Shown here piece after piece: positions 1 through 50,327 of a stretch of 50,327 bases of DNA; position 1 is the first letter of the stretch, and each line of letters starts with the position of its first letter. Origin of the DNA: an uncultured Coriobacteriia bacterium (GTDB lineage Bacteria; Actinomycetota; Coriobacteriia; Coriobacteriales; QAMH01); contig CAOKAE010000012.1 of NCBI GenBank assembly GCA_948466335.1, positions 1-50,327 of the forward strand, in the 5' to 3' direction. Made by a program: the position numbers and the translations under genes. Under the pieces are notes generated by a model. That model worked only from the letters and a program-made list of their open reading frames with translations. It was not told where the DNA came from and did no database searches.

Positions 1-1
1 C

Positions 2-376
2 TTGAGCGTGGTGCTGCAGGATTGCACGCTCGTGCCCTGGGCCTCGGCGCTCGAAAACGTCGCGCTCGTGGCAGGCGACGATGCCGAGATACGGCGTGGC
101 CTGCGCCTGTGCCGCGCGATGCTGGACGAAGAGGCCCTTGGCAAACCGGCAAGCGCGCTTTCCGGCGGCATGGCCCGTCGCGCCGAGCTCGCCCGCGCGC
201 TGGCCCACCCCTCCTCCCTCGTCATCCTCGACGAGCCCTTCGCCGGACTCGACGCGGCCACCAAGGAGCGTTGCATGCGGCTCGTGGATGCGGAGCTGGC
301 CGGGCGCACCCTCGTCATCGCCACCCACGACGAGGACGATGCGGCGGCGCTGGGCGCGGCGGTCGTGCGGCTGTAG
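2..376 (+). CDS. ABC transporter ATP-binding protein, 3' part only
   Basis: This is the C-terminal part of an ABC ATPase whose 5' end lies outside the window. It begins at the Q-loop (VVLQD). It then shows a signature motif of the LSGGMARRAELARAL type, Walker B with the D-loop (LVILDEPFAGLD) and the switch histidine (IATHDEDDA). The Walker A half is missing because of the window edge. The Q-loop context (QDCTLVPWASALENVAL) resembles the nitrate/sulfonate/taurine-type importer ATPases, where W-x-S/T-x-x-x-N-V follows the Q-loop, so an importer is the best guess. Substrate and partners cannot be seen. It ends 163 bases before the hydrogenase operon and is probably the last gene of its own operon; no convincing terminator follows. 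Confidence 0.85.
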   Translation: MSVVLQDCTLVPWASALENVALVAGDDAEIRRGLRLCRAMLDEEALGKPASALSGGMARRAELARALAHPSSLVILDEPFAGLDAATKERCMRLVDAELAGRTLVIATHDEDDAAALGAAVVRL

Positions 377-383
377 ACGCACT

Positions 384-399
384 ATTAACTCTTTGTTAC
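384..399. promoter_or_regulatory. Short inverted repeat upstream of the hydrogenase operon
   Basis: TAAC and GTTA half-sites separated by five bases (386-398) lie in the 163-base gap before the hydrogenase operon. They could be a small operator, but the arms are only four bases long. A -10-like TAGAAT sits at 499-504 without a recognisable -35, followed by a GGGGAG ribosome-binding site just before position 540. The operator reading is weak. Confidence 0.2.
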
Positions 400-539
400 A
401 TCTCGGGTGGGATTTCGACCTCGGAGTATGACGATAATGCCCCCGGTTTACCGTACACTTTGGGCACTTCGTTCGCGAAGAAGCGCGCGGACATGCGCTA
501 GAATGCGCGCAACCGTCCAAAATCTTATGGGGAGATTCT

Positions 540-2405
540 ATGGCACTCATCGAAATCGAACGTCCGACGGCCGCCCACGCCGTCATGGAGGACGTGTGCG
601 ACACGATCGCGCGCAGGGCGCAATCCGGGTCGGTGGGCACGTGCCCGGTCGAGCTCACGGATGCGTTCGTCAGCCTCTCGGCCTCGCAATCATGCGGCAA
701 GTGCGTCCCATGCCGCGTGGGGCTCTCGCAGATGCGCAATCTCCTCGACGCGATCCTCGACGGGCACGCGAGCGAGCGTGACGTCGACGTGCTCGAGCGC
801 ACGGCCCGCAGCGCGTACCTGTCCGCCGACTGCGCCATCGGCTACGAGGCCGGCGCCATGGTCCTGCGGGCCGTGAGGGGCTTTCGCGACGACTTCGTCT
901 CCCACGCCACGCAGGGGCGCTGCACCGCCGGCTCGCGCAACGCCGTGCCCTGCCGCGCGGCTTGCCCCGCCCACGTGGACATCCCCGGCTACGTGGCCCT
1001 GGTCCACGCCGGTCGCCACGACGACGCCGTGCGCCTCATCCGCAAGGACAACCCCTTCCCCCTTGCCTGTGGGCTCATCTGCGAGCATCCCTGCGAGCTC
1101 GCCTGCCGCCGCGGCGTGGTGGACGACGCCATCAACATCCGCGCCCTCAAGCGCTACGCGGTGGACAACGCGCCGGCCATGTTCGAGGTGGATGACGCCG
1201 GCGAGCCCGGAGCGGCCTCCAAACCGCGCCACTACCCGAAGACCGGCAAGCGCGTCGCCGTCATCGGCGGTGGTCCGGCCGGTCTCACGGCCGCCTACTT
1301 CCTCGCGCTCATGGGGCACTCCCCCGTCGTCTTCGAGCAGCGCGAGCACCTGGGCGGCATGATGCGCTACGGCATCCCGGCCTATCGCCTGCCCCGCGCC
1401 GAACTCGAACGCGAGATTGACTGGATCGTCTCGCAGGGCATCGAGCTACGCATGAACACGACCGTTCCCAACGACGTGACGCTGACACAGCTACGCGAGG
1501 ACTTCGACGCCGTCTACATCGCCATCGGCGCCCACAACGAGAAGACCCTGGGAATCGAGGGCGAAACGTGCGAGGGCGTGCTGTCGGCCGTGGAGATGCT
1601 GCGCGCCATCGGCGACGGCTTCATGCATGACTTCGCCGGCCAGCGCATCGTCGTCGTGGGTGGCGGCAACGTGGCCATGGACGTGGCCCGCACCTCGCTG
1701 CGCCTGGGCGCGGCCTGTGTCACCGTCGTCTACCGCCGTCGTATCGAGGACATGACGGCGCAGCACGAGGAGATAGAGGGCGCCATCGCCGAGGGTTGCG
1801 AGATCATGGAGCTCGCCGCACCCCTGCGCATACGCGAGGAGCATGGCTGCGTTACGGGCCTCGAGGTCCAGCCGCAGGTCATCGGCGCGTTCGACCGGGG
1901 CCGCCCCAAGCCGCATCCGGCGGACACGCCCACGCAGGTCATCGAATGCGACCGCGTGCTCATGGCCGTGGGCCAGGCCGTGGGCGCGTCCGAGCTGGGC
2001 GCCGAGGAGCTGCCCGTCGAGTGGGGGCAGGTCGTCACCGGACCCTTCGGCCAGGTCGAGGGCATGGAGGGCGTGTTCTGCGGCGGCGACTGCGAGAGCG
2101 GCCCGGCCACGGTCATCCGCGCCATCGCGGCCGGCAAGGCAGCCGCTCGCAACATCGACACGTTCCTCGGTTTCGACCACGTCATCGAGACCGACGTCGA
2201 GGTTCCCGAGCCGCACGCGAAGGACCGCATGCCCTGCGGGCGCTCCAACACGACCGAGCGCAGCGCCGAGGTGCGCAAGCGCGACTTCGCGATGATGGAA
2301 TGCGGGCTTTCTGACCAGGAGGCATCCCAGGAATCCGAGAGGTGCCTGCGATGCGACAAGTTCGGCTTGGGCGCGTTTCGCGGAGGAAGGGAGCTCTCAT
2401 GGTAG
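540..2405 (+). CDS. NuoF-like/GltD-type flavin oxidoreductase, hydrogenase partner subunit
   Basis: A 621-residue iron-sulfur flavoprotein expected to pass electrons between NAD(P)H and the hydrogenase encoded next. Residues ~45-120 match the C-terminal [4Fe-4S] module of NuoF (C52-G-K-C-V-P-C58, with C98 as probable fourth ligand). Residues ~125-620 are a glutamate-synthase small-subunit (GltD/NfnB) fold: N-terminal cysteines C138, C142, C177, C181, C185 and C189, an FAD site VAVIGGGPAGL near 239-249 and an NAD(P)H site VVVGGGNVAMD near 371-381. A Cys pair (ERCLRC) lies near the C-terminus. The ATG at 540 has GGGGAG six bases upstream. The stop overlaps the hydrogenase start (ATGGTAG), indicating translational coupling. 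NuoF's FMN/NADH Rossmann part is absent, so nucleotide oxidation must use the GltD part. This arrangement fits the glutamate-synthase-linked (group A2-type) [FeFe] hydrogenases; physiological electron direction is unknown. Confidence 0.85.
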   Translation: MALIEIERPTAAHAVMEDVCDTIARRAQSGSVGTCPVELTDAFVSLSASQSCGKCVPCRVGLSQMRNLLDAILDGHASERDVDVLERTARSAYLSADCAIGYEAGAMVLRAVRGFRDDFVSHATQGRCTAGSRNAVPCRAACPAHVDIPGYVALVHAGRHDDAVRLIRKDNPFPLACGLICEHPCELACRRGVVDDAINIRALKRYAVDNAPAMFEVDDAGEPGAASKPRHYPKTGKRVAVIGGGPAGLTAAYFLALMGHSPVVFEQREHLGGMMRYGIPAYRLPRAELEREIDWIVSQGIELRMNTTVPNDVTLTQLREDFDAVYIAIGAHNEKTLGIEGETCEGVLSAVEMLRAIGDGFMHDFAGQRIVVVGGGNVAMDVARTSLRLGAACVTVVYRRRIEDMTAQHEEIEGAIAEGCEIMELAAPLRIREEHGCVTGLEVQPQVIGAFDRGRPKPHPADTPTQVIECDRVLMAVGQAVGASELGAEELPVEWGQVVTGPFGQVEGMEGVFCGGDCESGPATVIRAIAAGKAAARNIDTFLGFDHVIETDVEVPEPHAKDRMPCGRSNTTERSAEVRKRDFAMMECGLSDQEASQESERCLRCDKFGLGAFRGGRELSW

Positions 2406-4273
2406 AGACGATGGTTCATGCAACGGTCAACGGGCAAGCCATCGCGCTTCCCGCCGGTTCGAAGATCATCGAGGCGGTCTACGCCTCGGGCAACAGCGTG
2501 CCCACGCTATGCGGCTTGCCGGACATAAACGACATCGGCGCATGCCGCGTGTGCGTGGTGGAGGTCGAGGGCATCGAGCGCCTCGTGCCCGCCTGCAACA
2601 CGCTGCTCGAGGAGGGCATGGTCATCCGCACCGATACGCCGCGGGTGCTCGAGGCGCGGCGCGTCAACGTGTCGCTGCTGCTCTCGCAGCACGACGTGCA
2701 GTGCGCGACCTGCGTGAGAAACGGCAACTGCGTTTTGCAGGACCTCGCCCAGGAACTCAACATCCTGGACGTGCCCTATGCCAAGGAACCCACGTTCACG
2801 GCCTGGGACGAGGGCTTCCCGCTCATCCGCGACAGCTCGAAGTGCGTGCGCTGCCTGCGCTGCGTGCAGGTATGCGCCAAGATCCAGGGCTGCGACGTGT
2901 GGGACATCAAGAACCGCGCGACGCGCCTGGACGTGGGCGTGCGCGATGGCCTGCCCATCGACGAGGCCGGATGCACGCTGTGCGGCCAGTGCGTCACCCA
3001 CTGCCCCACCGGCGCCCTGCGCGAGCGCGATGACATCGACGCCGTGCTCGAGGCGCTGGCCGATCCGGACGTCGTGTGCGTGGTGCAGGTGGCTCCGGCG
3101 GTGCGCACCTCCTGGGGCGAGACGCTGGACCTGCCGGCGAGCGAGGCGACCGAGGGACGCCTGGCGGCCACGTTCCGCGCCCTTGGCTTCGACTACGTCT
3201 TCGACACGAACTTCGGCGCCGACATGACGATCATGGAGGAGGGAAGCGAACTGCTCGAGCGCATCGGCGGCAACGGCACGATGCCGATGTTCACCTCGTG
3301 CTGCCCGGGCTGGGTGCGCTACCTCAAGATCAAGCATCCCGACAGGCTCGCGCATCTGTCGAGCGCGAAGTCGCCGCAGCAGATGTTCGGCGCGCTGCTC
3401 AAGGAATACGTGGGTCCCAAGCTCGGCATGGTGCCGGCCAAGAAGGACGCGCAGGCGCTCGAGGGCGTGGCGCGTGGCGCGGGACTGGGCATCGGCGCGG
3501 CCACCAACCCCGAAGGCCGCGGCGTCAACGACGCGGCAAACCTTGCGGCCCGCGCCGAGGGCGACGATGCGACGGTGCCGCGCGGCAAGCGCATCTTCAA
3601 CGTGTCGTGCATGCCCTGCGTGGCCAAGAAGTACGAGGCGGCCGTCGAGGAGATGACGCGCGAGAGCGAGCCGGACGTCGACGCGGTGCTCACCGTGCGC
3701 GAGCTGGGACGCCTCATCCGCCTCATGCACGTCAACGTGGCCTCGCTGGCCGAGACGCCCTTCGACGACCCCATGGACGAGGGCTCGGGCGCGGCCGTCA
3801 TCTTCGGCGCGACCGGCGGCGTCATGGAAGCCGCGCTGCGCAGCGCCTACTTCCTCGTCACCGGCGAGAACCCCGACCCGGACGCCTTCACCGAGGTGCG
3901 CGGCCTGGACGGTTGGAAGGAGAAGACCTTCGACCTGGGCGGCACGCCGGTGCGCATCGCCGTGGCCAGCGGCTTGGCAAACGCCGAGCGCCTGCTGGCG
4001 GCCATGGACGCCGGCGAGGTGGAATACGACTTCATCGAGGTCATGGCATGCCCCGGCGGCTGTGCCGGCGGCGGTGGCCAGCCCATCCACGAAGCCCAGG
4101 AACTCGCGGGGGACCGCGGTCAGACGCTCTACGCCCTGGACAGGAAGCGCCCGACGCGCTTCAGTCACGAGAACCCCAACGTGGCGACCTGCTACGAGGA
4201 GTTCCTGGAAAAGCCGCTCTCGCACCGGGCCCACGAGCTGCTGCACACCGACCAGGAGACGTGGGAGCTCTAG
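2399..4273 (+). CDS. hydA: [FeFe] hydrogenase catalytic subunit
   Basis: A 624-residue cytoplasmic [FeFe] hydrogenase catalysing reversible proton reduction to H2. In order: a [2Fe-2S] domain (C38, C49, C52, C66), a His-ligated [4Fe-4S] site (H98, C102, C105, C111), two ferredoxin-type [4Fe-4S] clusters (C149/152/155/159 and C192/195/198/202) and the H-cluster domain. The latter has all three signatures: TSCCPGW (299-305), MPCVAKKYE (405-413) and EVMACPGGCAGGGGQP (547-562). All H-cluster cysteines (C301, C302, C407, C551, C555) are present, so it should be active. A ~50-residue segment between the first two signatures (about 346-397, Gly/Ala/Asp-rich) looks like a surface insertion. An in-frame ATG at 2342 exists, but the ATG at 2399 has GGAGGAAGGGAG upstream and overlaps the previous stop, so 2399 is chosen. 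The maturases HydE, HydF and HydG are not in this window. Confidence 0.95.
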   Translation: MVETMVHATVNGQAIALPAGSKIIEAVYASGNSVPTLCGLPDINDIGACRVCVVEVEGIERLVPACNTLLEEGMVIRTDTPRVLEARRVNVSLLLSQHDVQCATCVRNGNCVLQDLAQELNILDVPYAKEPTFTAWDEGFPLIRDSSKCVRCLRCVQVCAKIQGCDVWDIKNRATRLDVGVRDGLPIDEAGCTLCGQCVTHCPTGALRERDDIDAVLEALADPDVVCVVQVAPAVRTSWGETLDLPASEATEGRLAATFRALGFDYVFDTNFGADMTIMEEGSELLERIGGNGTMPMFTSCCPGWVRYLKIKHPDRLAHLSSAKSPQQMFGALLKEYVGPKLGMVPAKKDAQALEGVARGAGLGIGAATNPEGRGVNDAANLAARAEGDDATVPRGKRIFNVSCMPCVAKKYEAAVEEMTRESEPDVDAVLTVRELGRLIRLMHVNVASLAETPFDDPMDEGSGAAVIFGATGGVMEAALRSAYFLVTGENPDPDAFTEVRGLDGWKEKTFDLGGTPVRIAVASGLANAERLLAAMDAGEVEYDFIEVMACPGGCAGGGGQPIHEAQELAGDRGQTLYALDRKRPTRFSHENPNVATCYEEFLEKPLSHRAHELLHTDQETWEL

Positions 4274-4282
4274 CAACCTGCA

Positions 4283-4319
4283 CGGATGTGTCAGGGGGTC
4301 AGGCACCGTGGCACATCCG
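4283..4319. repeat. Short palindromic repeat with GGGGGTCAGGCACC core
   Basis: Eight-base arms CGGATGTG and CACATCCG enclose a core GGGGGTCAGGCACC, ten bases after the hydrogenase stop. The hairpin lacks a T-run, so it is not a typical intrinsic terminator. It belongs, by construction, with the other short palindromes described in the findings. Confidence 0.6.
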
Positions 4320-4360
4320 GAAACCTGGGGGGCTATAGTACAATAGCCCCCAAATGGCTC

Positions 4361-4490
4361 TGCGGGCCGCTCAAGAGGGGCGGTGCCTTTCAAAGGCCTC
4401 GGGGAATGCGGGTGCGAATCCCGCGCTATACCAGTAACCGTAAGGCGTCGATGAAGCGTCGGCCGAAGTCGGACTACCGAGCCCACGACC
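4361..4490 (+). promoter_or_regulatory. Cobalamin (B12) riboswitch
   Basis: The 5' leader of the ECF operon carries the conserved B12-box elements in order. They are GGTGCC (4382-4387), a GGGAA-type junction, a CGGGTGCGAATCCCG hairpin, CCAGTAACCGTAA (equivalent of the CCGC-ACTGTA segment) and GCCGAAGTCGGACTACCG (equivalent of AGTCAGGATACC). The element ends about 30 bases before the ribosome-binding site of the lipoprotein gene. Ligand binding would be expected to repress expression, probably at translation, since no clear terminator hairpin with a T-run follows. Outer boundaries are approximate. A GGGGGCTA/TAGCCCCC hairpin at 4328-4351 lies just upstream and includes a TATAGT/TACAAT sequence that could be part of the promoter. 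Confidence 0.85.
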
Positions 4491-4516
4491 GGAGCCCTGG
4501 AAGAAAGAGGTTTGTC

Positions 4517-5002
4517 ATGGTCGTGAAATCCGGGCGCTTCGCCCCCGTCAACGCTGCAATGAAGAGGCTCTTTGCCTGCATCGCCGCCCTTGCGCTGCTT
4601 TGCTCGCTGGCCCTTGCCGGCTGCGGTTCGAGCCCGTCGTCATCGACGAGCGCGCCCGATGCGCAGGGCTCCGCCACCGCGAGCAGCCAGGCGGCCGAGC
4701 AACCCGGCGAGTCCATAGAGGCCAAGGTCACCATCACGGACGCCGAGGGACAGACGACGAGCTACACGGTCCAGGTCCCGGCGGCCGAGGCGACGGTGCT
4801 CACCGCGCTCGAGGCCACCGACGCCGAGGCGGTCATCGAGGACAGCCAGTACGGCAAGTACATCACCACCATCAACGGCATCGCCGCCGCCGGCAATTCG
4901 GGCTGGGTCTACACCGTCAACGGCGAGCAGGTCATGGACGCCGTCGACGTCTGCCCGGTGGCAGCCGGCGACACCGTGGAGTTCTCCTTCATCACGATGT
5001 AG
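4517..5002 (+). CDS. DUF4430 (transcobalamin-like) lipoprotein
   Basis: A 161-residue predicted lipoprotein. A basic N-terminus and hydrophobic stretch end in a lipobox (LALAGC), followed by a Ser/Ala/Thr-rich linker and one DUF4430 domain (~residues 60-160), the fold also found in the C-terminal domain of transcobalamin and intrinsic factor. Family hallmarks are GWVYTVNGEQV and the closing GDTVEFSF. It lies directly behind the B12 riboswitch and 11 bases before the ECF T component, so a role as surface capture protein for cobalamin or a corrinoid is likely. The ATG at 4517 has AAAGAGG six bases upstream; a second in-frame ATG at 4559 has no ribosome-binding site but would also leave a full signal peptide. 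Ligand binding is inferred from context and fold. Confidence 0.85.
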   Translation: MVVKSGRFAPVNAAMKRLFACIAALALLCSLALAGCGSSPSSSTSAPDAQGSATASSQAAEQPGESIEAKVTITDAEGQTTSYTVQVPAAEATVLTALEATDAEAVIEDSQYGKYITTINGIAAAGNSGWVYTVNGEQVMDAVDVCPVAAGDTVEFSFITM

Positions 5003-5013
5003 CGAACGCGCCC

Positions 5014-5910
5014 ATGCGCCCCGACGCCTTCTCGACCCATCACCCCGCGGTGACGCTCGTCTTCTTCGCGGGCGTCATCGTGCTGTGCGTGCTCGTGCAG
5101 CAGCCCGTCCTGCAGGCCGTCGGGTTTGCGGGCGGCGCGGTCTACTACCTGTGCCTGCGCGGCCGGGACGCCTGGCGCCTGCTTTTGGGACTCATGGCGG
5201 CCTTCGTCGTGCTCACCGCGATAAACCCGCTGTTCGACACCTTGGGTGATACCGTGCTCTTCGCCTATCTGGGCGGACGCCCCTACACCCTCGAGGCCCT
5301 GGCCTACGGCGCGTCCACGGCTTGCATGTTCGCGAGCGTCATGACGTGGTTTGCCTGCTACGCCCGCGTGATGAGCACGGACAAGTTCACCTACCTGTTT
5401 GGCAATCGCGCCCCGGCGCTCACCCTCGTGCTGACGATGACGCTGCGCCTCGTGCCGACCTACGGACGCAAGGCGCGGCAGATCTCGACGGCGCGACGCT
5501 GCGCCGGTCTCTCGATGGGCGCGGGGAGCCTACGGCACCGCGCCCGTGACGGGGCCTCGCTGCTCTCGGCGCTCACGACCTGGGCGCTCGAGGGGGCGGT
5601 GACGACGGCGGACTCCATGCGCTCGCGCGGCTACGGGACGAACGCGGGGAGGCGGCCGCGTTACGCGCGGTACCGCTTCGGGGCACGCGACGGGCTCCTG
5701 CTCGTCGTTATGCTCGCCTGCATCGCCGTGACCTGCACGGCGCTTGCCACCGGGGCCCTCGCCGTCACCTACGTGCCCGCCATCGACGTCCCGGCGCTGC
5801 CGCCTTTGGGCGTCGCGGCGCTCATCGCGTTGGCAGTGCTCGTGCTCGTCCCGTCCGCCATCGACGCAAGGGAGGCGATCGCGTGGCGCTGTTCGCTCTC
5901 GAGCACCTGA
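5014..5910 (+). CDS. ecfT: ECF transporter T component (EcfT/CbiQ family)
   Basis: A 298-residue membrane protein, the energy-coupling transmembrane subunit of an ECF vitamin importer. It has hydrophobic segments at about 12-65, 85-120, 140-155 and near the C-terminus. The cytoplasmic region carries the two short coupling motifs typical of T components: an ARR-type triplet (STARRCAG) and SMRSRGYG, which contact the ATPases. It starts 11 bases after the lipoprotein stop and overlaps the start of the fused ATPase gene by 28 bases, so the unit is translationally coupled. With the riboswitch in front and an S component two genes on, it forms a complete cobalamin-type ECF transporter. Confidence 0.85.
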   Translation: MRPDAFSTHHPAVTLVFFAGVIVLCVLVQQPVLQAVGFAGGAVYYLCLRGRDAWRLLLGLMAAFVVLTAINPLFDTLGDTVLFAYLGGRPYTLEALAYGASTACMFASVMTWFACYARVMSTDKFTYLFGNRAPALTLVLTMTLRLVPTYGRKARQISTARRCAGLSMGAGSLRHRARDGASLLSALTTWALEGAVTTADSMRSRGYGTNAGRRPRYARYRFGARDGLLLVVMLACIAVTCTALATGALAVTYVPAIDVPALPPLGVAALIALAVLVLVPSAIDAREAIAWRCSLSST

Positions 5911-7697
5911 GCTTTGCCTACCCCGGCGCCGCCACGGGCGCCCTCGATGACGTGAGCGTCGAGGTGGGACGCGGCGAGTACCTGTGCGTCTGCGGCAAGA
6001 GTGGCTGCGGCAAGACGACACTGCTGCGCCAGCTCAAGAGCGTGCTCACACCCCATGGCACACGTTCGGGTGCCGTGCTGCTCGACGGCACGGTCCTTGA
6101 CGAGGTGCCGTTGGCGACCCAGGCACGACGCATCGGGTTCGTCATGCAGGACCCGGACGCGCAGATTATCACCGACAGGGTCTGGCACGAGCTGGCCTTC
6201 GGGCTTGAGAGCACGGGGTGCGAGGAAAGCGCACTGCGCCTGCGCGTGGCCGAGATGGCGAGCTACTTCGGCATCGGGGACTGGTTTCACCGCGACGTCT
6301 GCGAGCTTTCCGGCGGCCAGAAGCAGCTGCTCAACCTGGCGAGCATCATGGCGATGCAGCCCGACGTGCTCGTGTGCGACGAACCGACGAGCCAGCTCGA
6401 TCCTGTCGCCACCACCACCTTCCTCGACACGGTGCGCCGCATCAACCGTGACCTGGGCGTCACCGTCATCATGAGCGAGCATCGCCTCGAGGAGGTCTTT
6501 GCCTGCGCCGACCACGTGCTCGTGCTCGACGAGGGCCGCGTGACGGCCCAGGGCACGCCGCGCGAGGTGGCCGCGGCATTGCACGCGGCGGGCGACGCCA
6601 TGACGTTCGCGCTCCCCTCCCCCGTGCGCGTGTACTACGGGGTGGAGGGCGTGGAGCCTCGGCAGAGGGAGGACGCACGAGACGAGTTCCAAGAATCGGA
6701 AGGAATCTTGAGCATAGGGTCGCGGAATGGGGCACGTCAGAGCGAGTTCCGCAGCGACTGGTTCGGCGTTGCCGAACCACAAAGCGAGGACTGTCTGAGC
6801 TCGGACGTGCCCCGTCCCGCGATCTTCCCCTGCCCACTGACAGTCCGCGAAGGTCGCAAATGGCTCGTGGAGCGCGTGCTCGCCGACCCGCCCGCCCGCG
6901 TGGCAATGGCCGATGAGGGCTATGGGATGGATGGACGCGAGATGGCCGTCGAGATGCGCGAGGTGTGGTTTCGCTACGAGCGCAACGCGCCCGACGTGCT
7001 GCGCGGCGCGGACCTGCGCGTCCCGAGCGGCTCGCTGTTCGCGATTGTGGGCGGCAACGGCAGCGGGAAGTCGACGCTGCTCAAGTGCCTGTGCGACGTC
7101 GCGCGCCCCCAGCGCGGCATGCTGCGCGTGCTCGGCCACGACATCAAGGGCCGCAGCAGAAACGACCCTACCCACGGCGACGTCGCCATGCTGCCGCAGG
7201 ACCCGGCCAACCTCTTCTCGAAAGGAAGCGTGCGCGAGGAGCTTGCCGAGATGGCCACACGAGAGGAGCGCATCGCGGCCGTGGCCCGTGACTGCGGAAT
7301 CGAGAGGCTGCTCGACGCGCACCCCCTCGACCTTTCCGGCGGCGAGCAGCAGCGCGTGGCCTTGGCAAAAGTGCTCCTGACCGAACCGCGGCTCCTCCTG
7401 CTCGACGAGCCGACCAAGGGCATCGACGCCTTCTTCAAGCGCTCGATGGCCGCGCTGTTGCGCACGCTGGCCGAACGCGGCGTCACCGTCGTCATGGTCT
7501 CGCACGACGTCGAGTTCTGCGCGCGCCATGCCGACCTCGTGGCGCTGCTCTTCGATGGCGCCGTCGTGACCACGGCAACGCCACGGCGCCTCTTCTCGGA
7601 CAGCGCCTTCTACACGACGGCGGCCAATCGCATGAGCCGCAGCGTCTTTGCCGGCGCCATCACCGACGAGGACGTGATCGAGCTATGCCTGGGCTAG
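5883..7697 (+). CDS. ECF transporter fused A-A' ATPase with in-frame palindromic insert
   Basis: A 604-residue protein joining both ECF ATPase subunits. Half one (~1-235): Walker A GKSGCGKTT (38-46), signature LSGGQKQLL (142-150), Walker B VLVCDEPTSQLD. Half two (~352-604): GGNGSGKST (390-398), signature LSGGEQQRV (484-492), Walker B LLLLDEPTKGID. Both sets of catalytic motifs are complete. GTG start at 5883 with AGGGAGG upstream. The linker (~245-350) is unusually long and hydrophilic. Residues ~279-314 are encoded by a large palindrome (6720-6822; 19-base arms with two mismatches, inner 9-base hairpin), which looks like a repeat element inserted in frame. Energises vitamin import at the inner face of the membrane with the T component encoded before it and the S component after. 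Confidence 0.9.
   Translation: MALFALEHLSFAYPGAATGALDDVSVEVGRGEYLCVCGKSGCGKTTLLRQLKSVLTPHGTRSGAVLLDGTVLDEVPLATQARRIGFVMQDPDAQIITDRVWHELAFGLESTGCEESALRLRVAEMASYFGIGDWFHRDVCELSGGQKQLLNLASIMAMQPDVLVCDEPTSQLDPVATTTFLDTVRRINRDLGVTVIMSEHRLEEVFACADHVLVLDEGRVTAQGTPREVAAALHAAGDAMTFALPSPVRVYYGVEGVEPRQREDARDEFQESEGILSIGSRNGARQSEFRSDWFGVAEPQSEDCLSSDVPRPAIFPCPLTVREGRKWLVERVLADPPARVAMADEGYGMDGREMAVEMREVWFRYERNAPDVLRGADLRVPSGSLFAIVGGNGSGKSTLLKCLCDVARPQRGMLRVLGHDIKGRSRNDPTHGDVAMLPQDPANLFSKGSVREELAEMATREERIAAVARDCGIERLLDAHPLDLSGGEQQRVALAKVLLTEPRLLLLDEPTKGIDAFFKRSMAALLRTLAERGVTVVMVSHDVEFCARHADLVALLFDGAVVTTATPRRLFSDSAFYTTAANRMSRSVFAGAITDEDVIELCLG
6720..6822. repeat. In-frame palindromic element within the ECF ATPase gene
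   Basis: Outer arms 6720-6738 and 6804-6822 are 19 bases each with two mismatches, both compatible with G-U pairing in RNA. Nested inside is a perfect 9-base hairpin, TGGTTCGGC/GCCGAACCA (6759-6767 and 6771-6779). The middle carries GCGAGTTCCGCAG and GCGAGGACTGTCTGAGC, words that recur in the palindromic element at 30.8 kb. The reading frame of the ATPase runs through without a stop. Confidence 0.75.
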
Positions 7698-8434
7698 GCG
7701 AAAGACGGCGCGGCCGGTCGTGTCCGCGTAGCCGCATCGTGCTCACGTGGGCCGTGTCGCTTGCCTGCGCCGCGGCCAGCGTGGTCGTCGGCGCCATGGC
7801 GGGTGGCAGGGCCTACGTGGTGACGAGCGTCATCGTGGTGCTCTGCGCCATCGCGCCCTTCTTCGTCATCTTCGAGAGTCGACGGCCCCAGGCGCGCGAG
7901 CTCGTCATGCTCGCGGTCATGGCCGCGCTCGCGGTGGCGGCGCGCGCGGCGTTCATCTGGCTGCCGGGCTTCAAGCCCATGGCGGCCATCATCATGATCG
8001 CTGGGCTCGCCTTCGGGCCCTCGTCCGGCTTTCTCGTCGGCTCGCTCGCGGCGCTGACGAGCAACTTCATCTTCGGGCAGGGTCCCTGGACACCCTGGCA
8101 GATGCTCGCCTTCGGGCTCTGCGGCCTCGTCTTCGGCGCCCTTGCCCGCCGCGGGATCGTCACAGGCGAAAACCCGGGCGTCGCGGCGCGTCTGGGGCTT
8201 GCCGCAGGCGGCGGCATCTTCGTCGTGCTCGTGGCCGGCCCCGTCCTCGACACGAGCTCGCTGTTCTTCATGATCTCGTCCATCACGCCGGAAAGCGTCG
8301 TGGCCGTCTACCTCGCCGGCTTTCCCATGAACTGCATGCAGGGGGCGGCGACGTTCGTCACCTTGCTGCTCGTGGCAAAGCCGCTGCTCGACAAGCTCAC
8401 GCGCATGCAGCGCAAGTACGGGATGCTGGACTGA
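7685..8434 (+). CDS. ECF transporter S component, probably cobalamin-specific
   Basis: A 249-residue, mostly hydrophobic protein with about six membrane spans after a short basic N-terminus (to ~residue 20). The central segment LAFGPSSGFLVGSLAAL...NFIFGQGPWTPWQMLAFG is typical of vitamin-binding ECF S components. The start overlaps the ATPase stop by 13 bases, so it is the last gene of the riboswitch operon. The cobalamin assignment rests on the riboswitch and the transcobalamin-like lipoprotein; the protein itself does not show the CbiM/CbiN arrangement of cobalt transporters, making it closer in role to CbrT-type B12 transporters. A heme, riboflavin or other corrinoid substrate cannot be excluded from sequence alone. 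Confidence 0.8.
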   Translation: MPGLGERRRGRSCPRSRIVLTWAVSLACAAASVVVGAMAGGRAYVVTSVIVVLCAIAPFFVIFESRRPQARELVMLAVMAALAVAARAAFIWLPGFKPMAAIIMIAGLAFGPSSGFLVGSLAALTSNFIFGQGPWTPWQMLAFGLCGLVFGALARRGIVTGENPGVAARLGLAAGGGIFVVLVAGPVLDTSSLFFMISSITPESVVAVYLAGFPMNCMQGAATFVTLLLVAKPLLDKLTRMQRKYGMLD

Positions 8435-8466
8435 GAGAAAAGGCATACCGGGAAGGACGAGAAGGC

Positions 8467-8511
8467 GAGATTTCTCGACTTCGGGGCTTCGCCCCTTCGC
8501 TCGAAATGACA
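8467..8511. repeat. REP-like repeat (GAGATTTCTCGACT...TCGAAATGACA)
   Basis: The segment opens with GAGATTTCTCGACT, contains a GGGGC-TTC-GCCCC hairpin and closes with GCTCGAAATGACA. A copy with the same ends and a different hairpin occurs at 32607-32653. It follows the ECF operon and may help end its transcript, although no T-run is present. Confidence 0.65.
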
Positions 8512-8664
8512 GGGGGGGGAAGCAGGCCGCACGGATGCTCGAAGCGGTTGAGAGCTCTCATACCCGCGATTCGAGGGCTCGTACCTGGGTACTGAAATCC
8601 GTGAAAATGCCTACCAAAATCGCGAATGCGCTGGTCATGTACTATAGGAAGCATAAAATATTCA

Positions 8665-8683
8665 CATGGACATATAGTCCATG
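8665..8683. promoter_or_regulatory. Perfect palindrome CATGGAC-ATATA-GTCCATG
   Basis: Seven-base arms around ATATA, 31 bases upstream of the small acidic-protein start. Shape and size fit a dimeric repressor operator; the TetR-like gene just downstream is the obvious candidate. A related word, ATATGGACATC, occurs upstream of that gene (about 9026-9037). Confidence 0.45.
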
Positions 8684-8713
8684 CAGACGTATCGCGAAGG
8701 AATGGAGTCCGCC

Positions 8714-8866
8714 ATGGTGAAGTTCGAAGAGGATCCCGATATCAGCACCCAAGAAGGCTACGGCGAAGAGGACATCGACGTCATCGACACCGAGGTCGAG
8801 CTCGAGGAAGACCCCGACATCAGGACCGAGGAAGGCTACGGCAACATCGACCCGAACCTCGACTAG
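8714..8866 (+). CDS. Small acidic protein with two EEDPDI-T-EGYG repeats
   Basis: A 50-residue, strongly acidic protein of unknown family. It is two copies of one unit: FEEDPDISTQEGYG (about 4-17) and LEEDPDIRTEEGYG (about 31-44), linked by a segment rich in D, E, I and V. The ATG at 8714 is preceded by GGAG with six-base spacing. Upstream ATGs at 8681 and 8702 are in frame but lack a good ribosome-binding site. No hydrophobic segment or cysteine is present, so a soluble protein is expected. A strong terminator follows at 8893. It stands between a palindromic operator-like site and the TetR-like gene, which suggests linked regulation. The repeats look like a duplicated ligand- or partner-binding motif, but no function can be assigned. 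Confidence 0.65.
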   Translation: MVKFEEDPDISTQEGYGEEDIDVIDTEVELEEDPDIRTEEGYGNIDPNLD

Positions 8867-8892
8867 TCCGTGTCGACATACCGAGCACGAAC

Positions 8893-8931
8893 GGATGGCC
8901 CTTCCCCCGTGGGAGGGCCATCGTCTTTTTT
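8893..8931 (+). terminator. Intrinsic terminator after the small acidic gene
   Basis: GATGGCCCT and AGGGCCATC arms around a C/G-rich loop are followed by GTCTTTTTT. This separates the small acidic gene from the TetR-like gene, which therefore needs its own promoter. Confidence 0.85.
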
Positions 8932-9037
8932 GGGGAGGATGCACCGACATACCGCCTCACCTCGATGGTCGCTCACCGACGGTCGAATGGGAAAAATTAT
9001 GGGCATAAAATCTAATTTATGATACTATATGGACATC

Positions 9038-9060
9038 TTATCTAGTTAAATACAAGATAA
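9038..9060. promoter_or_regulatory. Inverted repeat TTATCT...AGATAA in the TetR-like promoter region
   Basis: Six-base arms with an 11-base spacer lie 47 bases before the GTG start, in an AT-rich stretch containing several TATCTAG/TCTAGTT words. Position and form fit an autoregulatory operator. TCTAGTTAAATA here (9041-9052) is matched at 10 of 12 bases by the sequence upstream of the membrane-protein gene at 11734. Confidence 0.45.
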
Positions 9061-9106
9061 TCTATTTTTCATCGTAATAGACACAATATCTAGTATAGGA
9101 GCGAAC

Positions 9107-10687
9107 GTGGCACGACCGCCGAAGAATGCAGAGGGACCGAGCGCAACCGAGCGTATGGAGTCGGCATTCTGGGATTGCATGAAGGAAATGCCCTTCAGCG
9201 AAATCACCGTGCGCGACATCGTGAGTCGCGCCAAGGTCAACCGCAACTCCTACTACTACCACTACGACAGCATGTGGAAGCTTGCCGAGACGAGCGTGCG
9301 CCATGCGAACTTCGCGGCACTGGCCCGCGTTCTTCTGGGAGACTCCCCCGCCGCCAATCCCGCTGACGAGACGACTGCTGCGAACCAGGCACGATCCGGT
9401 TTCGAGCATCTGCGCATTCTGGCCGGCGAAAACGGAAACCAACGCCTGCTGGAGGATGCCAAGGACGCCGTCACGGACGCGTGGCTCGACCTCTTCGGGC
9501 TTCGTGAGGACGAGCTTGGCAACGAGAGGCGCTCGTCCATCGACTTCGTGTTCGGTGGCCTCACGGCCCTGCTAGCAGCTGGCCAACCGGGGGATTTGGA
9601 TGCATTTGTAACGACGGTGGGAAGCTCGCCACTGCTCGGGAACACCATCATCATGCTTCGCGATGAACTCGACCCCGATTCACCGGGGAAAACCGTGGGA
9701 TCGCAGGGATTCCACGGGACGATGGTCGAGGGACGCGTCATCGTCGAGCGTACGGTCGAAGAGCTCGTCGTGAGCGAGAAAGAGGTCGAGGAAATTCTCA
9801 CCGAGGCAAAGAACGCCCCGGTCAATGAGGTGCTAGCAGCTCCCGAGGAAACATCCGAACCTCCCGCGAAACCCGCTTACAAGCCCGTGATCGAGGAGGT
9901 TTCGGCCACCTCGGCCAACGAAGGATACGAAGAGGCAAAAATAGATGACACACCCGAATCGACCTCAAATGACGAAGAACTAGCATCAAAACAGGAGCCG
10001 TCTAAAGATTCCGGCGGATTTCAATCCAAGCAAACCGAAGATGATGAAGATATTGAACCGGCACCATTTGAATATGGGGAAACCGAAATCTTCACTGCCC
10101 ATGTTCTCGACAAAAAGACGCACATCGAAGAGTTTTCAGAGGACAGCCCCGAGCAGGGAAGGGCATCTACACAGGTACCAGAACGACAAATGCAAACGCA
10201 GCAGGAAACGGAGCACGATCATGAGGCAATATCAGAACAGGAACCTGTCGATGAAGCGCAATCTCAAGAGGATTTCGCACCAGCGCAGGACATCGATGAT
10301 GTATCTGCAGCTGAAGAGAAGCAAGAAGGCAAATCAGTCGTCGATTTAGAACAGGAGGCTGCAGAGAACCATGAATCCGAAGCCCTCCCCTCGTGGGAAA
10401 CCGAGGACGACGAGCCCATTGGCGTCGTCTCTGCGGCAAGTGAGTTTGTATCTGAACAAGTTGCAGAAAGCCTGGCAGTCCACGAAGCCACCCGCGCCGA
10501 GGTACCAGCTGAATCCTCAGATGGATCCGCGGATGACGCGCTCAATGAATCGAAGGCTCCCGTCAAAAAGACTTACAATGCAGCAGCCCCGTCGCAAATC
10601 AAGCCCGCTGCCGGGCCTGAGGTAACGACGAAGGCAACGGAGGACCCGGACGAGGAGTCCCAGCTCTCCTTCGATTTTCTCCTCTAG
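9107..10687 (+). CDS. TetR-like regulator with long acidic C-terminal tail
   Basis: A 526-residue protein. Residues ~12-60 form a TetR-type helix-turn-helix (ITVRDIVSRAKVNRNSYYYHYDSMWKLAE), followed by a ligand/dimer domain to about 205. The remaining ~300 residues are low-complexity, rich in E, D, S, Q and A, and predicted disordered; TetR regulators are usually near 200 residues. It ends in SQLSFDFLL. GTG start at 9107 with AGGAG six bases before it. Base use shifts toward AT across the tail (about 9.9-10.6 kb). The N-terminal half should bind DNA as a dimer, probably at the inverted repeats in its own promoter and near the small acidic gene. The tail may recruit another protein or act as a spacer. 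The C-terminal hydrophobic peptide loosely recalls sliding-clamp-binding motifs (QLxLF), a weak similarity. Confidence 0.8.
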   Translation: MARPPKNAEGPSATERMESAFWDCMKEMPFSEITVRDIVSRAKVNRNSYYYHYDSMWKLAETSVRHANFAALARVLLGDSPAANPADETTAANQARSGFEHLRILAGENGNQRLLEDAKDAVTDAWLDLFGLREDELGNERRSSIDFVFGGLTALLAAGQPGDLDAFVTTVGSSPLLGNTIIMLRDELDPDSPGKTVGSQGFHGTMVEGRVIVERTVEELVVSEKEVEEILTEAKNAPVNEVLAAPEETSEPPAKPAYKPVIEEVSATSANEGYEEAKIDDTPESTSNDEELASKQEPSKDSGGFQSKQTEDDEDIEPAPFEYGETEIFTAHVLDKKTHIEEFSEDSPEQGRASTQVPERQMQTQQETEHDHEAISEQEPVDEAQSQEDFAPAQDIDDVSAAEEKQEGKSVVDLEQEAAENHESEALPSWETEDDEPIGVVSAASEFVSEQVAESLAVHEATRAEVPAESSDGSADDALNESKAPVKKTYNAAAPSQIKPAAGPEVTTKATEDPDEESQLSFDFLL

Positions 10688-10955
10688 AGAAAATACGCAA
10701 TAACTTTCTTATTTTCTGCCCTTGAGGCAGCGCATTCCTGCGTGACCATGGGCGATAGTATAGGCAATAAGATGCTTATATAGACGATGTCGCGTATTCC
10801 CCCTGAACGCGAACATGCGTGACACATCTGTCATCCCCTCTTAGAGATCCCTTACCGGAAGCATTGCAGGCTCCGGCAAATCATCATGGCCTCTCTTGCC
10901 CGCATTCACCTTGGATCCCCTGCGAAGGCACCGACAAGGGCATCATGCTCCCAAT

Positions 10956-11018
10956 TCAACATGACGCATCACCCGTGACAGACGCCATGGCGCATCCGCG
11001 CGTTGCGCGCTCCATCAT
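10956..11018 (-). CDS. Possible 20-residue peptide
   Basis: Reads MMERATRGCAMASVTGDASC with AGGGGAGG four bases before the first ATG. Only the strong ribosome-binding site and the two cysteines make it noticeable. No family is recognised and chance is a serious alternative. Confidence 0.15.
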   Translation of the reverse strand: MMERATRGCAMASVTGDASC

Positions 11019-11103
11019 TCAGCCTCCCCTGTCATGATTTTTGCAGGTGCCATTTAGTAACGCATCAACCTCACGTGCGGAGCCGCTCTCACACGCAACC
11101 GAA

Positions 11104-11135
11104 TGTGACGAAAGGGACGGTTCCCGCGTATCACA
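11104..11135. repeat. Short palindromic repeat with GGGACGGTTCCC core
   Basis: TGTGA...TCACA ends enclose GGGACGGTTCCC, an imperfect nested palindrome in an intergenic region. It is built like the other short palindromes in this window, with GTGAC-type ends and a G/C-rich core. Confidence 0.55.
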
Positions 11136-11182
11136 GGTTTCGCGACGCATGAGATGAGTCATCCATCACATTCATCACAGAC

Positions 11183-11222
11183 AAAAAGAAAAGGCACCGG
11201 TTGATTTTCCGATGCCCTTTGC
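11183..11222 (-). terminator. Intrinsic terminator of the membrane-protein gene
   Basis: On the minus strand AAAGGGCATCGG pairs with CCGGTGCCTTT across an A/T loop and runs into TTTTCTTTTTG. It lies 50 bases after the stop of the 153-residue membrane protein and probably ends the whole minus-strand cluster. Confidence 0.8.
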
Positions 11223-11272
11223 AGCAGAGCGGTCGAATGGATCGGCCGCCCGACCGTCTTTTTCGAAATTGC

Positions 11273-11734
11273 CTACATTCCGCAGGCGCGCTTGTCGGAA
11301 TTGGCGAAGACCGCGACGATGACGAGCAGAACAGTCGTGATGATGTTGCCCCCGAGGAAGCTCAGGATGGCGCCGGCGATCGCCCAGCCCATGACGAAGC
11401 CGAGCTTCGCGGGATTGCCTGCATGCAGCGTACCGAATATGCCCGCGATGAGTCCGGCGGCACAGCAGATGAGAACCCAGATCGACAGGCCCCCGCCAAT
11501 AAGCATCATGATGGCGCTCACGAAGAAGGCGTCGTCCGAATCGAAGCTATAGTGCATGCTCGAACCATATTCGTACTGCATGTCGTTCATGAGTTCGGGA
11601 CCGCTATCAAGGATGATGGCGCTTATGACGCCCGAGAAGACCATGACAAGAATGGCCCCGATGATGCCGAGGGCGGAGAGCACGATGACGGCGATGCTCA
11701 GCCCCTTGATTGATCCGGCGTGTGCGTTTTGCAT
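11273..11734 (-). CDS. Small four-helix membrane protein, unknown function
   Basis: A 153-residue integral membrane protein with hydrophobic segments at about 10-42, 70-95, 98-115 and 118-147. A polar loop with acidic and aromatic residues (~45-66) lies between the first two. The hydrophobic segments contain many small residues (GAILSFLGGN), as in DUF4190/TM2-like small membrane proteins, but no family is certain. ATG at 11734 is preceded by GTAGGGAG. The 45-base gap from ychF holds a TAGAT-TAACT-ATCTA inverted repeat and a TCTAGTTTAGTA word resembling the sites before the TetR-like gene, so it may have its own regulated promoter as well as read-through. Confidence 0.6.
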   Translation of the reverse strand: MQNAHAGSIKGLSIAVIVLSALGIIGAILVMVFSGVISAIILDSGPELMNDMQYEYGSSMHYSFDSDDAFFVSAIMMLIGGGLSIWVLICCAAGLIAGIFGTLHAGNPAKLGFVMGWAIAGAILSFLGGNIITTVLLVIVAVFANSDKRACGM

Positions 11735-11750
11735 GAGAACTCCCTACTAA

Positions 11751-11765
11751 ACTAGATTAACTATC
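11751..11765. promoter_or_regulatory. Operator-like inverted repeat TAGAT-TAACT-ATCTA
   Basis: Lies directly upstream of the membrane-protein ribosome-binding site. It shares the TCTAGTT(A/T)A word, read on the minus strand, with the TetR-like promoter region, suggesting the same regulator. Confidence 0.35.
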
Positions 11766-11768
11766 TAA

Positions 11769-11784
11769 TATAAGTGCACTTATA
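11769..11784. promoter_or_regulatory. Perfect 16-base palindrome over the ychF stop codon
   Basis: TATAAGTGCACTTATA is a perfect palindrome covering the last codons and stop of ychF, just upstream of the membrane-protein gene. It could be a repressor site for that gene. Confidence 0.4.
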
Positions 11785-12844
11785 CATTGAACTTGAAGTG
11801 CATGACGTCGCCATCCTGCACGACGTATTCCTTGCCCTCCTGACGCAACTTGCCGGCAGCGCGGCACCCGGCTTCTCCCCCCAGCTCGACGTAATCGTCA
11901 TAACTGCAGGTCTCGGCCTTGATGAAGCCGCGTTCGAAGTCGGTGTGGATAACGCCGGCAGCTTGCGGAGCCTTGGCGCCGATGGGAATGGTCCACGCCT
12001 TGACCTCCATTTCGCCGGCCGTGAAGAAGGATTGGAGGCCGAGCAGGCGGTAGGCCGCCTTGGCAAGACGCGAAAGACCCGGTTCCTCGAGTCTCATGTC
12101 GGCGAGGAACTCCGCCTTGTCCGCCGTGTCGAGCTCGGCGAGCTCCGCCTCGACCTGTGCGCAGATGGGCAGCGGCTTGACGCCATCGATCTCGTCAAGG
12201 TCCGCGGAGACCATATCCTCGTCAACATTGGCCAAGTAAAGAACCGGTTTCATGGTCAAAAGATGAAGATCGTACAAGAGAGCACGTTCCTCGTCAGTCA
12301 TGTCCAAGAGACGTGCGGGATGACCCTCGTTGAGCCATTCTTCCACGCGTTTTGCCATCTCGTACTTGGGAAGGTTCGCCTTGTCGCGCTTGGCCTCCTT
12401 GTCGAGTCGCACGAGTGCCTTCTCGAGCGTCGCAAGATCGGCCAAGACCAGCTCAGTGCGTATGGTCTCGATATCCGAGACAGGGTCCTGGCTGCTCTCG
12501 TGGCGAATGACGTCGGGGTCGCTGAAGTAGCGCACCACTTCGCAAATCGCGTCAGTTTCACGGATATTGGCCAAGAACTGGTTTCCCAGTCCCTCGCCCT
12601 CGCTCGCCCCCTTCACGAGGCCGGCGATATCGACGAACTCGACCGTCGCCGGGACGATGCGTCCGGGATGGGCGATCTGGGCCAGCTTGTCGAGACGCTC
12701 GTCGGGCACCGGGACGATGCCGACGTTGGGGTCGATGGTTGCGAACGGATAATTGGCCGCGAGACCGGTCTGATCGGTCAAAGCCGTGAATAACGTCGAC
12801 TTTCCCACGTTGGGAAGGCCGACAATGCCAATGGAGAGGGCCAT
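11780..12844 (-). CDS. ychF: Redox-regulated ATPase YchF (Obg-family)
   Basis: A 354-residue cytosolic P-loop NTPase of the Obg/YchF group, an ATP-hydrolysing, ribosome-associated protein linked to stress and translation control. Visible: Walker A GLPNVGKST (~9-17), the G2 region with NYPFATIDPNVG, the G3 motif VDIAGLVKGASEGEGLGNQFL, and NVDE in place of NKxD, which gives the family its ATP preference. The C-terminal TGS domain ends in the typical EYVVQDGDVMHFKFNV. Length is close to the family norm (about 360). The start is 15 bases after the stop of the flippase-like gene, so the genes are probably co-transcribed. Functionally it looks like a housekeeping gene placed in an envelope operon. 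Confidence 0.95.
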   Translation of the reverse strand: MALSIGIVGLPNVGKSTLFTALTDQTGLAANYPFATIDPNVGIVPVPDERLDKLAQIAHPGRIVPATVEFVDIAGLVKGASEGEGLGNQFLANIRETDAICEVVRYFSDPDVIRHESSQDPVSDIETIRTELVLADLATLEKALVRLDKEAKRDKANLPKYEMAKRVEEWLNEGHPARLLDMTDEERALLYDLHLLTMKPVLYLANVDEDMVSADLDEIDGVKPLPICAQVEAELAELDTADKAEFLADMRLEEPGLSRLAKAAYRLLGLQSFFTAGEMEVKAWTIPIGAKAPQAAGVIHTDFERGFIKAETCSYDDYVELGGEAGCRAAGKLRQEGKEYVVQDGDVMHFKFNV

Positions 12845-12859
12845 GCTGTTCTTACGCTC

Positions 12860-14332
12860 CTATTCTGTTTCTTCGTCAGTATTAATGTCTTTGTCTAAGG
12901 TGGCAGTATCTGCGTTAGTACTATCGACGTCCTCCTGGTCACCTATGACCCGCATAAAGATGTCATCCACCGTAGTATCAGAGCCACCTTGAGGGGGAAC
13001 AGGATACTCAGCATCGTTTACAGCGTCCATGTCTTGACCTGCGTTTATATCATCTTGGTCATACTGGGTAGCATCGTATTCACCCTGCTTGTTCTGCTCT
13101 CCCGTGTTGTAGGTCACGAGATTGTCGGTCTGAAAGGCGTCCACGATGTCGGCCAAGCTCACCACGTAGGCCTCATGGGGTGCACGCTCGTGCTCGCGCG
13201 TCCAGGCGGCGGGGGGCACGGGCAGCATCTCGGACATGTCCTCAATGACGGGGGTCTCGGCCACGCTCTCGAGCTTGGCCTGGGCGGCGTTCTCGTCGCC
13301 TCCCCTGACGAGCACCTCCTCGCTGCCCTGGGCGAAGACCTGCTTTTGCTGGCCGGTGATGTTGATGCAGATGGCGCCGATGATGAACGGAATCCAGAAG
13401 ATGAGCCCGCGGTAGGCAAGCGCGATGGCCGCGGCCTGAGCGGGTGTGGCCCCGTAGGCGCTCAGGACGAGGGCGAGCAGGATCTCGACGGCGCCGATCG
13501 TCTGCAGGATGAAGGTCGCGATGATGAAGCCGGCCACGTAGGAGGCCATGAGGAACGGGATGTAGGTGTAGCCGAAGGCGAAGCCCACGAAGATGAAGCA
13601 CATGCAGTCGCAGGCATGCAGCAGCACCATGCGGCAGAACATGACGATGAGCGCGCGCGGCTTATCGACCGCGATGCTGGCCGCCTCGTGAAACGACGCC
13701 GCGATACGGCCCGCCCAGGGCTCCGCGGGCTTGCGCTTGAAGACGATGAGCGCGCGGTTGACCAGGTTCTCGATCCAGGCGAAGAGCTTCTGCTCGGTCT
13801 CGACATGACTATATCCGAGCCACATCACGAAGCCGAAGGTAAAAATCATAAGTAGGACAGCTAAGCCTCCAAGGGCAAGATACCAAACCATCTGTCCCGT
13901 GAAGATAAGGATGGCAAAACCGACCAACATAACGACGGCGAAGCCCCCGAAGAAGCCGATCTTCTCGAGGAAGACGACGGTGACCGACTTGCCCATGTCG
14001 AGACCCTGCTTGTGGGACCACGCGGCGATGAGCACCGAGCCGGCCGTACCGGCCGTGGGCGCGCAGTCGTTCGCGAAGGTCACGGAGAAGACGAGGGGCA
14101 CGATATGCAGGTACTTCACGTCCTCGTCCACGCAGCGGAACACCGCCTTGTACGCGAAGGCATGACTGAAGTAGCGGCCGAACAGGCAGCACGCGGCGAG
14201 TGCGAAGGGGATGACGGAAACGTCCTTGATGGTCTCGACGAAGGATCCCAGGTCATCGCGCTTGATGAAGACGATGACACCCACGATGATCACCACCACG
14301 ATGGGTAGGATAATATTCCATCGCTTGGCCAA
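12860..14332 (-). CDS. LPG-synthase TM-domain (UPF0104/AglD-like) membrane protein with acidic tail
   Basis: A 490-residue protein. Residues ~1-335 carry about eight membrane helices of the lysylphosphatidylglycerol-synthase transmembrane (UPF0104/MprF flippase-like) family, including the family-typical polar patches NDCAPTAGTAGSVLIAA and a terminal LAYRGLIFWIPFIIGAI. No synthase domain follows, so it may move lipid-linked molecules. Residues ~340-490 are a cytoplasmic, acidic, low-complexity tail; its last part is encoded in more AT-rich DNA. The start is a TTG placed directly after the CapA-like stop (TAATTG), with AGGTGA just upstream. Coupled to the CapA-like gene before it, which suggests a shared role in envelope polymer or lipid handling. 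Confidence 0.8.
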   Translation of the reverse strand: MAKRWNIILPIVVVIIVGVIVFIKRDDLGSFVETIKDVSVIPFALAACCLFGRYFSHAFAYKAVFRCVDEDVKYLHIVPLVFSVTFANDCAPTAGTAGSVLIAAWSHKQGLDMGKSVTVVFLEKIGFFGGFAVVMLVGFAILIFTGQMVWYLALGGLAVLLMIFTFGFVMWLGYSHVETEQKLFAWIENLVNRALIVFKRKPAEPWAGRIAASFHEAASIAVDKPRALIVMFCRMVLLHACDCMCFIFVGFAFGYTYIPFLMASYVAGFIIATFILQTIGAVEILLALVLSAYGATPAQAAAIALAYRGLIFWIPFIIGAICINITGQQKQVFAQGSEEVLVRGGDENAAQAKLESVAETPVIEDMSEMLPVPPAAWTREHERAPHEAYVVSLADIVDAFQTDNLVTYNTGEQNKQGEYDATQYDQDDINAGQDMDAVNDAEYPVPPQGGSDTTVDDIFMRVIGDQEDVDSTNADTATLDKDINTDEETE

Positions 14333-15661
14333 TTACTTCACCTGCGAATAGCCGGACTCGTCAAGGGCCGGGTCGAACTCGGCACCGTCGCCCGCGAGCG
14401 TGGCCGAGTAGCCGTTGAGCGCCTCGATGGCCGAGGCAGCGGCATCGCCGACGAGCGGCATGGGCCGGTAGTCGTTCACGCTCGACGAGCTGCTCACCCG
14501 GCAGGGCACGACGCGCGTCTGCGTGCGCATGGCCTCGCCGGGCACGAGCTGCCCGTTCTTGACGGGGAAGGTCTGCTGGTAGATCACCGTGCGGTAATCC
14601 ATGGGGTTGGTGTTGCCGCCGTAACAGAAGTTGCCGAGGCTGTAGCAGATGTAGCGCTGCTTGTAGTACTCGATGCCCTGCAGTACGTGGGGATGGGAGC
14701 CCAAGACGAGGTCACAGCCCGCGTCAATGGCCTGATGGGCCAGGGACACCTGGGTCTCCGTCACCGTGTACTCGCCCTCGACGCCCCAGTGGAAGACGCC
14801 GATGATGATGGCGCACCCGTCCTTCTGCAGGCGGTCGATGTCCTGGAGCATGAGGCTCTTGGCCTTCTCGACGCCGTCGAGCTCGTTGACGCCGAAGAGG
14901 CCGATCTTGACGCCGGAGACGTCGTAGGTGGCCGTGCGGTCGTAGCCGAAGCTCGTGATGCCGGCGTCCTGCAGGGCTGCCTTCGTGTCATTGTAGCCAG
15001 AATTACCATAGTCAAAAGAGTGGTTATTGGCCAAGTTCACGGCCTCGACGCTTCCGTCGACAAAGACCTGGGCGTACTCGGCGGGACCCTTGAAGTTGAA
15101 GGCGCGCTGCTGGATATCGTCCCCACCCGTGAACGTCCCCTCGCAGTTGGCGATGGTGAGGTTGTCGGCAGAGGTGAACGGCAGCACGTCGGCGAAGAAG
15201 TAACCCGGCCCGTTGGCGTTGTAGAAGGCGTTGAAGCTCGAATCGTCCGGGAAGTCCGGGTCCTTGCCGAAGGTGCAATCCCCCACCGCCGAGATGGTGA
15301 TCTGGGCATCGAGACCCGCCTGGACGCTGCCGTTGAGACCAGCGAGCCCCGCCTTCTGACGGGCGACGTCGACGTTTTGGCTCACGACGGCCAGCACGCC
15401 CGAATTGGCGGGCTTCTCCTCGGCCTTGAGGAAGGGCAGGCCGCCGCAGGCGAATTGCCAGACGCAGGCGACGAAGATGACGACGAGAGCGACGATGAGG
15501 GCGATGCGCGGCCAGCGACGCGGAGCCTTGCTGTAGATGCGCATCTGGGAACCCATGCGACGACGGCCGCTGCTTCCGAAGATGCCGCGCTTGTCGCCAC
15601 CGTAGATGATACGCCCCTTATGAGGGCCACCGCCTACGTATGTCTCCCTGTGTCGTGCCAC
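14333..15661 (-). CDS. CapA family (poly-gamma-glutamate-type) metallophosphatase-like protein
   Basis: A 442-residue membrane-anchored protein. An Arg/Lys-rich cytoplasmic N-terminus (to ~48) precedes one membrane helix (~50-72), and the CapA domain (~118-400) is outside. Metal-site motifs of the family are present: SAVGDCTFG near 124-132, NCEG, LANNHSFDYG and GSHPHVLQGIE. CapA proteins take part in capsule or poly-gamma-glutamate handling, but many in actinobacteria have unknown substrates. GTG start at 15661 has GGGAG seven bases upstream. It heads a co-directional group with the flippase-like gene and ychF. No PgsB/CapB ligase is present, so capsule synthesis is not claimed. Confidence 0.85.
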   Translation of the reverse strand: MARHRETYVGGGPHKGRIIYGGDKRGIFGSSGRRRMGSQMRIYSKAPRRWPRIALIVALVVIFVACVWQFACGGLPFLKAEEKPANSGVLAVVSQNVDVARQKAGLAGLNGSVQAGLDAQITISAVGDCTFGKDPDFPDDSSFNAFYNANGPGYFFADVLPFTSADNLTIANCEGTFTGGDDIQQRAFNFKGPAEYAQVFVDGSVEAVNLANNHSFDYGNSGYNDTKAALQDAGITSFGYDRTATYDVSGVKIGLFGVNELDGVEKAKSLMLQDIDRLQKDGCAIIIGVFHWGVEGEYTVTETQVSLAHQAIDAGCDLVLGSHPHVLQGIEYYKQRYICYSLGNFCYGGNTNPMDYRTVIYQQTFPVKNGQLVPGEAMRTQTRVVPCRVSSSSSVNDYRPMPLVGDAAASAIEALNGYSATLAGDGAEFDPALDESGYSQVK

Positions 15662-15706
15662 GTGATCGCTCCCGCAAACCGTAAAAGTGCCTGTATTCTA
15701 CCATGC

Positions 15707-15735
15707 AAAAGGGGCCGTGTTACCACGACCCCTCG
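15707..15735 (-). terminator. Intrinsic terminator after pnp
   Basis: On the minus strand GGGGTCGTG-GTAA-CACGGCCCC is followed by TTTTG. It lies just after the pnp stop and before the CapA-like gene. Confidence 0.8.
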
Positions 15736-15755
15736 TTGCTTCATATGCAGCGTTT

Positions 15756-17954
15756 CTAATCCCTGCGGCGGGGCTTGCGGTTGTCGCGCCTGCGGTCACG
15801 GTCGCGGTCACGACGGTCGTTGCCGTGGTTGCGGTCGTTGCGCGGCTTGGAGCTGCCTTCGGGTGCATCGGGCTTGTCGAGACGATCGAGGCTGATCTTG
15901 CCGGTCTTCTCGTCCACCTCGATGATCTTGACCTTGACGACGTCGCCCTCGGAGAGCACGTCTTCCACCGCGCCGACGCGGCCGTTGGCCACGCGGCTGA
16001 TGTGGAGCAGGCCGTCCTTGTTGGGCGTGAGCTTGACGAAGGCGCCGAAGGACTGGATGTTGACGACCTCGCCCTCGTACTCCTCGCCCACCTCGGGCAC
16101 CTTGACGATGTCTTCCACCATCTTGCGGGCGGCCTCGCCGCCGGTGTCGACCGAGGCGATGAAGACGTTGCCATCCTCGTGAACCTCGATGGAGGCACCG
16201 GTCTCTTCCTGGATGCCGCGGATGACCTTGCCACCGGTGCCGATGACGTCGCGGATCTTGTCGACCGGAATCTTGATGGTGATGATGCGCGGCGCGTACT
16301 CGGAAAGCTCCTCGCGCGGGGCGGGAATGGTCTCGAGCATGGCGTCGAGGATGAAGGCGCGGCCGCGCTTGGCCTGGCCGAGCGCCTCGGCGAGGATTTC
16401 GGTGGACAGGCCCTTGGCCTTGTTGTCCATCTGTAGGGCCGTGATGCCCTCGGTGGTGCCGCACACCTTGAAGTCCATGTCACCAAGGAAGTCCTCGAGG
16501 CCCTGGATGTCGGTGAGGATGACGTGCTGGTCGCCTTCCTTGATGAGGCCCATGGCCACACCGGAGACCGGGCGCTTGATGGGCACGCCGGCGTCCATGA
16601 GGGCCAGGGTGGAACCGCAGGTCGACGCCATGGACGACGAGCCGTTGGACTCGAGCACCTCGGAGACGACGCGGATCGTGTACGGGAACTCCTCCTCGTT
16701 GGGGATCATGGGCTCGAGCGCGCGCGACGCCAGGGCGCCGTGGCCGAGCTCGCGGCGCTTGGGGGCTCCCATGCGGCCGACCTCGCCCGTGCAATACGGC
16801 GGGAAGTTGTACTGGTGGATGTAGCGCTTGCCCTCGGCCGGGTCGATGGTGTCGAGGCGCTGCCACTCGTTGAGCATGCCGAGCGTGACGACGGAGAGTA
16901 CCTGCGTCTGGCCACGCTGGAACAGGCCGGAGCCGTGGGCGCGCGGCAGGTAATGCGGCACGATGTGCAGCGGGCGCACCTCGTCGTTGGCACGGCCGTC
17001 GACGCGCTCGCCGGTCTCGATAATCATCGTGCGCATGGCGCGCTTCTCGAGGGCCTTGCAGGCCGCCGCGATCTCGCGACCCCACATGGCGCGCTCCTCG
17101 TCGGTGAAGGAGGCCTTGATCTCGTCCTTGAGCTCCTCGACCTTGGCGATGCGGGACTGCTTGTCGGCGTCCTTGAGGGCGGCCTCCATGGCCGCGTAGA
17201 AGCCGTCGACCTTGTCGATGACCTCGGGGATGGGCTGGTCGAACTCGTAGGTCTTGGGCTCGATGGTGCACTTGTCGAGGAACTTCTGCTGCTCTTCGCA
17301 GAAGGCCGCGATGGCCTCCTGGGCAAACTCGAGCGCGCCCACCATGTCTTCCTCGGTGACCTCGTCGGCGCCGCACTCGACCATGGAGATGTACTCCTTG
17401 GTGCCGGCGACGGTGAGGTTGAGGTCGGAGGCCTCGGACTCCTCGAAGGTCGGGTTGACAATGTAGTCGACCAGGCCGTCCTCGGCGATGGTGCGCGCGA
17501 TGCGCACGCCAGCGACCGGACCCTCGATGGGCACGCCGCCCACCATGAGAGCCGCCGAGGCACCCATGATGGAGATGACGTCGGGCTGGTTCACCTGGTC
17601 CACGGACAGCGTGGTGATGACGATGTGCACGTCATTGCGCATACCGTCGGGGAAGCTCGGGCGGATGGGACGGTCGACGAGACGGGCCGTGAGGGTGCCC
17701 TTGTCGCTGGGGCGTGCCTCGCGCTTGAGGTAGCCACCGGGAATGCGGCCGACGGCGTACATCTTCTCGATGAAGTCCACCGTGAGGGGGAAGAAGTCGA
17801 GATCGCGGCGTTCCTTGGACACTACAGCCGTAGTGAGCAAGATAGTATCGCCCTGGCTCACGACGACGGCACCCGTGGCCTGCTTGGCCAGCTCGCCGGT
17901 CTCAAGCCTGTAGCTCTTCCCGTACAGTTCGAATTCGTGCGTAATCTTGGTCAT
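15756..17954 (-). CDS. pnp: Polynucleotide phosphorylase
   Basis: A 732-residue 3'-5' phosphorolytic exoribonuclease, a core enzyme of RNA decay. It has two RNase PH-like domains (~10-230 and ~320-545) separated by an alpha-helical linker, then a KH domain (~560-620, VIGTGGKVIRGIQEETGASIEV) and an S1 domain (~625-695, EGEVVNIQSFGAFVKLTPNKDGLLHIS). The end (about 700-732) is an Arg/Asp/Asn-rich basic tail that could bind RNA. Phosphate-binding and catalytic segments of the second core are present (SNGSSSMASTCGS and the LTDIQGLEDFLGDMDFKV region). ATG at 17954 is preceded by AGAGGAAAG. It follows rpsO in the classical rpsO-pnp order. Confidence 0.97.
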   Translation of the reverse strand: MTKITHEFELYGKSYRLETGELAKQATGAVVVSQGDTILLTTAVVSKERRDLDFFPLTVDFIEKMYAVGRIPGGYLKREARPSDKGTLTARLVDRPIRPSFPDGMRNDVHIVITTLSVDQVNQPDVISIMGASAALMVGGVPIEGPVAGVRIARTIAEDGLVDYIVNPTFEESEASDLNLTVAGTKEYISMVECGADEVTEEDMVGALEFAQEAIAAFCEEQQKFLDKCTIEPKTYEFDQPIPEVIDKVDGFYAAMEAALKDADKQSRIAKVEELKDEIKASFTDEERAMWGREIAAACKALEKRAMRTMIIETGERVDGRANDEVRPLHIVPHYLPRAHGSGLFQRGQTQVLSVVTLGMLNEWQRLDTIDPAEGKRYIHQYNFPPYCTGEVGRMGAPKRRELGHGALASRALEPMIPNEEEFPYTIRVVSEVLESNGSSSMASTCGSTLALMDAGVPIKRPVSGVAMGLIKEGDQHVILTDIQGLEDFLGDMDFKVCGTTEGITALQMDNKAKGLSTEILAEALGQAKRGRAFILDAMLETIPAPREELSEYAPRIITIKIPVDKIRDVIGTGGKVIRGIQEETGASIEVHEDGNVFIASVDTGGEAARKMVEDIVKVPEVGEEYEGEVVNIQSFGAFVKLTPNKDGLLHISRVANGRVGAVEDVLSEGDVVKVKIIEVDEKTGKISLDRLDKPDAPEGSSKPRNDRNHGNDRRDRDRDRRRDNRKPRRRD

Positions 17955-18045
17955 ATGTCTTACTTTCCTCTACTTCAGCCCCTCGCCCCGTGCGAGAAGG
18001 CGCCTTCACCGCCCCGTTTGGGCGGACGTTACCGTGGGGTGCGCA

Positions 18046-18078
18046 GGAACAAGAAGGGCCGCTGCATGCGGCCCCTCC
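18046..18078 (-). terminator. Terminator or attenuator between rpsO and pnp
   Basis: Minus-strand hairpin GGGCCGC-ATGCA-GCGGCCC followed by TTCTTGTT, starting 14 bases after rpsO. In other bacteria this spacer holds a partial terminator and an RNase processing site, so some read-through to pnp is expected. Confidence 0.75.
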
Positions 18079-18091
18079 CCTGCGCTTGCGA

Positions 18092-18367
18092 CTAGATGTT
18101 GTCGCGGATACCGAGCTTTGCGATGAGTTCGCGGTAGTTGTTGATGTCGCGCTCCTTAATGTAGGAGAGGAGGCGACGACGCTTACCGACGAGCATGAGC
18201 AGGCCACGACGCGTGTGGTGGTCCTTCTTGTGGACCTTGACGTGCTCGGTGAGCTCGCGAATGCGCTCGGTCAGGATCGCGACCTGGACCTCGGCGGAGC
18301 CGGAGTCGTTCGCGTCCTTGCCAAACTCCTTGATGAGCTCGGCCTTGCGTTCCTTGGAGACTGCCAT
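18092..18367 (-). CDS. rpsO: 30S ribosomal protein S15
   Basis: A 91-residue protein matching S15 along its whole length, with the conserved [29 protein letters not shown] 16S rRNA-binding segment (here [20 protein letters not shown], 47-66). It is a primary binder of the central domain of 16S rRNA. The ATG at 18367 is chosen because the family begins with this MAVSKERK-type sequence; longer in-frame starts read into the untranslated leader. A -35/-10 pair about 125 bases upstream gives it a transcript with a leader long enough for S15 autoregulation. Confidence 0.97.
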
Positions 18368-18491
18368 GGGACTAGCCACCCTTTCGTTCCTGGGCACCGC
18401 GTGTGACCGGCGCCGTTTCATTACTCCCGAAGCTGAGCCGACATCCAGGGTGCCGGGTGCACAGCCAAGCTGCGGGTACACACGAGCGCAT

Positions 18492-18520
18492 ATCATACTC
18501 TTTGTTACGCGCGCGTACAA
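18492..18520 (-). promoter_or_regulatory. Probable rpsO-pnp promoter
   Basis: TTGTAC and TATGAT separated by exactly 17 bases, reading toward rpsO on the minus strand. Both hexamers are near the sigma-70-type consensus. Confidence 0.7.
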
Positions 18521-18616
18521 GCTTATACATGGCGTTTGCATGGGACGGTTCCGGCGACGAAACCGCTCACGGGCCGGCTCTCGCACCCGATTCGGCTCGC
18601 GCCCAACGCCGCGAAA

Positions 18617-18650
18617 GAACTCGCGCGCACAACCCGCGCGCTCAGACACC
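18617..18650 (-). repeat. Copy of the TCTGAGCGCGC...GCGCGCGAGTTC repeat
   Basis: Read on the minus strand it carries TCTGAGCGCGC, about eight variable bases, then GCGCGCGAGTTC, the same order as at 30808-30838. The two halves can form a GCGCGC stem. Confidence 0.55.
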
Positions 18651-18814
18651 TTTCGCTAAACCCGCGTTGGTCGAAGCCCGAATCTGCTCAAGATGGCCCG
18701 TGAGCGGCCCCGTTGTCGGAATTACAAAGTCAGCATAATGAAAGCAACGCTGCACGCTCTCCCTTACTACACCGCAGCTTGGCTGTGCACGTAAAGGGAA
18801 AGGAGGGTGGGCAA

Positions 18815-18874
18815 ATGGTGGCCTATCGAGGCCAAGATATCTCGTATCATAGACAGTCGAGAGCAAGATACTAG
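18815..18874 (+). CDS. Possible 19-residue peptide or gene remnant
   Basis: ATG at 18815 has a strong AAAGGAGGG with seven-base spacing and reads MVAYRGQDISYHRQSRARY before a TAG. The good ribosome-binding site with so short a frame suggests either a leader peptide or the 5' end of a lost gene. It begins just outside the right 19-base inverted repeat. Confidence 0.2.
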   Translation: MVAYRGQDISYHRQSRARY

Positions 18875-19395
18875 GAAGCGCGTTGCATGAAATATGCTCT
18901 GACCGGGAAGTATATGGCTCTGAACAGGGTGTTTTAAGGCGTTTTTCATAGGCAATAGGGTACCTGAATCCTCCTCTCCTAGACAGTTGCTGGGCAGGAT
19001 GCATGACTCCCCCTCCCCATAGTGGCCAAATGGGGAGAATAGACGCATTTTCGACCTCGTTTTGGACAGATCGAGGACAGGATAGACCAAGAAGAAGCAG
19101 GATTCTGGACACGATATAGGTGATTTGGCTAGGCATTTTGTCTAGTTCATGAATGAGTTCTTGGACACTCCCCTGCCGATCCCGAGCGTCCGACGCGGGA
19201 AACGCCATGAGTTGCCTATGGTTTGCACGCAGGACGGAAGGGTAATCGGACACTTGCTAGCACCTAGACAGGCAACTAGTAGCTATACAGCTTATGCGGG
19301 GATGATATACACGACCGCAAGGCAGCGGCAAGGGGACTTTTCGCCCCCTGAGCCGTGTCTGTTGGCGCCTTGGCGTAGGCCAGGAACCCTCGATC

Positions 19396-19501
19396 CTGCA
19401 TGATGGCAACTTTGCACGCGACTGCGTTGAGGCTTCGTTGAGTTGTGCAGAGAACCCGGTAAATCCTCGTCACAACCTGCGTGAAAATCGCCATCATGCA
19501 G
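19396..19501. repeat. 106-base element with inverted terminal repeats
   Basis: CTGCATGATGGC (19396-19407) is matched exactly in reverse complement at 19490-19501, and the similarity continues inward for roughly another dozen bases with mismatches and one gap. The interior (TTGAGTTGTGCAG...AACCCGGTAAATCC) has no ORF. Size and ends fit a small non-autonomous element or a structured RNA; no target duplication is evident. Confidence 0.6.
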
Positions 19502-19670
19502 AGTGCATTAAAATGTCTGTATTAGACACTTCTCTTGCATCTGGGTAGGATAATACACCTTTTTGAGGCAAAATCAAGTGGAATTTGTATGGTATTCAAG
19601 TCATTCATACATTTTGTGGGTAAGAGCGTTGGAGGGGTCCCCTATCCCCGCCAAGGTCATGGCATACGAC

Positions 19671-20180
19671 CTAGAACCAGGTCATTGGCAGCATCCAAAA
19701 CCCGACAACGCCACCAATAATGGCGATGAGCGCGCCCGCGATGACGTCCCGGGGATAATGCACTCCCCCGACCACACGTATGGCTGCCATGACCAATCCG
19801 CAGGCCAGCAGGGCGATTCCGACGGGGGTGCTATACACCAGCCAGCACATCGCGATCATGAACACCGAGAAGATGTGACGGCTCGGAAAGGACTTGCCTC
19901 GCGTGCTCTTGCGTATCAGCGGATCGATGTCGAGGGCCTCGTAGGGACGCGGCGCGTCATAGAGGCGGCGAAACGCGCTCAGGGCAATGAAGAGCACGGC
20001 CGGGACAAGGAGCTCCTTGAGCAGCAGAGAGGGTTCGTGCAGGGCCACGAGCACGAGAAGCACCGGATACAGCACGTAACAGAGGTACTTGAGGCCGTCA
20101 TTGACGATCACGAGCGCCTGACGGGCGCGTGGATGGGTGCGAAACGGCCGTGACCACGTCGCGTACTGCTTGGCGTCCAT
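19671..20180 (-). CDS. PAP2 family phosphatase
   Basis: A 169-residue membrane phosphatase of the PAP2 superfamily with about five hydrophobic segments. The three family motifs are present with substitutions: RRLYDAPRP (first lysine replaced by Arg), FPSRH in place of PSGH, and RVVGGVHYPRDV, which keeps the key His and Asp. Such proteins dephosphorylate lipid carriers or phosphatidic acid at the membrane; the exact substrate is unclear. ATG at 20180 is preceded by GGGGAG, 14 bases after the LOG-family stop, and it is the last gene of a three-gene group. The Gly-to-Arg change in PSGH is seen in some active PAP2 proteins of this type, so activity is likely but unproven. Confidence 0.85.
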   Translation of the reverse strand: MDAKQYATWSRPFRTHPRARQALVIVNDGLKYLCYVLYPVLLVLVALHEPSLLLKELLVPAVLFIALSAFRRLYDAPRPYEALDIDPLIRKSTRGKSFPSRHIFSVFMIAMCWLVYSTPVGIALLACGLVMAAIRVVGGVHYPRDVIAGALIAIIGGVVGFWMLPMTWF

Positions 20181-20194
20181 GATGCGAGGCTCCC

Positions 20195-20734
20195 CTACTC
20201 CGCGGCCGCGAGCATGGACGTGAGCGCGTCTGCCGAAGCCGCCACCTTGAGGTATGCCCGCATGTCAGGCGTCATGAAGCCATGGGCGAGCATCCGCTCG
20301 AAGCTCGTGATGAGCTCGTCGTAGAAACCGTTGATGTTGAGGAGGTATAGAAAACCAGGCGGTGTGCCTAGTTTTACGAGCGACATGATCTCGGATAGCT
20401 CCTCGAGCGTGCCCGGACCACCCGGTAAGGCGACGAAGACCTCGCCGAGCTCGATCATCTTCGCCTTACGCTGTGCCATGGTCTCGACGCGATGGAGCTT
20501 GGTGAGCCGCCCGGACGGTGGTTCGCGATCGGCGAGGATGTCAGGGAGGACGCCGATTACGCTGCCGCCCTCGTCAAGGACGGTGTCGGCGACGAGTCCC
20601 ATGAGACCGACGTTCGTGCCCCCATATATTAGTGTGTGGCGATGAGCGCCAATCCAGGAGCCAAGCGCGCGAGCCTCCTGGGCGAAGGCGGGATCATGGC
20701 CCAGCGACGAGGCGCAGTAGACCGTGATGTTCAC
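20195..20734 (-). CDS. LOG family nucleotide 5'-monophosphate phosphoribohydrolase
   Basis: A 179-residue Rossmann-like protein of the LOG/YvdD family (TIGR00730 type). Hallmarks are an N-terminal CASSLG, YGGTNVGLMG (~38-47), the catalytic/binding motif MAQRKAKM and LPGGPGTLEELSE. Bacterial members release ribose-5-phosphate from AMP-type or cytokinin nucleotides; in non-plant-associated bacteria the role is probably purine nucleotide salvage. GTG start at 20734 has AGGAG in the end of the preceding lipoprotein gene and is three bases past its stop, so the two are translationally coupled. Why it is coupled to a lipoprotein and a PAP2 phosphatase is not obvious. Confidence 0.9.
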   Translation of the reverse strand: MNITVYCASSLGHDPAFAQEARALGSWIGAHRHTLIYGGTNVGLMGLVADTVLDEGGSVIGVLPDILADREPPSGRLTKLHRVETMAQRKAKMIELGEVFVALPGGPGTLEELSEIMSLVKLGTPPGFLYLLNINGFYDELITSFERMLAHGFMTPDMRAYLKVAASADALTSMLAAAE

Positions 20735-20737
20735 GCC

Positions 20738-21130
20738 CTACTCCTGCTTCGTGCAGGTCATGGTCTGGCCACCCTCCTCGAAGGTGAGCGTGCCCTCCGA
20801 AAGCGTGGCGGGAATCTCCTCGTAGCCCTCGAAGTCGATGGCGCAACTGTCCTCCCCCGTCGGCTTCCAGGTGCCTGACAGCGTCGTCTGGCCGGCCAGG
20901 TCGAAGGTGGCCTGGTCCTCCTCGTCGGCGAGCGTGAGCGTCAGGTACTTGTCGGCCGAGGCAAGCTGCTCGATTGTCGAGGTGAGCTCGGCTCCCGAAC
21001 TGTCCGTCATGGCCGTGACGCGCCAGGTGCCCACGAAGTTGGGCTTGTAGTCGGGACCGCATGCCGCGAGCGTGAGGCAGAGCATGGACAGGCACAACGC
21101 ACTCATAAGACAGATGATTGCTTTTTTCAT
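20738..21130 (-). CDS. Small lipocalin-like lipoprotein
   Basis: A 130-residue predicted lipoprotein. MKKAIICLMSALCLSMLCLTLAAC is a typical signal with lipobox, cysteine near 24, placing the mature protein on the outer face of the membrane. The mature part is a string of beta-type segments with FVGTWRV and LSGTWKPTG, the pattern of small lipocalin-like or META/DUF-type domains that report on ligand binding. The ATG at 21130 is chosen because it starts the signal peptide; an upstream in-frame ATG at 21292 would add a Cys/Arg-rich stretch with no sense. It leads the lipoprotein-LOG-PAP2 group. Confidence 0.75.
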   Translation of the reverse strand: MKKAIICLMSALCLSMLCLTLAACGPDYKPNFVGTWRVTAMTDSSGAELTSTIEQLASADKYLTLTLADEEDQATFDLAGQTTLSGTWKPTGEDSCAIDFEGYEEIPATLSEGTLTFEEGGQTMTCTKQE

Positions 21131-22915
21131 CTCATTCACATCCCCCGAAGACAGGTGGATCACATGTATCGAACCGTTTCCATGATACCCGAACGCGCGG
21201 AGAAGGCGACGGTGCCCACAGGAGCAACAGAGTCGAAGGGCAAATGATGCCTCCATGCAGCGGCGACGCCACAAGGTCTTGCGTTCTTGCAAGGTGATAT
21301 CCCATATCTTGGGATTTATGTAGGACGAGAAAATAGTTGTGGGTAAGATGTGAAAATGCTGTGAATGAGGAAGATTTTTAGGGGATTTGAATCAGAGAAG
21401 CTCATCTTTGTAAGCTTCTGACCTGCATGTTTATGAGCCTTCCTCTAGTGTCTTGGTCTTATGACATTCATTTGGGTAACATTTTAAAAGCCTTGCGTTT
21501 CCTGGTTATATGCGTATAATTCGTCCGTAATACGTCATGGAACTGGTTAAACATAGTAATGGGCAACCAAAACATCGGCACACAACCAGTTCCTTTGACA
21601 GTGTTTTGACTTCACCATCAAGGCACCGGACGTATGAAAACGTAGTAAGAAATGCACCAAAAGCGAGAAACGAAGCACGAACGAACGATTCAAAACCGAA
21701 GAGCTATCCAGCAGGGACTCAGGTGTAGCGGGTTTGCTATACGTTGGCTACCTATGCTATCCCCATGCTATACAAGGTCAGAAGCTACTCAAAGCATCCT
21801 GACCGGAGCTTTGATAGAGATCAGATAGTCCAAGGGCTCCCCTGCTTGCAGATTCTAGCGCAGCGCTTTATCGCGATGCTATCAGGCTTTGTCTGTATAG
21901 CTCCGACGCTGCCATTTCTGCTATCTTTGCTATCATTGACCATGTTACCCACAGTAAATATTTGACTAAGATTTAAGGTGTTTTTCGTCGTTTATGCGCA
22001 GTATAGGCCATAAGGCGTTTTTCTTAGCCAATGCGCCGGTTTTATGACGAGGATTAAACGCCCCTCTTTCCTCTACCTGGACATCAGATTTGAATTGGGT
22101 ATAATGACTAAATAGGAATTTAGCCCTCTTTTGCCATGCCTGGAGTACGTTTTGCCGCTTTGGACATCAGGTTCCTGCCATACCAACGACTGGTTCCTGC
22201 ACAAGAGGCTCCTACGACACCTTGAATCGGCTCTTTTGGGATCAAAAATGGTGATATACCCCTAGAACGCAATATTTTGGCGTCTAAGGCCCGAAAGGAC
22301 TTTTTGCATATCTAAGTACCTCTTTTATGCCCAGAATCGCTTCAAGGGGCAAAAGAATGCGTCGTTTCTGACCTGCAATAGCATCGAAAACGTCCTGCTT
22401 GAGCAATGGATTGCAGAAAATTACCGAAATTATGCTATACGTCCAGTTTTGATCTTTGATTTTTATCACGAACTGAGAACAATCGGGCTATCGACAAAAC
22501 TTGTCCCTGTCAGAAGAGCGTATATCTCGAAAACAGGTTCCTCCAGAAAACCTGGTCAATTTCTTTATAATCGGGAACTTCGTAACGGAGCCCATAAATA
22601 TGTTCCGTACATGAACGATCCCCACCCCTGCCAAAAGGCATTTTCAGAGGGGACCTATTGCGTGCGGAAGCTTGTCAGCCGTATCGTAACGGGTACCGGT
22701 CTATTCTCTTCCCACGTCTGTTGGGATAGAGGGCCGATTATCATGCTGGTACCGGCATATAATGCACTGGAGTAGCCATGCGACCATGCCCGAGCGGGAA
22801 ATCTCGCAAAGTTTCTGCAGGTATGCGCTTTATTGTTGCTGGTGAACCCGACCTGCCGAGGAACGCGCGCACTGCTTAGCTTGAGAAGCGGAATTTTTAG
22901 AATGGTCCCCGTTAA

Positions 22916-23049
22916 TGTTTTGTGCAGTTTCTGAGACACCATGGGTCTTGATGCCGCATATTACTGACTGGCACCAATTGATAAATGGCTATGGTCTGAT
23001 GATTTCTGATTCGTAAGAGCGAGGAAGAACGGGCATCCTGCACAAAACA
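22916..23049. repeat. 134-base segment with 12-base inverted ends
   Basis: TGTTTTGTGCAG at 22916-22927 and its exact reverse complement at 23038-23049. No internal ORF. Could be a small element, but the arms are short enough for chance in AT-rich DNA. Confidence 0.35.
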
Positions 23050-23289
23050 AAATTGGTACCGGCTAATAACATGCTCTCATGGGCGTTTTTTGGTGCGAGA
23101 CGAGCGGTACCCTCATTACAGGCGACAGGATTCCCGAGATTCCGTCACCTGCAACACACTATATATACAGGTTCCGTCTTATTCGTGATCGCATCTCTCG
23201 CCTCACGGCATCTAATTTGGCTGGTACCACATTAAATCATGAGATAGACAATTACATGATGCTGTCTACTGGGAAAACAGACATTATAT

Positions 23290-23332
23290 GCAATATATTG
23301 CGTTATAAATTATCGTATGTGCAACATATTGC
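23290..23332. promoter_or_regulatory. Paired near-identical palindromes GCAAYATATTGC, 31 bases apart
   Basis: GCAATATATTGC (perfect palindrome) at 23290-23301 and GCAACATATTGC at 23321-23332 have a centre spacing of about three DNA turns, just after the ettA stop. Similar 12-mers occur in the other AT-rich island (31900, 32199). They may be sites for a DNA-binding protein. Confidence 0.4.
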
Positions 23333-23335
23333 TTT

Positions 23336-25015
23336 CTAATCCCTCTTCAATTTTCGGTACACACGATGCGGACGGGAGGCAACTTCGCCCAGACGCTCGA
23401 CGCGATTCTTCTGGTACGAGTCAAAGTTGCCCTCGAACCAGTACCAGGCACCCGGATTCTCGTCGGTGCCCTCCCAGGCGAGTATGTGCGTCGCGATCCT
23501 ATCGAGGAACCAGCGGTCGTGACTCGTGATGACCGCGCAGCCCGAGAACGCGAGCAGCGCCTCCTCGAGACTTGCGAGCGTCTCGGTATCCAGGTCGTTC
23601 GTGGGCTCGTCGAGGAGCAGCAGATTGCCGCCCTGCTTGAGCGTGAGGGCGAGGTTGAGACGGTTGCGCTCGCCACCCGAGAGCACCCCGGCGGGTTTGC
23701 TCTGGTCCTGGCCCTTGAAGCCGAACCCCGCCACGTAGGCACGGCTCGGCACCTCGGTCTCGCCCACCTGGATGATGTCCAGGCCGTCGGAGACGACCTC
23801 CCAGAGCGACTTGTCGGGGTCTATGCCGGCACGGTTCTGGTCCACGTAGGCGATCTTGACGGTCTCGCCGATGTCGAGGGTGCCTTCGCTCGGCTCCTCC
23901 AGGCCGACGATGCACTTGAAGAGCGTCGTCTTGCCCACGCCGTTGGGACCGATGATGCCGACGATGCCGTTGCGCGGCAGCTCGAAGGACAGGTCGTCGA
24001 TGAGCACGCGATCGCCAAAGGACTTGCTCAGGTGGTCGGCAACAAGCACCTTGTTGCCCAATCGCGGACCAGGGGAAATGTGGATGTCGGTGAAGTCGAC
24101 CTTCTTCATGGAACGCGCCTCGGCGTCCATCTGCTCGTAGCGCTCGAGACGCGCCTTGCTCTTGGCTTGGCGTGCCTTGGGGCTCGAACGCACCCATTCG
24201 AGCTCGCGCTCGAGCTTCTTGGCGAGCTTGGCCTCCTGCTGTCCCTGCGCCTCGAGGCGCGCAGCCTTGGTTTCGAGGTAGGTGGAATAGTTGCCCTTGT
24301 AGGGATAGAGATGCCCGCGATCGACCTCGCAGATCCACTCCGCGACGTTGTCGAGGAAGTAGCGGTCGTGAGTCACGGCGAGCACGGCGCCTTCGTAGCG
24401 CTTCAGGAACTGCTCGAGCCAGAGCACGGACTCGGCGTCGAGATGGTTGGTCGGCTCGTCGAGGAGCAAAAGATCCGGAGCCTCTAACAGGAGCCTGCAA
24501 AGTGCGACGCGCCTGCGCTCGCCTCCGGAAAGGACTTTGACAGGTGCCTCTGGATCTGGCAGCTGCAGGGCGTCCATGGCTTGGGTGAGTTGGCTGTCGA
24601 GATCCCATCCGTCGCCCGCGTCGATCTCGTCCTGAAGCTTGCCCATCTCCTCCATGAGGGCATCGAAATCGGCATCAGGGTCGGCCATCTCGGCGGAAAC
24701 CTGGTTGAAGCGCTCGATCTTCGCGAGCATGTCGCCAAAGGCGAGGCGCACGTTCTCGATGACGGTCTTGTCATCGTCGAGTTCCGGTTCCTGCTGGAGG
24801 ATGCCGACGGTATAGCCGGGCGTGAGTTTGGCGTCGCCATTGCTCACGTCCTCGAGGCCCGCCATGATTTTGAGAAGGGTCGACTTGCCCATTCCGTTGG
24901 GTCCCACGACGCCAATCTTGGCCCCCGGATAGAAACTCAACGTCACTTCGTCCAAAATGACCTTGTTTCCATGAGCCTTGCGTGCGTCGTGCATTTGGTA
25001 GATGAACTCGGGCAT
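23336..25015 (-). CDS. ettA: ABC-F translation factor EttA
   Basis: A 559-residue soluble ABC-F protein, the energy-dependent translational throttle that binds the ribosomal E site and couples elongation to ATP/ADP levels. Two ABC domains: first with GPNGMGKST (~39-47), LSGGERRRVALCRLLL and LLLLDEPTNHLD; second with GPNGVGKTT, LSGGERNRLNLALTL and LLLLDEPTNDLD. Between them is the charged PtIM linker (~245-315, KLAKKLERELEWVRSSPKARQ) that interacts with the P-site tRNA, and the arm insertion expected of EttA is present in the first domain. No membrane segment exists, which separates it from transporters. ATG at 25015 is preceded by AGGGGAAGGGA. It is transcribed alone. Confidence 0.95.
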   Translation of the reverse strand: MPEFIYQMHDARKAHGNKVILDEVTLSFYPGAKIGVVGPNGMGKSTLLKIMAGLEDVSNGDAKLTPGYTVGILQQEPELDDDKTVIENVRLAFGDMLAKIERFNQVSAEMADPDADFDALMEEMGKLQDEIDAGDGWDLDSQLTQAMDALQLPDPEAPVKVLSGGERRRVALCRLLLEAPDLLLLDEPTNHLDAESVLWLEQFLKRYEGAVLAVTHDRYFLDNVAEWICEVDRGHLYPYKGNYSTYLETKAARLEAQGQQEAKLAKKLERELEWVRSSPKARQAKSKARLERYEQMDAEARSMKKVDFTDIHISPGPRLGNKVLVADHLSKSFGDRVLIDDLSFELPRNGIVGIIGPNGVGKTTLFKCIVGLEEPSEGTLDIGETVKIAYVDQNRAGIDPDKSLWEVVSDGLDIIQVGETEVPSRAYVAGFGFKGQDQSKPAGVLSGGERNRLNLALTLKQGGNLLLLDEPTNDLDTETLASLEEALLAFSGCAVITSHDRWFLDRIATHILAWEGTDENPGAWYWFEGNFDSYQKNRVERLGEVASRPHRVYRKLKRD

Positions 25016-25131
25016 GGACGTCCCTTCCCCTCGCTGCCAGCAGCTTCAATCGTTATCTCCCCCATTCTCTCATAACACGCCCCTTTCTTACCCGACAGCG
25101 CGATATTGGCAAGTCCTGTCCTCGATTGGCC

Positions 25132-25155
25132 GAGGGTCTGTCCCCCGGCTGTCAC
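25132..25155. repeat. GGGTCTGTCCCCC-type repeat, isolated copy
   Basis: GAGGGTCTGTCCCCCGGCTG followed by TCACA, in the gap between ettA and the transglutaminase-like gene. The same sentence occurs four times at 30664-31003. Confidence 0.65.
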
Positions 25156-25210
25156 AGACCCGCTAATCGAGACGTTGCGAACGCGTCACGGATACGCCAT
25201 ACGCGTCTTC

Positions 25211-25216
25211 TATAAT
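25211..25216 (+). promoter_or_regulatory. -10-like TATAAT before the transglutaminase-like gene
   Basis: A consensus TATAAT sits 40 bases before the chosen GTG start. No good -35 is seen at 16-18 bases, so this is tentative. Confidence 0.35.
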
Positions 25217-25255
25217 GGCACGATGCATATACGGCTTTGCGTTCGAGGGAGCGCC

Positions 25256-26344
25256 GTGGCACGTCGAAAAGCGCATATCACGAGGCTGATCGGGACATGC
25301 TTTGCCATGCTCGCGCTCCTCGCGCTCTTCGTGCTCGCCGCCTGCGGCTGCAGCATTCCGGACGAGAGCGACACCCCCGCCTCGTCGAAGTCCGCAAATG
25401 CCTCGAGCGTCCTCGACTCCGCCGAGAACGCGAACGACGAGGCCCAGGCATCGGCCGCCCAGCAACAGGCGGCACAAGCCGGACAGCAGGCACAGGCGAC
25501 CGCCGCATCCGGCTCCGAGACCATCTCCGGCGCCGCCTTCAACCCCCCGTCCTCGGTACGTGGCGTGTCCTTCGACGCGGGCGCCGCGGTGCAGGGCCCG
25601 GACTGCGCCATCGACCTGTCCCATGTGGCGCAGGGCTACGCGGCCGCCACGGGCACGAGCGCCGCGCGGCTCAAGCTCCAGGTCAAATGCGGCGACGGCA
25701 GCTACAACTACGACATGCCCACCGACGGGTCGCCCATCTTCGTTCCCATGAACATGGGCAACGGCACCTACACTCTGCGCGTCATGCAGAACACGAGCGG
25801 CTCGAACTACGTCGAGCTCCTGTCCGCCAGCGCCAACGTGGGCCTGGACTCCCCCTTCGAGCCCTACCTGCGCCCCAACGTCTACTGCAGCTTCGGCGAC
25901 GGCAGCGCCGCGGTGCGCAAGGCCCGCGAGCTCACGGCTGGTTGCGCCACGCAGGCAGAGGCCCTGCGCGCGATCTGCCTCTACATCGTGGACAACGTCT
26001 CCTACGACAACGCCAAGGCCGAACGCCTGTCCTCGGCCTCCGGCTACGTTCCCAACCCGGACGCCACGCTGTCGTCGATGAGCGGCATCTGCTTCGACTA
26101 CGCCGCGCTCGGCGCCGCCATGCTGCGCAGCGTCGGCATCCCGACGCGCATCGTCACCGGCTACGTCTCGCCCAACGGCTTCTACCACGCGTGGATCATG
26201 GTCCACATCGACGGCACCTGGCACACGGTCCAGTTCTCGGTCAATCCCGGCGAATGGTCGCGCGTCGACCTCACCTTCGCCTCGACGGGCGGGGGCGCCT
26301 TCGTCGGCGACGGCGTGGGATACCAGGACCGCTACGTGTATTAA
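25256..26344 (+). CDS. Transglutaminase-like lipoprotein
   Basis: A 362-residue predicted lipoprotein. A basic start and hydrophobic stretch end in LFVLAAC (Cys ~30), then a Ser/Ala/Gln-rich linker (~35-90), a beta-type domain (~105-215) and a transglutaminase/protease-like core. The catalytic triad is readable: Cys279 in GICFDYAALGAAML, His311 in FYHAWIMV and Asp338 in EWSRVDLTF. The His-Asp spacing is longer than usual because of an extra GTWHTVQFSVNP segment. Such exported proteins cleave or crosslink surface proteins or peptides. GTG at 25256 has GAGGGAG four bases upstream; an ATG at 25223 is in frame but has no ribosome-binding site. It lies 70 bases before the pilus operon, so action on the cell surface or pili is possible. 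Confidence 0.8.
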   Translation: MARRKAHITRLIGTCFAMLALLALFVLAACGCSIPDESDTPASSKSANASSVLDSAENANDEAQASAAQQQAAQAGQQAQATAASGSETISGAAFNPPSSVRGVSFDAGAAVQGPDCAIDLSHVAQGYAAATGTSAARLKLQVKCGDGSYNYDMPTDGSPIFVPMNMGNGTYTLRVMQNTSGSNYVELLSASANVGLDSPFEPYLRPNVYCSFGDGSAAVRKARELTAGCATQAEALRAICLYIVDNVSYDNAKAERLSSASGYVPNPDATLSSMSGICFDYAALGAAMLRSVGIPTRIVTGYVSPNGFYHAWIMVHIDGTWHTVQFSVNPGEWSRVDLTFASTGGGAFVGDGVGYQDRYVY

Positions 26345-26373
26345 CCGGCACTGTGATAGACACGGGGATGTAC

Positions 26374-26379
26374 TAGAAT
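26374..26379 (+). promoter_or_regulatory. Possible promoter of the type IV pilus operon
   Basis: TAGAAT with TGTGAT-like sequence 16 bases upstream, 36 bases before the first gene. The -35 match is poor. Confidence 0.3.
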
Positions 26380-26414
26380 GAACGTCACGCTAGACGAGGG
26401 ATGCGAGGAGAACA

Positions 26415-27467
26415 ATGGCAGCTAAACTGCTCGAGAGCGGCGCGCTTTCCGCCTTCTGCGGAAGCGTCGCGACCATGCTCAGCGCGGGCATGCAGGTCGA
26501 CGAGGCCGTGCACCTGCTCGCGGAGAACCGACAGGGCTCGCGCTTCAGGCAGGTCTGCGACCAGATCTACCGCGGCCTCATCGCCGGCGAATCCCTCTCG
26601 GCCTCCATGAACGCCACCGGCGCCTTCCCACGGCACACCATCGACATGGTCGCGACGGGCGAGCAATCGGGTCGCCTCGAGCCGGTGCTGCGCACGCTGG
26701 ACGTCTACTACAGCGAGGAGGACCGCACCTTCCAGAAGATCCGCAGCTCGGTGGGCTACCCGGCCGCCCTGCTGTGCATCATGGCCGTCATCCTGGCCGT
26801 GACCGTCGTCGTCATCCTCCCCGTGTTCACGAACGTCTACGAGTCCATGGCCGGCTCGCTCACCGCGGGATTCTCGGGCATGGGCTTCGTCTCCATCGTC
26901 ATCGGCTGGGTCGCCTTCGGCATCACGGTCGTCTGCGCGCTCTTCGCCATCTACCTCGCCATCTCGAGCCGCACGCAAAACGGGCGCGAACGCGTCCTGG
27001 CGCTGTTCGGCCACATCGGCTCCACCAAGCTGGCCATGTACCAGCTCGCGCTCTCGCGCTTCACCTCGGCTCTGGCCACCTACATCGCCGCCGGCATCAC
27101 AACCGAGACGGCCATGGAGCAGGCCATGCAGACGGTGCACCACAAGAAGCTGAGGCGTCGCCTGGAGCGCACGCTTTCGGCCATGGAGAACCTCGAGAAC
27201 CCGCGCAGCCTCCCGCAGGCCATCGCCGAAAACGAGGTCCTCGACCCGCTCTACGCGCACATGCTCACCGTGGGCGCCCATGCCGGCAGCATCGACGACG
27301 TGCTCATGAGCATGTCCGACATGCTCTTCGACGACGCCACGCTGCAGCTCGACCGTGCGCTGGACCGCATCGAGCCGATGCTTGCCGCGCTGCTCACCAT
27401 CGCGGTGGGCGCGACGCTCGTCTCGGTCATGCTCCCGCTCATCGGCATCATGGGATCGATCGGCTAG
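26415..27467 (+). CDS. pilC: Type IV pilus / type II secretion inner-membrane protein (PilC/GspF)
   Basis: A 350-residue T2SS-F family platform protein that couples pilus assembly to the cytoplasmic ATPase. Two repeats of the four-helix cytoplasmic domain (~5-120 and ~215-320) alternate with hydrophobic segments (~120-145, 155-190, 325-348). Family features: ESLSASMNATGAFPRHTIDMVATGEQSGRLEPVL and its second copy MLTVGAHAGSIDDVLMSMS, with the G-E/A-x-S/G-G spacing. ATG at 26415 is preceded by GAGGAGAACA. It opens a six-gene operon that ends with pilT. At 350 residues it is slightly shorter than many PilC proteins (~400), lacking part of the N-terminal extension. Confidence 0.9.
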   Translation: MAAKLLESGALSAFCGSVATMLSAGMQVDEAVHLLAENRQGSRFRQVCDQIYRGLIAGESLSASMNATGAFPRHTIDMVATGEQSGRLEPVLRTLDVYYSEEDRTFQKIRSSVGYPAALLCIMAVILAVTVVVILPVFTNVYESMAGSLTAGFSGMGFVSIVIGWVAFGITVVCALFAIYLAISSRTQNGRERVLALFGHIGSTKLAMYQLALSRFTSALATYIAAGITTETAMEQAMQTVHHKKLRRRLERTLSAMENLENPRSLPQAIAENEVLDPLYAHMLTVGAHAGSIDDVLMSMSDMLFDDATLQLDRALDRIEPMLAALLTIAVGATLVSVMLPLIGIMGSIG

Positions 27468-27480
27468 GACGAGGACAGGC

Positions 27481-27807
27481 ATGTATCACGAGCGCACACA
27501 ATCAGAGGTCAGGGCACGCCGCCTACGCGGTGTCGTCGTGACGCTCGTGGTGCTCGTCATCATGGCCGCCATCGTGGTGGGCGTGCTCGCCTTCCAGAAG
27601 ACGGCCCGCGAGCAGGGCGCGACGTCCATTCGCGAGTCGATCCTGGCGACGGCCATGCAGTGCTACGCGATCGAGGGGTCCTATCCCGCGTCGCTGGCCC
27701 ATCTCGAGGACGTCTACGGCCTCACGGTCAACCATCACGACTACGTCATCAACTACGAGTGGTTCGCTGACAACGTGCCCCCGAGCGTGGCGGTGAGTGT
27801 CCGATGA
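27481..27807 (+). CDS. Small pseudopilin-like membrane protein
   Basis: A 108-residue protein with a basic N-terminus, one membrane helix (~18-40) and an exposed C-terminal part. The latter contains GSYPASLAHLEDVYGL and ends in a proline-containing motif, as in minor pilins where an Ala/Thr-rich helix leads into a short globular domain. A classical prepilin cleavage site (G-F-T-L-x-E) is not present. ATG at 27481 has GAGGACAGG upstream and starts 14 bases after pilC, and its end overlaps the next start by four bases (ATGA). The role is inferred from operon context. Confidence 0.7.
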   Translation: MYHERTQSEVRARRLRGVVVTLVVLVIMAAIVVGVLAFQKTAREQGATSIRESILATAMQCYAIEGSYPASLAHLEDVYGLTVNHHDYVINYEWFADNVPPSVAVSVR

Positions 27808-28319
27808 ACCAGCGTAACACCGACATTCTCAACGCATTGACTACGATACGGTCTGAAAAGCCCGAAAAACGGCGCCGAAATTATTTCGCCCCATTGCTTA
27901 TGTTGGTCTTCCTGGCCATATTGCTCATGGCCCTCGTCACGGGTGTCACGATCTACAAGGAGGTCGCCGACATCCAGCTCTCGACCAACGAGGGGCGTCT
28001 GGGTAAGCAGCTCATCGGCAACACCATCCGCGCGCGCGACGGCGCCGACGCCGTGCGCATCGGCGTTGGTCCCGAGGGCCCCTCGCTCGTGCTCGTCGAG
28101 TACCTCGACACGGGTACCTACGAGACGCGTATCTACCTCATAAACGATGCGATTGTCGAGGAATACGCCGTTTCGGGTACCCCCTATGACGCTAGTAGAG
28201 CCGTCAAATTGGCGGATTCGTCCAAGTTAGTCTTCTCGTACCAAGACGGTTTGCTCACGGTCGAGACCGATCAAGGCACCACGGAAGTGGCGCTGCGCTC
28301 GATGCAGGGAGACGGCTGA
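27804..28319 (+). CDS. DUF4860-like pilus-operon protein
   Basis: A 171-residue protein with a charged cytoplasmic start (RSEKPEKRRRNYF), one membrane helix (~28-50) and a ~115-residue extracytoplasmic domain of beta strands. It ends in LVFSYQDGLLTVETDQGTTEVALRS. The pattern resembles DUF4860 proteins, which occur beside pilus genes in this bacterial class. It overlaps both neighbours (ATGA at the start, TGATG at the end), so it is translated as part of the unit. A structural or minor-pilin role is likely but not shown. Confidence 0.7.
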   Translation: MNQRNTDILNALTTIRSEKPEKRRRNYFAPLLMLVFLAILLMALVTGVTIYKEVADIQLSTNEGRLGKQLIGNTIRARDGADAVRIGVGPEGPSLVLVEYLDTGTYETRIYLINDAIVEEYAVSGTPYDASRAVKLADSSKLVFSYQDGLLTVETDQGTTEVALRSMQGDG

Positions 28320-28717
28320 TGGGCATGCACTCGACATCCATGGGGCAACGTCACGGACTGCGCCGCACGCGCAAGGGCAGCCGCGCCTTCATCGTCGAGG
28401 CGCTCATCCTCTTCGTCTTCCTCGTCGCCACCCTCGCCATCGTCTCGCAGCTCTTCTTCGCCTCGGCAAGCCAGGTCCAAAAGAGCCTCGAGCTCGAGCG
28501 CGCGGTGACCGTCGCCGCCAACACCGCCGAGCGCTTCTCGGCCAACCCCGCGAGCACCGAGCTCGACGGCACGGCCGACGGCCTGTCGGTGCGTTGCGCG
28601 ATCACGCCGCAGTTCACGTCAACCGGCACCCTCTACAAGGCCACGATCATCGTCTCCAACGAGGTCGAGGACATCTACACGCTGACCACGGCGCGCTACG
28701 TGAGCGAGGTGAGCTGA
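28319..28717 (+). CDS. Minor prepilin-like protein
   Basis: A 132-residue protein with a strongly basic N-terminus and a hydrophobic helix (~23-45) beginning KGSRAFIVEALILFVFLV. This resembles a prepilin N-terminus with the fifth-position Glu of mature pilins (AFIVE), but the residue before it is Arg where Gly is usual. An amphipathic stretch (~46-70) and a beta-type end follow. The start overlaps the previous stop (TGATG), and its own stop overlaps the next start. It is a good candidate for a minor pilin; processing by a prepilin peptidase would need the non-standard site. Confidence 0.7.
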   Translation: MGMHSTSMGQRHGLRRTRKGSRAFIVEALILFVFLVATLAIVSQLFFASASQVQKSLELERAVTVAANTAERFSANPASTELDGTADGLSVRCAITPQFTSTGTLYKATIIVSNEVEDIYTLTTARYVSEVS

Positions 28718-29367
28718 TGAACGAGTCGCAGTCGTCCGTGCGCATCGGTCCCATCTCGCTGTTCGCCCTCATCGCGGTGATCTGCCTCGCCACGCTGGCC
28801 GTGCTCTCCATCACCACGGCAAACGCCAGCTATCGCCTCACGACGCTGCAGGCCGACTCCATGGCGCAGCAGTACCAGGCCGAAATCGCCGCCCAGAACT
28901 TCCTGGCCCGCATCGACGCCCGCTACGCCGACGCCACGAGCGCCGCGACGCGCGCGGCCCAGAGGGCGGCGGCCGAGAAGGAGGCGGCCGAGATCGCGGC
29001 CCGCGTGAACCCGGACGCCGCGACCGGCACCGCAACGACGGGGACGGCCACGGGCGATACGACGACGAGCGACCCCGCCACGACCCCGGCCGACGCCGCG
29101 ACCGAGAACGCCGCCGTCGCCGCCGGCTCGCTCGCCGAGGCGCTGCCCGCAATCTGCGCCGAGGCAGCGGCGGCCACCGGTGACGTCATCGACGTTGCCG
29201 CGCAGCTCGACGGCTCGACCGTCACCGCACAGTTCACCTGCCCCAGCGGGCGCGTCCTCGACATCGAGGTCGAGCTCGGGCCGGGCGGGACCTATCGCAT
29301 CACCAAGTGGAACATGACCGCCAAGGTCAACACTGCCGAGACCGATACCCTTTGGTCGGGCATGTAA
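28717..29367 (+). CDS. Pilus-operon membrane protein with Thr/Ala-rich linker
   Basis: A 216-residue protein with a membrane helix (~10-36), a coiled-coil-like Ala/Glu stretch (~38-90), a Thr/Ala/Asp low-complexity linker (~95-135) and a C-terminal domain of about 75 residues ending in WSGM. The N-terminal helix plus extended linker suits a protein that reaches through the cell wall. TGATG overlap with the previous gene. No database family is recognised. It is followed after 65 bases by pilT, still on the same strand. Confidence 0.6.
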   Translation: MNESQSSVRIGPISLFALIAVICLATLAVLSITTANASYRLTTLQADSMAQQYQAEIAAQNFLARIDARYADATSAATRAAQRAAAEKEAAEIAARVNPDAATGTATTGTATGDTTTSDPATTPADAATENAAVAAGSLAEALPAICAEAAAATGDVIDVAAQLDGSTVTAQFTCPSGRVLDIEVELGPGGTYRITKWNMTAKVNTAETDTLWSGM

Positions 29368-29432
29368 GGAAGAGGACGATAGACAAGGCGGATGCACAGG
29401 GCGTTTGCCTTGCCCAAGGAAGGGAAAGGGCC

Positions 29433-30509
29433 ATGTTACTTTCGGAGCTCCTGAAGCAGATGATCGACCTGAAGGCGTCGGACATCTTCGTGGTGGCCGG
29501 GCTGCCGCTCACCTACAAGGTCAACGGACGGCAGGTGCGCATGGAGGGCGAGCCGCTCAAGCCCGAGAGCACGCGCACGGTCGTCGAGGCCATCTACGAG
29601 ATCGCCGGGCGCGACTTCAACGGGTTTCTCGCCAAGGACAACCTCGACGAGGACTTCTCGTTCGCGCTTCCCGGCATCGGCCGCTTCCGCGCCAACGTGT
29701 TTCGCCAGCGCGGTTCGCTGTCCGCGGTCATCCGCGTCATCCCCTTCGGTCTGCCTGATCCCGAGGAGCTGCACATCCCCGACAGCGTGCTCAAGCTCGC
29801 CGACCTCACCAAGGGCCTCGTGCTCGTCACCGGACCGGCCGGTTCCGGCAAGTCGACGACCCTGGCCTGCATCATCGACCGCATCAACCGCGAGCGCAAC
29901 CGCCACATCATCACGCTCGAGGACCCCATCGAGTACGTGCATCGCCACGAGAACTGCATCGTGACCCAGCGCGAGGTCCCCACCGACATCGCCACCTACG
30001 CCGAAGGCCTGCGCAGCGCCATGCGCGAGTCCCCGGACATCATCCTGCTGGGCGAGATGCGCGACGCCGAGACCATCGGCATCGCGATCACGGCGGCCGA
30101 GATGGCGCAGCTCATCTTCTCGACGCTGCACACCAACAGCGCGGCCGGCACCATCGACCGCATCATCGACGCCTTCCCCGCCGAGCAGCGCCACATGATC
30201 CGCATGCAGCTGTCCCTCGTGCTCCAGGCGGTGGTGAGCCAGCAGCTCGTCCCGGCCGTCGACGGCACGACGCTGCCGGTCTTCGAGATCATGGTGGCCA
30301 ACGCGGCCATCCGCAACCTCATCCGCGAGGAGAAGACCTACCAGATCGACTCGATCATCGCCGCCGGCGGACGCGAGGGCATGCGCACCATGGACCAGAG
30401 CCTGTTCGAGCTCGTCAAGGAGGGCAAGATCACGGCCGAGACGGCGTTGCGCCACAGCATCCACCCGTCGTCGCTGGAGCGTCGCATGGAGACCGAGGGC
30501 GTCAAGTAG
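29433..30509 (+). CDS. pilT: Type IV pilus retraction ATPase PilT
   Basis: A 358-residue hexameric secretion ATPase of the PilT group, which pulls pili back by disassembly. Walker A GPAGSGKS (134-141), Asp box (~160-170, TLEDPIEYVH), Walker B IILLGEMRDAET (203-214), His box STLHTNSAAGTIDRIIDAFP (230-249) and the AIRNLIRE motif (292-299), diagnostic for PilT/PilU over the extension ATPase PilB. ATG at 29433 follows a long AAGGAAGGGAAAGGG; upstream in-frame codons read through the previous intergenic DNA. It closes the operon and is followed by a strong terminator. No pilB, major pilin or prepilin peptidase is in the window. Confidence 0.93.
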   Translation: MLLSELLKQMIDLKASDIFVVAGLPLTYKVNGRQVRMEGEPLKPESTRTVVEAIYEIAGRDFNGFLAKDNLDEDFSFALPGIGRFRANVFRQRGSLSAVIRVIPFGLPDPEELHIPDSVLKLADLTKGLVLVTGPAGSGKSTTLACIIDRINRERNRHIITLEDPIEYVHRHENCIVTQREVPTDIATYAEGLRSAMRESPDIILLGEMRDAETIGIAITAAEMAQLIFSTLHTNSAAGTIDRIIDAFPAEQRHMIRMQLSLVLQAVVSQQLVPAVDGTTLPVFEIMVANAAIRNLIREEKTYQIDSIIAAGGREGMRTMDQSLFELVKEGKITAETALRHSIHPSSLERRMETEGVK

Positions 30510-30589
30510 GACGCCGAAAGCGGCATTGGAAGGACCGCGCGCCCGCGACGCGATATTTCGCCGTATAAGGCGTTTTAGGTTTAAAAACG

Positions 30590-30620
30590 AAGGGAGACCC
30601 GCATGGGGTCTCCCTTTTGC
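30590..30620 (+). terminator. Intrinsic terminator of the pilus operon
   Basis: AAGGGAGACCC-GCATG-GGGTCTCCCTTTT, a perfect 11-base stem ending in a T-run, 80 bases after pilT. Confidence 0.92.
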
Positions 30621-30663
30621 GTTACAGGGCAAAATAACGCGCCGAAATGCCGCGGGTGCGAAC

Positions 30664-31003
30664 GAGGGGACAGACCCTTGGGTGGCAGGAAGGCGATCGG
30701 GGGACAGACCCTTGGGTGGCAGGGCGGTGATTCGGCAGGCGACGGACGCGCCAGGCGAAGCCCGATTGCAGAAGCGAGGAAAACGCGAGGCGGTCTTGCG
30801 AGGACTATCTGAGCGCGCCGGTCTTGCGCGCGAGTTCCGCAGCAGTCGAGTGTTTTCGAGCTTCGGTTGCAATCGACTGGCGAGCCCGACGCGTCCGTCG
30901 CCTGCCGGGAAACCAGGGATTGGAACCAGGGGTCTGTCCCCCGATTGTCAGAGGGGACACGGCGAAGGGGACAAAGGAACGAGGGTCTGTCCCCCGGGTG
31001 TCA
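30664..31003. repeat. Four GGGGACAGACCC/GGGTCTGTCCCC repeats in opposed pairs
   Basis: Two copies read GGGGACAGACCCTTGGGTGG (30666-30685, 30700-30719) and two read the reverse (GGGTCTGTCCCCC at about 30930 and 30984). They flank a 173-base palindrome, so the whole ~340 bases can fold back on itself. A fifth copy stands alone at 25132. Confidence 0.7.
30734..30906. repeat. 173-base palindromic element
   Basis: Perfect 17-base arms GGCAGGCGACGGACGCG (30734-30750) and its reverse complement (30890-30906). They continue inward with matching GGC/GCC words and then CGATTGCA/TGCAATCG plus GAAGC/GCTTC. The centre contains GCGAGGACTATCTGAGCGCGC and GCGCGCGAGTTCCGCAG words, shared with the in-frame element in the ECF ATPase gene and with 18617-18650. 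No ORF inside. Confidence 0.75.
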
Positions 31004-31897
31004 ACGAGGGGTCGAAAATGGCATCGAGGCGCCAGAAAATCGCGAAAGAGAACGTTTGATTGGGTTTTACGGGCAGGATTACCGATATGCAGAATCTGTC
31101 TAGGATACGGCCAAAACAAGAGCTTTTGGAAGTTCGATTAGACGGCACCTGTTCAATGCATTTTAAGCACGCAAACAGCAAGCAAAATATAAATGCAGCT
31201 TATTGCATACACGAATTGCTTCATTTCGATAGGCACTTTACCTGCGGAAATAAAGAAGTTGCATGAAAGGTGACTTGACCACGACAGAGTAAGTACCTCA
31301 ATTAATTAAGAAATGAATAAGATACAAATTTTGACGAGCTTATTTTTGTTTCTTTTTCTATGCTTTATGTCGAATATTTCCAAATTGCAACTATGCATTT
31401 CATAGAGCTATATGGTCATTTGAACCGTCGTTTACTAGGACAATATCATTGTCATTGCGCCTATCTTCTTCATGGTCGCAGGATATAGCTCAAGGCAGCT
31501 TGATACACGATGATTTTTGATTTGTTTTCATGAGTCTGAGACACGCCGGGATGTTCTATGCGGAAGGCTTCTCTCATGAAGCCTCACGTCTCAAAATTGC
31601 ATCTTGTGATGCACTTATATAGACAGGCCTACTAAATGATTTGACTGAGTCCTCGTTTTCTGCCGTATGCTTCTAGAAAATGATCAATCAGACAAATTGT
31701 CTGCATGGTAATTATTATGTGTACCTGTTTAATATGTGGCATGGAATGATTTCTAGGTCTAGCAAAAGTTAGGTTAATTTATCCTATCGTTTATTAAATC
31801 AGTAGGTACCGATGAAATCTCTGAAGAGAGATCATTCTTTTCTTTGTGCATCAGTGTTTACATCCACAATTACTACTGGTTCCTCATGAATATTCTA

Positions 31898-32217
31898 ATT
31901 CAGCAATGTGTTGCATTATAAGAATACAGCTCATTTATTCATTCGAACAAGAAGTTATATACAGTTACCAGATGAAATAAGAGTCATATGTCTGTCTTAT
32001 TTTCCTCATGAGAAGAGCTTTAGATACATATGGTACCTATAAAAGATGTGAGTTTATCTAAAGAGTAGACAGAGGTCATAAATTTTATTACAGGATACCT
32101 GTATTTAATTCGAAGTATGATAGCTTCATCAAACGGTCCCCTACAAAGATTGTAAACGTCTTTCATTTCTTTAATGGGTCCTTATGATCTCATTTATTCA
32201 GCAATGTGCTGCATTAT
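31898..32217. repeat. Direct repeat pair ATTCAGCAATGTGYTGCATTAT
   Basis: The 22-base cores differ at one position and lie 298 bases apart (start to start); about 20 upstream bases are also alike. Each core contains a GCAATGTGYTGC near-palindrome like those after ettA. Confidence 0.5.
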
Positions 32218-32339
32218 GTGAAATCTAACTGGTGTCAGCACGAAATGACAGGACATGCGGTATCCGCTCTTGCTGTTCCACACGTTATTCGCTGATGCAC
32301 ATCTAACATATACCGGTACCATACGAAAACCGAACACCA

Positions 32340-32530
32340 TAGCTTTCGACACAAAGTCACTGCCTCTCCCCTACTTTGCGGGTACCGTCCCTCGACGGGT
32401 CTCTCCTCTCGCAAGGCGCCCACTGACATAGTCGCGATCCGCAGGCCCAAGGGCATAAGGATGTGTAGGCTCTCTGAGCGCATAAATCGCCCTCTCAGGG
32501 GCGTTTGCGTTTTGGAGTAGTACGGACTCG
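32340..32530 (-). ncRNA. Candidate structured RNA, family not recognised
   Basis: On the minus strand this begins with a nested hairpin (CGCA-AA-CGCCC-CTGAGA-GGGCG-ATTTA-TGCG). GCCC-TT-GGGC and ACCcGTC-GAGG-GACGGT stems follow, then a purine-rich GTAGGGGAGAGGC segment. Its composition differs from the AT-rich DNA beside it. The ORF that covers it (32235-32699) has no ribosome-binding site and an unlikely protein. It is not RNase P, SRP RNA or tmRNA by their hallmark sequences. Boundaries are guesses. Confidence 0.3.
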
Positions 32531-32606
32531 ATGGCAGGATACAGAACGGCTTACAGGGGCTCTGAGCACGTCGCGGTATTGGGACGTTGCGCTGCTTGAG
32601 ACGGAG

Positions 32607-32690
32607 GAGATTTCTCGACTCCGCAGCCTTCGGCTGCTCCGCTCGAAATGACAAGGGAGGGGCAATCGGCTGCTCCGCTCGAAATGACAT
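32607..32690. repeat. REP-like repeat with partial tandem copy
   Basis: GAGATTTCTCGACTCCGCAG, a GCAGCC-TTC-GGCTGC hairpin and CGCTCGAAATGACA (32607-32653), then a second GGCTGCTCCGCTCGAAATG ending near 32690. Same ends as the copy at 8467-8511. Confidence 0.65.
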
Positions 32691-32762
32691 TGGGGCCACA
32701 GCGCCTACGGGCGCGGGCGGTCATCTTTTTTCTGAGCGTCGCTCGGAGTCATGGGGGGCGAA

Positions 32763-35294
32763 TTACGCGCTGGTACTGGGGCGGTACTGGACGGCGTTCT
32801 CGGGCGAGAGCGGCTTGGAGAAGTAGTAGCCCTGGACGATGTCGCAGTCGAGCTCGTGGCAGATCTCGATCTGCCACTTCTTCTCGATGCCCACGACGAC
32901 GACCTTCTTGCCCAGACCTTGGGCGAGGCGCACGAGGTTCTCGAAGTTGTCATCGTTGCCGTCGACGAGGAAGGTGTCGACGAAGGCCTTGTCGATCTTC
33001 ACGAGCGCCGCCGGAACCGACATGACGTCGGAGAAGGAGGTGTAGCCGGCGCCGAACTTGTCCAGCGCGATGGTGACGCCGCCGTCAATGAGGCGCCTGA
33101 GCACGGTCTCCACCTTCTCGCTGTTGGCGCTGAAGAAGCCCTCGGTGATCTCGAGCTTGACGTAATCGGCCGGGATGTCGTTGGCGGCAAGTTCCTCGAG
33201 CAAGAACGCCACGAAGTCGTCATCGCGCATGAGGTGCGCCGTCGAGAAGTTAATCGAGATGGGGCGCAGGCGCTTGTTGCGCTTCTTCCACTTGGCGAGC
33301 TGCTCGATGGAGCGCTTCGCGACGATGCGGTCGATATCGACGATGAGGCCGTTCATCTCGGCCACCGGGATGAACTGCGAAGGCGGATACTCGTCGTTCT
33401 TGAGGCGCACAAGGGCCTCGTAGCCGGCCACGTCGTTGACCCTGAGGTCGATCTGGGGCTGGTAGTAGATGACGAAGTCCTCGTTATCCACGGCCCGGCG
33501 CAGTAGCGCCGTGATCTCGCGCGTGTCCTCCATCGCGTGGCGCATGTTGCTGTCGTAGAAGACGACGCTGTGGCCACCGCCAAACTCCCTGGCCTGGCGT
33601 ATGGCGTAGTCGGCACCGGCAATCATGTCATCGATGCTCATGCCCTGCTGACGGTTGGTCACGGCCATGCGCGTGTCGATCTCGACCGTCTCGTCCCCGA
33701 GGATGACCGGCTGGCGCAGCAGGTACTCGAGGAAGTCGATTTGCTGGCACCCGTGGGAAATCTCGGTCTCGAAGCCGAGGAAGAACTGCGCGTCGGCGGA
33801 GCGTACGAGAAACGCCTTCTCGAGCCCCTCCATGCGCTCGGTGACGGTACGTAGCACGCCCTCCCCCACCTCGCAACCGAAGGCGGCGACGATGTCGTCG
33901 TAGGCCACGATCTCGACTTCGACGAGGGCGCGGATGTCGTCGGCCTGGGAGGAGCGGGAGAATTCGGCAAGCCATTGCATATTCTGGTGACCCGTAAGGT
34001 CGTCACGGTAAACGCCCTGCTCAAGCTCCGCTTTCTGGGGAGCGGGAGCGGGAGCCGGCGTGGGAACGGGCCGCGCTATGCGGGTGGTGGCCGCACGGCC
34101 GAGGCGCAATGACGACACGAAGAAGACGGCGGCGAGTACCAATAACGCAACTGGTAGCGCAATAAGCCTGAACGTGTCGAAGCTAAGGTAGTTGCGGTTG
34201 ACGACGGAGCTTCCCGCAGGCAGGTCGGACGTGGACAGCCCGTGGGCGTTGAGGACCTGCTGGTCGAAGACGTAACCGAGCGTGCCGTCCTTCACGAGCT
34301 CGATTTCCGCCGGCTTCGTGCCGTTGAGCACGCGTATGGCGAGTTGGGCGGCCCGTTGGCCGTCGGATTCCGGGTCGAGGAAGGCCGAGCCCGCCACGCC
34401 GGCACCGACGCCGCCGATGGTGGCGCGGAAGACGGGGTAAGAACAGGCTCCCGTAATGTATGCGACCGTGTTGTCGAGGGTGTAGACGTTGCCGTATCGA
34501 TCGGTATTCGCATCGAGCAGGAAGACGATGGTATCGCTACCGGCACCCGCAACACTTGCCGCAAGCTCCTCGCGGGTGAGGTGGGACGCGTTCACGTAGC
34601 TCACGGCCATGCCCTCGAAGGACTTGATCGCCGTGTCGAACTGCGCGCGGTTGCCCACGCCCGCGGGCGTCTCGTCGATGATGACGGTGAAGCTCGTCGC
34701 GTCCGGCATGAGCCGCTGCGTCGCCTGCATCATGGAGCCCACGTAGCTCTGCTCGACCATGCCGGTCATGTACCCACTCGACATGGCGTAGCGGGCGTGG
34801 TTGAAGTCGTTGATGCCGAAGAAGACCACGGGGGTGCTGGGAAACATGGAGTCATGGTAGTTCTCGATGAAGTAAAGCGCCTCGTCATCGGCGCAGATCA
34901 CGGCCGCGTAGCGACCATGTTGCGCAACCTTTTGCCCAAGCTGGCTGACCCAGGCGTTGTAGGCATCGCTGCCCAGAGGCGCGTTGTAGGCGTCCATGTA
35001 CACGACGTCGACGTTGACCGAGCTGCGGTTCATCACGTCGAGCACGCCGTTGCGCGCAAGCGGCGTGTTCGCTTCGGACTCGTCGTAGGACATGACGAGG
35101 AGCACGTCGGCGACGGGCTGGGAGGCGTTCACGTACTGAACGGCGACCTGCTGGGTCCTCGAGTTGAACCCGAAGTTGAAGGCGAGTAGGAAGATGCCGA
35201 GCACCGCGCACACGCAGGCAAGGGCTATGAAGCCGATCCGTCTTGCACGGTACCGGTAACTCTGAAGCGCATTATGTCGCGTCCTCGTCGCCAT
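32763..35294 (-). CDS. Membrane sensor with ABC-substrate-binding-like domain and degenerate GGDEF-EAL
   Basis: An 843-residue protein. Membrane helix ~18-43; extracytoplasmic domain ~45-365 resembling ABC-type substrate-binding proteins (VADVLLVMSYDES...VVFFGINDF); second helix ~375-397; Pro/Ala linker; GGDEF-like domain ~425-580; EAL-like domain ~590-840. The GGDEF site reads ADAQF (500-504), so diguanylate cyclase activity is not expected. The EAL domain keeps E626, N682, E715, D745 and K766, but the second Asp of DDFGTGYSS is Lys746, and the Glu of the AEGVE motif is Val801. Phosphodiesterase activity is therefore doubtful, and c-di-GMP binding or protein signalling is more likely. Located between the pilus and adhesin operons on the opposite strand to the pili. 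Confidence 0.85.
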   Translation of the reverse strand: MATRTRHNALQSYRYRARRIGFIALACVCAVLGIFLLAFNFGFNSRTQQVAVQYVNASQPVADVLLVMSYDESEANTPLARNGVLDVMNRSSVNVDVVYMDAYNAPLGSDAYNAWVSQLGQKVAQHGRYAAVICADDEALYFIENYHDSMFPSTPVVFFGINDFNHARYAMSSGYMTGMVEQSYVGSMMQATQRLMPDATSFTVIIDETPAGVGNRAQFDTAIKSFEGMAVSYVNASHLTREELAASVAGAGSDTIVFLLDANTDRYGNVYTLDNTVAYITGACSYPVFRATIGGVGAGVAGSAFLDPESDGQRAAQLAIRVLNGTKPAEIELVKDGTLGYVFDQQVLNAHGLSTSDLPAGSSVVNRNYLSFDTFRLIALPVALLVLAAVFFVSSLRLGRAATTRIARPVPTPAPAPAPQKAELEQGVYRDDLTGHQNMQWLAEFSRSSQADDIRALVEVEIVAYDDIVAAFGCEVGEGVLRTVTERMEGLEKAFLVRSADAQFFLGFETEISHGCQQIDFLEYLLRQPVILGDETVEIDTRMAVTNRQQGMSIDDMIAGADYAIRQAREFGGGHSVVFYDSNMRHAMEDTREITALLRRAVDNEDFVIYYQPQIDLRVNDVAGYEALVRLKNDEYPPSQFIPVAEMNGLIVDIDRIVAKRSIEQLAKWKKRNKRLRPISINFSTAHLMRDDDFVAFLLEELAANDIPADYVKLEITEGFFSANSEKVETVLRRLIDGGVTIALDKFGAGYTSFSDVMSVPAALVKIDKAFVDTFLVDGNDDNFENLVRLAQGLGKKVVVVGIEKKWQIEICHELDCDIVQGYYFSKPLSPENAVQYRPSTSA

Positions 35295-35337
35295 GTTCCT
35301 ACATCTTCCTCCTTTCTAACCTCTACCCGTCAATAGC

Positions 35338-35421
35338 GAGACAAAGTGGTCAGGCCAATTTGTCTCATTTTTATCCTATACCTGTAAGTAGTGGGACAAA
35401 TTGGCCTGACCACTTTGTCTC
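35338..35421. repeat. Nested double palindrome with 27-base perfect arms
   Basis: Arms 35338-35364 and 35395-35421 are exact reverse complements, 30 bases apart. Each arm region is itself nearly palindromic (GAGACAAA ... TTTGTCTC around GTGGTCAGGCCAA), so two alternative folds exist: one long hairpin or two short ones. It lies between the adhesin operon end and the sensor gene start. Confidence 0.85.
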
Positions 35422-35442
35422 ATAAACAACAGGTGCCATAAA

Positions 35443-35478
35443 ATAAAGAGGGGCCCGCAATTGGGTCTCTCTTCTTAG
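35443..35478. terminator. Possible terminator after the adhesin operon
   Basis: AGAGGGGCCC-GCAATT-GGGTCTCTCT pairs fully with G-U on the plus strand and with two mismatches on the minus strand, where it is followed by TTTATTTTA. The minus-strand reading would end the 883-residue gene. Confidence 0.45.
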
Positions 35479-35512
35479 TCGTACCTATGCGCGCCGAGGT
35501 TACAGGAACCCC

Positions 35513-38164
35513 TTACTCTTCGGAGGAATCCTCGTCGTCATCCTCGGAGCCGTCTTTGCCAAAGCCAAAGAAGCGCGCGATCCTCTTGCGCAGGCGGAAG
35601 AAGAAGCCGCCCGCTCCTGCACCGGCACCTGCAGTTCCCGCTGCACCAGCACCTGCTGCACCAGCCGCTCCGGCGGCACCTGCAGCACCGGCGGCACCGG
35701 CCGCTCCAGCTGCACCCGCAGCCGCGGCACCGGCGGCGCCCGCTGCGGCAGCACCCGCTCCCGCGCCGGCGATGGACAGTCCCACGCCCACGACGCCCGC
35801 GACAGCCGCGACACCGACGCCCACAGCGGCGATGGTGCCGACGACCTTACCGGTGTCGGTGGCCATGAAATCGGCGATGCCGCCGAAAATGCCCTTGTCC
35901 TCGGCGCCGATGGTCTGGATCTCGTCAATGACGGGAACCTCGATGGTCGGCTCGACGGCCTCGGCGATCTCGGCCGCCTCGGCGGTCGGGATGTACGAGT
36001 TGCCACCGCGGCCACCGTAGGGCGTGTAGCCGTTGGCAGAACCGTTGAGGCTCGGATCAGCCGGCGGCGCAGGAGGCGTCGTGGGCTTCATCGGGTCGGT
36101 GACCGGGACGTTCGGGTTATCCGGATGCTCGTTGGGATTGGCGGCGGTGTCGAGCTCCCACATCGCGTAGAGCGTGGAGGAGGCACCGTCCTTGTCGGCC
36201 AGGACGCCGGCCTTGAGCAGCGCGGCAAGCGTCTCCTTGTCGGAGAGCGTGATGCCGCTGCCATCGGCCCTGGTGTTCCAGCCCTTGAACAGGTAACGCT
36301 CGCGCACGAGGGCGGCGGCCCTGGTCAGGATGTCCTCGCTGCCGTAGGTGACCGTCATCGGATTGAGCGTTCCGTAGCCGCCGTTGGCATCGTAGTTGAT
36401 CGTATAAGTATTAGCGGCGAAGACCGCCGTAAGGGTGATGTTGTGGAAGAGCGAGAGTCCGGTCTTCTCGTCCAGGTACTTGGACAGGCCCATGACAACC
36501 TCGGCCGTGAGCTTCTCGCGGTCGCGAATGGCCTCGGGCATGTCGGCCAGGGCACCGCTCAACTTCCAGGTCACGAAGTGATGGCCCACGGACGGATAGG
36601 CGGTGACGCCCGCGATGGTCTTGTCGGAGCTGCCCTTGACGAGGCCCTCGCCCGCGCTGACGGTCTGGGTCACCGTGGAGGTCTTGTCGCTGCTTCCGGA
36701 CTGCACCGTGCCGCCGGGCTCGACGGTGTAGATGATATCCACGAAGAGCTGCTTCCACTGGGCGTAAAGCTTCATCACATAGTTACTAGCGAGAATGCCC
36801 GTGCCGGAGATATGATCGCCGGCCTTGTAGGTCGTGCCGCTACCATCGGCCTTGGTGTTCCAACCCACGAACTCGTAGCCGAAGCGCTTGAAGCCCGGCT
36901 GGGCTATGGTGCCGCCATGGGCGACCGTCACCTGAGTAGCGGCGGTGCTTCCATCGTCGCCTCCATTGGGGAGGTAGTCGATGGTCCAGTCGCGCTCGAT
37001 GGCAGCGTCGATGATCCAACGCCACTCGATTCCGGGATACTCGCCGTCGCCATAGGGCATGCCATGGGACGAATTGCAGACGACTCCACTCGGCATGCCC
37101 TTGTCGTCAAGGACGATCGAGATGGCGTCGATCTTGTAGAGGTCGAAGATGTAGTACATGGTGCGATCCACGCCGTCGATCGTTTCCACGTACGGGACGA
37201 CGTTCCAATAGGCGTCGTCAGACGGGGACAACACGAGGCGCAGCTCAGAAGTATTGGTGCGCGCGAGATAATATTGACCAATCTGCAAAAGATAAAAACC
37301 GGCGTAGGAACCGTCGGAAATGGCAGTAAGAGACCAAAGGATGGTCTCTTCCATTTCCGGATTATAAAAACTGGTGATTTGATTTTCTTTTTCGCCCAAC
37401 CAGAAGTTGTCGTTTTTGTCCCACCGGATGAAGTACTCACCACTCTCCAGTGGGTGCGACACATCGTATAGCGTACCTGACGGAGCGTTGTTATCTTGAG
37501 ACGTCAGCGTGATAGCAGTGGCAGCAAAACTGCTGCTAGATGCGTATACATCACACTGTTCGTCAGAGTTGTCAGTGATAGGTGCGGGGCTCGCGTCGCG
37601 CTCCTCGGAAGGAGCGGCGGGCGCCTTGGACTCATCGGAATCCTCATCCTTGGGGCCACCGTTTTGCTCGCGGCCATCCTCGTCGAGGGTCGAATTCTCG
37701 TCGTTTTTCTCGGAGTCGGCATCGGTCGCCTCGGACGGATCGCTCTGCTCGGAATCGGCGTCGAAGGTCTCGCCCTCGGTCGCGTCCTCGTCGGCATCGG
37801 CATCCTGGGCATCGTCGCCCTCGATGGCGTCTGCAGCGTCCTCGTTCGTATTCACGTCCGTTGAAACGTTGTCTTTGCGCTGGTCGGCGTCCTCGAGAGC
37901 GCCATCCGGAGCAACTGCGGGGTCGGAATCTGCCACAAGCTCCGTATTCGCCTTCTGAGGTGCGGTGGCATCTTGGGCCTTATCCGAACCCATCTGGGTA
38001 TCGGAAACGGCTTCAGACGCCAAAATATCGCGTTGGTTTTGCGTGCCCTCGAAATCGGATGCAGACGCGAACGCGGGAGCGCCCAGAGCGAGCACCCCCA
38101 GACACAGCACCAGGGCCGCAGCGAGCAGCCCCAGTTTGCGCTGTATGTCACAAGCACGCGTCAT
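35513..38164 (-). CDS. Exported InlB-repeat protein with acidic linker and Gly/Ala-rich C-terminus
   Basis: An 883-residue surface protein. Signal peptide ~1-33 (APAFASA); acidic Ser/Glu/Asp-rich linker ~35-200; a domain ~205-375 with repeated Trp/Tyr motifs, loosely like ricin-type lectin repeats; then InlB B-type (Flg_new/Listeria-Bacteroides) repeats ~390-700, with hallmarks GYEFVGWNTKADGSGTTY and KLYAQW. Then a Pro/Thr spacer, an EIAEAVEPTIEVPVIDE stretch and a ~90-residue Gly/Ala segment with (GAA)n repeats. The end is basic (RLRKRIARFF) then acidic (DDDEDSSEE). The Gly/Ala part may be one or more membrane helices that anchor the protein. No LPXTG-like site. It starts in the TAATG overlap with the giant adhesin gene. 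DNA for ~205-300 is more AT-rich than the rest. Confidence 0.8.
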   Translation of the reverse strand: MTRACDIQRKLGLLAAALVLCLGVLALGAPAFASASDFEGTQNQRDILASEAVSDTQMGSDKAQDATAPQKANTELVADSDPAVAPDGALEDADQRKDNVSTDVNTNEDAADAIEGDDAQDADADEDATEGETFDADSEQSDPSEATDADSEKNDENSTLDEDGREQNGGPKDEDSDESKAPAAPSEERDASPAPITDNSDEQCDVYASSSSFAATAITLTSQDNNAPSGTLYDVSHPLESGEYFIRWDKNDNFWLGEKENQITSFYNPEMEETILWSLTAISDGSYAGFYLLQIGQYYLARTNTSELRLVLSPSDDAYWNVVPYVETIDGVDRTMYYIFDLYKIDAISIVLDDKGMPSGVVCNSSHGMPYGDGEYPGIEWRWIIDAAIERDWTIDYLPNGGDDGSTAATQVTVAHGGTIAQPGFKRFGYEFVGWNTKADGSGTTYKAGDHISGTGILASNYVMKLYAQWKQLFVDIIYTVEPGGTVQSGSSDKTSTVTQTVSAGEGLVKGSSDKTIAGVTAYPSVGHHFVTWKLSGALADMPEAIRDREKLTAEVVMGLSKYLDEKTGLSLFHNITLTAVFAANTYTINYDANGGYGTLNPMTVTYGSEDILTRAAALVRERYLFKGWNTRADGSGITLSDKETLAALLKAGVLADKDGASSTLYAMWELDTAANPNEHPDNPNVPVTDPMKPTTPPAPPADPSLNGSANGYTPYGGRGGNSYIPTAEAAEIAEAVEPTIEVPVIDEIQTIGAEDKGIFGGIADFMATDTGKVVGTIAAVGVGVAAVAGVVGVGLSIAGAGAGAAAAGAAGAAAAGAAGAAGAAGAAGAAGAAGAAGAGAAGTAGAGAGAGGFFFRLRKRIARFFGFGKDGSEDDDEDSSEE

Positions 38165-41100
38165 TAGTTCTCTTCCTCTTCCTCGCGGCGCCTGCGTGCG
38201 ACGAGCAGCAGGAGCAGCATGAGGGCGGCGATTCCGGCCAGGGCCTCGAGGCTCAGGGTCATGGCCTGGTCACCGGTGCGCGGCGGACCATCGACCACGT
38301 AGCTGCCCTCGAAGACCGGCGTGAGCTCGATCTCGCCCAGCACGGTGAGCTGGGACAGGTCGTCGACGTGACCCATGGTGACCTCACCGGTGTCGGCGTT
38401 GGTCATCTTGTAGTCCCAGCCGGCGAAGCTGTGGCCGTAGTCAGCCCAGGGGTTCAGGCCGTCGATGTAGGACTGCGGGATCTTCTCGCCCCAGACCACA
38501 TCGGTGTCGCCCACGTTCACGGAGCCGCCATCCTTGGGAGGCAGGACGTGCACGCCGTAGGAGTTGATGCCCCACTCGGCGTAGAGCTTCATACCCTCCT
38601 CGGGCATGACCAGACCGGTCTGGCCCAGGGCGTAGTGCGTACCCGTGCCGTCGGGCTTGGTATTCCAGCCCTTGAGCGTGTGGTGGTTCATACCGAAGTT
38701 CGAGCCACCGTCGAGGTTGAAGGTCAGGCCATGGGCCGTCGTGGTGGGATCGATGGAACCCCAGCCACCGTTGGCGTCGTAGATGACGCTCGCGTCGGCG
38801 TTGCGCTCGAAGCGGGCCATGTAGGTCGCAGCGTAGAGGCGGCCGTCGTTGGCGTGCTTGTCGATGGAGAGCTCGCTCTTGTCGTCGCGGAGCATCTTGA
38901 GCACGTTGGCGTAGGTGTTACCGGCCTGGGCCAGCATCTGCGCCTTCATCTCGGGGGTCACCAGGACCCACTCGACGAAGTGGTAGCCGGGCTTGGCGGT
39001 GGCCACGGAGTGCAGCTTGGTGCCCGCGGAGGAACCCTCGTCCACCGGCTGGAGCGTGACGGCGCTCACCTTGTCGACCACGCGGTCGATGGTGCCGTGC
39101 TCCTCGTTGGAGACGGTGTAGGTGATCTCGATCACGAGCTCCTTCCACTGAGCGTAGAGGACGATCTTCTTCTGCTCGTGCTTGGGATCGAGGTATTCGG
39201 AGACCTGCTTGTAGGTCATCGTGTTGTCAATCTGCAGACCCGTGCCGTCGGCCTTGGTGTTCCAGCCGGCGAACTCGTAGCCGTTGGGGGCCGCGTCGAG
39301 CTCGGCGTCGTTGCTCTTGTCGAAGCCGCCCTCGTTCCAACCGACGTTGTGCATGTTGAGCTTCTCCTCGACGTCGATCGGGGTGCGGTTGTCGGGCACG
39401 ACGGTCAGAACGTTGCCGTTCTTCTCGGGGTCGTTGTTGAGGTCGTAGATGACCTCGAAGTCGTTGGCGAGCGTCCACTGGGCGTAGAGCGTGATGCCCT
39501 TCTCGAGGACGGTCATGTCGTCGATGCCCGCACCGTAGATCCACGCGGCGATCTGCGCGTAGGTGGCGTCGGCGTCGAAGCTGTGGCCGGAGCCGTCAGC
39601 CTTGGTGTTCCAGCGGGCCGGCTTGTCGAGCAGGCGGTAGCCAACGCGGGTCGGCTCGGCCGTGGCCTTGGCGTCCGGCTTCTCGTTCCAGGTCAGACCA
39701 GTGATGATCTGGGCCAGCGTGCCCTCCTCACCATAATTAGTGGCGAGGTTGAGCTTGAAGTCGCTGATCGCGTTGTAGATGACCTTGAGGATGTTGCCCT
39801 CGGCCTTGGCGATCAGGCTCGGCATGGTGCCGGGGATGGTGTAGCCCATGGGACGGTGCGCCTTGACGATGGCCTCGCTCACGGTGTAGCGGGCGCCCTC
39901 GTAGACGACCTGGTCGGCCTCGGAGAAGTGCACGGTGTCGGGCAGCTTGACCTGCGTGCCACCATCGTTGGTGTAGAACTCGATGGTGACCGGGGCCCAC
40001 TTGACCCACACGGCGTACAGCACGATGGCGTTCTTGGAGGAGCTGTCATCGCGATCGCTGATGCCCAGGAGCGCGGCAAGCGTCTTGAGGTCGATGGTCG
40101 CACCCGGCGCGTACTTGGTGGGCGTGGCGCCACCGGCGGGACGGACCTCCCAGCCCATCCACTTGTAACCGGGCTTGTTGTACTTGTTGAGGGTCGCCGG
40201 GTCGCTCAGCGGCACGTTGCTCGTCCAGCCGAAGTTGTTCTTCGTCAGGATCTCGACGTAGTTGCTGTCGGCACCGTTGGTGTCGTCGGCCCAGATGACC
40301 TTGTAGTTGCGAGCCTTGAGCTTGGCGTAGAGCGTGATGGACATGATGGTGTCGCGCTCGACGCCATGGATGCCGCGGACCACGTTGCCATAGGTCATGG
40401 CAGCGGTGATGTCGTGCAGGTTGCCGGCGGCGTCCTTGTACTGCCAGCCATAGCCCTCGATCTCGTAACCGGTGATGCCGGAGACGGAGCCCGTGAAGGC
40501 GAGGTCGTTGGTGGTCCAGTACACGTTCTTGTCGCGCTTGCCGACGTTGATCGTCTTGCCGTCGAGCTCGACGACGTAGTTGATGACGTAGCCGGTCTTG
40601 GGCGCGTAGAAGATCTTCAGGACGATGGGCTCGCCGTTGGCACCCAGACCCGCGGTGCTGTAGACACCGAAGGGATCGCAGGAGCCGGCCACGTAAGCCC
40701 AGCCCGGGCAGCTCGGCATGGGCAGGGTGCCCGGCAGCGAGCTGGTCTGCGTACCAGAACCGGTGATGGTCAGGGTCGAGCCGTTGGGCTTGATGGTGAC
40801 GGTGGTGCCCTCGACGGTCGTGAACTTGTTGGGCCAGTTGGTGGGGATGGCCTCGGTGGTCACGACGAGCTTGCCGTTCTCGTCATAGCTGAGCTTGTAG
40901 ACGAGGATGGTGAACTCGACGTTCTTGGCCCAGATCGCGCGGACCTGGACGTTGGCGTAGGGCATCGTGAAGTGCGCGCCGCTGTTGGGCATCGCAACCT
41001 TCTTCTCGGTGCCGTCGGTCGGATCGGTCCAGACGGCCTCCCAGCCGGCGAGGCTCATGCCCGCGAGTGTGGCGCCCGGAACGTTGACGGTGACGGTGCC

Positions 41101-44100
41101 GAAGGCCTGGGAGGGGCCGGCGTTGCCGGTCCAGGTACCGGTGGCGGTGCCGTTGGTGCCCAGGTCGTAGGTGATGTCGTAGGGGATGCGGTTGTAGTAG
41201 ACGATCAGCTCGGTGGTGCCGTTGGCCTTGACGAAGGCGCGCAGCAGCTCACCGGTGATGCCGGTGACGAACTTGAGGCCGTAGTACCTGCCGGTCGTGG
41301 TGTCGAGCAGGTGCGCGTAGGCGGGGTTGCTCGGATCGGTCACGTCGGCAGTGCCCTCGGACTCGATGTCCGTGAACTTGCTGGAGGTCAGCTTGTTGTA
41401 GCCCGTGCCGCTGATGTCCTGAACCATGTAAGTAATGGTGTACTCGGTAGCCGCGGGGGCGAACAGAGCGTAGTAGGTCACGGGCAGCCAGCCGCCGTCG
41501 GGACGATGCGGAGCGATCTTGGAGCTCCTGATGATCGTGCCGTCGAGCGAGTTGGTGACCCAGGCGTTGACCAGGTCGGTGGGCAGCGGGATGGTGCACT
41601 CGGCGTCGAGGTACCAGCCCACGAACTTGTAACCGGGCTTGGCCGTGGCGGTGGAGCCGGCGGCGACGGCCTTGTTCGGGTCGGTGATGGGCTCGCCGAA
41701 GCTGGACAGCGTACCGCGGACGGTGGTGCTGCCGGACGGCGTGCCGATGGCGTAGTTGATCTTGAGGCCGTCGAAGCTCCACACCGGGACGAAGACCACG
41801 GAGTGGGCGGGCATCTTGAAGGTGCCCGTGTAAGCCTGAGCGGAGAGCTCGCCGGCCTGGATGACACCGTCGCCGTTGGCGTCGGTCCAGATCTTCCAGC
41901 CCTCGAGCGTGTAGTTGTCGCGGGTGATGTCGCCGGCGGTGAGCAGCGTCACGACCTGGTCGGTACGCGGCTTGGGGGCGACGGCGTAGTCACCGGTGGT
42001 GCCGGCGGTGCCGGGGATGCCGGAAGGCGTCCAGGTGCCGGTCTCGCCGGGCATGCCGAGGGAGAAGATCAGATCCTGCTCCAGGGCCTCCCAGATGGCG
42101 ACGAACTCGACGTTGCTGCGGACCTCGAAGTCCAGGGTACCGGCGGTACCACGCAGCGAGGAGGTGTCGTAACCGGCGCCGCTCGGGGCGATCCAGTAGT
42201 AATTGGTGCCGTTGATGGACCAGGTCCAACCCACGAAGCGGTAGCCGGCGGCCGCGGGAGCGTTCTGCGTGCGGTCGACGCCGCCGATCATGAGCGGGAT
42301 CGTGTTGACGTTGGGGTTACCGGACACCTCGTCGTCGGCCACGATGGTGCTCGTGAAGCCGGTGCCGCCATGGTTGTTGGGACCATTACCCGGGCCGTAG
42401 CTCACGAAGAAGGTCTGGGCCCAGATGGCGGTGAAGGTGGTGTCGCAGTTGATGATGACGCTGTCGGGATCCTGCGTCGTGTAGGTCACGCCGTCGGCGC
42501 CCACGTAGCTCCAGCCCGCGAAGACGAAGTCGTAGTCGGGGGTGACGGTGATGTTCTTGGAGCTGCCCGTGGAGCTGGCGTCGAGCAGGTTCTTGCCGTG
42601 GCTCACGGTGAAGGGCATCGAGGAGCCCGGCTTGACGGCGACGGTACCGCCCATGCCCGGCGTGGAGTCGGAGCGGAAGGCGACGTTGTGGCCGTTGCGC
42701 GACCAGACACCCACGATGGTGACGGGGCCGTCGGGCATGGTGAAGTTGGCACCGTTGGCGTAGGTCTTGGTGACGGCCGTGGTGGAGCCCTTCTCGGTGT
42801 AGCTCACGGTCCAGCTGAAGGTCCAGCCGTCGTTGGCGGGCATCGTCGGGATGACGAGCGGCATGCCGTACTTCTGCTCGGTCGACGAGGAGGTGATGCC
42901 CGTGGAGGGATAGACCGGGACCGGCAGGGTCTCGGGGGCGTCAGCGCCCGGGGCGGCCGGGGTGACCGTCACGTTGTAGGCGTTGCGCACGTAGTAGAGC
43001 TTGAGCACCTTGCCGGGAACCAGCGGATCGATGGTCTCGATGGAGCCGGTGACACCCGGAGTATAGGTGAAGCCCTTGATGTTCTTCTTCATGGCGTCGG
43101 TGACGACGACGGTGGAGTTCTCCTCGCCGCTGCCGTTGCCGTTGGGAGCCAGGGTGGGATCCTGGGCGTAGGTGCCGTCAAGCTGCTCGAGCCAGTACTC
43201 GATGGTGTAGTCGATCTGACCCAGCGGCGTGAAGCGGGCCTCGTAGGTGCCGCTCGTGAAGGTGTCGCCGGTCTTGACGACGGTGAGCGTCGCACCGGAG
43301 GTGACCAGGACGCCGTCCTTGTACCAGCCGATGAACTTGTAACCGGCGTTGGCGGTGGCCGTCACGGCGTGGGGCGTACCGGACACGGCGTTGATGTCCT
43401 CGTAGGCGGAGCCGTGGTTGGGCACGTTGATGACGTTGTCGGCGCTCTTGGCGGTACCGCCGGTCTGCGTGGTGTAGGTGATGCGGACCTGGTCGGCCTC
43501 CCACTTGGCACGCAGGGTCACGGACGTCAGGGTGTCGTCACCCAGCGCGATGGCGGAGAACTTGGCGCCGGCGGGCACGTCAACCCAGCTGCCGGAGGCG
43601 TTCTTGTACTGCCACTTGGGCGGGTAGTAGCCCTCCCAGACGGGAACGTCGGAGCCCGTGGGCGTCAGGTTGGTAGAGTTCCAGCCCACGTTCTTGTCGG
43701 CGGGCTTGACGACGGTGGAGGGAGCCGGGTTGCCAAAGGCATCGGAACCCAGGTCGTACTTGACGGTGAACTGCTTCTCGACCCAGTAGACCACGAAGGT
43801 GACCTTGGCGCCGGAGACGACGTCAGCGGCGATGGAGGTGGTCTTGGTGTCGGGACGGCCGGCACCGGCAGGCCAGTTGACGACCTGGTAGACGTAGCCC
43901 TTGAGCAGAGCGTTGCGGTTGGTGCCGTCGGGACGCTCGAACTCGGCGATGTAGTCATGGGTGTTGAGGTTGGTGATGTCGGCGATCTGACCCGGGGTCA
44001 TGTAACCCGTGACGCTGCCGACCTGCTTGATACCGTTGGGATCAAGGGTACCCGGCGTGTTGGTCATGAAGTCGACCGTGTTGAACTGGATCTCGAAGAT

Positions 44101-47100
44101 CGCGTTCTTGATGAGGTCGGCGGTCAGGATGAAGGTCGCACCGTCGGCAGGCGTCGGCGTGCCGTCAAAGGCGGAGACGTTGAGCTTGCCGTCGGACTTG
44201 AGCCAGGTCTGCTGCGTGCCGCCAGCCGGCGTGTACTTCCAGCCATTGAGGAAGGCCGAACCGTCGGACACGGCGTAGTCGAAGTAGTCGATCTGGTCGT
44301 TCCAGGTCAGGCCGCTGATGGGCGTACGCAGGTCAGCGCCCTTGTCGTCCACGAAGCGGACGGTGAAGCTCTTCTGGTCCCAGATACCGTAGAGGGTGAT
44401 CTCGGTCCTGGTGTTGTCCGTGGTACCGAAGAGGCTCTGGTACAGGGCGGAGAACACGGTGGAGTTGTTGACGGTCATGCCAGTGTTGGCCGTCGTGGAG
44501 CTCCACTTGATGAAGTCGTAACCGGGGACGGTGAGGGTCTCGAAGCCGGAGGCCAGGAGGTTTGCCTGCGTCCAGGTCACGGTCTTGTCGGCGATGGCGG
44601 GGCTGGTGCCCTCGGGGTAACGCGCGTTGTAGTGGATCGTGTAGGACTTCTCGTTCCACTTGGCGAACAGCGTGAGCTCGGCGGTGCCGTCGGCATTGAC
44701 GGTCTTGCCCGCGGCGGCCAGCGCCTCGGCATAGGTCATAGTATTAGTGAGCTTCGAGGCAGCGGAGAAGTCGGCCTTCGCGTACCAGCCGTCGAAGTCG
44801 TAACCCTGCTTGGAGACGTTCTTGGCGTCGTTGCTCATGATGGTGTTGATCACGGCGGTCCAGCTCACGGACTGGTTGGCGGGATGGGGCGTGCCGCCGT
44901 TCTCGTTGTAGATGATGGTGTAACCGGTGCGCTCTTCCCACGTGGCGGTGAACACCATGCCAGGGCCCGTGATCTTGAGGGCCTCGAGGGTGGCGTTGGA
45001 GTAGGTCTTGCCGTTCTGGTCGACCCACTGCTTGAACACGTAGCCCGTGGCCGGCGTGGTGCCGGGGCGCGCAGAGCCAACCGCGTTGTTATAGGTGATC
45101 TTGGCGCTCTTGTCGGCGGTGGTGCCGTCGCTCCAGGTGCCATGGTCGCCCACCTTGAAGGTGATGTCATACTGCTCGGCCTCGAACTTGGCGTAGTAGG
45201 TGGCGGTGGCGTAGACGCCGCCGGTCTTCTGCGGCTTGAGGGTGTTGTCAGCCGAGACCCAGGAGGCAGGCACGGGGTTGGTGCCGGCCGCGTCGGTGAA
45301 CCAGCCAAGGAACTTGTGGCCGGTGCCAGCCGTCGGCTTGGAGCCGGCGGGCGTGCCCGAGACCATGCCGAAGCTCGTGCCCTCGTTGTTCTTGGAGAGC
45401 GTGCCCATGGAGGCCGAGCCCGTGGCGGTGGTGTAGGTGATGGTGACGAGCTTCTCGCGGAACACGGGGTACAGCGTGACGCCGTAGCCAAAGTCCACGC
45501 CGGCCATGTTGTAGAGGGTCGGGTTCTTGGTACCCGGCGTCATGGTGAAGCTCGTGGTGTAGAGCGTGCTCGTGCCCTCCTTGTAGGTGGCGTCGAGAGT
45601 CCAGCCCAGCAGCTCGTAGGCGCTCGGGTTGGTGGTCATCTTGTAGGTGGCATCCTTGGGCAGCGTCACGCTCTGGCCGGTCTTGGCGGTCACGTCGGTG
45701 GCGCCGGTGCCGGTCAGGCCGCTCATGTTGGCCACGTTGTTGTCGAAGTGCAGCTGCTGGGTCGTCTCGACGTAGACGGCCTCGAACTCGTAGGACATGT
45801 TCACGACGGTGGGCATGTTGGCGCCACCGGTGCGCACGAAGGTGCCGGCGTTGTAGTAGCCCTCGACGGTGCCCGTGGAGCCATCGTCGGCCGTGAACTT
45901 CCAGCCCGTGAACTTGTAGCCGGGCTTGGCCTTCGGGTTGCTGGCGTTGCGGTCGCCGGCCGGGTCGAAGGCGCCGCCGTACTGCGGCAGGTTGATGCCG
46001 GCCTGGAGATTCACGTAACGGGTACCGGGCTGGGTCACGACGCCAGAAGTCACGCTACCGTTGACCTCGGTGAAGCCGCCGGTGCTCGGTGACGTGTAAA
46101 CGACGGAGAGCGTCTTGCCCCAGCGGGCGATCATGACGGCATGGCCGTTGCAGGTCCACGGCGTGGACACGGTGCCATCGGTACCCAGCAGCGCAGCGGA
46201 GGAGATGATGCCCATGTTGGTGCCCGTGGACTCGCTGCCACTCGTGGTGCAGTTCTCGTGGACCTCCCAGCCGAGGAAGTAATAACCCACCTTGGCGGTG
46301 GTCGTGGGAACGGCCGACAGCTGGTCACCGAAGTCGAGGCTATAGCTGGTCGTGCCGCTCAGGGTACCCTGGGAGGTGTTGGAGTTCTTGAAGGTGACGT
46401 TGAACTTGTTCTTGGCCCACACGCCCTCGATGGCGACGGCGTTGTTGGGCATGGTGAAGCTGTTGGAGCTGATGGTGACGCCGCCGGAGACGACCTTCCA
46501 CCCGGTGAAGGTATAGCCGGTCACGGTGGCGGGGACGGTCAGGTTGACGGTGGCACCGTACTTGACATCCTGGCTGGCGGGCGTATAGACGACGCCGGCG
46601 GGAACGTCGCCGCTGTAGCTCACCTGGACCTTGTTGACGTTGCGCTTGAAGTAGAGCTTGATCACGTTGCCCGCGGGCGTGCCGCCGATGGTGATGGACT
46701 TGGCGGTACCGGTCTTGGCATCGTCGTAGGTGAAGCCCGTGAAGGACTTGCGCACGATGGTGATGGTGGTGCCCGCGGTGCCGGCGGTGGTGCCGGCCGT
46801 GACGACATAGCCAAAGGGAGCGGTGTCGCTCGTGGTGGCGCTGCCGTTGATGGTGTAGGTGGTGTCGCTGTTCACGTCCTGGAAGTAGTACTCCACGGTG
46901 AAGCCGATGCCCTTGGGGCTCACGGTCAGGTAGTAGTCGGCCGTGGTGTACAGGCCACCGGTCTTGGGGACGGTCAGCTTGCCGCCGGCGCCGATGTTGG
47001 CGGCGGCCACGGCGGTGCCGCTATAGGCGCCCACGGCCCACTTGGAGCCGCTCGTGGCGGAGTACTCGTGGTTGGAGTCGATGACCGGCGTGACACCACC

Positions 47101-50100
47101 GGAGATGTTACGGCCGCTGATGGGCGTGGTGGCCGTGGCGCTCGCGTAGATGGCGCCGGTGGCCGCGCCCACGTAGAGGATGGTGCCGTCGGTGTAGCCG
47201 GCACCGGCAAACTGCAGCGTGGAGTAGTTGTCGCTGTAGAAGCGGATCTGGACCTTGTTCTCCTCCCACTGGGCGTAGAGCGGAAGCGTGGCACCGCTCG
47301 CGACACCGGAGAGGTTGAAGATGGCGTTCACGGCGTTGCCGCTCGTGACGACCTTGCCGCTGCCGTCGGCGGCGGTGTTCCAGCCCTTGAAGGTGTAGCC
47401 GCTACGGCTGGGGTTGGAGGTGGGGACGTTGACCGTGGTGGTAGGCTGCACGTTGGCGGTGGTGGTGTTGGGCGAACCGCCGTTGGCGTTCCACTGGATA
47501 GTATAGGTGTAGGGGTTCCAGATGGCGGTCAGCACGGCCGTGCCCTTGAGGGTGCCGGCAGCCGAGTCGCCCGACCAGACGATCTTGAAGTTGGCAACGG
47601 CCACGGAGGCGCCGGCGGCGGCAACGGTGGCGTTGGCGTTGCTGGCGTTGGTGTAGGACCAGCCGCCATGGTTGAAGCCGGTACGCGTGTAGACGGTGCT
47701 GCCGGCGGGAACGGCGAGGTTGGAGCCGTAGTTGGCGCTCATGGTGTAGGGGTCGGGCGTCTTGAGCGACGTGACGTCGGTGGCGCCCTTCTCGAAGGTG
47801 AAGGTGACCGGGGCGGCGTTCCACTTGGCGTAGAGCGTCTTGCTCGAGGTCAGGTTGTTGAAGACAGCGCCGGCCTGGTAGACGGTGCCGGTGCCGGCGG
47901 CGTTCTCGGTCCAACCGGCGAAGTTATAACCCACGCGGGTGGGGTTGGTCACGTTGGTGGGAATGGTGAAGGAGCCACCATTGAGGATGTTGCTCGTGGT
48001 GTCAACGCCCGTGGTGCCCTTGTACTGGCCGCCGTTGGGGTTGAGGGTGAAGGTCACGCGGTCCTTCTCGGTCCACTTGGCGTAGAGCTTGATAGTGGTG
48101 GTGGACTCGTTGGCCTGACCGGCCTTCTGGGCGTCGAGCCAGAGCTGGTTGAAGCCCTTAGCGGCGCTGAACTGCGTGCCGGTGCCGCTGCCGTTGGAAT
48201 CCTTCTGCAGGAACCAGCCACCAAAGGTGTAACCGGTCTTGGTGGGAGCGGTGGGCAGGGTGATCTGGGCGGTCCAGTTCTTGTTGGACTGCGTGTTGTA
48301 GGCGGTGCCGTCACTGGCACCGGAAGACTTGTCGTAGAAGACGGCGGAAAAGCCCGTACGCTCGGTCCACTGTGCGTAGAAGACCGTGGCGGTGGTGATG
48401 TTGCCCGTCTTGCCACCGGCGGCGTAGGTGGTGCCGGTGTTGGCGATCTTCCAGCCCGCAAAGGTGTAGCCCATGACGGACGGGGTGGTGGTGGGCAGGG
48501 TGTAGGGCGTGTTATAGGTGACGGTGGTGGAGCCGGGCAGACCGGTGACGCTCGTCACGGCACCCGACGGGGTGTTCGCGTTGAAGCTGATGGCGGGGTT
48601 CGTGGCCCACTGCGCATACAGCGTGGTGTTGGCGTTGACGGTGAAGCTGGCACCGGGGGCGTAGGCCGTGCCGCTGCCGTTGGCCGCCGTGTTCCAGCCC
48701 TGGAAGACCGCGCCGGTCTTGGTGAAGGTGTTGGCGGCAACCGTGTAACTGCTGCCGGCGGCCACCGTGGAAGAGGCCGGGGCGCTGCCGCTCGTGGAGC
48801 CATTGCCGTTGTAGCTCACGGTGTACATGGCCGTCCACTTGGCGTAGAGGTTGACGTTGGCGGTCACGTTGTTGATCGTGGCGCCCTTGGCATAGGTCAC
48901 GGCACCCGCGGCGGTGGTGGCCCAACCGTCGAAGCGGTAGCCCGTCAGCGTCGGGGTGTTGTTGGAGATGGTGTAGTTGCTGCCGTGGTTGACCTTGCCG
49001 TTGGCAGGCCAGCTGCCGGGGTTGGCCGTCACGCCGGACGGCTTGTTGTAGTTATAGGTGACGGTGTACTCGTTGGGCTTCCACACGGCATAGAGGGTGT
49101 AGTTGCCCCCGTCGGCCGGCGTGCCGTTTCCATCTATATTAGTGAGGGCGGCGCCAACGGCGTAATCGGCCGTGTTCGCATCGGAGGTCGTGGCCCAACC
49201 CAGGAAGGTGTGACCGGTCTTGGCCCAACCCGTGGGCATGGCCTCGGCAGTGGCAGCAAGATTGTCATAGGTGACAGTCTTATTGGAGCCAGAGGTAGCA
49301 CCGTTAGTGTTGTAAGTGACGTCAAAAGAAACAGTAACCTCATCAGCTTTGGAAATCCATCTAGCTCCCGAATTGTAGGCTTCATTATAGTCCTCTGTAG
49401 ACGTCCTAATGTTATGGAGGTGATCCACAAGGTCACCCAGGGTATACGTTGCCCTACTTTTATCCAGAGGATTGGAGAACGAAGTATCCGTGGCAGCATA
49501 GAACTTGAATGGATCAGTGAGTCTGTAGCCTGTGGGGACGTTAGCAGAGCTGGGTATCGTGATTTCCTGATCCCAAGTAAATTGACCAGACATGCTATCT
49601 ATCGGCTTGTTATCCATATCAATAAACTCAACAGACTTGCCCGCAGGGGGAGCCCAGATGCAATAGATATGGAAATCAGTCATCATGGCATTATTGATTT
49701 GCGTAGAGAACCTCTTGAGGTTACCGTTGTTCTGCATAACCGCACCATAAGTAGTAGTGGTAGTTCCACCCATAGTTCTCGTCATCGTAAAGGTCATGAA
49801 CCAGTTCTTGATTTGCATACCATAACGCTTAGGTCTGTCGTATGTAGCAGCCAACGCAGTAAGGTCAGTTCCAGTGACAGAATCACCAGCACGGACAAGG
49901 AACTTGCCAGTAGAACTATAGATAGGATCCAGCCTATTGCCAACGGTAATGTCCGGAGTCCTTGGAGTGCTCTGAGCACCAGCCACAGGAGCAGAGAACG
50001 AATCAAAGAAATGAATCGTAATAGTATCTCCGGCCTTTTGCGGCTCGAGGTCCGTATAACGCACGGGCCCATAGACTTCATCAGCACTCGGCTGCAGGTA

Positions 50101-50327
50101 GCGCACGGGACCATACACTTCGTCGGTAGCAGTATCAGCGGTTTCACCTCCCTCGACAACGGAGGAGCTATCCCCAGCTGCATTAGCTTCATCGCTAGTC
50201 GTCGGCTGAGTGATAGACACATCCTCGGCTTCATCCGGGCTAGGCGCAGATGCATTAGCTTCGTCGCTAGTCGTCGTCTGCGTGCTATCCGGACCTTCAG
50301 CCTTGTTGTCGTTCAGGGAGGGCTTCG
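38164..50327 (-). CDS. Giant InlB-repeat adhesin, 5' end outside window
   Basis: An open frame of at least 4,053 codons that runs off the window edge; a GTG at 50220 is in frame, but reading continues upstream, so the true start is not seen. Visible part: Ser/Thr/Asp-rich tandem repeats, a unique domain (~50 to 250 residues from the GTG), then several dozen InlB B-type repeats (GYxFxGWxT...LYAxW), each about 60-90 residues and strongly diverged, with MucBP-like VxYYFxD...LYYxRN units interspersed. The C-terminus is GPPRTGDQ, a membrane helix and RRRREEEEEN: a sortase-type anchor with PPRTG instead of LPXTG. A long cell-surface stalk for host or partner binding is expected. The first ~1 kb is more AT-rich than the rest. 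Stop overlaps the next gene (TAATG). Confidence 0.9.
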   Translation of the reverse strand, partial: KPSLNDNKAEGPDSTQTTTSDEANASAPSPDEAEDVSITQPTTSDEANAAGDSSSVVEGGETADTATDEVYGPVRYLQPSADEVYGPVRYTDLEPQKAGDTITIHFFDSFSAPVAGAQSTPRTPDITVGNRLDPIYSSTGKFLVRAGDSVTGTDLTALAATYDRPKRYGMQIKNWFMTFTMTRTMGGTTTTTYGAVMQNNGNLKRFSTQINNAMMTDFHIYCIWAPPAGKSVEFIDMDNKPIDSMSGQFTWDQEITIPSSANVPTGYRLTDPFKFYAATDTSFSNPLDKSRATYTLGDLVDHLHNIRTSTEDYNEAYNSGARWISKADEVTVSFDVTYNTNGATSGSNKTVTYDNLAATAEAMPTGWAKTGHTFLGWATTSDANTADYAVGAALTNIDGNGTPADGGNYTLYAVWKPNEYTVTYNYNKPSGVTANPGSWPANGKVNHGSNYTISNNTPTLTGYRFDGWATTAAGAVTYAKGATINNVTANVNLYAKWTAMYTVSYNGNGSTSGSAPASSTVAAGSSYTVAANTFTKTGAVFQGWNTAANGSGTAYAPGASFTVNANTTLYAQWATNPAISFNANTPSGAVTSVTGLPGSTTVTYNTPYTLPTTTPSVMGYTFAGWKIANTGTTYAAGGKTGNITTATVFYAQWTERTGFSAVFYDKSSGASDGTAYNTQSNKNWTAQITLPTAPTKTGYTFGGWFLQKDSNGSGTGTQFSAAKGFNQLWLDAQKAGQANESTTTIKLYAKWTEKDRVTFTLNPNGGQYKGTTGVDTTSNILNGGSFTIPTNVTNPTRVGYNFAGWTENAAGTGTVYQAGAVFNNLTSSKTLYAKWNAAPVTFTFEKGATDVTSLKTPDPYTMSANYGSNLAVPAGSTVYTRTGFNHGGWSYTNASNANATVAAAGASVAVANFKIVWSGDSAAGTLKGTAVLTAIWNPYTYTIQWNANGGSPNTTTANVQPTTTVNVPTSNPSRSGYTFKGWNTAADGSGKVVTSGNAVNAIFNLSGVASGATLPLYAQWEENKVQIRFYSDNYSTLQFAGAGYTDGTILYVGAATGAIYASATATTPISGRNISGGVTPVIDSNHEYSATSGSKWAVGAYSGTAVAAANIGAGGKLTVPKTGGLYTTADYYLTVSPKGIGFTVEYYFQDVNSDTTYTINGSATTSDTAPFGYVVTAGTTAGTAGTTITIVRKSFTGFTYDDAKTGTAKSITIGGTPAGNVIKLYFKRNVNKVQVSYSGDVPAGVVYTPASQDVKYGATVNLTVPATVTGYTFTGWKVVSGGVTISSNSFTMPNNAVAIEGVWAKNKFNVTFKNSNTSQGTLSGTTSYSLDFGDQLSAVPTTTAKVGYYFLGWEVHENCTTSGSESTGTNMGIISSAALLGTDGTVSTPWTCNGHAVMIARWGKTLSVVYTSPSTGGFTEVNGSVTSGVVTQPGTRYVNLQAGINLPQYGGAFDPAGDRNASNPKAKPGYKFTGWKFTADDGSTGTVEGYYNAGTFVRTGGANMPTVVNMSYEFEAVYVETTQQLHFDNNVANMSGLTGTGATDVTAKTGQSVTLPKDATYKMTTNPSAYELLGWTLDATYKEGTSTLYTTSFTMTPGTKNPTLYNMAGVDFGYGVTLYPVFREKLVTITYTTATGSASMGTLSKNNEGTSFGMVSGTPAGSKPTAGTGHKFLGWFTDAAGTNPVPASWVSADNTLKPQKTGGVYATATYYAKFEAEQYDITFKVGDHGTWSDGTTADKSAKITYNNAVGSARPGTTPATGYVFKQWVDQNGKTYSNATLEALKITGPGMVFTATWEERTGYTIIYNENGGTPHPANQSVSWTAVINTIMSNDAKNVSKQGYDFDGWYAKADFSAASKLTNTMTYAEALAAAGKTVNADGTAELTLFAKWNEKSYTIHYNARYPEGTSPAIADKTVTWTQANLLASGFETLTVPGYDFIKWSSTTANTGMTVNNSTVFSALYQSLFGTTDNTRTEITLYGIWDQKSFTVRFVDDKGADLRTPISGLTWNDQIDYFDYAVSDGSAFLNGWKYTPAGGTQQTWLKSDGKLNVSAFDGTPTPADGATFILTADLIKNAIFEIQFNTVDFMTNTPGTLDPNGIKQVGSVTGYMTPGQIADITNLNTHDYIAEFERPDGTNRNALLKGYVYQVVNWPAGAGRPDTKTTSIAADVVSGAKVTFVVYWVEKQFTVKYDLGSDAFGNPAPSTVVKPADKNVGWNSTNLTPTGSDVPVWEGYYPPKWQYKNASGSWVDVPAGAKFSAIALGDDTLTSVTLRAKWEADQVRITYTTQTGGTAKSADNVINVPNHGSAYEDINAVSGTPHAVTATANAGYKFIGWYKDGVLVTSGATLTVVKTGDTFTSGTYEARFTPLGQIDYTIEYWLEQLDGTYAQDPTLAPNGNGSGEENSTVVVTDAMKKNIKGFTYTPGVTGSIETIDPLVPGKVLKLYYVRNAYNVTVTPAAPGADAPETLPVPVYPSTGITSSSTEQKYGMPLVIPTMPANDGWTFSWTVSYTEKGSTTAVTKTYANGANFTMPDGPVTIVGVWSRNGHNVAFRSDSTPGMGGTVAVKPGSSMPFTVSHGKNLLDASSTGSSKNITVTPDYDFVFAGWSYVGADGVTYTTQDPDSVIINCDTTFTAIWAQTFFVSYGPGNGPNNHGGTGFTSTIVADDEVSGNPNVNTIPLMIGGVDRTQNAPAAAGYRFVGWTWSINGTNYYWIAPSGAGYDTSSLRGTAGTLDFEVRSNVEFVAIWEALEQDLIFSLGMPGETGTWTPSGIPGTAGTTGDYAVAPKPRTDQVVTLLTAGDITRDNYTLEGWKIWTDANGDGVIQAGELSAQAYTGTFKMPAHSVVFVPVWSFDGLKINYAIGTPSGSTTVRGTLSSFGEPITDPNKAVAAGSTATAKPGYKFVGWYLDAECTIPLPTDLVNAWVTNSLDGTIIRSSKIAPHRPDGGWLPVTYYALFAPAATEYTITYMVQDISGTGYNKLTSSKFTDIESEGTADVTDPSNPAYAHLLDTTTGRYYGLKFVTGITGELLRAFVKANGTTELIVYYNRIPYDITYDLGTNGTATGTWTGNAGPSQAFGTVTVNVPGATLAGMSLAGWEAVWTDPTDGTEKKVAMPNSGAHFTMPYANVQVRAIWAKNVEFTILVYKLSYDENGKLVVTTEAIPTNWPNKFTTVEGTTVTIKPNGSTLTITGSGTQTSSLPGTLPMPSCPGWAYVAGSCDPFGVYSTAGLGANGEPIVLKIFYAPKTGYVINYVVELDGKTINVGKRDKNVYWTTNDLAFTGSVSGITGYEIEGYGWQYKDAAGNLHDITAAMTYGNVVRGIHGVERDTIMSITLYAKLKARNYKVIWADDTNGADSNYVEILTKNNFGWTSNVPLSDPATLNKYNKPGYKWMGWEVRPAGGATPTKYAPGATIDLKTLAALLGISDRDDSSSKNAIVLYAVWVKWAPVTIEFYTNDGGTQVKLPDTVHFSEADQVVYEGARYTVSEAIVKAHRPMGYTIPGTMPSLIAKAEGNILKVIYNAISDFKLNLATNYGEEGTLAQIITGLTWNEKPDAKATAEPTRVGYRLLDKPARWNTKADGSGHSFDADATYAQIAAWIYGAGIDDMTVLEKGITLYAQWTLANDFEVIYDLNNDPEKNGNVLTVVPDNRTPIDVEEKLNMHNVGWNEGGFDKSNDAELDAAPNGYEFAGWNTKADGTGLQIDNTMTYKQVSEYLDPKHEQKKIVLYAQWKELVIEITYTVSNEEHGTIDRVVDKVSAVTLQPVDEGSSAGTKLHSVATAKPGYHFVEWVLVTPEMKAQMLAQAGNTYANVLKMLRDDKSELSIDKHANDGRLYAATYMARFERNADASVIYDANGGWGSIDPTTTAHGLTFNLDGGSNFGMNHHTLKGWNTKPDGTGTHYALGQTGLVMPEEGMKLYAEWGINSYGVHVLPPKDGGSVNVGDTDVVWGEKIPQSYIDGLNPWADYGHSFAGWDYKMTNADTGEVTMGHVDDLSQLTVLGEIELTPVFEGSYVVDGPPRTGDQAMTLSLEALAGIAALMLLLLLVARRRREEEEEN
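50061..50290 (-). repeat. Tandem coding repeats near the adhesin N-terminus
   Basis: DEVYGPVRY units recur at a 42-base (14-codon) period (50061-50082, 50103-50124), and TTSDEANA units at a 72-base period (50180, 50252). The copies are nearly identical at the DNA level, so copy number may vary between strains. Confidence 0.75.

Follow-up and report, generated by a model that had tools for sequence, protein, structure and literature searches.

REP, REPIN and BIME sequences, together with their RAYT genes, are the closest described counterparts of the outer part of the palindromic locus considered here, and the setting of REP doublets as inverted repeats that form hairpins is known as the REPIN layout (PMC3116915). 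The locus resembles these systems in that its outer words are short, of high copy number, arranged as opposed doublets and clustered by a RAYT-like gene, and it differs from them in that 100 of the 111 copies are packed into 77 kb, in that 15 copies lie within one giant open reading frame, and in that the inner hairpin belongs to another family.

For this inner hairpin, several other classes of element offer partial likenesses. With MITEs and with repeats of the ERIC, NEMIS and Correia type it shares a length of 100–200 bp, the absence of coding sequence and genes, dispersal, a palindromic build and presence or absence between relatives, whereas it is conserved at its centre and each copy has terminal inverted repeats of its own. 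The conserved terminal inverted repeats of MITEs were not found, the arms being unrelated among copies, nor was a consistent target duplication seen. Rickettsia palindromic elements (RPEs) occur in intergenic DNA as well as, in frame, within protein genes; by layout alone the inner element is similar, since it lies between genes and also in frame (at C7:63620 and its ortholog, and at 6718–6824 of the window), although in-gene copies are a small minority. Integron attC sites, with their R'/R'' boxes at the stem base and their integrase, were considered because they too combine variable stems with fixed bulges, but the conserved part of the inner element is central, not basal. Template switching is a documented process that makes and mends perfect stems (PMC8794818), a strand being copied backwards in a single event; the stems described below would be alike in this, except that they are centred on a conserved, dispersed core and not at unrelated sites.

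The palindrome complex behind the pilus operon

The window, i.e. the whole 50,327-nucleotide stretch analysed, is contig C12 of a genome from an uncultured Coriobacteriia gut bacterium (G000; 1.89 Mb in 35 contigs), which was compared mainly with a sister species (G006, about 94% identical in many stretches) and an outgroup (G005), all as draft assemblies. The gene upstream of the palindrome (29307–30509) matches T2SSE and is a type II/IV secretion ATPase, consistent with the pilus operon that a first-pass annotation, made from the letters of the window, had placed there. The features of the site are collected in Table 1.

Table 1. Features of the palindrome site and further copies of the inner element in the window
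Feature	Position	Strand	Remarks
Derived in-frame copy	6718..6824	+	ABC ATPase linker; strands B and A swapped (circularly permuted)
Second full copy in window, subtype II	18549..18721	-	covariance model hit 18569-18701, E 3e-12; arms
Terminator-like hairpin, ordinary, with T run	30590..30618	+	AAGGGAGACCC-GCAT-GGGGTCTCCCTTTT; behind pilus operon, outside element
REP word GGGGACAGACCC, outer left 1	30666..30677	+	exact match
REP word, outer left 2	30700..30711	+	34 bp past outer left 1
P1 outer stem, left arm, site-specific	30733..30750	+	18-nt perfect complement of 30890-30907
Second module GGCGAAGCCCGATTGCAGAAGCG, left half	30754..30776	+	common to a subset of copies (alignment)
Conserved strand A, TTGCGAGGACTATCTGAG	30796..30813	+	nearly invariant in subtype I and distant genera
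Apical hairpin P3	30814..30829	+	from fold; 3' strand continues into strand B
Conserved strand B, GCGAGTTCCGCAGC	30830..30843	+	pairs with A, fixed bulges left over
Second module, right half	30860..30886	+	alignment of copies
P1 outer stem, right arm, site-specific	30890..30907	+	complement of left arm
REP word, outer right 1, opposed	30930..30941	-	exact match
REP word, outer right 2, opposed	30983..30994	-	exact match

The palindrome, first reported as 173 bases with perfect 17-base arms, is real and measures 175 bases (30733–30907), its arms being perfectly complementary over 18 nt and 92% complementary over 24 nt. Its predicted fold reaches -105.6 kcal/mol, compared to -75.9 ± 4.3 for 200 shuffled sequences (z = -6.9), none of which folded as well. 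The opposed pairs of GGGGACAGACCC reported on both sides are exact at all four positions, and their surroundings are complementary (30696–30715 pairs with 30926–30945 at 95%), in agreement with the proposal that some 340 bases can fold as one extended structure. Mechanical ORFs do overlap the palindrome, so the remark that no ORF lies inside fails to the letter; since none of them has a Pfam match, it is right in spirit. The left P1 arm was not found in any other copy in the alignment of copies.

The site is built of two unrelated palindromic layers, viz. the outer REP doublets and an inner copy of a hairpin element. The earlier view of one dispersed family with a modular build therefore stands as regards dispersal and modularity and falls as regards the single family, because GGGGACAGACCC is part of a RAYT/REP system, whereas the inner palindrome, having a core of its own, is a member of another family.

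Other repeats were noted nearby. A repeat with TCGAAATGACA (in reverse, TGTCATTTCGA) at 32600–32690 of the window occurs dozens of times in G006, frequently in opposed pairs, and is also present in the REP region of C1. An inverted pair at 35338–35421, GAGACAAAGTGGTCAGGCCAATTTGTCTCA, is 97% complementary and resembles the REP pair flanking C1:95039; palindromes of this kind replace the hairpin element at orthologous sites. The minus strand at 38164–50220 holds a 4018-codon open frame that looks like a giant repeat adhesin, its repeats being about 50 bp long. At the start of contig C61 of G006 (1–74), the reverse complement of the palindrome's left half stands beside its right arm, so the interior looks flipped relative to the window, which may be an assembly end effect.

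REP words and RAYT-like genes

A genome-wide search found 111 exact copies of GGGGACAGACCC and none of the reversed control word. The crowded 77 kb (C1:194–271 kb) surround a RAYT-like gene, C1:207963–208760, which has two of the words about 180–230 bp upstream and clusters of them on either side. Its Y1_Tnp match scores 23.7 bits in the genome search (cut-off 23) and 21.5 bits, below the cut-off, with the ORF alone; in NCBIfam the sole match is REP_Tyr_transpos (E 9e-20, 71.1 bits, cut-off 80). The other RAYT-like gene of the genome, at C1:95039, has a different palindrome, TGAGACAAACTTGTCTGACCAATTTGTCTCA, on its flanks. Because each RAYT-like gene thus has a palindrome or word of its own, GGGGACAGACCC is taken as the REP of one of the two RAYTs, and the outer doublets as satellites of the gene at C1:207963, a RAYT-like (Y1 transposase) gene.

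The local crowding of REP words in C1:194–271 kb is striking, and the same region contains several ORFs resembling molybdopterin oxidoreductases. The giant reading frame mentioned above (C1:188034–206759; 6241 codons, adhesin-like by eye) holds its 15 exact REP words unbroken.

Distribution and core of the inner element

A covariance model built from 16 copies, with copies counted at E below 1e-6, detects the inner element 23 times in G000, 25 times in G006, four times in G005 and once in each of two further genera. Across the order it was found in 15 of 249 genomes and in 13 of 100 sampled genera, which is a lower bound because stricter filters were used; among named relatives, the closest that possess it belong to uncultured Coriobacteriia and Eggerthellaceae, and two of these came from deer. 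Within the window, the segment at 18.6 kb, previously said to share words with the palindrome's centre, is a full family member with a 46-nt match to the palindrome site. Shared words had also been noted in the in-gene element at 6.7 kb, where both conserved strands are indeed present in swapped order, in the linker between the two ABC_tran domains of protein P0001.

The core, GCGAGGACTGTYTGAGC-hairpin-GCGAGTTCCGCAGC, is highly conserved among copies. At the genus level two strands are conserved, A with TTGCGAGGACTRTYTGAG and B with GCGAGTTCCGCAGC, or else variants related to them, the corresponding strands of subtype II being AGCGAAAGGTGTYTGAG and GAGTTCTTTCGCGG; in other families of the order A, B and the general build persist and all remaining stems differ. 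The two strands pair so as to leave two fixed bulges, one of a single base and one of six bases, and 9 of the 10 pairs of this helix are invariant, while the apical hairpin P3 differs among copies in size and sequence. The flanking stems vary among copies and yet pair (94.3% of cells paired), with double changes in 14 of 16 pairs of the helix adjoining A/B and in 20 of 39 stem pairs altogether, a result equalled by none of 500 shuffles and which collapses when columns are slid by one to three positions. Uniqueness in the genome and a failure of pairing in related strains had been named as the observations that would speak against a family; instead, copies are dispersed and pairing is conserved. 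A module of about 26 nt (GAGTTTCCCTAAAGGGACTAGCTTCGCGTCGCCGCACG replacing GAGTTCCGCA) differs in presence between the two species at four orthologous copies, in both directions.

A string resembling the second module, GGCGAAGCCCGATTGCAGAAGCG, occurs in another repeat adjoining the C14 copy. In a distant genus, one copy (core 1501–1626) spans 286 bp in total and its arms score 81 complementary bases, and in another family copies from two genera lie at the same place behind a gene which we take to be secY, as read from its C-terminal sequence and not by family search; their stems differ and are well paired.

No Rfam match in the window exceeded the gathering score and lax thresholds gave nothing credible, the best weak match being a microRNA model at 25.8 bits (gathering score 168) on both strands. 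The core words were not found printed in the literature searched, a search for Coriobacteriia palindromes found none, and the sole match to GGGGACAGACCC was in a paper on trypanosome Rab proteins. The inner element is apparently a family not previously described.

Position relative to genes

With gene neighbours taken from ORF calls scored by codon usage, which is a heuristic, most copies of the inner element have one arm no more than about 25 nt from the stop codon of a neighbouring gene. Among the exceptions are the 18.6-kb copy and the palindrome site itself, which lies 210 nt downstream of the pilus gene. Orientation follows no rule: 15 copies have the same orientation as their neighbour and 16 the opposite, 15 lie between convergent genes, two between divergent genes and two inside genes. 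In-frame copies in genes include those at C7:63620, with its ortholog, and at 6.7 kb in the window. The neighbours look by eye like housekeeping genes of many kinds and show no functional theme, their names being putative where we read them from sequence and not from a family search. Compared with intrinsic terminators, the 3' position fits; the flanks, read by eye, are mostly without a T run.

Arms at orthologous sites

Arm ends were traced by RNA fold for 53 copies. The outer arms are site-specific and near-perfect, with 731 of 797 aligned positions complementary. Copies at C12:30755 and C1:144801 have cores that are 88% identical and outer arms that are unrelated, so the arms do not travel with the core. 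At orthologous sites of G000 and G006 the element may be shared, may be replaced by another one with other arms, or may be missing, and element-free sites sometimes have another palindrome instead. At C7:37453, C3:105763 and C9:38910 both species have an element with unrelated arms, the ortholog of the first (contig C27 of G006) being in the other orientation. In the intact pair C2:103196 and C149 of G006, six stem pairs have changed on both sides and are still Watson–Crick, and eleven ortholog pairs together show 37 double changes, compared to about 2 expected by a rough estimate from the overall rate with the sides taken as independent. An assembly artefact was rejected as the source of the palindromes, because in the separate sister-species assemblies both flanks have orthologous DNA on either side.

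Two loci bear on where the arms come from. The membrane-protein gene at C7:63620 carries the element in frame in both G000 and G006 but not in G005, which reads IVKLVKDASRRKDNALALVCFL where G006 reads IIRIVRHEGDAVAEAD-core-VRLRDCIPLLCFL. The right arm aligns to the old coding sequence (RLRDCIPLLCFL vs RRKDNALALVCFL); for the left arm, which reverse-complements the right, no clear counterpart is apparent, and the arms are paired at 22 of 22 positions in each of the two species though arm sequences differ between them. The alignment suggests that one arm is ancestral coding sequence of the host and that the other is an inverted copy of it. The second locus is C83 of G006, compared with C15 of G000, where the element-free allele has the left arm but lacks the right, with TCG as junction microhomology; an outgroup search for this site gave no match. 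We infer from these two comparisons that one arm was copied from the other; at the other element-free sites no arm was recognisable. Candidate target duplications are TTAAC at C2:143688 and TCG at C83 of G006, and none is obvious in most copies.

Origin of the hairpin

The explanation that we favour, and to which we give about an even chance, is that the inner element is a non-autonomous hairpin element and that its arms arise by template switching on the target DNA. The conserved core would be the moving part, recognised as a folded strand by some putative nuclease or transposase; upon insertion, replication would switch template and copy one host flank backwards, the backward copy giving a long, perfect inverted repeat round the core, and later template switching would keep the arms perfect. 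No host function need be supposed, though protection or termination of transcripts could be a side effect of a stable 3' hairpin. Several observations sit uneasily with templating. An outgroup points to an arm that predates the element at a single locus, C7:63620, where loss of the element from G005 would be another explanation; the C83/C15 pair would look the same after a deletion between TCG repeats; the arm taken as older is the right one at C7:63620 and the left one at C83; P2 mismatches lean towards one strand; and the shared place behind secY in two genera could reflect long retention under selection.

These last points lead to the main competitor, a structured RNA, either a 3'-UTR element or a small RNA, in which pairing is selected in the transcript and the bulged core binds a protein. 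The double changes in 20 of 39 pairs, the conservation of the core strands across families and the position of copies behind stop codons are what such an RNA would show, and it keeps weight because the core is so widely conserved and two genera share the secY copy. If transcripts were selected for pairing, G.T mismatches should outnumber A.C mismatches on one strand. In P2 (33 copies) there is a mild lean of this kind, 26 G.T to 14 A.C, but the P1 outer arms show no RNA-strand bias, with 17 G.T and 14 A.C (38 copies, not all independent, in fixed windows and split by orientation). Orientation to the gene is moreover random, copies in coding sequence behave like the others, stems of 25–81 bp are nearly mismatch-free, beyond what RNA function needs, elements are replaced wholesale between sister species, and Rfam has no match at gathering scores. 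A process at the DNA level is favoured because of the random orientation, the in-gene copies and the lack of strand bias in P1, and a structured RNA is accordingly rather unlikely, if the most serious of the alternatives.

Less probable again is that the core inserts into the loop of hairpins already present at gene ends, such as terminators or REP pairs, P1 being the old target hairpin. Unique, near-perfect arms beside stop codons, the place of the palindrome between opposed REP doublets, the nesting of the inner core in the second module and the ordinary terminator hairpins at some element-free orthologs in other genera all agree with this, but the arms at C7:37453, C3:105763 and C9:38910 are unrelated though both species have elements, outgroup hairpins are by eye unlike the arms, and the outgroup of C7:63620 is without such a hairpin, just one arm looking old. 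Mobilisation of the inner element as a folded single strand by a RAYT or other Y1 (HUH) enzyme, in the manner of a large REPIN, seems very unlikely: the bulged hairpin core does resemble the type of substrate that Y1 enzymes bind, and the genome has two RAYT-like genes, but each of these is flanked by its own, different REP family, the core motifs were not found within about 1.5 kb of either gene, and MITE-like elements are conserved at their ends and free in the middle, the reverse of the arrangement here. That the whole 340 bases are one RAYT-derived REPIN or BIME, as the single-family view would have it, is hardly credible; REP doublets set as hairpin-forming inverted repeats are indeed the REPIN layout, but the core is present at 22 other places in the genome, GGGGACAGACCC framing was seen round no other copy viewed, and these copies without REP words largely refute it.

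Implications of the proposed target-templated arms

Compensatory change in stems is usually read as proof of a functional RNA. The same covariation signal is found here in copies inside coding sequence and in either orientation, with outer stems that lack strand bias, which fits copying at the DNA level. Beyond the favoured account of templated arms, we tentatively suggest a class of mobile element that transmits only its bulged hairpin core and reverse-copies host flank into a private, near-perfect stem at each site, a wider claim that is possible and more doubtful than the mechanism itself. If copying at the DNA level is right, the family would be a natural experiment through which bacterial template switching could be measured, a caution for covariance-based discovery of RNAs and a source of new in-frame protein segments, and the hunt for the factor that recognises the core, which is conserved across the order, would be directly testable.
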